Source: Vigna angularis (lineage: Eukaryota; Streptophyta; Magnoliopsida; Fabales; Fabaceae). From it: a DNA stretch of 64,000 nucleotides. The notes under the pieces are model-generated. The model made no database searches. It was not told the DNA's origin and saw only the letters and a list, made by a program, of their open reading frames with translations. The stretch's first letter is position 1. Every line of letters starts with the position of its first letter. The translations under genes were made by a program, and so were the position numbers. Location of the stretch: contig NC_068980.1 in the NCBI RefSeq assembly GCF_016808095.1, positions 10,772,888 to 10,836,887 of the forward strand, in the 5' to 3' direction. Positions 1 through 64,000 of this stretch are shown in pieces.

Positions 1-60
1 AAGCTTTTCCTTAAATTTTAAATAAGAGGCCATGAAAACCATACAGACAAAAGAAGCTAC

Positions 61-1186
61 TAAGTTGAGAATAACTGTGCAATCATATGAAAATAGTTAG
101 AAATAGTTGTACTGACATTAATTTATGTATTTAGAAATAAAATTATTTTACCATTATGGTATTAATATTATTTGAGTGGGAGAAAGAATATTACTCCCGT
201 TTCTTTATACATCTCAATTTTCGAAATTATTTGTTTTTTTTTTTAATTTAGACCAGCGCGTTAAGCAATAAATTTAAAATATTAGTTATAATCTTTTTAT
301 TTGAAATCCAAGCATCTTTTAGTTAAAATTAAAAAGAGATGCCATGACTGAGAGTATAGAGACATAAGGTTTGTGGCGGCTGTAACAAACCATTGTCAAC
401 AAGTTATTACTTTGACCACGATCAAGAAGCTTTCCACCATTATATCAATAGAAGCTTTTTATTTATTATTTTTATGAGTGTCTGTCTAAGAATCAATTTA
501 ACAATTAATTAGTGTTAGTTTAAGAGTGGCCTTGTATCACTCTAATAAATGTACAAAGACTTTTACCAATTCTAATGAATGCAGTTTTTTTTTTAAATGA
601 ACACAAATAAATTATTATCCATTGTTCTGAACCTCTTTCTTCATTTCTTATTACCTCTTCATTTCTTTTTCAACTCTAAATAATTTGTTTTATGATAAAC
701 CCGTCACTTTTTGTCTTACCCAAATAAAAATTATCTATAATTTGTGATATAATTCTTTGAAATTTATTATTCAAAAAATTAATTTCAATAGTTTTATTCT
801 TATTCACATGCTTTTTTTAATATATAAAATTTATTATCTAACTCATGATATTGAAAGGAAAGACAAATAATAAGAATATAAAAAGTTTGGCCTCTTCATA
901 TAATGGAGATCAAGTTATTATTAGAGTAATATTAGTATATCTACTTTTTATCTCTCATTCTTTTAATTTAATAGTTTTAATTATTATATTACTCTAAACA
1001 TTGCATTGAAAGAAAATAAATAGGAAGAGAGCACCTTTCTTAAATTTAGATTTGGTTGTTTAGATGTCATGTAATTTATAGTTGATGGTTGTAATAATTG
1101 TATAGAGTAAAATTCAAACATAAAACATATAAGATATTTGATGGTGTGAAAAATAAGTTGAATACACAATAAAGGATAATTGAATT
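61..1186. repeat. Diverged duplicate of the terpene synthase upstream region, copy 1, part a
   Basis: This AT-rich stretch is collinear with about 16140-17217, sharing long runs with scattered substitutions and small indels (for example the block around 850-1000 against 16900-17060). It is the left third of an old segmental duplication that continues at 11123-11304 and 15268-15445 after two transposons are removed. No coding region is visible here. The second copy leads straight into the terpene synthase promoter, so this copy may once have stood before a paralogous gene; that is inference. Confidence 0.85.
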
Positions 1187-1734
1187 CATTAGTACAAAAA
1201 TGGTTTTTTATACCTATTAAAAAAGGCTTTTATACCTATTTTTGGGTAGGTATAGAAGCAAGGGGTATAGAAAGTTTAGGATCTTTTATACCTATTATTG
1301 AATCGGTGTAGAATGTTTTACTTTCCATACCTGTGTTATTCATAATAGATATAAAAGTTTTATATTTACACTGAGAAAAAAAATTTCTTTTTATAGCTAC
1401 TAGTGCTATAATAGGTGTAAAAAAACAAGACTTTTTATACATGATGTGGCTTTGACCGGTGTAAAAAGTGACGTTTTTTTTAAAATATTTTATTTGTATG
1501 AACTACTATCCATATTCAGACCTGTATAAGATTCAATCCCAGAATACAGTTTAAATAATCAATAACAAGTAAAATAATCAATATTGTTTTCATTAACACA
1601 TCAAAATGTAATATTTACCTAACAAAGTTCCTAGCTATATTTACCTAACATAGTTACTTAACATATTACACATATAATAGTTCCTAAACTCAAAATGTAA
1701 TATTAAAGCATCCAATCATTTACAAATGGTTAAA

Positions 1735-3200
1735 AGAAATGCAGTCCATTGCTTCCGAACATCCTTTATGACATGTTGTTCCATTGGAGACGTGTTATCA
1801 AATATCTACACAATGAATAGTTTGAGTAAAGTTATAATATTAATGGCTTAAAATCTGTTATAAAATGTTCACGTTACCAATTTCCATGAGTCAACGACAT
1901 TTGCAGATATAATTTTCTGCATGTGTCTCATGACATAATATCCACACTCAAAGCTTTCCAGTTGACGTGAACACTACAAGTTAAATTTATAAAGTATCAT
2001 AAAATTTATAATTGTATTTATAGTTTGAAAGATTAACTACTTACAGTTGGTGCAATGAACTGCAACTTCTTTCTAGAGATGATATGTGTTCCCTGCAACC
2101 TTGAATATGCCTCAACCACTCTATAAAGTTAAATGTACATTGAAATGAGTCTTAAGGAACTTAGTAAAGTCAGATATGTCTACACTACAAATAAATTATT
2201 AAAAACTTACAATATTAGTGTATTTTTAATTGTCAAAGTGTGAGGTTTTTTGTGCAATGAACATAAGAGAACTACAAGAAATTGTTGAGGAAGAATTAGT
2301 AACAATTGCCAGTGACCCCTGTAGATTCAAACAATAATAGTGTTAAATAACATTTACGTAAATAAAATTTTATTAATAAAAATTATATACTTACTGTTAC
2401 AAATAAGGTGCTAAGTACACTTGCTTTTTTCCGTTTACAAAAGCCTCTAAGAGGTAGTTTTGGACCTCTTCACCTTTATTCCCAACTCCTTGAATGGCAA
2501 CATGGTCAATAAAACCATAAATGTGATCATTCTTCTTTTCAATGGTCAACCGATGTAAATACCTTAAACATTGAAAATGAATAATGTTAGAATAAAATAT
2601 TGAATATATTTAAACTTCATAAATGTAGAAATTTACTTACAACAACCAAAGTTGTAGTATTGATATACATAACATATCAGTGCTAGAGAGAATTTCAAAA
2701 ATATCCTTCTGACATATGAAGAAAGAGAGCGAAGATGTCCTGTTTGTGACTTCAGGAGGCATTTGTAACTCTATAGGAGAAAGGGAGATCTTCACTGCTA
2801 ACACACCAAATTGTTCTAGAATTATTTATTGTGACGGCTGCGACTATTGTTGCAGTGATTCATTCATATCTTCCTGCTCTTGTGCTTCAACCTGGTATAC
2901 ATATTTAAAAACTTACAAAATATTAATATTACTAATAAAAACAACAAAGTGCCTAATTAAAACAATTACCTTCTTTACAATTGTTCTTGACAATCTAAGG
3001 GGCCAAAGGATAAAATTTCCAGGGGCCTGTCCCACCGTCTGAACATCCTACGTGGGCACATGGACTCGAGCTGTAGCATCTCGTACGTCTACAACCACCA
3101 CTCTCATCATATCAGTTGTAATGGTTTCATGGTGCATGGTTGACCCCAATGTATACATTTTACCTAAGTTATCCAAATAATATTTGTAAAATATATCAAA
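1735..3200 (-). pseudogene. Ulp1-like cysteine protease (C48) region of CACTA element, in several exons
   Basis: Short exon-like blocks read on the minus strand. The first (about 3200-2945) has the pre-protease region with a stop codon where the second CACTA copy has an open codon. A block near 2320-2220 begins with G-H-W and continues with hydrophobic residues, matching the catalytic-histidine strand of Ulp1/C48 proteases. A block near 1970-1870 contains E-C-G-Y-Y-V-M-R-H-M, the usual catalytic-cysteine motif. The last (about 1815-1735) resembles the C-terminal helix of transposon Ulp1 proteins. GT/AG-like junctions separate the blocks. Such SUMO-protease-like domains are common passengers of plant CACTA and MULE transposons. 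The exon model is approximate; at least one nonsense codon suggests it is defective. Confidence 0.7.
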
Positions 3201-3226
3201 GAATATGATTCAACAAACAAGTACAT

Positions 3227-3763
3227 CTAGACAATATAATAAGATAAATTACCTAAGGCCACCAAGCATTGTAGGGCATCATCATTAAACAACTCGTAGT
3301 CTGCATCAATAGTGGAAGAAGCGTTTTGAGGAGAAACATCACAACTCTCCTTTGTGCTAATACAAAGATGAGAAGGTTGAGGGAAATTCCTAGGTTGGCT
3401 TGAGGAGGAGGCGAATTCTGCTCGCACATCTGCTAACAATTGTGCTCGCATATCAGAGTACTCCTTCTTCAACTGTGCTCTCATATCACCGTACTCTTTC
3501 TTCATCTCGCTGATCTCCTCCCTCATCTCCTATCTAATTTCTTCTCTTATACCCTTGAGGACCTCCTCACTGACATAGGCTTTACTATGATGACTTGTTG
3601 GAGGACCGAAGAATTGACGAATACCAATAAATTTACCAACACCTTGAACACGTCCAGAATGCTCTGGATGATCAATGGCAATTGCCAATATGTCCTCACG
3701 GCCCTCGGGAGTGAATGTACCTTGTGTGCTTTGCTCGACCAACTCATCCTACAACCAAATATT
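3227..3763 (-). pseudogene. TNP1/Ptta-like CACTA protein (Transposase_24 type), interrupted
   Basis: Two pieces (3742-3530 and 3526-3227) lie in one frame and are separated by a single TAG where the second CACTA copy (28622-29143) has an open glutamine codon. The first piece has the signature order of plant Ptta/En/Spm proteins: an E-G-R-E-D-I block, then H-S-G-R-V with G-V-G-K-F, then a Q-F-F-G-P-P block. The second piece is a heptad-like charged helix containing two imperfect copies of a K-K-E-Y-x-D-M-R-A-Q-L unit, a probable coiled coil. An upstream exon kept by the other copy is missing here. In the family this protein binds subterminal repeats. This copy is probably non-functional. Confidence 0.8.
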
Positions 3764-3933
3764 TAAAGTTAAGTTAATCACATATGGGAGATCATATGTT
3801 GTTATTATATGGACTTACATTAAGTGTGTCACTAGACATTTCCCTACATAAATCATTAAGTGTTAATAATAATTAATAGATAAAATAACAAAGCAAAATA
3901 TATAATACATCTAAAATTTCAGTTTATACATTG

Positions 3934-6900
3934 TCAAGTTGCAATGTTCTCCCACAACCCTTCGTGATGATCATCACGTATGGCATGGACGTCGTCTACT
4001 TCATTATCGACATTCAAGGTTGGCATATTTGATGAGAAAGATGGAGTTTCACTAATATCAAGAACGACTTCATCATTGTCATCAGTATAATGCATTGTTC
4101 TACCTTTGAGCACCACTGACCATCTATTGTCTTCAGGATCAGTGACATAAAACACTTGTTTTGCCTGAGACGCCATGATAAATGGCTCTTCAGTATAACC
4201 TTCCTTTTCTAGGTCAACAATGTAAAACCTAGATCATCTATCCTCACGCCAGTATTACCATCAACTCACTTACATTTAAAAACAGGTACTCTAAAACTTG
4301 TGTAATCTATCACCCAAATATCTTTAATTACACCAAAGTAGCACATGGATGCCATCACAGGATTTTTGTCCTTTGAACTCGAGAAATGCATTGACTCGGC
4401 CACAACCATTACTCCACTATTTTGAGTGATGCTTTTTTCATCTTCTTTTTGTGTATGAAATGTGTAGTTATTTATATCATACCCACACCAACATATGACA
4501 TCAAAGTTTGGCTCACTTGATAGCCAATTTAATGTATCAGAAGTTGTATGGTCAGCTTGAACTTGTTGTTTAAACCACTTTAAAAAGGTTCTGTTGTGTT
4601 CATTAATGACCCACTTTTGAGGCATTCGTGGATTATTTCTCTTAACTATATCTTTATGAGCACTTAAGTAGGGGATGACTTCTTCAGTGTTATTCAATAT
4701 ATACATATGTGCTCGTAGAATTTCAGCTCTATTCAGGGTGACAACTTTTGCACTTCTAGTACCCTTACCAACACCTCTTCCATGGTAACGAGACCTAGGT
4801 ACCCCTATAGCTTCAACATCTGATAAGTAGTCTGTACAAAACTCGATAGCTTCCTCAGCAATATATCTTTCAACTATTGATGCTTCAGGACGATATTGGT
4901 TCTTTACATAACCTTTTAATATCTTCATGTATCGCTCAATAGGGTACATCCATCATAAGAATACTGGACCACAAATTCTAACTTGTCTTACTAGATGAAT
5001 AATTAAGTGCACCATAATATCAAAGAATGATGGAGGAAAGTACATCTCCAACTGACACAATATGACCACAACCTCATTTTCTAGTTGATCCAACTTCTCA
5101 ATGTCAATAACTTTACTACATATTGCATTGAAAAAGAAGCACAATCTTGTTAATGTGTATCTAACATTCTTAGGCAATATGCCCCGAATAGCCACTGGTA
5201 GTAGTTGTTGCATCAATACATGACAATCATGAGATTTTAACCCAAGTAATTTATGATCTTTCATGGATATAACTCGTTTAAAATTAGAAGAGTAACCCAG
5301 TGGAACTTTCACACCTTGTAAAAATTCACAAAAACTCCTTTTTTCTTGTTTACACAATGTGTGACATGCTGGAGGCAAGTATGTCCTCTTACCATGTGAT
5401 ATTGGAGCTAATTGTTCTCTTATACCTATTTCAACCAGGTCCAAGCGAGCATTGAGTCCATGTTTTGTTTTCCCTTGCATATTGAGGAGCGTTCCAATAA
5501 TACTATCACAAACATTTTTCTCTACATGCATAACATCTAAACAATGTCTGACATCAAGCACCCTCCAATATGGGAGATCAAATAAAATTGACATTTTCTT
5601 CCATATGTTGCTTGAAGTGCCTTTTTTTTGTGTCTTTCCAAGAATAACACCAATGTCCTTCACATGCTCATATACTTGTGATCCACTTAAAGCCATTGGA
5701 GCTAATTCATTTTCTTGACACCCATCAAATGCTTTCTTTAATTTACGATATGGATGGTTTGTACTAAGAAACCTTCGATGTCCAAGGTGTATTGTTTTCC
5801 TTCCATGCTGTAATTGACGATGACATGTGCCTTCTTCACATATAGGGCATGCTTTATGACCCTTAGTGCTATAGCCACTTAAATTACCATAAGCTGGAAA
5901 GTCGTTGATAGTACAAAATACCATGGCATGCAACTTGAATGAATCACCAGTGTATCCATCAAACATATCAACACCTTCCTCCCATAACATCTTTAAATCT
6001 TCAACTAATGGGGCTAAATAAACATCAATGTCGTTTCCTGGTTGTCTTGGACCTGAGATCATCAAGGATAACAACATCACATATTTGCGTTTCATACACA
6101 ACCATGGAGGTAAATTGTAAATCACTAACATCACAGGCCACGAGCTATGTTTACTGCTCAAGTTTCCATATGGATTCATTCCATCTGTAGCAAGTCCAAA
6201 CCTAATGTTTCTTGAATCTTTACAGAAATTAGGGAACATGGAATCAAAATTCTTCCACTGCATTGCATTTGCTAGATGCCTCAAATTCCCATCTTTTGTA
6301 CGTCCATCTGCATGCCATCTCATGAGTTTTGCATCATTTGAGTTACTAAACAAGCGTTTCAATCGTGGAACAAGAGGAAGATACCACAAGACTTTTGCAG
6401 GAGGACCCTTCCTATCACATTCAAACTCACTCTCTTTTTGTTTGTATCGTGATACCCCACATTGTGGACATTGATGTAACTTGGCAAACTCGCTCTTGTA
6501 CAAAATACAATCATTCGGGCATGCATGGATTTTTTTATACTCCATACCCATGGGACACAATATCTTCTTCGCATCATAATTGCGTGTTGGCAATGTGTTA
6601 CCTTTAGGAAGCATGTCACTCAACAACTCAAGCAACTCTGTGAAGCTTTTATCAGTCCACCCATTTCTTGCTTTCACATTGAACAATTTTAACACAGCTG
6701 ACAATCGAGTAAACTTAGTGCATTCTGGATATAAAGGTTTTTCTGCGTCACTGCACAAGCTGTCATACATATGAGCACGTTGGAAGGAATCATCTCCGAC
6801 ATCACATATCATGTCCTCTAACCGATCACCCATCTCTAAATCAACTTCTTCTACTTCTACTTGAGAGTTACTTACACTTGGCATGTCTATTAATTCACCA

Positions 6901-7121
6901 TGCCATGTCCACTTTGTGTAGCTCTTTAGGAATCCATCACATAGAACATGCTCTCGAATAACTTCAGTTGGTAGTTTTCGCTCATTCAAACAATTAACAC
7001 ACGGACAATAGAATCTTCCGTTATTGTCTGGAACATTCATCTTTGCAAATTCAAGAAATTGTTCTACTCCACTCTCATATTCATTTGTTGTACGTATCAA
7101 ATTTATCCAACTCCGATCCAT
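3934..7121 (-). pseudogene. TNP2-type CACTA transposase with DUF4216-like C-terminus
   Basis: The main frame runs from the methionine at 7121 (start of M-D-R-S-W-I; a further in-frame ATG lies at 7139) to 4953. It continues in the same frame through 4949-4266 after one TGA, and resumes at 4176-3934 after another TGA and a frameshift. In order it shows a cysteine-containing N-terminal transposase-associated domain (about residues 1-75, with C-P-C-V-N-C), the large TNP2 transposase domain (about 180-430), a DUF4218-like region (about 590-710) and a DUF4216-like tail ending around the V-F-Y-V-T-D-P motif. The TGA codons stand where the family has arginine or tryptophan, consistent with C-to-T decay at methylated DNA. 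It would cut at the CACTA termini, but this copy needs at least three repairs, so it is called a pseudogene. Confidence 0.9.
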
Positions 7122-7139
7122 TGTTATCTGTGAAAGCAA

Positions 7140-10100
7140 CCACCTTTACAACAGTCAAAAGTATAATTTACTTAATATATATGCGTAAATCTTCCCTAAT
7201 ATATATGTTTTGGTATGATATTTTAGTGTATCCAAATTGGATGATTTTATAAAATTGGGTTAGATTTAAAAATAATTTTTTAAGAGTTTTATTTAATTTT
7301 ATTATTAAAATTTGTTAATTTTAATGTAAATATTTTTAAAAAAATATTAAAATGGTAAATAAAGAAGAAAAAGTTAATATTTCATAGATATTAAAAAATG
7401 CCTAATAAAAAAACCATCAATTTCTTCATAAATATAAGTTATATTAAGGATTAGAGAGAGTGTAATATTTATGTATGTAATATAGTTAAATACATTAAGT
7501 TTAAGTTATACAGTTTAGACCGATTAAATTGAAATAGTCTCCGATGGGATAATTTATATCTTTTGTATTTCTTATTCTTGACCCTTTAGTAATGCTTAAA
7601 GTTAATAATATAAAGTTTTTTTTACTCAGACTCACAACACTTCACACTTTGACACGTAATAAGTTAGTTTAATGATTAGTTATCATTACTGTAATCTCCC
7701 AAAATTATCTTTATTTCACTAGTTCTCATTTCTGGTATACAGTTACATCATTTAGTATGCTGTAATTTTTTTAAATTTTAATTGAAATCTTCTTAGTGTG
7801 GTATTATTTTATGATATAAACTAGAGTCGTACTAGTTTAATAATGCATTATAATTTTTTAAAATTTAAATTTAAATTATATCAGTTTAAGACCCCTTTTT
7901 TGAATGAACTCAAATCAAGTTGTTACAATTTTTTGTACCTTTGTCTTGTGACTACAATTCCAAAGGCTAACTAATGTTTTTCTGTCTTGTGTGCTTCTTC
8001 TTTTTTTTCACATAAGTTATTTCTCTTTCATTTGTTGGACCTAAAAAGATCTATTTTTGTTTTCTAGTTAGTGCATTAATCCTGAATTTATCTTCTTCAT
8101 CCTCTGAAATGGTCTTGTGAACCATTCGTAGTGGGTTAGAATTTTTCTTTTCAGCAACTATATTATTTGAACTACTACATTCTCATCTCTTAATTTCATT
8201 TTTTTCCATCTCAACCTAGAGCATATGTCCTAATAATACACTTTGACAGAATGATGCTTAGGAACATCCTGCTAGATAACGAACCACTGTTGCTATGTAA
8301 ACACCTCTGCTATTTCCCTATTCACACTACATATTGTTGAGGCTTTTCCTTTCCCATCCGTGATAATTTCCTTCACCTAATAGAGATTTCATATTCTCCT
8401 TATTGCAGTGTACCTATCTGGTGTAATGGATTTACTCATGTTTGTTGTTGACACAATTGTTTTCAATACAGAAAATTGTTTCTACAAGAATGAAAGTAAT
8501 CCATTCTCCTTGTGTTTTACATCAATTAAGAATGAAATAAATGAAAGTAATCTTTTAACCTCAGAATTCTTTTAAAGCTAAATTTCTAAGCTATGTTTTA
8601 CACCAATTGAGTAACCAATTCCTTATTCTAAAGCTTTACCTAAGGTTATCCATTAACACAATGAAGGACAACATTGAAACCAAAACTAGGACTATATATT
8701 TTACTGAAGAGTATGACATGACATCAAGGTAAAAAGTGTCCATGATTGTATCGCAATCCAAAGTCACGACATGACTGTCCTATCACAATCATTCACAATT
8801 TCAAGGAACAATTCATGCAAAGCAATCAATACGGCTATGCCTGAATTTAAAATGTTATGATAGGAAAACACGTGAGCAATAAATTAACATGTCTATATAA
8901 TTTGTTCACTTTGTAAAATTTCTCACCATAATAATGTTTATAAACAAACATTTATATTGCATTGAAGCTTCAATTACTAAAAACAAGTGAGCATGCACTC
9001 ATGGTCATAATTTTAAAGCTTACTCAGAGAAATTCTTCCATAAACATCTCCAAGAAAAGAAAATTGAAAAAGAAATCCTATAAACTAAAATTAACTTATC
9101 CAGGAATTAAAAGCTAGACTTCAAAAAGGCTAACATAGGACCATTTTTTTTGCAAATTAGTTAATGTATAAACTATTTTTATCTTATAAAGAAGTTATTT
9201 TATTTTCCCTTATTATTTTCTTATCCGGTAAGTGTTCTAACAAACCCTTAATGTAAATGATCATTAACATTACAGTGTTCATACCTTCAATCCACAAGCA
9301 AAGACATCAACTCCACAACCTACCAGCTTTCCTCTACACCAAAACCTTTAAAAAGGAAGGGAAAAAATTATTACAGAAAAGGAAATTTCAAAAGGATAAG
9401 ATTATGGTTTAAAGCAGAGAAACAAAAAGTAAGCAGTTAGCTCAAGAAGCTCAAACTTGAAAAAATGCAAGCTGTGCAACCTCTATATCAGAAGAAACTC
9501 AGCCCAACAATTATAGGCCAATAACAAAACCCTCTCTCATCCATTAGTAAAGGGAGAGATCGGTCATCATCACTGATTGTAGCTGCCTAACAAAAAATAG
9601 TAATTCGAAAACTGTTTCCAAACTAGTCTTATACAACACATAATGGGAAATATCTGTTGATTCAGAATATTCAGCAATAATATTATTTATTGTTTCCCAG
9701 TATAGGCATCGTGGGCAATATTCTGAATCAAATATTGAATATAATTTAAGTTTAGATGTGAATTGGTCCTCTAAGATGGCAATTGCAGGGAGCACAACAG
9801 GAGAAAAAGGTAGTATGCATGAATGAATATGAATTGACTCAATTTTTAAATGGAGCAAATATTCAGCAATAATATTTCAGTAAAACAAAGTAATAACACC
9901 TGTCATCAGGTAATGCACTTTTTCTTTTCAATCCATTAAAAGATTGGTATCATTGGAATGGTTCATAACTCAAATCAGAATAAGAAGCTATCAAAACATT
10001 TTAGAAGTTCAGAAGTGACAACCACAGTAACAACCACAGTAGCAGGCTTAAATCTACACAAAAAGCGAAACACAATGGAAACGTGGAAACTCGAGAGGCA

Positions 10101-11106
10101 ATTCTAATTTTAGCCTCTGGATTGTCCAACTCTTCAACGAGTGCCACAATGATCTTGTCAACCTCAACGGAGCAGGATGTAGGAGTATACTTAATACAAC
10201 TTCCAACCTTCTTAAACCACAACACAATGCCTTAATCGAACTTTGGAAAGAATGAAACACAGCTTGCCGAACCACAAATGTCCCAATTAAAACCAAAACG
10301 CAGATTAGGGTTCCTGTGGTTTACGATTTTAGGAATTACTAAGGAATGAAGGAAGAGAAGGATTACTTACCAAATGAAGGGACTGTTGAACGCGTCACCT
10401 TAAGCAACCACAACAACGAACTTCGTGACCTCAATGCACCGAACCACACCAACGAGAAGGCTGAACGAGAAGGCAGAACGAGAAAACCGAAAGAGAAGGC
10501 CGAACACAAACACTTCGTCAACAAACACCAATGCTTCGTCAACAAATTATGAGAAGCCAAAAGAGAAGAAGGTTCTTCGTTGAGGGAGAAGAAGAAAACG
10601 AAGTGAGTAGAATGGGGGACGATCAAACCGTACTTTTCCAGAAGCCGGAGCCCTAAAAATCATAACATTGAGCGCTTCATTGGTGACTTGGTGACTATCA
10701 GAGAATGAGAATGGGAATCGGTGGCGGTTGGAGCGGAAGGAATGAGATTCACGGCGGAGGAGGCAGAGTGGGAAGAGGAAAGAATTTGGTTTTCTGTCTA
10801 ATCGTCGAACTGTAATTTTTTTTCCAAACTTCTATACCAATTTTATCATTTATCAGGTATAGAATTTTTTTTTTAAAGTTATTCCTGTACCGGTTTTAGC
10901 TTTTATTAGGTATAGAAAAAATTCTTTAAATTATTTCCGTACCGGTTATAAGTTGAAGCGGTTTCAAAACATTTTTTTTGCTTTTTTATACCTAATATAA
11001 GTACAACTGGTGTAAAAGAACTTACCTTATTTACAATAATGCCATCGCATCATTTTCTATAGCTGGTGAATTTAAACAAGTAAAAAAAATAGTTATAAAA
11101 AGTGTA
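7140..11106 (-). other. 5' region of the CACTA element without recognised coding sequence
   Basis: This roughly 4 kb part lies upstream of the transposase on the minus strand. A stretch at about 10620-10000 has exon-like base composition and several short open frames. It includes a tandem CTTCTCGTT-type motif (about 10440-10500) and a GTAAGTAAT donor-like site on the minus strand at about 10370. It could be non-coding leader exons of the transposase transcript or captured host DNA. I recognise no protein family in it. The terminal 300 bases (10800-11119) carry subterminal repeats. The rest is AT-rich with nothing I can name. Confidence 0.4.
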
Positions 11107-11122
11107 TTTTGCACTAGTGATT

Positions 11123-11304
11123 GTGTTAAATTTTATTGCAATATTTCAAAATATCAATCTCACATGAAATTTTAATTTGACATCAAGAGATTTTCACAAC
11201 TCTTGTTTAAAAACCGCTACTTCATGTTAATAATTCAATAACAAACAACCTAAGATTATTAAGAGTGATTTACACTTATTATTTTTATATTAAAACATAA
11301 CCAC
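11123..11304. repeat. Duplicate of the terpene synthase upstream region, copy 1, part b
   Basis: This short stretch between two CACTA insertions matches 17218-17400 almost base for base. It links the empty sites of both transposons in the second copy and shows that the insertions occurred about 185 bases apart in the original locus. Confidence 0.9.
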
Positions 11305-12115
11305 TAACACTACAAAAATAATATTTTATAGGAGGGGTTTATTACCGGAGGTTTCAGAAACCTCTGAAATTCTCGATGGTTTATTTTAAAAACCTCTGGA
11401 AATTTTCGCGGTTCATTTAAAACCGCAAATAAATTATTTTTTTTATTCAAAAACTTTTCAAGTGAAAATATGTTTTCATTTTTCCTCTTTACACCGCGCT
11501 AATATTTTTTCATTTTCCCTCTTTACACCGCTTGCTCGTCTTCTCCAAAATAAACCTTTAACGCTTCATCTTCTTTTCTTTTATGACCCTCTAACCAACA
11601 GAGAAGCCAGCCATCGCACATCTCCTCCTGGAATCACTGCCGGCGAGCATGGTGTCCGGCAACGGCACTGGTGCAGCCAGCTCCACTCCTATTTCCTTCG
11701 CTCGTGAAAAGTCAGGGCCTTTCTTCATCTCCATCCACGACCGGTCTTGTCTTCATTCTCCAAAATTTCTTATTCTTGTTTAGTTTAGTAATATTTTTAA
11801 AAATAACAGTGACGGTCTTGCTACAGAGTGGGGAAGCAATGAAAGTTGTGAGCAAAGCAAAGAGTGAATCTGAACATGTAGAGAGAACGAGCTAGGGTTT
11901 GGTTTCACGTTTCTTCTTCCTCTTTTTGTAGGAGCACTTGCTCGCGCACAATAATAGAGACGATTCACACTTTCACATTAGTGAAGCAGCCGTGGAAGAA
12001 ACCGGTTGCTTCTTGATAAAACTATGTGCGTTGGATCTTGGTTAGGAGTTATGGTAGGAAGCTAAAGAAGGAGAAGGTCTTAGTGAGAATTTGAATTGGC
12101 TGCTGTGGAAATAAT

Positions 12116-12488
12116 GTAAATAGGAAGTTGACTACAATGAATAAATTGCTCATGGAGGAGAACGATAGGTTGCAGAAACAAGTGTCTCAACTGGTGTATG
12201 AAAATGGTTATTTTCGTCAACACACTCAAAGTGTAAGATTTATTTTTTGTTGGGGGGCTTTATAAGTAATGATGCCCAATGTAAAAGACTCCAGGGCTTG
12301 ATTTTCTCTTTTAATTTGTGTAGTTTTAGCAATTGCATGCTCAATTTTCAATGTTCATTTACTCTTTCATAGTTTTTGTATATAAATGTTTTAACATGGT
12401 GCTTTCGACGCAGACTACACAGGGAACCAAAGACACAAGTTGTGAATCAGCGGTGACGAGTGGTCAGCATAGTTTAACATCTGTGTAA
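12116..12488 (+). pseudogene. Captured HD-ZIP III transcription factor fragment (two exons with intron)
   Basis: The first block (12116-12232) encodes V-N-R-K-L-T-T-M-N-K-L-L-M-E-E-N and continues with D-R-L-Q-K-Q-V-S-Q-L-V-Y-E-N, ending in F-R-Q-H-T-Q-S. This is the leucine zipper end of class III homeodomain-zipper proteins (REVOLUTA/ATHB8/ATHB15 family). It stops at a GTAAGA donor. After a 181-base intron ending in CGACGCAG, the second block (12414-12488) continues in phase with a T-K-D-T-S-C-E-S motif and a T-S-G-Q-H motif, also family signatures, then meets TAA. Homeodomain, START and MEKHLA regions are absent. The retained intron and phase show DNA-level capture from a genomic locus. 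It lies inside the non-autonomous CACTA element, on the plus strand. Confidence 0.9.
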
Positions 12489-12607
12489 TTGGTTTTATTC
12501 TTAACTGGTTCATCTTCCCCAAAAAGGATCCAAGACTGTAAGATAATCTCCCATTTTATTAACCTTCATGATCATCTTAATTATAGGTTTTTCGTTAATA
12601 TAGTTTT

Positions 12608-12642
<35 letters not shown>

Positions 12643-14120
12643 GTATTACAGGATCTTCCATCGACAAAAGTCAAATCGGTTCCCGTTGGTCATTCATCGC
12701 TTGGATACTTGTTTGGAGATAAGTGATATTTCATTCTCCGACATTGATTGATAGTACTGGTGCTATCTAACAAGGAGAATCGATACTTTTTATTGTAGCT
12801 TATCTGTGTGAGGTTTGAGTGAATCAATCACCTATAATTTGATTTTATTAGAATGTAAAAAGAAAAAAAAATCAAATCAAGTAAGGGATTAAGTTTCCCT
12901 TTTGTTGCAGGTTAATACAAGTGAACAATGTGGGTCATGCGAGTGAAAAATAAACAAACCAGTGTGTGCTTTGTCTGCTAGTTTAAATTGAATGTTAAAT
13001 CTATTATTGTTGTGTAGTTGTACTTGAAACGGATAAGAAACTTTGTATTCTATTCTGTGGTTGATCTTTAGCTAGCATCTTAATTATGTATTTATTTTCA
13101 GTTGACCTAGAACTTTTTTAATTAAGAAAGTTAGAAATAGAGAATCATTCTTCTCATAGCTTTCCGATTGAATACAGACTGGATTTGCTTCAATTTTGCT
13201 TACTTTTATGTCTTATTTATGATGATCTGGGATTTGTTCTTATATGTTGGTCGACTAAGACATTCTTCAGCGACAGACAACTTTATTAAGTGTTTTAATT
13301 AATAACAGCTTATTCTTGTTCTTAGTACTATTAGTATACTTCAAATTAAAGAATTAGAGAAGTTGCAAAAGCTTAAGAGCTTAGAAGTGTACTTTAAGTG
13401 GGGGTGTTTCTTCTTTCTTTAGATTTTGTCCTCAATCATTTATTTCAGAAAATGTTATACTAGAAACACTCTCACACAATTTCTCTCCAATTCGAGATTA
13501 TGTGTTCTATTTACTTCGTATAAAGTATGTGTTCCATGTTTGCTAACCCTTCCTGATGGGATTATTGTGATTGATTGAGCTCTTAATTTGATTTAGTGGA
13601 AAACTAACATTATAAGTGATTAACTCCATTTTTTGGATAGTGTATAGTAATAATAATAATAATAATAAATATTATAAGTGATATGATAACTAAAGAACAT
13701 ATATGGAAATGAGATGAGAGAGAGTATTACATGTTTATAATTTTTCTGCATTTTGGTAGTAGAAGAACATGGAGGTGGTGTTTTTCAGAAGTAAACGTGC
13801 ATTTCAGTTAGGTTTTGACATGCTCAAAAAAATTCTAATGAAAAAATTATAAACCCTTCTCTTTTAGCATTTAATTCTCCTAAGATTCCTAACGCACTAT
13901 CATCAAAATGTAATGCTGTTTTGTCCAGAGCTAAATTCGTAATATATATGTTATGGTAATATGGTAGATAACAGTTTTGTTGGGGAGTTTGTGCTCCAAG
14001 TTGTTCCTGCAAATGTCAACCATATTCTTGATCTTAGAAATGCATGTGTGTACTGTACATATAATTTAACACACAACTGATATAATTAAATTTACAGTAT
14101 TTATATCAGTGTTTCATTTG

Positions 14121-14125
<5 letters not shown>

Positions 14126-14165
<40 letters not shown>
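14126..14165. repeat. TA dinucleotide microsatellite
   Basis: About twenty uninterrupted TA units lie inside the non-autonomous CACTA element. Shorter CT/TA runs are at about 12608-12640 and an AAT run at about 13648-13668. Confidence 0.95.
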
Positions 14166-14166
<1 letters not shown>

Positions 14167-15267
14167 CTATGAAAATATCATTGACGTGATGATAAAAAGG
14201 TTATTTATCATTATGTGATATAGCAAAATATAATTGCATTACCAATGACAAAATAATGCAGATTGGCACACGTTTAACGCCTGTTAATATATCAATCCTT
14301 CATAGTTTAGATTGTCACTAATTTGTGCATGTATTTTATTGAAAGGCAAAGAAGTGGAACACATTTGCTGGAAACTTACAAGATTGCTCCTGATTACAGG
14401 TGAACTATAGTAAACTAAAGCTACGCAGCTGCAGCTAGTTTATAATTCTTTGCTTTAGCTGACTTGAATGGTTTAACTCCCATGCTTGTTCAGTTGAAAC
14501 TTTATTTTCTGCAAAACAAAAGTCAACTAATTTTTTGTGATTTCATTTTTATATTGTAGGTATCTGATTAAGGGAGTGTGCCAAACAATGGATGTAATGA
14601 AGACGAAGAAAATTAGATATTGTTATTGAATATCTTTATGAGTCATTTTTAGTACTGAACATTTGTATTGAATATATGTATTGAACATATATATATAGAA
14701 CATATGTAATCAACATCTTTCTTTATAATTTTTATGTATGAATAATTAGTTGTATGAATGATGTTTATTTTATACAATATTATTCAATTTTAGTTCATAT
14801 TAATTTATTGTTTGTTTTCTCAATAAAACCATTTTTATTATAATCTAATTTTAATACAGTAAAAAAATAAAAAAAAAATTAACTGGATACATTTCCAGTG
14901 GTTTTAAAACCCCGGTTAACTAAATCATGTAAATTAGGGGCGGTTTTGGGAGAACCCCAGTTAGTTCCGGCGGTTTTTCAGTAACCCTGCTAATACCGGC
15001 GGTTTTCTCGAAACCCCCGCTAATACCGGCGGTTTTCTCGAAACCTCTGCTAATACCGGCGGTTTTCACAAAACCCCTGGTAATTCCGGCGGTTTTTGAA
15101 AACCCCCGTTATTTCCGGCGGTTCTGCAAAAAACCGCCGGTAATTACTTAGCGACGCAGGTTTTCCCAACGGTTTTTCTAACCGCGGGTAACATATTTTC
15201 TGGGGGTTAAAACCGCCGGAAACGCAAAAAATAACCCCCGGTAAAAATCTAATTTTTTGTAGTGTAA

Positions 15268-15445
15268 GAACTAAAACTGAGTATTATTTGGACATAGTGA
15301 TTCTTAACTAAACAATTGAGTATCACAATCACTATTATACTAAACAAATGAGTATTACGCAATCAAACTCTGATTTATTAAAAACAAATTAGCCTACTTT
15401 AAATTTTTTTAATTGTGTTAATTGGTAAACACATGACTAGTATGT
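15268..15445. repeat. Duplicate of the terpene synthase upstream region, copy 1, part c
   Basis: This matches 17403-17586, including the repeated phrase around CAAATGAGTATTACGCAATC. Similarity ends near 15445, where the second copy continues into the terpene synthase promoter and this one does not. The downstream paralogous gene, if it existed, is no longer here. Confidence 0.85.
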
Positions 15446-15524
15446 TTTTTGTTTTCAAACCCTTTAGTTACAAGTACTCACTTGGGAGGGAGTATGTATT
15501 GTACATATATATCCTTTTGGTCAA

Positions 15525-15760
15525 TAAGTCAGTTTGATTGTCAAGTCGATAGTCTTGACCAACTGGTGCTCGACTGCCTTGACTAATTAGTGGATCGACT
15601 ATCTCGATCGATTAACGGGTTGACCAACCTAATCGACTGATTGTCGACTGTCTCGACCTATCAATTAGTGGGTTGATCGCCTAGATCAATGAGCAGACCG
15701 ACCCCTCTGATTGACTAGTGAATCATTCGTTCCGATTGATTGACAAGATGAACCAATTAT
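15525..15760. repeat. Degenerate TCGA-rich tandem repeat
   Basis: The stretch is built from imperfect units of roughly 35-45 bases around TCGACTG, CTCGAC(C), TTGACCAA and ATTAGTGG. It is far richer in CG dinucleotides and TCGA than the flanks, which are very AT-rich. It lies between the two copies of the duplicated upstream segment. I see no coding potential. Confidence 0.7.
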
Positions 15761-16139
15761 AGAATAAATATCAAATTAACACTTAGTCAATGATAATCTC
15801 GAACCGGCCAACTATTACTGATTAAGGTATGATTGAACCATGATTACATTATAAAAAAGATAAAAAATCCTTAACACCAACTATAATAAATGTTTAAAAT
15901 ATGATTGTTGAAACATATGTATTATTACATTTAATGTTATTGCAATTAGTCACTTGTTAACTTAAATATTGAACTACCTGACGTAGGTATTATCCAAATA
16001 GTTATAGAAAGAAGACCTTGAAAGCTGAAAAGAAGGCCTTGAAAACCAAACAAACCAAAGTTAGGAATTACATAGAACAAGCTATTGAGAATGGACCTTG
16101 AAAACCAAACAGAAAAAAGTTAGGAGTTAGAAACTATTG

Positions 16140-17590
16140 AGAATTGTAGTTAGAAATAGTCATATTGACATTAATTTATATATTTAAAAATAAAATATAT
16201 TTTCCCCTTGTTATTATAATATTATTTGAGTGGGAGAAAGAATATTACTCCTGTTTCTTTTTCCATCTCAATTTTTAAAATTATTTGTTTTTTTTTTTTA
16301 AATTTAGCCCAACAAGCGTTAAGCAATATATTTAAAATATTAGTTATAATCTTTTTATTTAAAATCCAAACATCTTAGTTAAAATTAAAAAGAGATGCCC
16401 ATGACTGAGAATATGGAGACATAAGGTTTGTGGTGGTTGTAACTAACTATTGTCGACAAGTTATTACTTCGACCAAGACCAATCATTATATCAATAGGAG
16501 TTTTTTTTTTTTAAAAAAAAATTATTTTTATCAGTGTCTGTCTAAGAATCAATTTGACCAATAATTAGCGTTAGTTTAAGAGTGACCTTGTCTCACTCTA
16601 ATAAATGTACAAAGAGGTGGTTATACCAATTCTAATAAATGCAGTTTTTTTTAAATCAACACAAATAAATTATTATCCATTGTTCTGTAAACTACCTATT
16701 TCTTCATTTCTTATTACCTCCATTTCTTATTCAACACTAAATAATTTGTTTTATGATATACCCGTCAGTTTTTGTCTTACTCTAATAAAAACATTTTCTA
16801 TAATTCTTTGAAATTTATTATTCAAAAAATTAATTTCAAAAGTTTTATTCTTATTCACATGCTTTTTTTTAATATATAAAATTTATTATATAACTCATGA
16901 ATATTGAAAGGAAAGACAAATAATAAAAATATAAAAAGTTTGGCCTCTTCATATAATGGAGATCAAGTTATTATTAGAGTAATATTAGTATATCTACTTT
17001 TTATATATCATTTTTTTAATTTAATAGTTTTAATTATTATCTTACTCTAAACATTGCATTGAAAGAAAATAAAGAGGAAGAACACCTTTCTTAAATTTAG
17101 ATTTGGTCGTTTAGAGGACATGTAATTTATAGTTGATGATTGTAATAATTGTATAGAGTAAAATTCAAACATAAAACATATAAGATAGTTGAATACACAA
17201 TAAAGAATAATTGAATTGTGTTAAATTTTATTGCAATATTTCAAAATATCAATCTCACATGAAATTTTAATTTGACATCAAGAGATTTTCACAACTCTTG
17301 TTTAAAATGCTCTACTTCATGTTAATAATTCAATAACAAACAATCTAAGATCATTAAGAGTAATTTACACTTAATCTTTTTATATTAAAACATAACCACT
17401 ACTAGCTAAAACTGAAACCGAGTATTATTTGGACATATTTATTCTTGACTAAACAATTGAGTATTACGCAATCACTATTAACTAAACAAATGAGTATTAC
17501 GCAATCAAACTCTGATTTATTTTAAAAAAATTGAGCCTACTTTACAATATCTTAATTGTAATAATTGGTAAAAGGTTGACGAGTATGTTT
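16140..17590. repeat. Duplicate of the terpene synthase upstream region, copy 2 (uninterrupted)
   Basis: This copy is collinear with 61-1186, 11123-11304 and 15268-15445 and has neither transposon. It therefore serves as an internal empty-site control: a single ATT at 17215-17217 for the 9.9 kb CACTA, and the site around 17396-17405 for the 4.0 kb CACTA. It ends about 230 bases before the terpene synthase start codon. Confidence 0.88.
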
Positions 17591-17711
17591 ATTATTATTT
17601 TAATATCAAGTTGTTACTAATTTGTTCCAGCAGCCATACTGTCATGCACAAACATAGACCTGTATCCAAGGCTCGAAAGTACCAATATATATTCTAACCT
17701 AGGACCAATAT

Positions 17712-17722
17712 ATTTATATATA
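17712..17722 (+). promoter_or_regulatory. Probable TATA box of the terpene synthase gene
   Basis: TTTATATATAG stands about 105 bases before the chosen ATG at 17817, leaving room for a transcription start near 17745 and a leader of about 70 bases. It follows CCAAT-containing sequence. This assignment rests on position and motif only. Confidence 0.5.
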
Positions 17723-17816
17723 GTCCCAATCTAGGATAAAACCATCATACATTGCACATAAAAGCACCTCAGTTTTTCGTTGGCAATTTAGAATATATAG
17801 GAAGAAACATCTCAAA

Positions 17817-20456
17817 ATGTCTCTTGCACCTTCCTTGCCAGTTGCTTCGATCCAACATGCAGTACCTCATATTATACGACCTTTTGCAAATTTTCCTCCA
17901 AACATTTGGGGTGATTTTTTCCTTCAATATCATTCAGAATCATTGGTATACTATACTTATATTTTATTTTATATATGCAATTTCTTACTACACTCCTTCA
18001 CATAATTCCTTTAATTTTATTGAAAAATATAAGATTGTTTTAATCTTAGATTAGTCTACCTAGGTGATATGTATGTTTTCCCTTTTGAGGATAAGGTGCG
18101 TCCAATTCAATGTAAAGTAGTTTGGTAGAAATTAATAACTTCTACAATTGTATCTGTTATTTACAAATGTAAAATTTTCAAAACATTATTAAATGCCTTT
18201 TAATTCAACTTATTTGTAGGAAGTCAATGACAATACGAAGGAACTTGCTCAAAAACTGACAGAGGAAGTGAAAATGATGTTCCAATCATCAATCAATATC
18301 AAACATAAACTAAACCTGATTGATTCACTTCAACGTTTCAGTGCATCCTATCTTTTCCAACAAGAAATTAACAATCTATTGGAACAAATTCACCACAGTT
18401 TTACAAAAGATAACACCATCATTGAAGATAACAATTATCACTCTCTTGTTCTACTCTTTCGTTTGCTTAGACAACAGGGATATCGAATTTCATCAGGTAC
18501 GTGTATATTTTTTCTTTACTATTTGGATGTGAAAATCACAATCTATAGGTATAGTGTTATATATACGTTAAAACACAAAATCAATTAACTGCCTATTATG
18601 TATTCAACTAAATGAGCAGATATATTTAAGAAACTCAAAAATGAGCAAGGAAACTTCAACGAAACACTTGGCAATGACATTGAAGGGCTGTGTAGCTTGT
18701 ATGAAGCTGCACAAATGAGAACTCATGGAGATGATATACTGGAAGATATATATGACTTCTCAGAGACTCATCTTAAATCCTTGGTCACCCAACTGGAACC
18801 ATCTCTTGTTGCACAAGTCAACCATTGCTTAAACCACCCTCTTAATAAGAGTGTGACTAGGTTTGAGGCAAAGTATCACATCTCTGTGTATGAACAAGAT
18901 TGCTCCCATGATGAAACTTTGTTGACATTCGCAAAAGTGAAATTCAATATTCTTCAACGATTACATCAAACAGAAATTGGGTCTATCACCAAGTAAGTCT
19001 TTCACCTTCAAATGTTCTCAAAAGTAACCATATATTCATATATTCATATCCAAATATACCAATAAAATAAAAAATTTATATAACTTTTACAGGATATATA
19101 GTCTAACATATCTTAAATACAAGTAAAATTAAACAATCTCGTCTTAAATGACTGATGCAACTAATAAGGTTGTATCAATAATCTTTAAGTACATAAAGAA
19201 TGAGTTTGTTTAACCATATTTTTATTTGGACTTTAAGATGTTTAAATTTTTAAGGTGCTATTTATTTATTGTAGGTGGTGGAAAAAGTCAAACTTTGAGC
19301 AAAAGGTTCCTCACGCTAGAAACAGAATTGTTGAGTGTTATCTTTGGTTGTTGGCTATGTCGCACCTGCCTGAATATAGTAATGGAAGAATCATTGTGGG
19401 AAAATTGGCTTCTGTTATTGCTCTTCTAGATGATACTTATGACGCTTATGGAACTTTTGAGGAACTTCAACTCTTTACAGAAGCATTTCAGAGGTTGACG
19501 TGGTTTAAGGTTCATCACATTTTTGAATTTTTTTTATAATAAATATTTCTTTTTTAAATTTCAGATGGGATATCAGACTCACCGAATCCCTTCCACAGTC
19601 CATGAAAGTAATATTTGAAGCAATTATAGAACTGTGTGAAGAAGTAGAAGAGTTGACAACTGAGAGTGGAAACTCCAACTTTGTTGTGCCACATTTCAGA
19701 CAAGCTGTATATGCTTATTCCAATTTTGCTTATACTTCTTTTCAATATTAACTTTATCTCATCAGTTTATTTGTTGTGTTATTACATGCAGATTTGCAAC
19801 TTAGTAAAAGGCTACCTGGTTGAAGCTAAATGGTGCGATGAGGGATACATTCCAACTTATGATGAATATAAAATCAATGGAATGCTTACTTCTTGTTGTC
19901 CCATTTTCGCTACAACGTTTGTTGGCCTTGCAGACTTTGCAACAAAAGATGTATTGGATTGGATTTTGAGTAATCCAGATATACTTAGAGCTGCATCAGT
20001 TATTGCCAGAGTCTTAGATGACATGGCCTCACATAGGGTACCAATTCATTTCTGATTGAAAAATGTTGAAGATTCATTTGTCTTAATTATTTATTCTCAA
20101 TTATTATGTTCCTAATTGAACATTTGGATTTGTTTTGACTAATATAGTTTGAACAAGAAAGAGTACATGTTGCATCAGCTGTGGAATGTTGCATGAAGCA
20201 ATATAGCATTTCAGAAGGAGAGGCTTATAACTTGATTCACAAGGATGTTGAAGATTGTTGGAAGGTTATAAATGAAGAGTGCCTCAAATCAAATGATATC
20301 CCAAAGATTGCACTTGATTGTATAGCTAATTATGCACGCATGGCTGAGCTTTCGTATGAAGATCACAAGGATAAATTCACAAATGGAGAATTACTCAAAG
20401 ATTATGTATCTTCAATTCTTGTGGATCCCTTCTGTCTTGATCAAACCGTGATATGA
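17817..20456 (+). CDS. Terpene synthase, TPS-a type (probable sesquiterpene synthase)
   Basis: Seven exons join in phase: 17817-17945, 18220-18496, 18620-18992, 19275-19493, 19565-19706, 19792-20037 and 20148-20456, all with GT/AG introns. They give 564 aa without stops, the usual size and exon count of TPS-a genes. Visible motifs are R-P-x8-W near residue 21 (the TPS-a form of RRx8W), R-N-R at 275-277, the metal-binding D-D-T-Y-D at 312-316, and the second metal site D-D-M-A-S-H-R-F-E at 456-464. The N-terminus starts M-S-L-A-P and has no obvious plastid transit peptide, so a cytosolic enzyme cyclising farnesyl diphosphate is expected. The product cannot be read from sequence. All key residues are present and it appears functional. 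Confidence 0.93.
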
Positions 20457-22449
20457 GAAACTATTCCACATATACACAAATTTTATTATCTTTAAAGCTA
20501 TGTATTACCAAGCATAAATAAGAGTCAAATATTATCAATGATATTTGTTGTTCATATATATTAGTATTTCATTATTTACTACAAACCAACAAAACAGTTA
20601 CTCGAAACACTTACTGTAAAATGATAATTAATTTAGCGTCATCTTGTTAATGTAAATACTACTGATTAAGCAAACATTAATCTGTCATCAAGTTTTTAAC
20701 TAGAGTTTACTTTAATATTCATTTACCTTAATTTTAACTATTAATGTTTTAAAAAATATTTTACAATTCTAAATAAATACATTAAAAGTTATCTCCATTC
20801 TCATATTTAACGGAAGAAAAAACAAATAAATAAACAGACAAAAAATAAAATAATTGAAAATTTCGATGACGATGGGAAAGTGGGAGAGAAACTTCTTCCC
20901 TAGTGGCGAGTTTTTTCTTGGCCTTAGGTTGAAGTACGACAAACATTACTAAATTAATAGTTAATAATGAATAACAATTGAAAGAAATATGTGGATGTAG
21001 GATATTTACAAAAAAAATAAAAAATAAAATATTTAAACTTAATGAGAAGTAGGCTCAAGCAAATCACGACATTTTGTGCTGTTTAAATTTAAATTTCTGA
21101 ACTAACATTTATTAATTTTAAGGTAAGGAGGTACATGAACTTATCACAGCTAAATAATATCAGTATTGACTAATGATAGTTTAAATAAATATATAAAAAA
21201 ATAAGATTAATATGAATTAGATTAAATAATATTAAAAATAAATAAAATTTAATTAATGTTATTTAGACGGACATTACCTTAACAAATATAAATACTAAAA
21301 GTGAAAACACATTAATATCCACTAAATTAACACCAAACTAAATAAATATTAAAAATAAAATAAATAGTATAATATAAATAATAATAATTTAAATAAATTA
21401 AATTATTTGAAAGTAAAATATTAACTTAAAAAGATATAAAATGTTGGAAATAAAATAGATCTAACTTAAATGATACAAAAATATTAAAATTAAAAACATT
21501 ATTAATATAAGCTGAATGAACACTAATTTTAATATATATTATCAGTATGAGTTTGGTTTATATATATAGATTAATATATTTGATTTTATTATAGCGTAAG
21601 TTTATAATTAACATATGAGCAAGTTACTTAGTTAACTCACTTTGAAGAACAACAGCTGCGCAGGGAGCGTGAGTAATGTTTCTAAAATAGTTGAGAGATT
21701 AATGCAAAAGTAAGAGCGAAAAGAGTATCTATGAGGAAATTTGGGAAATTTTAGTTTCTGTGTAATATGCTCCATGATAAAAGTTACTATAGTCATAATA
21801 ATTTATTATTCAGTTAACGTTTATTTTTCTTTGTACCGTTTAGAGACAAAATTTTACTCCTTGAAACTAAATTCACTCTAAACCGAATTCTATTTTGGAA
21901 TTAGTCCTTCGAATTATAATATTTTGATGTTTTGGAAAGTATAATATTTTGATGTTTACTATCAATGTTTTTATCATAGAGAGTTGTGTCTTAATAATAT
22001 GTAATAATAAACTCACATAACTTCTTTAGGCTATTTATGAGAGTTGTTCCTTTTGAAGTGCTTTTATATTTTATAATGACGATTGTTGCTTTAATCTATT
22101 TTTCAACTTCAAACTTCGACAATTGTTTGCTTTTGATGTCGCAAGTACTTGCGTTTACTTCAAATCTTTTGTTCTGTCATGATATAGTGTTTGATAAAAT
22201 TAATTAAAGTTTAAGAGAGTGAAATAAAGTAGTTTAGAAAAATTAAAATAAAATATATTATGTAGGGACTTATAAAAATAAATTAAGACAAATATAATTT
22301 TATTTTATTATATTATGAAAATAATAATTTTTTACAAATATTTCAATAAATAAACTCAAAAGATATGTCCTCTCTGAAAGTTCATGGGTACAGTAGAATA
22401 ACATTGTTATTCTAGGAAAAGGCTTAACAGGAAACTAAGGTAATCGTTG
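20457..22449. other. AT-rich intergenic DNA downstream of the terpene synthase
   Basis: The first 100 bases are the likely 3' UTR, with AAATAAG-type polyadenylation signals near 20515. The rest is AT-rich and has no open frame, RNA gene or repeat structure that I can support. Confidence 0.6.
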
Positions 22450-22660
22450 CACGAGTGCAGTAAAGGGAAACTACACCGGTTATTTTCGATTATACGCAAC
22501 GGTTCATAAACCGAGCTATATACAGATGAAGTAAAAGGTAGTAGTCTTTTTGCCTCAGCTTAGAACTAAGGCAGTATGTGGGGTCTTTTGCCTCGGTTGG
22601 TTTCGAACCGAGGCAGTAAATATCTTTTTTTTTTTTTTTTTTTTTTCAGAAAATGGGATC
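22450..22660 (+). mobile_element. CACTA-type terminal sequence (one end only)
   Basis: It begins CACGAGTGCAGTAAAGG and continues with subterminal repeats of the form CCGGTT and CCTCGGTT...AACCGAGGCAGTA, then a T-run. The same arrangement in the same order opens the complete 1.6 kb element at 42809, so this is the left end of a related CACTA element. No matching right end is found before 24359, where another CACTA starts. It is either truncated or continues beyond the nested insertions. Confidence 0.65.
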
Positions 22661-24358
22661 TTTTGCCTATTCAAAATAAGTTTTTTTTACCTGCAATGAA
22701 CAATGGAGACGACAATGAAACAGATGAAGGTAGTGACGAATGGTCGAAGACGACAACGAATAATCAATGGTGACGACAAACGATAGGTGACAACAACGAA
22801 CAACATTTGCACAGAAAAATAGAGGGAGCAACGTTCGCACAACAGAAATGGAGCAAACGAAGATGGAGAACACACCATACACTTCGTGCGAAAGAAATGG
22901 AGGCCACAAACTAGTAACTTCGCCTGAGAGAGAATGGTTACGCGAGGAAGAAGAAGGAACAATAAATTAAAATTTCTTACGACGGCGGCAAGTGGTGGAG
23001 GCAATGACGCCCAATGATGGAGGCAGTGGTGATGGTCAGCAGTGGAGACAGCAACGGTGGAGCGACAAGGTAAACTTGTTCGCACGAGATGGAAAGCTGC
23101 AGTTCGCGTTTGCTCTTTGACGGAAGAAGAATAGTGAAAATGTGATTTACTAGTGTTGCTATCTTTTGGTGTTTACATGTGATTGATCTGATGATTAGTC
23201 TTATGAAATGATTTGCTATTTCGAACTTGCTGCTATATGTTTTAAGTGAGATGTCATGTTTGGGGCCTGAGTCAGGGCAGTGTTGCTCCCTTTTTATACT
23301 TTTATTTTTTCTACTATCCTTGCGGTGCAATTGACTAGTTCACATTGCTATTTTCTTTATATGGGTTATGCGTGTGTATGATGTTTGTTGTTTGAGGGCT
23401 TGCTTTCATTCACGTTTAGGTTTTGTTGATGTTATTATTATTTTGTCCACTATTTTTTTTATACAGATAGTAATTATCCATGGTTATGCAGTGCATGTTT
23501 TCCTGTATCACAATGGTTCTTTTTTGTGTTGACCATGCTCTCTTTGGATTGTGCCATGTTGTTTTTAACTGTTACCATGATGTTTTAAGCAAGTATACCG
23601 AGTTGTTAAAATGGATATCCTGAGGTTTAAAGCATGTGTCGAGTTGGTTCTTTTCACATGTCTTATAATACATTGTCATGGTGCATGGACTGTGTCGAGT
23701 TGTGTTTAACACGTTGTCATGATATATTATGTTTTGCCGATCTGTTTACATATGAAATCAAGGATGTAGGGTTTGTGGCCATGTTGTGCCGGGTTGTGGA
23801 TGTCTCAGTATTCTATTCTTGGCTTGTGCTAGGTTGGGATTAACTCCTATTATGATATTTCAAGCATGTGTTGGGCTGTTTTGTATGTGACCATATTGTT
23901 GTGAATGTGTCCTAAGTTGTTTAACGTGCAGTCATGATGTTTTCTTGCTTACCGATATGCATATACCTAATTCTAGTATATTTAATATGTTACCATTCTT
24001 TACTGAGTTTTTATATAATATTATCATGTATATAAGTTGTGTTGTGATGTTTTAAATTGTTATCTTGAGGTATATAGTATGTGTCGTGCTGTTATATATT
24101 GTTATCTGATATTTGAAGCTTATGCCGAGTTGTTAAGCGCATTGCCATGTTTTCTTAGTGATAGTTGAGTGGTTCATATTGGTTGCCATGATGACTTCAT
24201 GCTTTGTCGCTCTATTCTGGAAGATTTTGGTGTATATTTTTGTGTATTTTCATGCTGTTATCGTGATTGCCAAGTTGCGTTCCATTGCTTTTATGATATT
24301 ATTGATGATTGAGTTTAATATGTTTTATTTATGTTTTGATATTTATTTTATTAGTTTA
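22661..24358. other. Unassigned sequence between two CACTA termini, with a degenerate repeat
   Basis: From 22690 to 23100 there is purine-rich, moderately GC sequence with no recognised product. From about 23560 to 24160, imperfect repeats recur around CATGATGTTTTAAGCATGTGT and GAGTTGTT, separated by 60-120 bases. Short open frames here are by-products of this repeat. Confidence 0.5.
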
Positions 24359-24726
24359 CACCAGTACAAAATACATTTTTTATATCGATATTTTATACCT
24401 GCTGTAATTTATCAAGTGTAAAAAATAATACGATGGCATTATCGTAAATAATATAAGTTCTTTTATATCAATTATATATAAAATAGGTATTAAAAATAAT
24501 AAGGTGGCAAAATTGTAATAAATGACAAAATCTTTTACACAGGTTATCTTCAAAAATAGGAATAAAAATATATGTCTATACCTATTAAACTTATAACCGG
24601 TGTAAAAATAAAGCGGTGGCAAAAATGTAATATTAAATGCCAAAACCTCTTTTCCATTCGTAACCAAACCCCACCAGCCATCGCTTTTTCCCTTCCTATG
24701 GCCTCCGCCACCACCATGCCATTTAC

Positions 24727-25069
24727 GCGGGTTGCCAACCTGGTTCAACTGTCGTAGGTCTCTCCGGCCTTGATGGCCGCCTCCTCACCGCCCGTCCCAG
24801 CCCCAAGGTCGCCGATCTAGGCTTTGTCGGCGAGGTCGCCAGAGTCGACCCCACAATCCTTTGCTCCCTCATCGACACCAACCACATCCCGGTCGTCACC
24901 TCCGTCGCCGTTGCCGTTGAAGATTCCGGACAGCCCTACAACATTAACGCCGACACTGTCGCTGGAGAACTGGCTGCAGCGCTTGGCGCGAGAAGCTAAT
25001 TCTACTGACAGACGTTGCGGGATCTGGAGGATCGGAATGGTTACAACAGCTGGTGAAGAAGATTGACAT
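24727..25069 (+). pseudogene. Captured N-acetyl-L-glutamate kinase fragment (NAGK)
   Basis: The frame from 24727 reads through G-L-S-G-L-D-G-R-L-L, F-V-G-E-V-A-R-V-D-P, D-T-N-H-I-P-V-V-T-S and Y-N-I-N-A-D-T-V-A-G-E-L-A-A-A-L-G-A. These are hallmark blocks of plant plastid acetylglutamate kinase, the arginine-pathway enzyme regulated by PII, including part of its acetylglutamate-binding core. Around 24991 a small indel shifts the frame. The continuing L-T-D-V-A-G and V-K-K-I-D-I pieces are readable only in other frames. N-terminal and C-terminal thirds are absent. The much higher GC content than the flanks supports capture from a host gene by the CACTA element. It is not a functional enzyme. 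Confidence 0.9.
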
Positions 25070-28000
25070 AAATGTTATCTTTCTTAACATAATGGATTAT
25101 ATTATACTTGCATTTATTTATGTTTCTAATTTTTAATGTTCTTTTCTGTTTATGTTGTTTCATGAAGATATGATCTGTCTAATATTCTTGCGCGTTTCTT
25201 GATAGTTGGACATGATTATGCTTCTTGGAATAATTGAATTAATTTAATCAGACAATTAAAGTATTGTTTGTGAGTAACACCATGCTTTGCAGGCTGCAAA
25301 TACCTTGTGTTGCATTCATGCTGTGATATTTTTGAGATAAATGAATCAACAAGATGAAGTATTGTTCATATTGTGCAATGAGTGTTAAGTCCAGTAATGC
25401 AGCAAAACAGAATTCTCTTTCTAGTTCATTATTGAACAATTGGATGTGTTTTTTTTAAGAGATATCCTATGTTAATTCTCTCTCTCTCATCTGAGGTAGG
25501 GTGCTTAGATTTTGATCTTATAAATGTTAGTTCCACTTTTACTGATAGTTGATGTCAGAATCAAATATGTGGTCTCTTTACAGGTTAAGGAAGAAGTTGA
25601 AGCAGTCTTAAAGAGACATTTAACCAGCATGAAACAGTAAGAACTAATCTCCTACTGATTATATAAATTCTCATGACTTGGACGTGGTATTGAGCTAAAG
25701 GAATGGACTGGAAAAATATGCTATAACTGAATGATTTAAAATTGTTTAGCATGACTGAAATTCATTCTTAGGCATCCTTTTTACTTGTTTTCAGGACTTG
25801 TGGAAAGGAATTGCATGCTACTGAATTAAGAAATTTGCACCATTAGTTTACTTGGTAACTCTCTTTCCTTATTTTTACATCTTTATTTTTCATTCTCTTG
25901 CCAACTTCATTTTCAATTTTCTTTATATTATAAATGGTTCGTGGGAAATATAGTTGAGAATACTATTTTCGAAGTGAAAATGGCTGGTTGGAAATTTTGA
26001 GTGATGTCACAGGTCTTAAGGTATATGAAGCAATTTCCTAAGCCTGTGATGATACTCTGCCTCCTTTGAAATAGAAAAGAAAAAAAATGTACTTAACATG
26101 TTAGCAACCACTTCAAGTCTTTTCTACTGTTCACCTTTAGTTTTAAATGCAAAAATTCAGTTTGTCAAGTTTGCTTGCCATAAAAGATAAAAGGTTATAT
26201 CCAGTTAAGTTACCGACCAATCTGTTGTCTACAAAACATGATTTGCTTCCTAAGTTTGCTAAGTATGATGTTGATCTTTTGACCATAGTGGGAGAGATCT
26301 TGCTTGTTCCCTCTAAAATCAAGCAATTATGGGAATATCAATTAGGTTTGAAAATGTGTTTAATAACAACTTCTACTCATAAAACAACGAACACATAGGA
26401 AATTTTGATATTATGCCATAGTTGTGCGGGTAGACAACAAATGAGTAAAGAACCCGATCAACCTAAGTTGTTAAGCTCTTTTGTTAGTGTGTTATTTATG
26501 CTTTAGTATAGACAGGCAGCAATGATAGATGATAATGCTACCCCATTAGAAGAAAGTCTTTCATCTCTTTCAAACACATCAAAGCATATGGAATGGAAGA
26601 AGGGGAATGAAAGTATGAAAATCGAAACCACACCTTTATAAGTCCACTTTTCTTGTCCAACTCATACTTGACCTTATTGTCTTTGCAAATTTCAACCACC
26701 TGCCATGGGAATTGATTTATTTCTCTAAGCATTCAACCACCTGCCATGGGAATTGATTTATTTCTCTAAGAAAAATCGTTGGGAAATAAGATTCTAAGTT
26801 CTAATATGTTGTTGAGATCGCCTTATTTAATCACAGCCTTATTTAATCTGTTGTTGGGAAATTTCCTTCACTTTGGCCTTTTCTGCTTCCTCAGTTTTTC
26901 TGGTTTCTGGATAGACACTCAAAAGTCACAACTTCATACCCATCCCACTATATATGTGACGTATTTCTATGAAATTTGAAAAGCAAACAAAATTAGTGCT
27001 TGCTTATTTAAGGAGCCATTCAATTCGGCTTGTAATGAATATATGATTGGAATCTCAAACTGGTAATCATCATTAGGCACTGTTAATGGTTTACATTTAC
27101 TTTTTATTCACATACCTTATCATTTTTATCCAACAAGGCATTGACAGTTATGGACTTAAAGTAACTGCTGTTACAAAACAATCTTTTGTAATATCACAAA
27201 AGTATAAATAATGTTCATGTAGACCAATAAGATTCATAACACTTAATGTACGTATAGAGAGAATATAATTTATAAATTTATAAGATATATGATGTGATAT
27301 AGTAGATATCCATGAAATTAAGGTATATTTCTATCATTACTTCGTATCAAATTTGATGTCTTAGTTTACATCTTATAAAGTTTCTTATACTTTGTTCCAA
27401 AGTTTGATCTAAAGTACACCAATATTATAATTACAGTTAAAAACATGATTAATTAATCTAAAATTAAAATAATTAAACATAACAAATAATAAATGAAGGT
27501 TTAATGATAATTAAAAACATTTAGTTATATAAGAAGTGTTTCCTTGTGAGTCGAGAGAGTATTCAGATACAATCTTTTAAGTTATATTCCTTAAAAAAAC
27601 TTATATTGATTGAGCAGTTTTATATTGTGCACGTTGATGTTAGATTTTAGATGGTCAAATGTGAGATAAAGAAACACGATTGAATGATTGCTTGGCTTCA
27701 TGAAATTTGGATTTAATTTTGTTTTAGCCTTGATACAGCAGTAAATTTGCTGCTTGTGGACTTGGAAGTCATGAGTTCAACTCCTGGAAACAACTCCTCT
27801 TTTGTGGTTTTGGAAGTCATTAGGATGCCCATTTTGTTAGTGAAATATGTATTTTCTTCATGTGCAATGTTTTGGTGATTATAATAAAGGTAAGAGATAT
27901 TAGTTAAGGAAACATGATTCTTTTAATTTTGAACTGATTGTGGAATGTTGTTATTTTGTAACTAATTTAAAACATGAGGCTGACCAGAGTTTAAGACTGT

Positions 28001-28404
28001 AAATTTCATCCTCCCCAAATCCACTGCCCTACATTGGAGAAAGCCTTCTTGATTGGTGCGTAGGAATAAGATCAGTTCATACTAGGTACCAAACTTTGTA
28101 GAAAGACACTTTCAACTGCTTTATTATGCAAAATAAACTACATAAAAACTATTAAATTATGTAATATTATCTTATAAACTTGATCTACTTTTTATAAGAA
28201 GATTAAATCTACCAATTGGATTGATAAAATTTACTTTTGATAATAAGTAAGATACACTTGTTGACATGCGATATTTATCTTGTTGCTTAATCATTTTATC
28301 CACCTTTGCAAACAGGTGGTTATCTTAATTTTATCAACATATTCTTACACTATGTACTTTGTTTACAAAGGATTAAGATAGTAGCTGACAATCTAGTTGT
28401 AACA
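25070..28404. other. Interior of the deletion-derivative CACTA, no gene recognised
   Basis: The sequence is AT-rich with short exon-like pieces, for example about 25584-25637 and 26150-26398. I cannot assign these to a family; they may be more of a captured host locus or its introns. A 46-base block is repeated in direct tandem around 26686-26770. Confidence 0.45.
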
Positions 28405-28458
28405 ATCTAGCTACAGATGGAATGAATCCATATGGAAACTTGAGTAGTAAACATAACT
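28405..28458 (+). pseudogene. Residual TNP2 transposase fragment
   Basis: It encodes A-T-D-G-M-N-P-Y-G-N-L-S-S-K-H, identical in motif to the transposase of the 9.9 kb element (around 6140-6200, minus strand). The sequence then jumps to the TNP1-like exon, which marks one border of a large internal deletion. Confidence 0.85.
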
Positions 28459-28465
28459 CGTCTTC

Positions 28466-29143
28466 CACGCCATGTTACATGGAAGAGAGCTCGTCAAAGA
28501 CCATCTGGGGAGTACACATCTGAGGAAACCGCGAGCATAGCTAGGCGCATTGTAAGTTCATATAATAACAACATATGATCTCCCATATGTGATTAACTTA
28601 ACTTTAAATATTTGGTTGTAGGATGAGTTGGTCGAGCAGAGCACACAAGGTACATTCACTCCCGAGGGCCGTGAGGACATATTGGCAGTTGCCATTGGTC
28701 GTCCAGAGCATTCTGGACGTGTTCGAGATGTTGGTAAATTTATTAGCATTCGTCAATTCTTCGGTCCTCCAACAAGTCATCATAGTAAAGCCCATGTTAG
28801 TGAGGAGGTCCTCAAGGGTATAAGAGAAGAAATTAGACAAGAGATGAGGGAGGAGATCAGCGAGATGAAGAAAGAGTACGGTGATATGAGAGCACAATTA
28901 AAGAAGGAGTACTCTGATATGCGGGCACAATTGTTAGCAGATGTGCGAGCAGAATTAGCCTCCTCCTCAAGCCAACCTAGGAATCTTCCTCAACCTTCTC
29001 ATCTTTGTATAAGCACAAAGGAGAGTTGTGATGTTTCTCCTCAAAACGCTTCTCCCACTATTGATGCAGACTACGAGTTCTTTAGTGATGATGCCCTACA
29101 GTGCTTGGTGGCCTTAGGTAATTTATCTTATTATATTGTCTAG
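28466..29143 (+). pseudogene. TNP1/Ptta-like protein of the CACTA derivative, longer copy
   Basis: An upstream exon (about 28466-28551, with W-K-R-A-R-Q-R-P-S-G-E-Y and a GTAAGT donor) joins in phase to the exon at 28622-29143. The second exon is open throughout and carries E-G-R-E-D-I, H-S-G-R-V and Q-F-F-G-P-P, followed by the K-K-E-Y-x-D-M-R-A-Q-L coiled-coil units. The 9.9 kb element lacks the upstream exon and has a nonsense codon in the second, so this copy preserves more of the gene. No promoter or start is evident after the deletion, hence pseudogene. If expressed, it could bind ends of related elements. Confidence 0.78.
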
Positions 29144-29193
29144 ATGTACTTGTTTGTTGAATCATATTCTTTGATATATTTTACAAATATTAT

Positions 29194-30640
29194 TTGGATA
29201 ACTTAGGTAAAATGTATACATTGGGGTCAACCATACACCATGAAACCATTACAACTGATATGATGAGAGTGGTGGTTGTAGACGTACGAAATGCTACAGC
29301 TCGAGTCCCTGTGCCCACTGAGGATGTTCAGACAGTGGGACATGCCCTTGGAAATTTTATCCTTTGGCCCCTTAGATTATCAAGAGCAATTGTAAAGAAG
29401 GTAATTGTTTTAATTATGCACTTTGTTGTTTTTATTAGTAATATTAATATTTTGTAAGTTTTTAAATATGTATACCAGGTTGAAGCACAAGGGCAAGAAG
29501 ATATGAATGAATCACTGCAACAACAGTTGCAGCCGCTACAACACACAATTCTAGAACAACTTGGTGTGTTGGCAGTGAAGATCTCCCTTTCTCCTATAGA
29601 GTTACAAATGCCTCCTGAAGTCACAAACAGGACATCTTCACTCTCTTTCTTCATATGTCAAAGGGATATTTTTGAAATTCTCTCTGGCACTGATATGTTA
29701 TGTATATCAGTACTACAACTTTGGTTGTTATAAGTAAATTTCTACATTTATGAAGTTTAAATATATTCAAGATTTTATTCTAACATTATTCATTTTCAAT
29801 GTTTAAGGTATTTACATCGGTTGACCATTGAAAAGAAGAATGATCACATTTATGGTTTTATTGACCCTGTTGCCATTCAAGGAGTTGGGAATAAAGGTGA
29901 AGAGGTCCAAAACTACCTCTTAGAGGCTTTTGTAAACGGAAAAAAGCAAGTGTACTTAGCACCTTATTTGCAACAGTAAGTATATAATTTTTATTAATAA
30001 AATTTTATTTATGTAAATGTTATTTAACACTATTATTGTTTGAATCTACAGGGGTCACTGGCAATTGTTACTAATTCTTCCTCAACAGTTTCTTGTAGTT
30101 CTCTTATGTTCATTGCACAAAAAACCTCACACTTTGGCAATTAAAATACACTAATATTGTAAGTTTTTAATAATTTATTTGTAGTCTAGACATATCTGAT
30201 TTTACTAAGTTCTCATTTCAATGTACATTTAACTTTATAGAGTGGTTGAGGCATATTCAAAGTTGCAGGGAACACATATCGTCTCTAGAAAGAAGTTGCA
30301 GTTCATTGCACCAACTGTAAGTAGTTAATCTTTCAAACTATAAATACAATTATAAATTTTATGATACTTTATAAATTTAACTTGTATAGTGCTTACGTCA
30401 ACCGGGAAGCTTTGAGTGCGGATATTATGTCATGAGGCACATGCAGAAAATTATATCCTCAAATGTCGTTGACTCATGGAAATTGGTAATGTGAACATTT
30501 TATAACTAAGATCTTAAGCCATTAATATTATAACTTTACTCAAACTATTCATTGTGTAGATATTTGATGACACGTCTCCAATGGAACAACATGTCATAAA
30601 GGATGTTCGGAAGCAATGAGCTGCATTTCTTTTAACCATT
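29194..30640 (+). pseudogene. Ulp1-like cysteine protease region of the CACTA derivative
   Basis: The blocks have the same order as in the 9.9 kb element: a pre-protease exon (29194-29400), a linker exon (about 29480-29732), a short exon (29809-29975), the G-H-W-Q-L-L-L block after a CTACAG acceptor (about 30052), and the E-C-G-Y-Y-V-M-R-H-M block (about 30400-30485). The last block ends at TGA near 30618. The catalytic histidine and cysteine contexts are both present, and the pre-protease stop codon of the other copy is absent here. Exon limits are approximate, and whether it is expressed is unknown. Confidence 0.7.
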
Positions 30641-30972
30641 TGTAAATGATTGGATGTTTCAATATTACATTTTGAGTTTAGGAACTATTTTATGTGTAAT
30701 ATGTTAAGTAACTATGTTAGGTAAATATAGTTAGGAACTTTGTTAGGTAGATATTACATTTTGATGTGTTGATGAAAACAATATTGATTATTTTACTTGT
30801 TATTTGATTATTTAAACTGTATTTTGGGATTGAATCTTATGCAGGTCTGAATATGAATAGTAGTACATACAAATAAAATATTTTTAAGAAAAAAACGTCA
30901 CTTTTTACACCTATTATAGCACCAGTAGGTACAAAAAGAAAATTTTCTCTCTGGAGGACTTTTTATACCTGC

Positions 30973-32257
30973 TGATGTACGTTTGGCAAGTGTACCAATC
31001 GTAATTGTAGTAACAAAATATCGTCCTCTGGGATTGAATCAGTTGAGTACCAGTTTACTAACTTACTTAATTTTGAGTGATGAAATTTATCCAGTGAAAT
31101 GATGAACATAAACAAGTGATGGAAATTCAAATGATATAAACAATGTTAGAGAATTGATTTCATACCTTTTCATATAATTTCCTCCCCTTTTCAATCGATG
31201 TGTAAATTATAATTATCCCCTTGAGTTTATTTAGAGCTTGTTTACCCCTAATCCCTTAGTAGGCAAACGTATCCCTTGAATTTGAATCCCCAATCCCTTA
31301 GGCCAATTACCAATTCAACAAGATCATGAAAAACAATCATATCTCAATTCAAACTAACTAGTCCTGCCCAATTTCCCAATTGTGACAGTATTTAATCTGT
31401 TCTATTTATAAACGCAAGCAATTCCCAATCTCCCAACTGTGAAACTGCTCATAGAATAAACCTTAAAACATAAATAGAACAGTGGGATAATTAAAATGAA
31501 CTTAACATCAATTGAAAAAGGTTCAGAAAATATAATCCAAAGCACTACATCAATCCAGTAACAAAAGGAAATTTAGTTCTGCATAATGGAAAAGAAAAAT
31601 CAAAAAGCAAAAAGTTCCGCCAAAAAGTTCCCAGAAGAAGATGAAGAAGAAGAGCCCCTTTGTTGTACGTGAATCCCTTTTTGTCTCCCCCTTCCACGTG
31701 TTTTCATTCCTCTCCCATCATTTCCACCAATTCCTCCTTTTTAGGAGAGTGGTTTTCCTTTTCCCTAACTTCCTCCAATTTTCCTTTAATTTAATCTCTT
31801 TAAATCAGTCATAAAAGAGATCAATAACTGCTCAATAACTGCTCCTGGAAACTTTCACAGCCCATGGAAAACTCCCCACTCTGCCTGTGTTCTTCTCTGG
31901 TTTAATTCTGTTTTCTTACGTGAATCCACAGATTACTCCACAGGTTGTGGGAACTTGCACAGCATAGTTGTTGAACTTTCTGTTTTGCAACTCCATTTAG
32001 AAGCAACATCCACAGGTTGTGAGACTGTTCACAGCTTGGTTGTTGAACTCTCTGGTTTCATCTTGGTATCTTGTACATCAATTCTTCCCAAATTGTGATT
32101 TTGGCACTTAGAATCATCAATCTACAATAAAAACACAAAATGCCAATGTATGATCCGAAACAAAGATAATTCATGACTAAATCCTTCAATGAATGCAATT
32201 ATGCATGCAAATGACCTAAACTAAGACATGAATGCAATTACATTTACTCACACATCA
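30973..32257 (-). repeat. 3' LTR of the minus-strand Athila-like element
   Basis: It is bounded by TGATGT and ACATCA, an inverted terminal pair, with a length of 1285 bases. Its 30973-side terminus (containing GGCAAGTGTACCAATCG) is the reverse complement of the 3' end of the plus-strand LTR at 38153-39388, so the two belong to related subfamilies. Confidence 0.8.
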
Positions 32258-33018
32258 AAATACCCCATGCTTAGACGTTTGCTTGTCCTCAAGCAAAGAG
32301 AATTCAACTAACACAGAATGATTATGCACACAGAATGATTATGCACACAGAATGATATAAAACCTAAATGGAAACATACCATCTCATTTCAAGTTCAGTT
32401 CAAACAATGATATTCCTCAAGCCCATACTTCACAAAATTTCAAGCATAATGACTAACTGATTGAGACCCTAAGTGCAATTACTGAATTGAGGTATGACAC
32501 AAGACATTAAGGCAAATAATATTTGACATTTTAGTGTCTTGAAAAAGATTTACTATTAGGTTCCTCACTTAGAAAACACTTACCTGCCAACTAAGCATGG
32601 ATCTTCCACTCATTTTGTCTTTTACTTGCCACACTCAGTCTCAAAGGAGTGTCTCTTCCCCAGTAACATATAGTCTCAAAGGGGTGTCAAATTATTCACT
32701 CAATATTTTTGTTTTGTTTTTTTTGTTTTTAGTTTTTATTTAAAATTGGACAGACAATTCTCCAGTAACCAAGTGCAGTGAGTGTCACCATAGAAACCTA
32801 ACAGAAAATATTTTCTATCTTTTCCCCAAATTTTATCTTCCATTAGTATCTTAGTGTCAAATCTCACTGTGTAGTGTGTGAAGTTTCCCAACAAGCAATC
32901 AGAAATCTATTCACAACGTGCTTAGAAAATATCATTGTTCAAAACATAGAACGCAAAGCTAAAATGATACATTTCCATATAAACGTTAAATGCACATGCA
33001 AATGCAAAATGTAAGATG
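32258..33018 (-). other. 3' non-coding region of the Athila-like element
   Basis: It lies between the third ORF and the LTR. It holds the polypurine tract next to the LTR and a 17-base direct repeat (ACACAGAATGATTATGC) present 2.7 times at 32311-32356. Otherwise nothing coding is seen. Confidence 0.7.
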
Positions 33019-34761
33019 TCATACATACAAACACAAAGTCCTCAATGTATGGAAAGTAAAAAAAAAATAATACAGGGGGTTAGAACTCACAAGATTAGTG
33101 ATGACTAGAGTTGAGCTTGGTGAGAACTTCTTGTAAGAGTTGTTCCACCTTCTGCTGATGAAGAATTTGATTGTCCCAAATTGGATGAACTCCTGATAAT
33201 GTAGGATTTGTTGTGCTTTGAGTTCAGTAAGGGACTGCTGGATATGAGCAAGAGTGTCAGCCGTAGAAGGCCGAGGAACTGGAGGTATGTGAGATGACGG
33301 TCCTGGATCATGAGGAGGGGAATTTTGGCATTGAGAAGCAGAGAAGGTCCATCTATCTTTACCCCGCACTAATGTGAACTCTGGATTTGGAAGACGTTGA
33401 GGTTGCAAGCCTGTGATAACACTCATGAATAAGCAATAGTGATCTTCCCTTTTCACCAGCATCTCATTATGGATTAACATTTCCAAATCAATTCGGGAAT
33501 TTTCTGAGATTGCCTTGTCATTCTCCAAAGAAATGTTGAGATGCAAAGCAATAATGGTGATCAATCCACCAATTGCTATTTGCCCAGATGATGCTTTTCC
33601 TACCTTGAGAAACTGCCTTGCCAACCAAGCTCCTGAGTCCAATGGAACATCGTTAACCATACCCCACAAGAATAATAATTCGGACTTTCGAACCGCAGAA
33701 TGACTATCACCTCTAGCAAATAGTGTATGAGCCATGAGGCGGTGGGCATATCTAAAACAGGGGTGTTGGATATTAGCCTCCTTGGAATCAGATGAGACAA
33801 AAGAGCTTGATTGAGACAATTGATACCAAAAAGACCAAGCATCAAAACTTCTAGGATAGTTCCTTTCACCTCCATTTGGGAAACCAAAGATTGCATTGAA
33901 CTCAGCTAAAGTGAGTCTATAAGACACATTATGCAACCGGAATGCTATCAGCCCTTCTTCACAATCCTTTCCCTGCAATATCTCTGCTTCCACAGAACTC
34001 AAGAATTCCCTTGTGATTTTCACGTAAGCAGGGTATTTTAAAGTGACAAAAGAACTCCAGCCAATATTCTCAAGCATCCAATTTAATTCATCTGACATGC
34101 CTAAAGTGCTCAATGTATTTTCATCACAATAACGCGTAGGCACAATCACCCGCGTGAGTAATGTGGCGTACCTCTTCCGCTGTTCTGTATTTTGAAAAGT
34201 GATGTCATTGGAATTAGCGGAAGCACGAGCCCTTTTCCTTGGACGTTGCTCTATGACTTGTGGCACTGTGTTAGGGCGCACAAATTCAGCAGCAGCGGTG
34301 GGCTGTTGCGGCAGCGAAGTGGATTGCGAAGTTTGTTGCGGCAGTGGAGTGGAATTCGGAGTGGAAGACGAGGATGCATTTCGGTGGTTTGGGTCATGGG
34401 AGTCCGCCGCGGAACGCTGATGATCAGAGCGGAGTGGTGGTGATGGCAACCGAAGTGGCGACGATGGTGAACGGGATGCTAGCAATGGGGAACGGGATGG
34501 TGGCGGCGTTGAACGGAGTGGTGGCGGAGACGGTGTCCGCTGATTGGTGGAGTCGACAACGACGACCGGCGGAGGTCCACCAGGGCGCCGCGGTGCTATC
34601 GTCTTCGTCCGCATTGAGCGTCGCGATGGCATAGTGGGTCGCCGCATTGCAGGCACGGTGGGCTGTGGTGGTTGGCGGCGTTGGCGTGTCATCTTGCCGG
34701 TGGCGGATTTGCTGCCGAAATTTGGCTGGAGGAAAATCCTGCAAAATTTAGGGTTTTTCAC
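33019..34761 (-). CDS. Athila-type third ORF (env-position protein)
   Basis: An uninterrupted 580-codon frame. Residues 1 to about 170 are rich in proline, serine and arginine. The centre (about 190-470) resembles the plant-retrotransposon ORF domain typical of Athila elements, with I-V-P-T-R-Y and F-N-A-I-F-G-F-P-N-G blocks. The C-terminal 50 residues include a hydrophobic stretch that could be a membrane segment. It lies immediately downstream of integrase in the position that Athila elements use for an env-like gene. Its biochemical role in plants is unknown, so I assign none. The length is as expected and no lesion is visible. Confidence 0.75.
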   Translation of the reverse strand: MKNPKFCRIFLQPNFGSKSATGKMTRQRRQPPQPTVPAMRRPTMPSRRSMRTKTIAPRRPGGPPPVVVVDSTNQRTPSPPPLRSTPPPSRSPLLASRSPSSPLRLPSPPLRSDHQRSAADSHDPNHRNASSSSTPNSTPLPQQTSQSTSLPQQPTAAAEFVRPNTVPQVIEQRPRKRARASANSNDITFQNTEQRKRYATLLTRVIVPTRYCDENTLSTLGMSDELNWMLENIGWSSFVTLKYPAYVKITREFLSSVEAEILQGKDCEEGLIAFRLHNVSYRLTLAEFNAIFGFPNGGERNYPRSFDAWSFWYQLSQSSSFVSSDSKEANIQHPCFRYAHRLMAHTLFARGDSHSAVRKSELLFLWGMVNDVPLDSGAWLARQFLKVGKASSGQIAIGGLITIIALHLNISLENDKAISENSRIDLEMLIHNEMLVKREDHYCLFMSVITGLQPQRLPNPEFTLVRGKDRWTFSASQCQNSPPHDPGPSSHIPPVPRPSTADTLAHIQQSLTELKAQQILHYQEFIQFGTIKFFISRRWNNSYKKFSPSSTLVITNLVSSNPLYYFFFTFHTLRTLCLYV

Positions 34762-34862
34762 TTTTTTTTTGCAGATGGGTTCGAATGAGGTACACTATCG
34801 TCAGCCCCTTTATGCACTTCTTCTTCAGTTTTTTTTTTTTTTTTTTTTTAATTTAAGAAGAA

Positions 34863-37800
34863 CTAAGGACCTCCAGTTTTGGCAGCACCATGTGATGCTG
34901 TGAATGAAACAGTAGACCTATTTTTGTCATAATTCCCTCCCAAATACAACTTTAACCTTTGACCATTTACTTTAAAGCTCCTCTCAGCATGAAGGTCAGA
35001 GATTTCAATTGTTCCAAAGGGAAGAACTTTTTGAACCACAAATGGACCTGACCACCTAGATTTGAGTTTTCCAGGAAACAATTTAAGTCTGGAATTATAC
35101 AATAGAACTTGTTGCCCTGGGGTAAACTCTCTCAGCACAATTTTTTTATCATGCCATTTTTTTGTCCTTTCCTTATAAATCTGGCCATTCTCATAAGCTT
35201 GCAATCTAAATTCATCTAGCTCATCCAATTGAAGCAGCCTTTTCTCACCTGTAGTCTTCAAATCAAAATTTAGCAATTTAATGGCCCAAAATGCTTTATG
35301 CTCAAGTTCCACCGGTAAATGACAAGATTTTCCATACACCAACTGATATGGTGACATTCCAATTGGAGTTTTAAAAGCTGTTCGATAAGCCCAAAGTACA
35401 TCATCTAGTTTCCTTGACCAATCTTTCCTAGATGAGCTTACAATTTTTTTCAAAATTCTTTTCAACTCCCTATTAGAAACTTCCACTTGTCCACTGGTTT
35501 GGGGATGATACGGGGTAGCTATTTTGTGTCTCACACCATATTTGCCCAAAAGTGATGCAAATTGCTTGTTATGGAAATGTAAGCCCCCATCACTAATGAT
35601 TGCTCTTGGTACCCCAAATCTGGAAAAAATTTGTTTCTTGATGAAAGAAATCACCACCTTGGCATCATTTGTTGGTAACGCAGCAGCCTCTACCCACTTA
35701 GATACATAGTCCACAGCAACCAAAATGTATTGGTTTGAGAAAGAGCGTGGAAAGGGCCCCATAAAATCTATTCCCCAAACATCAAAAATCTCCACTTCAA
35801 GTATGTTGTTCATGGGCATCTCATGTCTCTTGGAAATATTGCCAACTCTTTGACATCTATCACAGTGTTTCACAAAACTATGGGCATCTTTAAAAAGGGT
35901 AGGCCAATAAAAGCCACTTTGCAACACTTTAGAAGCTGTTCTCTCAACTGAAAAATGCCCCTCATAATCTGACCCATGACAATGCCAAAGGATGTTCTCA
36001 AATTCATTTTCAGGAACACATCTTCTGATCATACCATCTCCGCATATTTTGAACAAGGGGTCATCCCAAAAATAGCTCTTGGCATCATGCATGAATTTTT
36101 TCTTTTTCTGAAAAGTAAGGTCATTTGGAATTATACCTCCTGCTTTAAAATTAGCAAAATCTGCAAACCATGGCAAGGAAGTAATGGCCATCAACTTTTC
36201 ATCTGGAAACTCCTCTGCAATAGGCTTGATGTCCTTATTCCCTTCTTCAAGCTTCAATCTTGAAAGGTGATCTGCCACCAGATTTTGCTTCCCCTGTTTA
36301 TCTCGGATCTCCAAGTCAAACTCTTGTAATAAGAGAATCCAACGTATTAATCGTGGCTTAGCATCCTGCTTAGCAAATAGATATCTCAAAGCAGCATGAT
36401 CAGTGTAAACAATGACCTTTGACCCAACAAGATAGGATCGAAATTTATCAAATGCAAACACTACTGCAAGCAATTCTTTTTCAGTCGTGGCATAATTCTT
36501 TTGAGCTTCATTTAACACTCGACTTGCATAATATATCACATGAAACACTTTTTCTTTTCTTTGTCCTAATATAGCACCCACAACATAATCACTTGCATCA
36601 CACATCAATTCAAATGGTAAAGACCAATTAGGTGCTGTCATTATAGGAGCAGAAACAAGTTTTTCTTTTATAGTTAAAAATGCTTGCATGCATGCATCAT
36701 CAAACACAAAAGGGGTTTCTTTTTCAAGAAGATTAGTCATAGGCTTTACTATCTTAGAAAAGTCTTTGATAAACCGCCTATAAAAACCTGCATGACCTAA
36801 GAAACTTCTTACCCCTTTTACATTCACTGGAGGAGGTAATTGTTCTATTACTTCCACTTTTGCTTTATCAATCTCAATGCCTTTTTCAGAAATGTGATGA
36901 CCAAGAACAATTCCTTCTCTTACCATAAAATGGCATTTTTCCCAATTTAGCACTAGATTAGTTTCTTGGCATCTTTTTAACACTAAGGTTAAATTAGCTA
37001 AGCAAGAATCAAATGAAGAGCCAAATACAGAAAAGTCATCCATAAAGATCTCAATGCAATTATCAATCAAATCAGAAAAGATGGAAAACATACACCTTTG
37101 AAATGTTGCAGGCGCATTGCAGAGACCGAATGACATTCTCCTATAGGCAAAGACGCCATAGGGACATGTAAATGCTGTCTTTTCTTGATCTTCAGGGGCT
37201 ACTGCTATTTGGTTGTAGCCAGAGTACCCATCTAGAAAACAGTAATATGCATGCCCCGCCAATTTCTCCACCATTTGATCTATGAATGGAAGTGGAAAAT
37301 GGTCCTTTCTTGTGGCTTGATTCAGTCTTCGGTAATCTATGCACATTCGCCACCCTGTGACTTTTCTTGTAGGAATGAGCTCATTGGCTTCATTGATCAC
37401 CACTGTCATTCCTCCTTTCTTGGGTACAACATGAACAGGACTTACCCACTCACTATCAGAAATTGGGTAGATAATTCCTGCATCTGGCAATTTGATTACT
37501 TCTTTCCTTACCACTTCCTTCATAGTCGGATTGAGCCTCCTTTGTGGTTGCCGCACAGGTTTGAAATCCTCTTCCAAATAAATTTTATGCATTTACACAG
37601 TAGGACTAATACCTTGCAAATCATCAATTTTTCACCCAAGGGCAGATTTATACTCCCTCAGCACCCTTAAGAGTTTATCTTCTTCAGTCGAGGAAAGCTC
37701 ATTGCTCATAATTACTCGATTCAGCTTTTGCTCATCAAGGAACATGTATTTAAGGTGAGAAGGGAGTTGTTTCAATTCCACCTTGGACGTTTCTACTCCT

Positions 37801-38000
37801 CCATCTTCACTCTTGTGTAAATCTTCTATTCCTCTAGTGGAATTGAATATTGGCTTCAGCACTTCCAATTGATGAGCACACTTCACCACCTCTTCAACAT
37901 TAATTTCTCTTTTCAATTCCTTTGCTTCCATTCCTGACAGTAGAGTTCTCTCCAATGGATTCTGCTTTACATGGAAATGTATCTCCTCTGCTAATAGCAT
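34863..38000 (-). pseudogene. Athila-like pol: RT, RNase H, integrase
   Basis: The frame starting at 37592 is open for 909 codons. It shows reverse transcriptase with F-M-D-D at residues 183-186, then RNase H with C-D-A-S-D and Y-T-D-H motifs. Next comes the integrase H-x-H-C-C zinc region (…C-H-G…C-D-R-C) and a D-D-E core (I-D-F-M-G-P, I-S-D-G-G, then E). Upstream in the same frame, 38000-37632 encodes the linker between protease and RT. Two stop codons (37632-37634 and just before the methionine at 37592) separate the linker from the RT domain, where relatives have tryptophan and cysteine. The catalytic part itself is intact, but the polyprotein as a whole is broken and gag-protease is absent. 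Confidence 0.88.
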
Positions 38001-38152
38001 ATTTTACCATGATTTCAGTGTCGAATTGAGAGAGAATATCAACTCTTTCTTAGCTTTTTGCCTTGTAAATCCTAGTTTTCATTTAGTTTCTTAAGTGGTT
38101 GCATCTTAAACTTTAATGATTCAATTTCATCACTAATCCCCATTTTTTAGTA

Positions 38153-39388
38153 TGTTTAGGTCATTTACATCCAAGCTTGTATGCCAAACTGAAGAACCGA
38201 AGAACCATATAAGCAAGAATGAAGGTAAAAGAGGAAGTTTTAAGAGAAAAGATAAATGCTGAAGCTGGGTGCGGCTGGCGTGCAGCTGAGCGCCACCTGA
38301 CCAGACTTGCTGTAGCTGAGCGGTACAGCTCTGTGCAGCTAAGCGCCACCTGATCGTGACTTGCTGCCGCTGAGCGGTACAGATTTTCTGTAGCTGAGCG
38401 CCAGCTCTCTGGAATGTTGTCGCTGGTGTGCAGCTAGCGTGCAGCTGAGCGCCAGCTCTCTGGAATGCTGCCGCTGGGGTGCAGCTGGGGTGCAACTGAG
38501 CGGTGGCAATGCTGATGTGGCAAAGTTGGTCTATTTAGGGATGAAACTCGAAGGGCTTTACATCTTTGGCTGCCCAAACACGTTTTCTCTCAATTGGAGC
38601 TCTTGGAGGCAAGCTAGGAGCTGTGGGAACAGTCCTTCTTCAACCTTGGGTCTTCCTCCTTCGTCCATTTCCACCATTGTTGTAAGCTCAAGCTCTCCAT
38701 TCATGGAGAGCTAGTTTCATTCTTGTTGAGGATTGATGTAACCACGGATCTCTTATGTAATTACAGTTGTTTTGAATGATTATATGCATCTTTCATTGAT
38801 TGTTAGTGTTTAATTCCTCTACTTAAAGCTTGTATGAGTAATTCAACCATATCATGATTTTAGGGTTTGCTTGATATTGGGAAATATTGGGTGAATCTAG
38901 AACTGGATTAAACATCTAAAGGAAATTGTATCTAGGGATAGAACTAAGACCTTTGGTTGTCTTGAATCTCAATTCTTAAAGCAGATGAACTTGTTAGGTT
39001 TTCCAAGGGATTGGAGTTTAAGAAGTAAGTCTAGGCTCTCTCTACCAAGGGATTGGGTTTGAGTAAATTAGAAGATTGACATTGGTTAATTAATGAAGAG
39101 GAAGTGATTTTCTATACATAAGAGTGAAGTAGGTGAAATCATCCCCCAACAATATCATTCCATAGCATTTCTAATCTTTCCATTCCTAAGTGTTGGCATT
39201 ATCAAAGATCACTTTTACAATTTATGTTTTATCTTTAATTCAATTGCATGAAAACCACAAAAACATGGAATCATTCTTTAGTCTAAATTAGTTAGATATT
39301 ATACGATTGTCTAGGACACGAGTCTCTTGGGAAACGATATCCGGTTTTATTACTTGAACGATTTGGTACACTTGCCAAAGTCTCAACA
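38153..39388 (+). repeat. 5' LTR of the gag-protease Athila-like element
   Basis: It starts TGTTTAGG and ends TCTCAACA (TGTT...AACA), 1236 bases, five bases before the primer-binding site. The start is inferred from TG, terminal symmetry and the end of the neighbouring pol. Within it, 38270-38515 is an imperfect tandem array built on GCTGAGCGCCA and GCTGAGCGGTACAG, much more GC-rich than the rest. Confidence 0.7.
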
Positions 39389-39394
39389 AGTTTT

Positions 39395-39412
39395 TGGCGC
39401 CGCTGCCGGGGA
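39395..39412 (+). promoter_or_regulatory. Retroelement primer-binding site (tRNA-Asp type)
   Basis: TGGCGCCGCTGCCGGGGA lies just downstream of the LTR end. This is the usual tRNA-Asp complementary sequence of Athila-like elements. Confidence 0.9.
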
Positions 39413-39549
39413 CCCGTGTTAAATTAGACTTTTGTGTTATTTTTAACCGATTTAGACTTTATCTTTTGTGTATAATTTTCTATTTTTTTGTAATTATTAT
39501 CTTTATTTTTGGGCTGACTTGTGGCACGAGTTTGGTTATTTTCTAGTGT

Positions 39550-42165
39550 ATGCAGGGAAACATCCGTATAAGGAGGACTGTGTCATCTAAACCACTCCTT
39601 GTGGATCCTGAGATCGAGAAAACAGCTCGTAGAAACAATAGTGACACAAGGAGACAGCGAGCTCTAAGTCAACAAGCTGCCCCTGAATCTTCATCTTCTT
39701 TCAACAATCAAGAAATAGAATCTTTTGATTCTTCTTCTGTGAACGGGATGGCTGGCGCAGGACCACCTCCAAGGAGAACCATAGGGGACTCAATAACCTA
39801 CACAAGCCCGAGGAATTTCTCAAGCATTGTGAGGCCCACTATGAGTGACAAGCTGGCAGAAATGAAGCCTGCTCTACTCCAGCTCATCAGTTCAAACCAA
39901 TTTTCTGGCCTGGACAATGAAGACCCTCATGCGCACTTGGTCACCTTCTATGAGTTGTGTGGCACTATGGGTGTACAAGGGGAGGATGAAGAAGCATTAT
40001 ACATGAGACTCTTCCCATTCTCTCTAAATGGTAAAGCAAAGACTTGGCTTCAGTCACAGCCTAATCAAAGTCTTTCGAGCTGGGAGGATGTGGAATACAA
40101 ATTTCTAGCACGCTTCTTTCCACCATCAAAGAGCACAGAGGTGAAGGCTGCCATTGCTACTTTCATCCAAGGAGTAGATGAACCACTATGTGAAGCCTGG
40201 GAAAGATTCAAGTCTTTATTGAGAAAGTGTCCCAGTCATGGATTCAGTCTAGAAATGCAAGTGCAAACTTTCTGCAATGGTTTGCAACCTCATACTAAGA
40301 TGATACTAGACGCATCTTTTGGTGGTTCAGTACTATTTAAAATTGCTGATGAAGCCATAGCGGTGATTGAAAATATGGCTTCCACTGATTTGAGGAGCCA
40401 ACATGGGAGAATTCCAGCACAGAGGAGAGGAGTGTATGAACTGAGTGCCCAGGATGCTTTACTTGCACAAAATAAGATTCTGGCCCAACAGCTGGAACTC
40501 CTAACTCAACATATGGACAAACTACCTCAACAGTTGCAAGCAATGCAGGCTCAACCTCAACCACATCATCAAGTAATGAGATGTGATTTCTGTGGAGATA
40601 GCCACCCCAATGGCCATTGTCAAAGTCCTAGTAGTTCCCAACATGAAGAAGTCAACTATATGGGAAATCAAGGACGACAACACTTCTTCAACAATCATTT
40701 CCCTAATCCTTCAAATCAAGGGTGGAGACAAAATCAAGAAGCTTCTAGCAGTAAAAATCCGTATCAACCTGCTCAACATTATCCACCTCAAAATGATCGG
40801 ACTTCAAAGCTAGAAGACACATTGCAGATGTTTATGCAGCAGTCCATCCAAAACCAGAAAAACACTGATGCATCCATAAAGAACCTGGAAGTGCAAGTTG
40901 GTCAATTGGCTAGGCAATTATCAAACCAACAGGGTGGACATTTTACTGCAAATACTCAAGCCAACCCGAAGGAGGAGTGTAATGTAATATTCACAAGAAG
41001 TGGGAAAGAGGTTGGAAGAAAAGAAGAAGAAGAAGAAAAGCCAGAAGAAGAAGATCAGAAAGAAAATGAAGAAGAAGAAGACATGGTTGGAAGAGAAGAA
41101 GAGAATAAAAAGAAAGAAAAAGAGAAAAATCAAAAAGAGAAAGAAATAGTGAAACACCTCCCTTACCCAAAAATCCCATCTACTAAAGGGAAGGAGAAAC
41201 AGTTGGCTCGGTTCAAGCAAATTTTCGATCAACTTAAGATCACCATGCCATTGACCGAAGCACTGCAACAAATTCCTGCTTACGCGAAGTACATGAAGCA
41301 AATCTTGAACAAGAAGAAATATTTAGATGAGGAAACAATTGAAGTACAGGGAAATTGCAGTGCCATCATGCAGAAGACTCTTCCTCCAAAATTTAAAGAT
41401 CCGGGGAGTTTCACCATTCCATGCACTATTGGAAACCAGGAGATAGGTAGAGCTCTCGTTGACTTGGGGGCTAGTATCAATCTGATACCCCTATCTATGC
41501 TTAAGAGGATTGGTGGTCTTGAAGTCAAGCCTACGAGAATGATGCTGCAGCTGGCGGATAGATCCATCAAGTATCCGTATGGTGTCGTGGAAGATGTGGT
41601 GGTCAAAATAGATAAACTCCAATTCCCGGTGGATTTTATAGTTATGGACATAGAAGAAGATGTCGAGATACCACTCATACTTGAAAGATCTTTCATGAAG
41701 ACAGCTAAGGTTGTCATTCATGTGGAAGAAGGAATAGTGAAATTGAAAAACCAAGATGAGGAAGTAACTTTCAACGTCTTTGGAGTTGAGCAGCAAAATC
41801 ATGAAAAAGAGACTAGTATTGAAGCCACTGATGAAATTTTATCAATTACTAGTCTAACAAAGCAAGCTGCCAAGTTAGTCAAGAGGAGCCTCAACTGTTT
41901 ATCCCCAAGAGTAAAGGGAGAGGAAGAAGAAAAGGAAGAAGAACTAGTTCACCAAAATTCTGTGAAAGCAAGCCATGAGCCCAAACATGGCAAACCAGTG
42001 AAATTCAAGAATAGGTTATGGGTCATCAAGAACATCAAGATAAATGGAGTACTTGAGATCGAGGCTCCATATTCTAGGAGAGTCAAGTTGGTGACTAGGA
42101 AATTGCTGAGAGGATGTTGGTGTCATGACAAGAAGAGGCACTCCAACATCAAGAATCAAACTTGA
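39550..42165 (+). CDS. Retrotransposon Gag-protease polyprotein
   Basis: An open 871-codon frame that starts about 140 bases after the primer-binding site. Residues about 100-280 form the plant Retrotrans_gag domain. A compact zinc-knuckle-like C-D-F-C...H-x3-H-C motif follows near residue 345. A glutamine/asparagine-rich part leads to a strongly acidic Glu/Lys run (about 490-540). A retropepsin-like domain has its active site at D-L-G-A-S near residue 638, the variant normal for Athila-like elements. The tail (about 830-871) resembles a segment usually found near the end of pol, so an internal deletion of RT and integrase is likely. It could supply or use particles together with other elements' enzymes. 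Confidence 0.88.
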   Translation: MQGNIRIRRTVSSKPLLVDPEIEKTARRNNSDTRRQRALSQQAAPESSSSFNNQEIESFDSSSVNGMAGAGPPPRRTIGDSITYTSPRNFSSIVRPTMSDKLAEMKPALLQLISSNQFSGLDNEDPHAHLVTFYELCGTMGVQGEDEEALYMRLFPFSLNGKAKTWLQSQPNQSLSSWEDVEYKFLARFFPPSKSTEVKAAIATFIQGVDEPLCEAWERFKSLLRKCPSHGFSLEMQVQTFCNGLQPHTKMILDASFGGSVLFKIADEAIAVIENMASTDLRSQHGRIPAQRRGVYELSAQDALLAQNKILAQQLELLTQHMDKLPQQLQAMQAQPQPHHQVMRCDFCGDSHPNGHCQSPSSSQHEEVNYMGNQGRQHFFNNHFPNPSNQGWRQNQEASSSKNPYQPAQHYPPQNDRTSKLEDTLQMFMQQSIQNQKNTDASIKNLEVQVGQLARQLSNQQGGHFTANTQANPKEECNVIFTRSGKEVGRKEEEEEKPEEEDQKENEEEEDMVGREEENKKKEKEKNQKEKEIVKHLPYPKIPSTKGKEKQLARFKQIFDQLKITMPLTEALQQIPAYAKYMKQILNKKKYLDEETIEVQGNCSAIMQKTLPPKFKDPGSFTIPCTIGNQEIGRALVDLGASINLIPLSMLKRIGGLEVKPTRMMLQLADRSIKYPYGVVEDVVVKIDKLQFPVDFIVMDIEEDVEIPLILERSFMKTAKVVIHVEEGIVKLKNQDEEVTFNVFGVEQQNHEKETSIEATDEILSITSLTKQAAKLVKRSLNCLSPRVKGEEEEKEEELVHQNSVKASHEPKHGKPVKFKNRLWVIKNIKINGVLEIEAPYSRRVKLVTRKLLRGCWCHDKKRHSNIKNQT

Positions 42166-42808
42166 GCTTAATGGTGTCAAGCTAATGACGTTAAACAAGC
42201 GCTTACTGGGAGGCAACCCAGCTTTCAAACTCTTCTTGTGTGTGCTTTTGTTGTTAAAGTGTGTTGTGATTGTTTGAATTTGGATTGATATGCTTTAAGT
42301 GCAATTGAGTTGTTTTGGAAAATGTGATGTTGATTTGGTTGGTAGTTACTAGGGTGTGACCAGTTATATTGTTGTAGTTGTTGAGTTTTGTTGTGATTTG
42401 GTGTGTATTGGAGTGCTTTAGCTTGTTTTGATGTATTCTGGTGTGGTTGAGTATGCTTTGGTATGTTATGATATGTTTAGGTGTGTCTTGTTGCAAAAAT
42501 TTGGTCTTGCCATTTAGAGTTAAGTGCATTGCTTATTGCATTCATGCTTTCAATTCATGCATTTGATTTGTTCCATGGTGGATTATTGATGTTTTTAATG
42601 ATTGGAAACATGAATACTTAGTTTCAAATGTGTTTGAATGTTTAAATTGTCAAAAAGCCAAGACTAAAAGCCTAATTTGTTGCAAAAATAAGCTGTCAGA
42701 CTACCGCTCAGTGGTACCTGCGCGCCATACCAGCAGCGGCCACTTTTCTGCATTTTACTGATATGGCGCTCAGCTGCACAAATCTGTGCCGCTCAGCGAC
42801 GGAGCACC
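42166..42808 (+). other. 3' non-coding region of the gag-protease element
   Basis: It begins with a conserved post-ORF sequence (around AAACAAGCGCTTACTGGGAGG) common after pol in Athila-like elements. It is then TG-rich and low in complexity. At 42690-42805 it holds GGCGCTCAGC-type motifs that are the reverse complement of the LTR array. It continues at 44432-44544 after the CACTA insertion. Confidence 0.65.
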
Positions 42809-44431
42809 CACTACTACAGTTAACGAAAACGGCACCGGTTCTTTTTGTTAATAGACCGCGGTTCTGGAACCGATGCATATACAGACGAGGTAGAAAGTGA
42901 TAAGTTTTTGACCTCGGTTCGGAACCGAGTCAAAAAAAGATACGATTTTGCCCCGGTTCACAGAGAACCGAAGCAGTAGGATTACTTTTTTCTCTGTCCA
43001 GAAGGAACCGATGCAGTAGAGTGGTTATAATTTATTTTTTTGGTTTTGTCTGTGAAAAGGTTATAATTTATTTTTTTTGGTTTTGTCTGTGAAACGTTGT
43101 TTCTCAAGCTTCGAGTTCTCCAGGCAAGCAAGCAAGATATCTTCACTCTCGACAAAGGTCCCCACCACCCAACAACCATTCGGATCACCACCCAACAACC
43201 GTTCGGACCACCACCCAACAACCGTGCCACCTTTACCGGACCACCACAAACCACCACGCGAAGTCTTCTTCTCCAACAACATTCTCCAGAATCATGGCGC
43301 TGTCCAAGGCAACCTGCAAGAAACCAAACCAGAAAATCAAGACGCCGCCGCGACTGCAGATCAGAAAGAAGGGAACCAGAAAAGAAACCATTATCAGACC
43401 ACCACAGAACCACCGGAGAACCAAGACGCCGCTGGGACTCCACCAATCTTCAACACTCCATCCATCGGACCACCACAGAACCACCGCGAGAGCCCTCTCT
43501 CTCCTTCGCGCAACCTGCAATATTTCCCCCAATCTCTTTCTCTCCTTCGCATTGAACCACCGCGACTTCACCAATCTCTCGATCTCCTTCGCACCACAGA
43601 GCACCATCTTTCCCCCAATCTTCACTGTCAATGATACCGTCAGCAAACGCTAAATCAAACTCCCCCAATCTCACTTCGCGCAACCCCGTTCAACCCTAAA
43701 TCAAAGGCAGCAGTGTCGGACGCAGGCGGCAGGGAACCAATGGCGTAACGGCGCAAGGACGAGGCGCGGGCAAGAACAGGAATAGAGGTGACGAGTGTAG
43801 AGGTAACGGCACGGCGAGGCAGACACGGGCATTGGCAGCACAGGAGCGGCGTGGCGAGGAAACTACAGAGGAAGAATGGGATATGAGATTGGGATCGGGG
43901 GAACTTCTTCGTCCCTGAGATTGGCAAGGAGAGGGTTTAATAAAATGTTTAAGAAAGAAGCTTCATTTTGGGGCAGAAAGGAGAAGAACACGGGAAAGGT
44001 ACGGGTTTGGAAAGCATATAAAACCCCCCAGAGGCAATAAAGCACTATATGCTTCCATTAAAAATAGCACCCGATGCCATAAGATGACTTGCCGTGTGGA
44101 AGAAGCGTGTCAGTGATGTGGCAGAGGCTTTATGCCTCGGTTCTGCTGGCACCCGAGGTACTATCAAGTGTGACAGAGGCTTTATGCCTCGGTTTTGCTC
44201 GCACCCGAGGTAGTATCAATTTTTAAAAAGCTGTCAGCCCAAAAGTCTTGGGTTTTAGGCACCGGTTCTGTCTGTAACCGAGATCGTAACGTTATTTTAC
44301 TTCGGTCCTGCATGCAACCGAGGCATATAAGGTTTCCTTATTTTCAAATATGCCACCGCGCTTTGATAGACAGCGGTTTTGTATGAAATGAGGTATATTG
44401 TGCGAGTTTAAAAGAAAATATTGTACTAGTG
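42809..44431. mobile_element. Non-autonomous CACTA element, 1.6 kb
   Basis: The left end is CACTACTACAGTTAACG and the right end, reverse-complemented, is CACTAGTACAATATTTT. The target duplication ACC is at 42806-42808 and 44432-44434. Subterminal repeats contain CCGGTTC and GCCTCGGTT...CCGAGGTA. The left 200 bases correspond to the terminus at 22450. The interior has a 23-base tandem repeat (CACCACCCAACAACC...) three times at 43163-43230 and GC-richer sequence with overlapping open frames on both strands that I cannot assign; they may derive from a host gene. Confidence 0.9.
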
Positions 44432-45314
44432 ACCATAACACCACTTTCCGCTCAGCTGCACAAAACCTGTGCAGCTCAGCTATGGCGCACCAGGACAGCA
44501 CTCCTACTTTCTATGCAATTTGGTTCTGTTTTAAGTGGGGCTTGTGATGAATCATTATTTTCTTCACTTCACTTAGTTTATTGTACTAGAATTAATCAGG
44601 GAATTGCACTTAAAAGTCCAGTATTTTCCCATTTTTTACTATTTGTGCTTAACTTGATCGGAAATTCTTATTTTGATTAATTTGAATTGTCTGAAACTAA
44701 TTATTTACATTACTGAGTGCAGGAAAAATTCTGAATGTATTTTAGGACATTTGGAACAATATTTATTTATACAGTGTATTAATTGGAAGAAGCTACGATA
44801 TTTGGTTCATGAAGTTGAGTTTTGGTTTTGTTGCTGGAAGTAATTGGCAAATAAAATGATGGAGGAAACACATTTTCATTCCTTTCTTCTACAAGTATCA
44901 CGGCATAATGGTTCAAAGCCCCCTTTATCTTTTGTCTTTTGCATTCAATAAAATTTGCCAATGGAAATCATGGTGAAGAATACGGTTTTGACAAGCATTT
45001 GGCTAGGAAACACATGGGGGCCGCCACTAATAGAAAGAAATATTGTTCTCAAGAAAAGTATGACACATGAATGGAAAGGGGCCACATTAGAAATGAATTC
45101 ACGGTTTTGAAGAAAGAAGTTACATGGCCATGTAAGCATTTATCAAATTACATATTGTTAGAATAAAAGTGGGAGCCACCACTTATGGAAAGGCCATCTA
45201 CAAATTAATTTAGCAAAGGACAAAAGAAAGAGCCATCACTTGAAAAATCTGAATTTGTTTCGGCTCTTTCATTCCTTTTAGCATTTCCAAGAGACAATAA
45301 GAAAAGAGAAGGGG

Positions 45315-45818
45315 TGTAAGCAAATCTTTAATTTTCAATTAAATGAAAACAACACACAGGATCTTGAATATTCATGATACTCACAATTCCCACAATACAC
45401 AGTAAAAGAGAACTAACCTGGATCCATTGTGCACTTCTTCCTGTCTCTTCCTGTCAAATGTTCTCTCTCCTCTTACTCCTCCTTAATGCCTTCTTGATGA
45501 TATAGAAGTTGTAGGATGGTTTTCTCTATCAGTTTCTCTTCTTTTCTGAGAACGTTACGTTCTCTATATCTCTTCAGAAACTTAATGTGTCAACAACACT
45601 AAAACTCTTTCCTCTTTTATGATATTTTAATTAAATTTAATAAAATACCAAAATGCCCTTTTAGAGTGAGAAGAGAGGGATTAACTTTAATAACTCTAGA
45701 AGTTAATCCCAATAACTTTAATACCTTAATATTCTAATAATCATCACATTAGAATCCTTACATTAAAGTTATACTTTAAATTACATGAACCAATGTAAAT
45801 TATTAATATAATTTAACA
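45315..45818 (-). repeat. 3' LTR of the copia element
   Basis: TGTAAG...TTTAACA on the plus strand; TGTTA...TTACA when read with the element. It is 504 bases and carries a 9-base segment missing from the other LTR. Confidence 0.93.
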
Positions 45819-46187
45819 TTCTCCCACTTGGTTCATGTGATGACTTGAAGATCTAAAATAAACTTTAAGTGCGCACCATTCATTAGAATTATCAAGTCAT
45901 CATCCTTATATGAATTGAAATAATCGGATCATGGCGGGCAAAAGTCATGATTGACAAGATTCCTTCCATGTATCACATAATCAAAACAACTCAACATAAC
46001 TTTAATCAATCTTATAACTTTCATGTCTCTAAAGGAGACCTATCATGTCACCACAATCAATAATACATGTATATAATTTAATGTGGATAACAATAGAATA
46101 AAGAGAAACATAACTTTAATTGAATTCACAAGTGTCATGACAGTACAAGCATATAACTATACATATCTATATAGATAGATAACAACA

Positions 46188-49100
46188 TCATGTTAACATT
46201 GACTTATCCATAATGCCCATACTTTCAACATGGCCAATAAAAGTTTTGGGCGGTAGTCCTTTAGTTAACGGATCTGCTATCATCAACTCCGTACCAATAT
46301 GCTCAATCAACACTCTATGTTTCTGCACTTCTTCTTTGACTGACAAGTACTTCAAATCCATGTGTTTAGCACCCTTTGAGTACTTATCATTTTTAGAGAA
46401 GAAGACGGCTGCAGAATTATCACAATAAATCCTTATCGGCCTAGCTATACTATCAATAATACCAAGCCTCGATACAAAGTTCCGCAACCACAAAGCATGA
46501 ACTGTGGCCTCAAAGCATGCCACGAATTCAGCCTCCATGGTGGAAGTAGCAATGACTGATTGTTTTGCACTTTTCCAAGAAATTGCTCCTCCAGCCAAAA
46601 GATAGACATACCCAAATGTGGATTTTCTTGAATCCACACACCCAGCATAGTCTGAATCCGAATAGCCAATCACTTCGAGATGATCTGACTTTCTATAAGT
46701 GAGCATGTATTCTTTGGTACCTTGTAAGTACCTAAGAACTTTCTTTGCAGCTTTCCAGTGATCCATTCCGGGATTACTTTGATATCGGCCTAACATTCCA
46801 ACAGCAAAACTGATATCTGGCCGAGTACAAGTTTGAGCATACATCAAACTCCCAACCACTGACGCATAAGGAATAGACTCCATGGCCTTTCGTTCCAAAT
46901 CATTCTTGGGACATTGCATTTGACTAAACTTGTCTCCTTTCTGAATTGGAACTATTCCAGGAGAACATTTTTCCATTCTGAATCTCTCTAACACTTTATT
47001 AATATAGCCTTTTTGAGACAAACTTAACAATCCTTGTGATCTATCACGGAATATTTCTATTCCTATCACATAAGATGCCTCATTCATATCTTTCATTTCA
47101 AAGTTGTTAGAGAGAAACTTCTTTACATCATGTAACATACCAATATCATTAGCAGCAAGAAGAATATCATCAACATATAGAACCAAAATAACAAACTTAC
47201 TCCCACTGACCTTTATGTATATACACCGATCAACGGTGTTCTCTACAAAACCATACGAAGTTATGATATCATTAAATTTTAGATACCATTGACGGGAAGC
47301 TTGTTTTAGTCCATATATTGATTTCTTTAATTTACACACTAGATTTTCTTTTCCTGTTATGGTGAAACCTTCTGGTTGGTCCATATAAACTTCCTCTTCT
47401 AAGTCACCATTCAGAAAGGCGGTCTTTACATCCATTTGGTGAAGCTCTAAATCATAATGAGCCACCAAAGCCAAAACAATTCTCAAAGAGTCCTTCTTAG
47501 AAACAGGAGAGAAGGTCTCTTTGTAGTCAATGCCTTCCTTTTGAGTGAAACCTTTGGCGACTAATCTAGCTTTATACCTTTCAATATTGCCTTTTGAGTC
47601 ATGTTTAGTCTTAAAGACCCATTTACAACCGACTCTTTTTGAACCCTTAGGCAATTCAACTAGATCCCATACTTTATTGTCATCCATTGATTTCAACTCT
47701 TCTTTCATAGCATTCAACCAATTCTCTGAATTATTACTTTCCATGGCTTGTCTGAAAGAGACTGGATCCTCATCAATGCTTAAGTCACATTCATGTTCAA
47801 CAGAGTAAACCACATAATCATTCGAAATAGTAGGTCTTTTCTCCCTTACAGACCTTCTTAATGCTGCTTCTTGTGGTTCCTCTATCAATTGCTCATTTAT
47901 GACTTGCTCATTGTCAACTGGCTCAACATTTATACGTTCATTTTGTGGGATTGGAACATTAATTTGTTGTCTCTGCTTGTTGTGTGACTGTGATACAACA
48001 AGAGGGATAACAACTTCAGAAGAGACATTAGATGTAGAAACACTATCAGTATGCTCTTGAATGTCCACTATTCGTGATTCCTCACTCCCACTAAATTGAC
48101 CATTTTCAATGAACCGAGCATTTCCAGACTCAACTATTCTTGTACTATGGTTAGGGCAATAAAATCTATATCCCTTTGACTTTTTAGGATAACCGATGAA
48201 GTAATCGCTAATGGTTCTTGCATCAAGCTTCTTTTCATGTGGATTATATAACCTTACCTCTGCCGGACAACCCCAAACATGAAGATGTCTCAAACTGGGT
48301 TTCCTTCCAGTCCATAGTTCATAAGGAGTTTTAGAAACTGCTTTGCTAGGAACCCTGTTAACCAGATATACAGCAGTCTTTAATGAATACATCCACAAAG
48401 ATAAAGGGATATTACTATGACTTAACATACTCCTAACCATATCCATAAGAGTACGATTCCGCCTTTCTGCTACACCATTTTGTTGTGGTGTACCGGGCAT
48501 TGTATACTGTGCACATATACCCCGACTTTCAAGGTACTTTGCAAATGGACCTGGACATTGTCCACTCTCATCAGTTTTACCATAATATTCACCACCTCTA
48601 TCAGATCTCACCACTTTTACTTTTCTATCTAATTGTCTTTCCACCTCATTTATGAACACCTCAAGGGCATTCACTGATTGAGATTTTTCATGCAATAGAT
48701 ATATATAACAATAACGTGAGAAATCATCAATAAAGGAGATAAAATATTTTTCACCACTCCAAGATTTAATGTCAAAAGGACTACAAATATCAGTGTGTAT
48801 TAACTCAAGAAGTTGACTGCTTCTTGTGGCGGGATTCTTTGATATGTGTTTTGTTTGTTTACCCTTAATACAATCAATACATACATCCCAGTCATCAAAA
48901 TCCAATTGAGGTAAAATTTCATTTTTTACTAACCTCAACATCCTTTCTTTGGATATGTGACCCAATCTTTTATGCCATAAGAAAGCAGAACATTCCTTTC
49001 CTGCACTAGAATTTCTATCAACAACATGTTCAACATTAAACAGGGATTCGGAAAAATTAACATCAAGATTTAAACGGTATAAACCATCCAATAATGTACC

Positions 49101-49643
49101 AGAACCATAATAGTACGAAAGTTTATACAAATGAAAAATACCATTTTCAATCCTAAAGTTAAAACCTAAACAATCCAACTTTGCAACAGAAATCAAATTT
49201 CTAGCACAACCAGGAACATAGAGACACTTTTCAAGATTCAGACAATAGCCAGTGTCTAGAATCAATCTGTAAGTCCCAATTCCTTCTATTCGTGCCTTCA
49301 TTCTGTTCCCCATATATAAATACTTTTTAGTTCCTTTTATGGGCTGGATTGAAAGGAATCCCTGCATAATATTAGAAACATGAGTAGTAGCTCCAGAATC
49401 CAACCACCAGGTATTATTAGGCACTTCAACTATATTTGCTTCAAAATTTACAGAAACATAAAAAGTACCTTTCTTTTCGAACCAAGATTTTCTTTTCGGA
49501 CAATCTTTCTTGAAGTGACCTACTTTCTTGCAAAAGAAACATTTCTGGTCCTTCTGGATACCGCCCTTATTCACTTTCATTTGGGGCTTTGTCCTTCTTG
49601 TTCTTCTTTCCTGATTTACCTTTACTGAAGCTAGCACCTTCAT
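46188..49643 (-). CDS. Ty1/copia Pol polyprotein
   Basis: An open frame of 1151 codons; the first part overlaps the end of gag in another frame. In order: CCHC zinc knuckle (C-F-F-C-x4-H-x4-C, residues 35-48), aspartic protease (W-L-D-S-G-A-T-T-H near 80), GAG-pre-integrase (L-G-H-I-S near 240), integrase core with conserved D, D and E, reverse transcriptase (F-K-T-K-H, then Y-V-D-D near 820) and RNase H (Y-S-D-S-D-Y-A-G near 1010, then E and D) to the usual L-T-K-G-L-P end. This domain order, integrase before RT, defines Ty1/copia. All catalytic motifs are present. In relatives gag and pol form one frame, so the first 25 or so codons are not the natural start. Confidence 0.93.
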
Positions 49644-50274
49644 GAGTTGTGAGATGGATAGAATGATCTCTCATTTTCTTTAATCTCCCTTCCTCTTGAA
49701 CCAACATGGCTTTGATTTCTTGGAAGTTCCACTTATCCTTAATAGTGTTATAATTCACTTGGAACTGGCCAAATTCAGGAGGAAGAGAGTTCATGATGAA
49801 CTGTACTAGAAAAGACTCATTCACCTCCATTCCCATTGACTTCAATCTTGCTGCTATATTAGCCATTCCAGTTACGTGTTCATGTATGGGCTGTGACCAG
49901 TCAAACTTTTTGGTAGTCAGCTCACTCATAAGAGTTCCCACAATAGACTTGTCAGTTATGTCTGATTGTGAATATTCCTTGATCATTTTCATGAATTCCT
50001 TTGCGTTTTCCGTTTTGGGCATGGAAGGCTTTACGTTCTCTGCCATAGACATGCGCATCAAGTTTAATGACAACCTGTTAGACCTATGCCAAGCCTCATA
50101 AAGAGACTTTTCATCACTTGTACTGGTCTCTGTAATGGCTGCGGGCATTTCATCCATCACAATAGCCATATCCAAGTCTAGAACACCCAGTTGGAACTGG
50201 ATTTGTTCTGACCAATCGGCATAATTGAGCCCATTAAACTTGACGACATTGTTGCTCAAACCTGCTAAATTCAT
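49567..50274 (-). CDS. Ty1/copia Gag (UBN2-type)
   Basis: A 235-codon frame beginning M-N-L-A-G-L-S with a typical copia gag fold signature (N-Y-A-D-W near the start, L-P-P-E-F near residue 170). It ends in a lysine-rich tail and TAA at the point where relatives continue into the zinc knuckle. The zinc knuckle is readable one frame over (from about 49560 on pol), so a one-base indel near 49570-49600 has separated gag from pol. Without translational frameshifting the element would make Gag without its zinc knuckle. Confidence 0.9.
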
Positions 50275-51395
50275 GTAAGCTGGAAATAATACAGAAGCTC
50301 ATACATTAATGCTTTGATAAAATTAATGGATTCAAACAAATTACTACACTAGTCATACATTCAAGTTCACCTTTGGGTGACACTTAAACTGATAGGTAGT
50401 CAATAAAGTCATTCATTTAAGTTCACCTTTGGGTGATTCTTAAACTGACAAATTTCATATATATACTTTAATAAACAATCAATCATACTTAAGACTATAT
50501 GTATGCTATCTTTGGATATACAAACATATACTAAGTACATGAAATGTTTCACTTTAATGTCATCAATTATAAACCATGGTTCACCTTTGGGTAATCCATA
50601 ACATCCTTACATCAATGACTAATTATAATATATATTCATAATTAAACATCTTTTATATTATGAATAATTTTCATAATACTATAAGCAACAACTTTTAATT
50701 CATATATAATTTCCATTCAATGCAGTAACAATAACCATGTTCACAGTATAATAATAATATAAGTTGCAACAATAATTGCTTTGTGAAAACATGTTCTGCA
50801 ACGTAAAAAACTTGACAACCAAAATTCGGTTTTTTCGAAAATTCAATTTAAGGGAATTGACTCTTCATGTAGGATTTCAATTTTGGCATATTCATATTGC
50901 ACATTCCAAAATTTTACGTAACATGCAGGAATTAAAGTTTCTTTAATGTTATAATCAAATAAAATAAAATATAACTTACGCCTGGATGAAATCATAAAAG
51001 TGCAACACTTTTAATGCAACTTTAATGCAAATCCCGTGCACCAGAAACCAAATAGAAAAACTTCACAAAAAAAAATTTTCCTTGAATTTAACTTCTTGAA
51101 TTCCCGCGACTGGAGTTGCAATATTAAAATTGCTATGCTATAAGAACAATGCCGCAATATAAATTGCTTCCAAAAAATGAAATTTGGCGCTGGATCAATG
51201 AAGTTGCTTCCAAATAGAACAATGAATAAAAATTTGCAATGAATAAAATTGCGGCTTCGAAATTCATACAGTACAGCAAATTTAATTCTTTCATGCCAAC
51301 AAATATAAAATCCCTAAATTTTATAATTCAAAAAATTAGGGTTTTAAAATTTGGGAATATTACCATTCAAGGAGAATCATAAAATTCAGAACCTG

Positions 51396-51407
51396 GCTCT
51401 GATACCA
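51396..51407 (-). promoter_or_regulatory. Copia primer-binding site (tRNA-iMet)
   Basis: On the minus strand TGGTATCAGAGC, two bases inside the 5' LTR, is the classic initiator-methionine tRNA primer site. Confidence 0.97.
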
Positions 51408-51409
51408 CT

Positions 51410-51904
51410 TGTAAGCAAATCTTTAATTTTCAATTAAATGAAAACAACACACAGGATCTTGAATATTCACAATTCCCACAATACACAGTAAAAGAGAACT
51501 AACCTAGATCCATTGTGCACTTCTTCCTGTCTCTTCCTGTCAAATGTTCTCTCTCCTCTTACTCCTCCTTAATGCCTTCTTGATGATATAGAAGTTGTAG
51601 GATGGTTTTCTCTGTCAGTTTCTCTTCTTTTCTGAGAACGTTACGTTCTCTATATCTCTTCAGAAACTTAATGTGTCAACAACACTAAAACTCTTTCCTC
51701 TTTTATGATATTTTAATTAACTTTAATAAAATACCAAAATGCCCTTTTAGAGTGAGAAGAGAGGGATTAACTTTAATAACTCTAGAAGTTAATCCCAATA
51801 ACTTTAATACCTTAATATTCTAATAATCATCACATTAGAATCCTTACATTAAAGTTATACTTTAAATTACATGAACCAATGTAAATTATTAATATAATTT
51901 AACA
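51410..51904 (-). repeat. 5' LTR of the copia element
   Basis: A 495-base copy nearly identical to 45315-45818, next to the primer site. Confidence 0.93.
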
Positions 51905-54242
51905 AGGGGACCACGTGGAAGCAAATTCACGGTTTTGTTGGAAAAAATGCCCATCACTCATTTCACAATTGCCTTTGAAACAATACACATCCACACGGGT
52001 TTGGCTTGGTCCAGCAAGAATATCTATCTTGGTTTGCAATCCAGCACTTTGGAATAAAAGAGGGTGTCTCGGCCTTGCTGGAAGAAGCTCACGGTTTTCT
52101 GCATCCATTTGGCTGGAAGATGTTGAGCAAACCAGTAGCTTGGGAGATGAGGAGGCTAAGGTTGGTGTCTTGGAATGAAGAAGATGACAACAGGAGGTGC
52201 TCACGGTGGCTGCTGGAAGTAAAGAAGAAGGATGATGCTGAGAGAAAGAAGGAGTTTGACAGCCTTCATCCAGCAAAGTGGCCCTAGCAAGAAGCTACCA
52301 CATACACGGCTGGAGCAACCACTGTCCAACTGCAGATTCACACTGAGATGGATGTCTTGGACGAAGGCTCCTCTCTACTGGAATGGTGTGTGTTTGAATG
52401 GAGTCAAGGGAAGCAGCTCACGGTCTTGGGCTGGAAGGAAGAGCACACGCCGCTTGTCACGACAAGTCACCACGGGTGATGAATTCTGAAAAGGAAGCTC
52501 CAACAGTAACTCACGCCTATCACTTGAAGAAGAAGAAGCTGGACCAGCAGCTTCATGGTATTCCAGCAACGTCCTCCATCAGCAGCATCGGCAGCAGCAC
52601 CATCAACACCAGCAGCAGCTGCACCAGCAGATGGCAACACATCCAGCAGCTTTGAAACCCATGGCTGCACGTCACGCTCCACCATCCAGCAGGACTTCAC
52701 GTTCCTGCTACTGCCACAAGCAAAAAGAAAATAGAAAGGAGTTCACGTCAATGGGCTTCATGGAGAGAAAGCTGGGACAGGTCGGAGCCACCACCTGAGA
52801 ACACGGTAGCAAGCTTTGAGGATGTCCATCACCTTAATCCAGCAACCAACGTCCAAGCATGGAGAATTGTTTGGAGATTTTCGGTCCAGGATTGAAGCTT
52901 ATCCAGCGCTTCATCACGGTTCTGCACATTTCACGTCCAGCTGGAGCAAGCTAGGGAGAAGATGAGAGAAAACTCACGCCCCATGGAGCAGCAGCCACCG
53001 AGAGAAGAAATGTTTAGACAGCAGCACGGCCTTCACCATCCAAAGCTTGGGGGGCACTCACAACACACATCCAGCCACCGAGATGGAGAGAGTTTTTATT
53101 AGGGATGAAAGGAGAGCAGCACGTTGATATAAATTGTGCCTGTCACGGCTGGGTCCAGTAGGAGAATGTATAGGAAGTGGTGGTTGATGAAGTGTTGAGT
53201 TCATTTGAAGAGCTGCACGGTGACGGCATGAAGCACACGTCCAGCCACCAAAACGGAATAAGAGGTGCTCACGGACCAGAAGCAAACAGCTGAAGAGAGC
53301 CCATACACTAGGGAATCATTTGTTTATTTGGTATGGGAGTGTTTTGTTTTGTCTGCATGTAGGAAATGGGAGAAAAGTGGTGAACTCTCATTCATTATTG
53401 GCACGTTAGAAGCAAGGGGACAAAAACTAGGAATGAAATGTGGGAAAAGAATGTCTCAGCAATTAGACCCACACTCACATTCTCGGCACTGTATGGGCAG
53501 CAACACCATGTTTCGTCCAAGAGCATAGGGAGGAGTGCACTTTCAAGAATAAAAGGAGTAGGAATTCCAGAGGAGAGCAGACGGTTTTGGAGGCCTGGAA
53601 GAGGCTCTCGGTTCTTTCTCTTCCAGGAGCTCTCCCTCTCAGTTTTCCATTCTTTGAAACAGTGCAATAATGTAGAAATTTATTTCCGAAGCATGTAATG
53701 TGTCATTGTAGTAGTTTGCTCATTTCAGTTTTATTTTTTTTTATCTTCACTCTTCTAGAATTTCAAGAATTTTATGTCTAAGTGTTGAATCCTTGATGAA
53801 TTTCATTTAAGTGTTTTATTTTTGTTATCTGTTCATTTTACCGTTTATGATTTTCTACACCGTTAAATTCTATCATTGTGTTTTACTGTTCATGTTCATG
53901 TTATTTTCAAGAGTCGTGTTTACCGGTTATTTTTACTGATGTTTTTGGTAAATTTCAACACTGCGTAATTTTTCATTTTCTGATTTTACCGTTTTTACCG
54001 TATGGCTTTTATTGTGGTTAAAATTTATTTCAACGTTTTTTTAAATTCTATTTAATTTTCAGTCCACTTTAATTTTATCGCATCCAAACAAAATCACAAA
54101 AACACCCCCCCACTTCGTGTTAGATCTAAGACTGAACCATAAATTGGTCCTTGAGAGACGACCTAGGAGTCACTTCCTGGTAATATACTGCATATTTTCG
54201 TGCAATCAACTTTTGCGAGAGGCGCGACCCTCTCGTCAAAAA

Positions 54243-54260
54243 TGGCGCCGTTGCCGGGGA
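54243..54260 (+). promoter_or_regulatory. Primer-binding site of the gag-only element (tRNA-Asp type)
   Basis: TGGCGCCGTTGCCGGGGA lies four bases after the LTR end. It is the same class as the site at 39395. Confidence 0.93.
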
Positions 54261-54699
54261 CCAATGACGGTTTGGTTTTAGATTTTTGTTGTGTAAATTT
54301 TTGTTTTGTTAATATGTGTGTTTTGTGTGTTTTGTCTTGTATATTTTTGTAGGCGACAACGACACCTTCAGCAAATTTTGGCGGCGTTGTCACTTCAGTC
54401 CAGGTTCTTGTTTTAGATTTTTACTGTTTTTGTTTTATTACGTGGTTGTAATATATGTTTTGTCTTTTATATTTTTATTGTCTTTTATTTTGTATCTAGC
54501 TGTTGTAAAAAAAAAAATTTCTTTCTTGTTTGTGCATGTAGCATGTATAAATGTGTTGTGTTTTGTTTAGTGGTTGTTTTTGGAAGTTTTAATTGATGTA
54601 AATACTGGTTTTCCCCATGTTATGTTTCTATATTTTTTATAATTCTTGCTTGAAGTGAAAGTCCAGGTCTGAGATAGGTTTTGAACTAGAATAGAGAAA

Positions 54700-55944
54700 A
54701 TGACAGATTCTCAAGACTGGATGTATGAGCTAGTCAAGAGTCTTCCCAATTTCCATGGGTTGGCACATGAAGATCCATACAGGCACCTCAAGGAGTTTTG
54801 TTTGATGTGTTTATCTATGAGGCCTGCTGATGTTTCAAAGGAGATAATGTTGATAAAAATGTTTCCCATGTCCCTTCAAGATGAAGCAAGAGACTGGTTC
54901 ATATACCAGTATCCTTTTAATAGTTGGCAGGAAACACAACGAAAATTCCTCGACAAGTTCTTTCCAACAGCAAGGGTGATCAGCATTTGGAGGAAGATCA
55001 CTGCCATTGAGCAGTTTCAAGAGGAAAGCCTGGCAGATTATTGGGAGAGGTTTAACAGGCTCTGCATAACTTGTCCGAACCACCAAATTCCAGAGCATTT
55101 GCTCTTGATTTATTTTTATGAAGGGCTCCTGGACAGTGAAAGGATACTTGTGGATGTAGCTTCTGGTGGATGTTTGATGGATATAACCCCAACAGAAGCG
55201 AGGAAGTTGCTCTACAAGCTGGCTGGTGAAAGTCCAATTGATGTAGCAAAGGAAGAACCTGAGCAACCTGTTCTGGATTCTAACACTGATAGCCTTGAGG
55301 ATACAGATGATAACTTGGAGTTTGGTAAGAAACTTTTTAGTGAGCAAAAACAGGTTTATTCTGAACCTGATATTCCAATTACTTTACCCGATTTGCAGAC
55401 ACATTCAATTGCATGTGATTTGACGCACACTGATTCTATAGGGTTTATGACTGATACTGATACAAATTTGATTGACCATTCTAAAATTTTTAATTCAGTG
55501 TCAGCCATTGAACCCATTGGTGAAAGTAGCATCAATATTGATTTTGAAAGAGAAACTGTGCATTCTGATGATTTTATAGAGTTAGGACTAAACTTTGATT
55601 TAACACAGTTTTCTGAAAATTTTGAATGTGATTGTGAATCTGGTGCTTGCTCCATTTGTACTGAAATTGATTATGCGTTACAACCAGACTCTAAGTTTAT
55701 AACAGGTGATATTAATTGTGAGTTTGATGATAAGGATGCAGAGTTAAAAGAGAATGCAGGTGCTGACATTAAGAAATTAATGATTGCTGAAGAAGAGTAT
55801 ACTGCTACGAGAAGAAAGAAGAAACATTTTGCTGCGGATGATAGGGCAATACTGATGACACAATTTCTCCTCAAAATTTCTCTGCTAAATCCAATGGTGG
55901 AAGGCATCTCCCTGATTGTCCAAATTTGGCAACTGCCACCATGA
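54700..55944 (+). CDS. Retrotransposon Gag, stand-alone
   Basis: A 414-codon frame beginning M-T-D-S-Q-D-W. Residues about 10-185 form the plant Retrotrans_gag domain (L-P-N-F-H-G-L near the start, A-R-D-W-F near residue 65, F-L-D-K-F-F-P near 87). The remainder is an acidic, low-complexity tail with many Asp, Glu and Ser. There is no zinc knuckle, protease or RT, and the sequence downstream has no pol remnants. The element must therefore use enzymes supplied in trans, perhaps from Athila relatives such as the one at 30973. The frame is undamaged, which with near-identical LTRs suggests that Gag is maintained. Confidence 0.85.
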   Translation: MTDSQDWMYELVKSLPNFHGLAHEDPYRHLKEFCLMCLSMRPADVSKEIMLIKMFPMSLQDEARDWFIYQYPFNSWQETQRKFLDKFFPTARVISIWRKITAIEQFQEESLADYWERFNRLCITCPNHQIPEHLLLIYFYEGLLDSERILVDVASGGCLMDITPTEARKLLYKLAGESPIDVAKEEPEQPVLDSNTDSLEDTDDNLEFGKKLFSEQKQVYSEPDIPITLPDLQTHSIACDLTHTDSIGFMTDTDTNLIDHSKIFNSVSAIEPIGESSINIDFERETVHSDDFIELGLNFDLTQFSENFECDCESGACSICTEIDYALQPDSKFITGDINCEFDDKDAELKENAGADIKKLMIAEEEYTATRRKKKHFAADDRAILMTQFLLKISLLNPMVEGISLIVQIWQLPP

Positions 55945-56634
55945 CCAGGGAGCACTCTTTTTTTTCCTCATTATGTACATATTATTTAGCTTTTCTGGTA
56001 TGTTTTCATGGTTGCATTTATTTCATTTTAATTTTTTTTTAAATTGTGAGCATGAACAAAAAAAAAATTGTGTTTTTGTGTTTTAGTTGCTTCATGATTT
56101 TTAGTGTTTTACTAAAAAGAAAAAATTTCGAAAAAAAAAATTTGGTTTTGCGTAGTCATTTTTTTTCGACCCTCAGTTTCATTAGAGGCTCACCTTCAGC
56201 CCATTTTTTTATTTTATTTCATACAAATAATTCATAAAAATTTTTGTTTATTATTTTTGCTTCTGATCTCAATTTTTCCTTCACTGTAAATAAAATTTCT
56301 TAGTCGTTTCATACTCAGAATTGATTGAAAATTTTTAGACTAAGAAATTATTTCATTCATAATAGCAAAATTACAGTAATGAAGAAATGGAGATCTGAAA
56401 ATAAAATTGCAGTAGATATATGAAAATAAAGATGTTCGATGTTCGATCAGTAATGATCGTTAATTTTACACACCAAAATAAAAAAAAAATAATAAAAAAA
56501 AACATAAAAAAAACATAAAAACATAAAAAAAAAAATAATTGTCCATATTACACGCCTTATTCAAATTCTGGCCACACTCGGCCAATAAAAACATAAAAAA
56601 AATAATAATAAAAAAAAATAAAAAATACAAAACA
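55945..56634 (+). other. Non-coding interval between gag and the antisense homeobox gene
   Basis: It is very AT-rich with several A-runs. Read from the minus strand it would be the 3' flank of the homeobox gene, with TTGAATAAGG near 56560 as a possible polyadenylation signal. Nothing coding is seen. Confidence 0.6.
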
Positions 56635-57950
56635 TTAAAAACGAAAGTTGTTGCTGGGTGGAGTTCTTAAGGTAAGCTCCGTCGAGGGAGCTCTGGTTCG
56701 GAATGTAGGAGGCCTAGGCGGAGGGATTTCTCGTTCATCTCTGTCGTCGTCGATGATGATGGGAATGGGGAACAGATCCAGCAGCCTCGGTGCCTTCATA
56801 ATCACCCAGTCATATTCTTTCAATAAAAAAACAAATAAAATAAAACTTGTGTTAATAATTGTAGAGGAAAGAAAAAAAAAATTCAATAAAATAGAGGTGA
56901 TCAGAGTTCTTACCATACATATATAGCGGCAGTTGTGAAAAGAGAGTGCCAGTGGGGTCTATCTCTGCTTGCCAGCGCCTGACCCGATTGCCGTGGTTGT
57001 TGAACCAGCAGTGTACATTGTATTCAGTGGCTTCGCCGAAAGCCCTTAGTCGAGACGCAATCTCGACGACTTGAGCTCTGCTTGGATGTGTGACCCCATA
57101 GTTGTATATGTTGGTCATCATCTTGGTCTGATCTTCGGTAGGACGCCACCGCTGACTGGTGTATCTCTCTGATTCCATCTCACTCATCATTCCTCTCGTA
57201 ATATTCTAAAAATAAAAATAAAAATAAAATAAAAAGAACAAAAACAGAATAATAATAATAAAAAAAAACAAAACAAAATAAATTGCATAACATATAAAAA
57301 AATTAGATTAGTTCTGTGTTTTCTTTATTTGTTCTTGTTTCCTGTTAGATTTATTTTTTTGTCCTGTCAGTCTTTGATGATTCAGTGTTTGGTATCAGAT
57401 CTGTTTCACGGTCCTTGCAAAAGGGTCCTAAATAGATCTACGTCCAGTTGTCCTTGTCCTTGTTGTTCTTGTAATTTAAGTTTCTGTGTTTATTTAGTTT
57501 TAAGTGGGGTACGTGGCGTTGTTCTACCCGATTGTCTCTGCAATACCTTCAATCGAAGGGAGATTAACGTCTGGTTTCCAGCCGATATACCCCTTAAGTT
57601 TTAGGACATGTGTGTTTTAAGTGTTTTCAGTTTAGTATTAAAAAAAAAGGCGAGGAGAAGATGAACTGCGTAAAAAAAAAAAAATTGGACAGCATAACAG
57701 AAGAAAAAAAATTGGAAAAGAAGAAAAGAGCAAGGCAGAAAAAAAATAAATAAAGGAAAGCAGGAAAAGGGAGAGCAGGAAAGAGGTCAGAGAAGAAAAA
57801 TTATGGAAAGCAGGAAAGCAAGAAGGTAATAATAGCAGAAAAATCGGCAAAGAAAGGAAAGAAGGAAAGAAGTAAGGTGCCGAGGAGTTACCCGGAGTAG
57901 TAGGGTTGGCAGGGAAGCTCGTCGGAGGATTCGGACGCCTTCGGAGACAT
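56635..57950 (-). CDS. WUSCHEL-type homeobox (WOX-like) gene, antisense within a retrotransposon
   Basis: Proposed exons on the minus strand: 57950-57892, 57194-56914 and 56816-56635, giving 173 aa. If translation starts at the ATG at 57190, 152 aa result. The second exon encodes a WUS-type homeodomain with the family spacing: R-W-x-P-T-x2-Q, I-Y, G-V, H-P-S, Q-V, R-L-R-A-F-G, N-V, W-F-N-N-H, R-V-R-R. The invariant helix-3 Asn is kept, while the usual Q-N-H-K-A-R context has become N-N-H-G-N-R. The third exon has L-L-D-L-F-P-I, close to the WUS-box T-L-x-L-F-P, and E-L-T-L-R near the end, EAR-like. The 97-base second intron is canonical (GTAAGA...AAAG); the first intron's acceptor is weaker. 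Function is inferred only: a nuclear DNA-binding developmental regulator or a competitor of one. Confidence 0.8.
57640..57880. repeat. Polypurine-rich tract
   Basis: About 240 bases are overwhelmingly A and G on the plus strand (GGAAAG and GCAGGAAAG units recur). It falls inside the proposed first intron of the antisense homeobox gene, where it reads as a polypyrimidine tract. Confidence 0.8.
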
Positions 57951-58058
57951 GGGGGCAGAGCTCTTCGCAGATCCAGATGCTCAGAGGAGAGAGGAAGAGA
58001 GAGAAGGGAGGATTAGAGTGAGAGACTAGGTCAGGAAATGTTGCTCGACGCCGAGATT

Positions 58059-58073
58059 GGCCTATTTATAGGT
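58059..58073 (-). promoter_or_regulatory. TATA box and CT-rich start region of the antisense homeobox gene
   Basis: On the minus strand ACCTATAAATAGGCC contains a strong TATA box. It is followed, 30-100 bases downstream, by a CT-rich stretch (about 58030-57965) typical of plant leaders, and by an ATG at 57950. This spacing is that of a normal plant core promoter and supports antisense transcription independent of the LTR. Confidence 0.65.
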
Positions 58074-58091
58074 AAATTGTTTCCACTGTAG

Positions 58092-58124
58092 CAACAGTTT
58101 CGGTCATTGCCACCGAAACTGTTG
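58092..58124. repeat. Perfect 13-base inverted repeat upstream of the antisense TATA box
   Basis: CAACAGTTTCGGT and ACCGAAACTGTTG flank a 7-base spacer. It lies 20-50 bases upstream of the antisense TATA box, so it could be a palindromic protein-binding site or a stem-loop. Confidence 0.85.
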
Positions 58125-58205
58125 TCACAGTACCAGTTTCGCTTTTTTTTTAAAAAAATAAAAAATAAAATAAAAAAAAAATTAATTAAAAAAAAATATT
58201 AATTA

Positions 58206-58280
58206 GCATCTACTGATGGGTGCTAGGTGATTTAGACATCTGCTGATGGATGTCATTAATAACATCTACTGATGGATGTT
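58206..58280. repeat. Three direct copies of a short palindrome
   Basis: Units of the type ACATCTACTGATGGATGT occur at about 58206, 58236 and 58262; each has ends that pair with one another (ACATC/GATGT). They lie between the homeobox promoter and the 3' part of the element. Confidence 0.8.
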
Positions 58281-58289
58281 ACTGAAAAA

Positions 58290-59324
58290 TTTCTTCCCAT
58301 TTTTCCTAACCTTTTATTGCACTTGTCTATATTATTTGACTGCTCTGAAATTGTTAATCTGATGATTGTAACACACTGAGGACATTGTGTGATTTAAGTG
58401 TGGTCTACTGCGGAGAAATTCTGATTTTTCTGTTAGTTTCTGTTTTGTGTGTTAAATTTTTTGTTTTTGAGTGTTAAATTTTTTCTGTTTTAAGTTATTT
58501 TTATCAAGTTTTGTGTGCAATAAATTTTACATTTTTCTCTTGATTTCTGGATGATGTATAAGTTGTAGATTTTTCCTTCACTTACTTAATACTTATAGTT
58601 TGTAATCCTTGCTTTTCTCTGCCGGGAAAGATGATTATGTGTTTAAGAGGTTGATTTAATCGTGACAAAAATACCCTGTGTGAGATTTGAGCAGCCACTT
58701 AATTTTCTTTCTTGTGTGTGATATGTATCTTGAATGCTTGCACATATGCCTTGGCTTGATTCTTTTTGATATACTTGATTGATATGCATGTTCAGACGTG
58801 ATAAAGGCATTTTTGTTCTTGAGCCTCTTTAGCCAAATAAGCCTACCTTGTTATTATCCTTTGATAACCCCTTTGAGCCTATACTGTATATATTTCTTTG
58901 TGTTGAAGCTCATACACTGATCCTAAGTGAAAAACAAATGATTACCTTAACCTTAGGAAAGTCTGGAGCTATAGAAGTATTTAGTGAATAAGTGTGGTCT
59001 CCTTGGGAATTTTGATGAATTGGCTAGTTGGTTCCTCATCATGTTTTGAAATGATAATTTATATCCTGTTGTGTGATAAAAAAAAAAACTAAAAAAAAAA
59101 TGAAATTGAAAAATAATCGTGTGAATAATGGAGTCGAGAAGATGATTGAATTAGAGGTTTGGGTGAGATTTCACTGTGTTTACACTTGTTCCCCAGTGCT
59201 CCTCTATTTCTTCTGAGCTGTAACTACTTATCCATATTTATCCTCCCCTGTCCTTGGCGCCATTACAACCCTTAAAGACCTTTAGATCTGAACATGCATA
59301 TGTTTTAAGTGTTGATATTAGAAG
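58290..59324 (+). other. 3' internal region of the gag-only element
   Basis: No coding region is seen. A polypurine-like phrase (GATTTAAGTGTGGTCTAC, about 58391-58408) resembles the one directly before the 3' LTR (about 62803-62818), so there may be two second-strand priming sites. The region continues at 62432-62818 after the solo LTR. Confidence 0.6.
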
Positions 59325-59329
59325 CTTGC

Positions 59330-62300
59330 TGATACGCGGGTCACACCGCATACAAATTTGATTGCATAAAAGAATGGAGTATAGTCTAGGATTTGACTCC
59401 TAGGTCGTCTCTCAAGGACCAAATTGCTGGTTCAGTCTCAGATCAAACACGAAGTGGGAGGTTTGTGATTGTTTTTTGTTGCGGAAAAATGTAAATGTTG
59501 AAAGCAGTAAATTAACAAACCGTAAAAATGAAATTACAGCAACATAAAACAGTAAAAATAAATCTGGGACAGTAAAAACGAAAATACAGAAAAACAGAAA
59601 ATATAGAAAACAGTAAATACAGAAAACAGTGAAAACAGAATACAGAAAATTTTAAAAAACAGTAAAAACGAAAATACAGTAACATGAAACAGTAAAAATT
59701 AAATCTGGAACAGTAAAATCGAAAAGATAGTAAAACATAAAATACAGAAAACTGTAAAAACAGTAAAACAGTAAAACAGTAAAAACAAAAGATGAAATTA
59801 CAGCAGTAAATAATAACAGTAAAAACAGTAAGTACAGAATTTTCAAAATCAGTAAAATAGTAACAGCAAAATACAGAAAACAAAAATACAGAAAACAGTA
59901 AATACAGAAAATGGTAAATTGGGAAAACAGTAAAAAAGACTCAAAATTACTGCAGTAAAATACAGGAAATAAAATTACAGTAAATGCTCAACATGCAAAA
60001 ATAAAGAAGAGCAGAAATTAAATTGCAGAAAACAACAATTGAAATTGAATTACAACAGAAATTAAATTACAGCAGTAAAAAGAGACAGTAAAATCTGAAA
60101 TTTAAAAACAGAATTTGAAATCCTTCTAAAACTTACCTCATGTGCCGTGACAAATTTGCTTGGTTTCATTGAAAGGATAATTGCAAATGAACATCCAAAA
60201 CCGTAAGCATCCAACATCTATATCAATTTAATTTACAAAGAAAACATACCTCTTTTTAGCACTTCTTGTCATCTTTTGAATCGAAAACCGATTTGAATTT
60301 TATTCTCCATAACATAAGCAAGGTGCACATCATTACATTTCACTGTATTCTTTCTCAAAAAACACTAAAGAAGAGTCAAATTTAAATGCAAGAAAAGGTC
60401 CCTCATGGACTAAATGCTCATGAAATTTTAAGAGGAAGAAAAATGATGACTTCTTACCAATCAAGGTTGCTTTTCACGTACACACACATCTACTTCCCAC
60501 TAAATTACTTCTTCATCTTCAAACAATTAATTATATGCTTACCATTCCAGCCATGATATCAACTCTTCCTTTCCTTCTTAATTAAAACAAAATCAAAGAT
60601 GCATTAAAAGAGAAGGAGCTTTGACAATTTCCATATGTTACCAATTGCTTTGTTTTTATTTTTTACTTCTTACAACTTTAAAATAAAATCATGAATCAAT
60701 ACTTCATTACTTACCTCAAAACAGCCATGAACATTCAACCTTAAACCATAAAAGGATTCAACCAAAAACTTACCAAAAAAACAAGCAAATGAAAGAAGAA
60801 GAATAACACTTACACATCCGTTGGTTTTTTTCAGCACAAGTGAATAGAATGAAACACTTCCAAATTGAAATTACAATGCTTATAAAATTACAACAACAAC
60901 TTACAAACTCAAAATACAAATTAATACCAAGATGAAAACAGTAGATGAATGAAAGCTTAAATGGAAAAAGTGTACAAAACCAAAGGTGAAGGCACCAAGA
61001 ACTTCAAGCTACATCATCCTTCATTCTTTCTAGCAATCATGGTTTTTCTCATCCAACTCCAAAAATCTTCTTTCTTTCCTTGGTTTCCCCCCACGGCTCT
61101 CTCTTTCCCCAACTCAGAAAAAAAAAACAGAATGGTTTCTTTCTTCCACACTCAAAATGATGATGATTTCCTTAGTGGATGGAGCCCTCAAAGTAATGGA
61201 GTACTTCCACTAGCTCCCCTTTTCTGCTGAACCAAGAATTGTTGCAGCTGGAAAGTGAAGTTTTTGCTGCTGGAAAGTGAAGCTCTCTTGCTTGTGTTAA
61301 ATCCATTGGCTTCCATGGGTGTGATGGCTGCTGAGAGTTATGATTCCTTTGGTGCTCCACTTCACCTTTCCATGAGCATGTGCTAATAAAATAAAGGAAG
61401 CAAGACTCCATTCAATGTTGGCTGCCCATTTCCACGTGAATGTGTGCTCTTTCATGGGTCTTTTGCTTTCTTTGCTTTGGGTCCACTTGTCCCATGCTCT
61501 CCTTGGTTGGATGCTTCATGTGACACACCAAAGATGTTCCAAAATAATTCTCTATGTGCTTCATGTATGAATTGGAAGAGTGTTTCAAATTCAGAAAATT
61601 TGTGGCAGCACCTTTATGCTTCATTCCATCATCCATGTACATTGTTTGTGCAACAATATTCACATAAAACTTTGTGTGCTTATGTGCTTGGTTTCCAATT
61701 CATTTCAATTGTGAGATGCATCTCTAAGCCAATACTTTGATATTCCAGCCACCACAAATACCAAACAACAAGTAAATGCAAACAGATTAAAAATCACTCA
61801 AACAGTGTGTACTAGACTGACATAGGATAGTAAAATAAATACTGGGAACAGCACAAAACGAATTTGAACAAAGTAAAAACTATACTTGAAAATAGACATC
61901 TAGACGAAACCGTGAAAAAATATTTCATGCAAAACGGATAAGAATTGAACTCAAACGAAGACACACAACTTGACACAAAATTCATGCAGCAATGGACTGA
62001 CATAGAAGAGTTAAAAAAATTACTGGGAACATTACAGAAATAATTCTATCAAAGTAAAAACTATACGTGAAAATAGACATCCATACAAAACTATGAAAAA
62101 AAATGGCATAGAAAACGGATAAGAATTGGACTCGAACGAAGAAATACAAGTTGACACAAAATTCAAACAGCAACCAGCAAAAATTGAAATGCTTAAGATG
62201 AAATTAGCTCAATTGTTATTTTTCATTTAGCCTTCAAATGTCCCAAATTGTATCTCCAAATTTTCCTTGTAAAATAATTGGCTCAGATAATTCAAATTAG

Positions 62301-62431
62301 TTAAAATAAGAATTTTCGATCAAATTTAGCACATTTAGGAAAAACAGGATAATACTATACATTCAAGCATAATTCCTTGATTAAATCCGGTACAATAAGC
62401 TAAGTGAAGTGTATAAAATATCGACTCATCA
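59330..62431 (-). repeat. Inverted solo LTR of the same family
   Basis: Read on the minus strand it starts TGATGAGTCGATATTTT and ends with the reverse complement of TGATACGCGGG. It matches the host element's own LTR along its length (3102 against 3099 bases) with clear divergence. The target duplication CTTGC is at 59325-59329 and 62432-62436. No internal sequence remains, so LTR-LTR recombination is the simplest origin. The AC/AG-rich low-complexity part (59520-60110) corresponds to the TTTACCGTTT-rich end of the LTR. Confidence 0.93.
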
Positions 62432-62818
62432 CTTGCCAAGTCTACTTGTGTTTGTTTTCTTGAGTGCATTGAGTGACATTGATTTACCTTAAACACTTGA
62501 GAGAAACACTCTAGTGCATCTGTGAGGTTTTGTTATTTTTTGAATCACCTCTTGAACTGATTAATCATTTTGCTATGTATTGAATTGCTTGGATGATTTC
62601 TGTAAGTTTGTGCTTTTCTTGATTTTGTGTTGGAAAATTTCTACTTCTTTTCTCTGTCCAAAATTCTGGAGAACTGTGTAAATTCTGTTTATTTTTCTCG
62701 TGAGTCTTAGTTTCTGTCTGCTGAGTTTTTGTGTCATACACCTAATGTCCTTTGAACCATTCCCTGATTTGAGTCTTGATTTTGCCCAGGAGTGCAAAAG
62801 ATTAAGTGTGGTCTATTT

Positions 62819-64000
62819 TGATGAATCATTATTTTCTTCACTTCACTTAGTTTATTGTACTAGAATTAATCAGGGAATTGCACTTAAAAGTCCAGTATTT
62901 TCCCATTTTTTACTATTTGTGCTTAACTTGATCGGAAATTCTTATTTTGATTAATTTGAATTGTCTGAAACTAATTATTTACATTACTGAGTGCAGGAAA
63001 AATTCTGAATATATTTTAGGACATTTGGAACAATATTTATTTATACACTGTATTAATTGGAAGAAGCTACGATATTTGGTTCATGAAGCTGAGTTTTGGT
63101 TTTGTTGCTGGAAGTAATTGGCATATAAAATGATGGAGGAAACACATTTTCATTCCTTTCTTCTACAAGTATCACGGCATAATGGTTCAAAGCCCCCTTT
63201 ATCTTTTGTCTTTTGCATTCAATAAAATTTGCCAATCGAAATCATGGTGAAGAATACGGTTTTGACAAGCATTTGGCTAGGAAACACATGGGGGCCGCCA
63301 CTAATAGAAAGAAATATTGTTCTCAAGAAAAGTATGACACATGAATGGAAAGGGGCCACATTAGAAATGAATTCACGGTTTTGAAGAAAGAAGTTACATG
63401 GCCATGCAAGCATTTATCAAATTACATATTGTTAGAATAAAAGTGGGAGCCACCACTTATGGAAAGGCCATCTACAAATTAATTTAGCAAAGGACAAAAG
63501 AAAGAGCCATCACTTGAAAAATCTGAATTTGTTTCGGCTCTTTCATTCCTTTTAGCATTTCCAAGAGACAATAAGAAAAGAGAAGGGGACCACGTGGAAG
63601 CAAATTCACGGTTTTGTTGGAAAAAATGCCCATCACTCATTTCACAATTGCCTTTGAAACAATACACATCCACACGGGTTTGGCTTGGTCCAGCAAGAAT
63701 ATCTATCTTGGTTTGCAATCCAGCACTTTGGAATAAAAGAGGGTGTCTCGGCCTTGCTGGAAGAAGCTCACGGTTTTCTGCATCCATTTGGCTGGAAGAT
63801 GTTGAGCAAACCAGTAGCTTGGGAGATGAGGAGGCTAAGGTTGGTGTCTTGGAATGAAGAAGATGACAACAGGAGGTGCTCACGGTGGCTGCTGGAAGTA
63901 AAGAAGAAGGATGATGCTGAGAGAAAGAAGGAGTTTGACAGCCTTCATCCAGCAAAGTGGCCCTAGCAAGAAGCTACCACATACACGGCTGGAGCAACCA
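62819..64000 (+). repeat. 3' LTR of the gag-only element (cut by the window end)
   Basis: It begins TGATGAATCATT and is uninterrupted at the point where the 5' copy carries the copia element (63584-63588). About 1.9 kb of it should lie beyond the window. Confidence 0.92.

Follow-up and report, generated by a model that had tools for sequence, protein, structure and literature searches.

A WUSCHEL-type homeobox gene carried antisense within Vigna angularis LTR retrotransposons is under purifying selection

The window (the whole 64,000-nucleotide stretch of Vigna angularis DNA analysed here) ends in a gag-only LTR retrotransposon that carries a split WUSCHEL-type homeobox (WOX) gene on its opposite strand (Table 1). 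An initial repeat scan had placed the start of this element at 51904, which we replaced by 44545, the left LTR being split by a Ty1/copia element with the target duplication AGGGG (45310-45314 / 51905-51909) and LTRs that are 97.6% alike (3 mismatches and one gap opening). The right LTR of the gag-only element begins at 62819 and continues past the window end. We counted 6 differences in the 1182 positions comparable between its LTRs (770 + 412), in keeping with the young element described by the first-pass annotation; at a substitution rate of 1.3e-8 per site and year, this would correspond to an age of about 0.2 million years. The primer-binding site is presumably the complement of plant tRNA-Asp, and we take this Asp-type site as a hint at the Athila lineage for an element that itself has no reverse transcriptase. 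Across 54239-62818, the longest stop-free stretch besides gag spans 182 aa and lies antisense within gag. The element has the two LTRs, primer-binding site, gag and lack of pol that define the TR-GAG type, bearing out the earlier placement of the gene antisense within a gag-only LTR element. A solo LTR of a related family is nested upstream of the gene; at another locus, L014, the sequence runs continuously across this site with a 5-base overlap, the solo LTR being absent there. Elsewhere in the window, an inverted repeat pair (1431-3819 and 28551-30938) is 95% alike over 2397 bp.

The WOX gene comprises four exons with GT..AG at every junction and 579 nt in frame. We aligned it with 20 further loci. 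The parts first noted from the sequence, a WUSCHEL-type homeodomain exon, a 97-base GT..AG intron (intron 3, 56913-56817), a WUS-box-like LLDLFPIP, an EAR-like ELTLR and a closing TAA, were all confirmed on the minus strand. Upstream, the description held for the TATA box, the ATG exon and the CT-rich leader between them, but it had missed the 46-nt exon 2 and had relied on an ATG that is unconserved as a start. Among the 21 aligned rows (window plus 20 loci), ATG 57950 occurs in the window only, and exon 1 is probably a leader, judging by this alignment. A two-exon start joining ATG 57950 directly to the exon at 57205 was rejected because the frames do not match at the first AG and this start codon is unconserved. 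Exon 2 sequence was found in all 21 rows, and the start common to the copies is Met 57187 (Ile in L021), giving a product of 151 aa. At the splice positions of the window, GT was observed at donors 1, 2 and 3 in 17/21, 21/21 and 20/21 rows (donor 3 being AT in L024), and AG at acceptors 1, 2 and 3 in 20/21, 14/21 and 21/21, the second of these columns lying where the alignment is AT-rich and uncertain. The public gene model that matches the locus exactly, LOC128194728 (P0002), begins in the solo LTR at 60217 and splices its first exon (donor GAG/GTAAGT) to exon 3, suggesting an LTR-started transcript as another predicted form. A bacterial-type promoter scan of the leader, which is uninformative for a plant, found none.

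Table 1. Features of the WOX-bearing element and its antisense gene in the window
Feature	Position	Strand	Basis
gag-only LTR retrotransposon carrying the WOX gene	44545..64000	+	LTR match 44545-45314 / 62819-63588 and 51910-52321 / 63589-64000
Left LTR, piece 1 (TGATGAATC...)	44545..45314	+	6 mismatches vs 62819-63588
Ty1/copia element nested in left LTR	45315..51904	-	RVT_2 and rve domains in ORF 46188-49670; edges
Left LTR, piece 2	51910..54238	+	identical to 63589-64000 across 412 bases within window
Primer-binding site TGGCGCCGTTGCCGGGGA	54243..54260	+	sequence
gag ORF, capsid domain only	54700..55944	+	Pfam Retrotrans_gag 1.6e-14; ORF lists
Exon 4 to TAA ending at 56635	56635..56816	-	alignment of copies
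EAR-like ELTLR	56665..56679	-	sequence; dN/dS 0.13 in stretch
WUS-box-like LLDLFPIPI	56758..56784	-	sequence; 10/14 columns of stretch invariant in 21 copies
Exon 3	56914..57205	-	common start Met at 57187
WUSCHEL-type homeodomain	56975..57151	-	Pfam, PDB, AlphaFold, Foldseek
91-nt block, exon 2 and start of intron 2	57505..57595	-	closed by GGGGTA/TACCCC
Exon 2 (46 nt)	57547..57592	-	restores frame; peptide present in gene model P0035 of another locus
Exon 1	57892..57950	-	ATG 57950 not conserved
TATA box TATAAAT of antisense gene	58064..58070	-	sequence; TATAA[AG] readable in 18/21 aligned rows
Solo LTR of related family, 3102 bp, nested upstream of WOX gene	59330..62431	- (gene's orientation)	TSD CTTGC
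First exon of public gene model LOC128194728 (P0002)	60137..60217	-	within solo LTR; exact six-frame match

The homeobox matches of the gene product are well above what chance would give: it scored 29.0 bits against a Pfam Homeodomain cut-off of 22.9, and its PDB matches were WUSCHEL (1.2e-10) and STENOFOLIA (1.4e-10) by sequence alone, reaching 4e-15 and 7e-15 with a profile of A1. When read as a 152-aa product it matched 64 protein clusters at E <= 0.01, all named V. angularis, the closest of which (P0002) is identical over all 152 aa. The AlphaFold model of P0002 contains three homeodomain helices with pLDDT blocks of 92-98 at residues 51-100 and mostly low values elsewhere, and the best 11 Foldseek rows for this model were all WUS or STENOFOLIA. 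The relatives form three subfamilies, A (the window), B (P0052 and others) and C (P0072-P0077 and others), and include rows from V. radiata and V. umbellata as well as a V. mungo fragment; none were found in viral contigs and plasmids. The recognition helix reads WFNNHGNR here as opposed to WFQNHKAR in host WUS. The WUS-box has the consensus T-L-x-L-F-P, and A-type copies have L where the first T is usual (L-L-D-L-F-P in the window), whereas the C-type relatives P0072-P0077 read T-L-D-L-F-[PS]. ELTLR or ELSLR, called EAR-like on the basis of the EAR-like motif consensus, is present in 21/21 intact copies, with 9/14 columns of its stretch invariant. We compared the homeodomain with 14 host WUS-clade rows and two outgroup rows in a tree of 63 columns whose bootstrap was not settled; the Vigna transposon rows formed one clade (a rough 98/95) and, as regards a host donor, were not placed within any host WOX clade. 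The V. umbellata model P0071 joins a B-type homeodomain exon to a different, Pro/Ala-rich C-terminus (PF28140), which may reflect either a mistaken annotation or a host gene that captured the exon. Public annotations name several of these genes WUSCHEL-related homeobox 1, 2, 4, 5 or 8, and WOX family counts in Vigna annotations are probably inflated.

We searched the V. angularis genome (448,266,875 bases, window included) for further copies. The best 150 of 621 exon-3 candidates scored were 88-100% identical and 149 of them had no stop, so that at least 150 exon-3 copies exist, on 11 contigs. The best 25 rows of subfamily B reached 69-96% identity (7 with stops) and the best 33 of subfamily C reached 80-97% (11 with stops). 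The gag of the window returned 53 rows among the matches listed, each with at least 373 aa aligned and the window's own counted; at least 31 of these had an exon-3 or 91-nt-block match within 4 kb, while the other 22 had no cassette match nearby among the matches listed. The WOX cassette lay on the opposite strand to the nearby gag in 31/31 cases, and exon 3 was on the 3' side of gag in 26/26, at a distance of 0.69-1.13 kb. This constancy of side and distance indicates that the layout in the window is the layout of the whole family. It also bears on whether a host WOX gene family merely came to be situated among transposons by chance, as the names of some members in public annotations might suggest. 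The copy number over 11 contigs, the fixed position next to gag and the location of the gene between LTR pairs in the window and in L012, L013 and L015 refute this explanation, which we regard as hardly credible. A host gene transduced by retroviral-type capture is expected to be sense to gag, intronless and present in one or few copies, which does not fit the antisense position, the kept introns and the number of exon copies. On contig C6, exon-3 copies on one strand are spaced ~8.82 kb and 8.25 kb apart in two series (890918-917659 and 1947086-1972123), a pattern suggestive of entire elements arranged in tandem.

To what extent the protein is maintained could be read from 22 loci, of which 21 keep the gene open and one, L016, is broken by a stop. 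Selection of 20 of these loci by homeobox matches favours an intact exon 3, exon 4 lying outside that selection, and three pairs are near-identical (L009/L010, L018/L019 and L025/L026). Across the 21 intact copies (210 pairs), dN/dS was 0.164, with a 95% bootstrap over codons of 0.114-0.233. By part, it was 0.15 in the N-terminus, 0.11 in the homeodomain, 0.10 in the linker, 0.14 in the WUS-box, 0.57 in the acidic/proline linker, 0.13 in the EAR stretch and 0.25 in the C-tail, and invariant columns numbered 14/15 in helix 3 and 3/15 in the acidic linker. An independent estimate came from five public protein models that read the exons in the wrong frame, where 35 of the unique changes were synonymous and 15 were not, the share of synonymous changes expected under neutrality being 0.30 (omega 0.19, p 8e-9; omega 0.25, p 3e-6 with strong methylated-cytosine weights). 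Placebo frames gave 8:40 and 0:3, with no synonymous excess. Together, these findings show that the WOX protein is under purifying selection, with low dN/dS in the homeodomain, WUS-box and EAR stretch and a high value in the acidic linker, and the prediction that other copies would keep the gene open, with dN/dS away from 1, was borne out here as in the genome-wide exon-3 matches. Were the gene a passenger, captured once and merely carried, its open frames would reflect youth, and with LTR pairs this young, an intact gene is indeed what one would see in a recent copy. Relative to the window, synonymous divergence nevertheless reaches 0.78 with the protein kept motif by motif, and the placebo frames show no such pattern; the dN/dS analysis has already largely refuted this explanation, which we consider very improbable. 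Because key parts of the protein are kept by selection in copy after copy, the transposons likely use the WOX gene for their own spread.

The most conserved part of the cassette is a 91-nt block around exon 2, running from AAGGGGTATAT to ACGTACCCCA. Mean pairwise identity between copies was 96-97% in the block compared to 89% in exon 3, 82% in the rest of intron 2 and 66% in intron 1, and only 12 of the 91 columns vary in 12 distinct sequences of that length. The best 40 of 469 candidates scored in the whole genome were all 99-100% identical. Two subfamily B loci, with no DNA match to the window in their coding exons, retain a recognisable block. We weighed whether a nucleic acid is what matters, with the antisense transcript or the block regulating the element through dsRNA, splicing or packaging and the protein being secondary. 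The conservation of a block that is half intronic, its retention in the B-type loci and one compensatory double change, seen in L012, L013 and L015 within a hairpin at the donor site of exon 2, argue in this direction. Compared with shuffles, however, the folding energy of the gene strand did not stand out (z -1.2 for 101 nt, -0.5 for 90 nt), that of the opposite strand stood out modestly (z -2.1 and -1.5, respectively), and an Rfam search of 54000-63000 gave no match at E <= 1. We claim no RNA structure for the block in view of these weak z-scores, covariation from one lineage and one pair broken in two sequences; a role in splicing or RNA handling is our guess. As three motifs show purifying selection at the amino-acid level, we find a primarily nucleic-acid function improbable.

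The first pass had described a single element with a WOX gene, and while the window element does carry one, the cassette turned out to be common to several elements. It was present in 20/20 of the loci chosen from 177-bp homeobox matches (E 3.8e-6 to 1.4e-5), whereas blastn found the window gag in none of them within the 9.8 kb fetched for each. L009, L010, L021 and L028 have long ORFs on the strand antisense to the gene, L009 being nearly identical to L010, and Pfam reverse transcriptase, RNase H and integrase domains were identified in such ORFs of L010, L021 and L028. The order in L028 is a DUF7745 ORF, gag-protease, RT-RNaseH-integrase and then the antisense WOX gene, the 3' LTR lying beyond the sequence reached; the DUF7745 match has E 3e-131 for the ORF that precedes gag in the pol-bearing element with the WOX gene (L030:2-1750). 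L017 has a different gag antisense to the gene, and L024 a similar ORF. In L012, L013 and L015 the LTR stretches agree at 99.96% (2773 bp), 99.80% (2027 bp) and 99.86% (2864 bp), respectively. Relative to the WOX gene, the iMet primer site of these three loci is on the other strand, as is that of the B-type locus L032. The only ORFs of at least 150 aa that L012, L013 and L015 have between their LTRs are frames overlapping the WOX gene or its leader. L014 has the right LTR start and the internal region in common with the window element, but at the expected gag position it carries, in sense orientation, a gag-protease ORF belonging to another element. In L009, L012, L013, L015, L017, L021, L024, L028 and L029, similarity to the window element is limited to about 58171-56398. 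The cassette is common to at least three element families, one gag-only, one of large gypsy elements with pol and one gag-less with an iMet site.

Vertical descent from one ancestral antisense-WOX element, with LTRs, primer sites and gag diverged beyond recognition and no exchange, would account for exons and introns 2 and 3 being alignable in all 21 rows and for the gene being, in every case that could be read, antisense to gag/pol and 3' of it. Orientation relative to the host element could be read in about half of the 21 fetched A-type loci, excluding L011, L016, L018-L020, L022, L023, L025-L027 and L029. Set against this are primer sites that differ in type (Asp in the window, iMet in L012, L013 and L015), the unlike flanks and the mosaic locus L029, which we compared with six loci besides the window. 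L029 is 94-98% identical to the window in exon 3, and identity drops to 72% across intron 2 and to 73% in the terminal part of exon 4; its nearest relative is L023 (95%) in the first part of intron 2 and L012 (93%) at the exon 4 end. The mosaic, the unlike primer sites and the unlike flanks favour cassette exchange between families, leaving purely vertical descent unlikely, if the strongest of the alternatives.

Collectively, we favour, at a probability of roughly 0.6, an antisense accessory gene of LTR retrotransposons with a protein under purifying selection, a cassette common to at least three families and a product predicted to be a nuclear repressor that would favour the spread of the elements. 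The gene would be transcribed from its own internal TATA promoter, and its antisense position would keep introns and promoter in the genomic RNA of the element, so that they would be copied at each transposition. The protein would enter the nucleus and bind DNA via a recognition helix differing from that of host WUS, its WUS-box and EAR motifs would recruit TOPLESS-type co-repressors, and it may hold host stem-cell and germ-lineage cells in a transposition-permitting state. Template switching between co-packaged RNAs is the most likely means by which the cassette would have moved between families. The known WUS DNA-site motifs used for our enrichment scan were not enriched in the LTR or internal region, leaving direct binding of the protein to the element unsupported. 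More tentatively, and at less than even odds, we propose that unrelated Vigna LTR elements share an exchangeable antisense module that encodes a stem-cell-type repressor, includes a promoter and a conserved leader element, and keeps meristem or germ-lineage cells open to transposition. If true, developmental regulators can turn into shared equipment of selfish elements, here as a plant counterpart of retroviral accessory genes derived from a developmental master regulator, and transposon-borne WOX genes would explain the inflated counts in Vigna annotations.

The first-pass annotation knew of no element with a WOX architecture; this no longer stands, as a 2023 meeting report, in the passage available to us, gives K. 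Naito's finding that WOX genes flanked by LTRs have been amplified in V. marina and in V. riukiuensis, the latter having >1000 copies (PMC10714607). The kind of element was thus already known in other Vigna. That passage and our data agree in the many copies, the flanking LTRs with target duplications and the genus, and differ in that the passage is without orientation, gag/pol content, gene structure, selection test, family sharing or V. angularis. What our data add is that the gene lies antisense, that several element families share it and that its protein is under selection. We found no other report of a WOX-bearing LTR element among the matches listed in the literature searched: the part of PMC10357499 available to us describes an expanded set of WOX genes in V. 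reflexo-pilosa and makes no connection to transposons, and the part of PMC10149957 has nothing on WOX genes and LTR elements in Vigna. Orchid Ogre-like elements similarly have a host-like functional domain fixed in gypsy elements, in their case a different one of the AlkB-type RNA demethylase kind, according to the portion consulted (PMC9289625), a text from which the terms homeo, WUSCHEL and WOX are absent. Compared to WUSCHEL and STENOFOLIA themselves, the window protein has the same homeodomain fold (predicted here) and WUS-box-like and EAR-like motifs; it differs in its length of 151 aa, its changed recognition helix, its separate clade (98/95, rough) and its transposon-borne state.

The closest structural parallel lies in the antisense additional ORFs between pol and the 3' LTR (aORF-3R) that are described, in the parts of the sources available, for Grande, RIRE2, Retand and PvRetro13, gene23 of Grande having its own promoter and a nuclear product (PMC7264820; PMC11963269; PMC4093653). 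A term search of the accessible text of PMC11963269 and PMC4093653 returned no homeobox or WUSCHEL. Like these ORFs, the window gene is antisense and on the 3' side of gag/pol: the gene in L028 lies 3' of pol, and that of the window lies 3' of gag before the right LTR. As to how widely the family carries it, at least 31 of the 53 gag rows have it within 4 kb. The aORF-3R products have TRP28, SMC or no known domain, without clear similarity to other proteins as far as the consulted part of PMC7264820 goes, whereas the window gene encodes a recognisable transcription factor, has introns and carries a motif-level selection signal. What the antisense genes of plant LTR elements do has been puzzling, since nothing with a known function resembles their products, according to that same part (PMC7264820); as the product described here falls into a class of transcription factors whose job is known and is under selection in its individual motifs, the role of such genes becomes directly testable.
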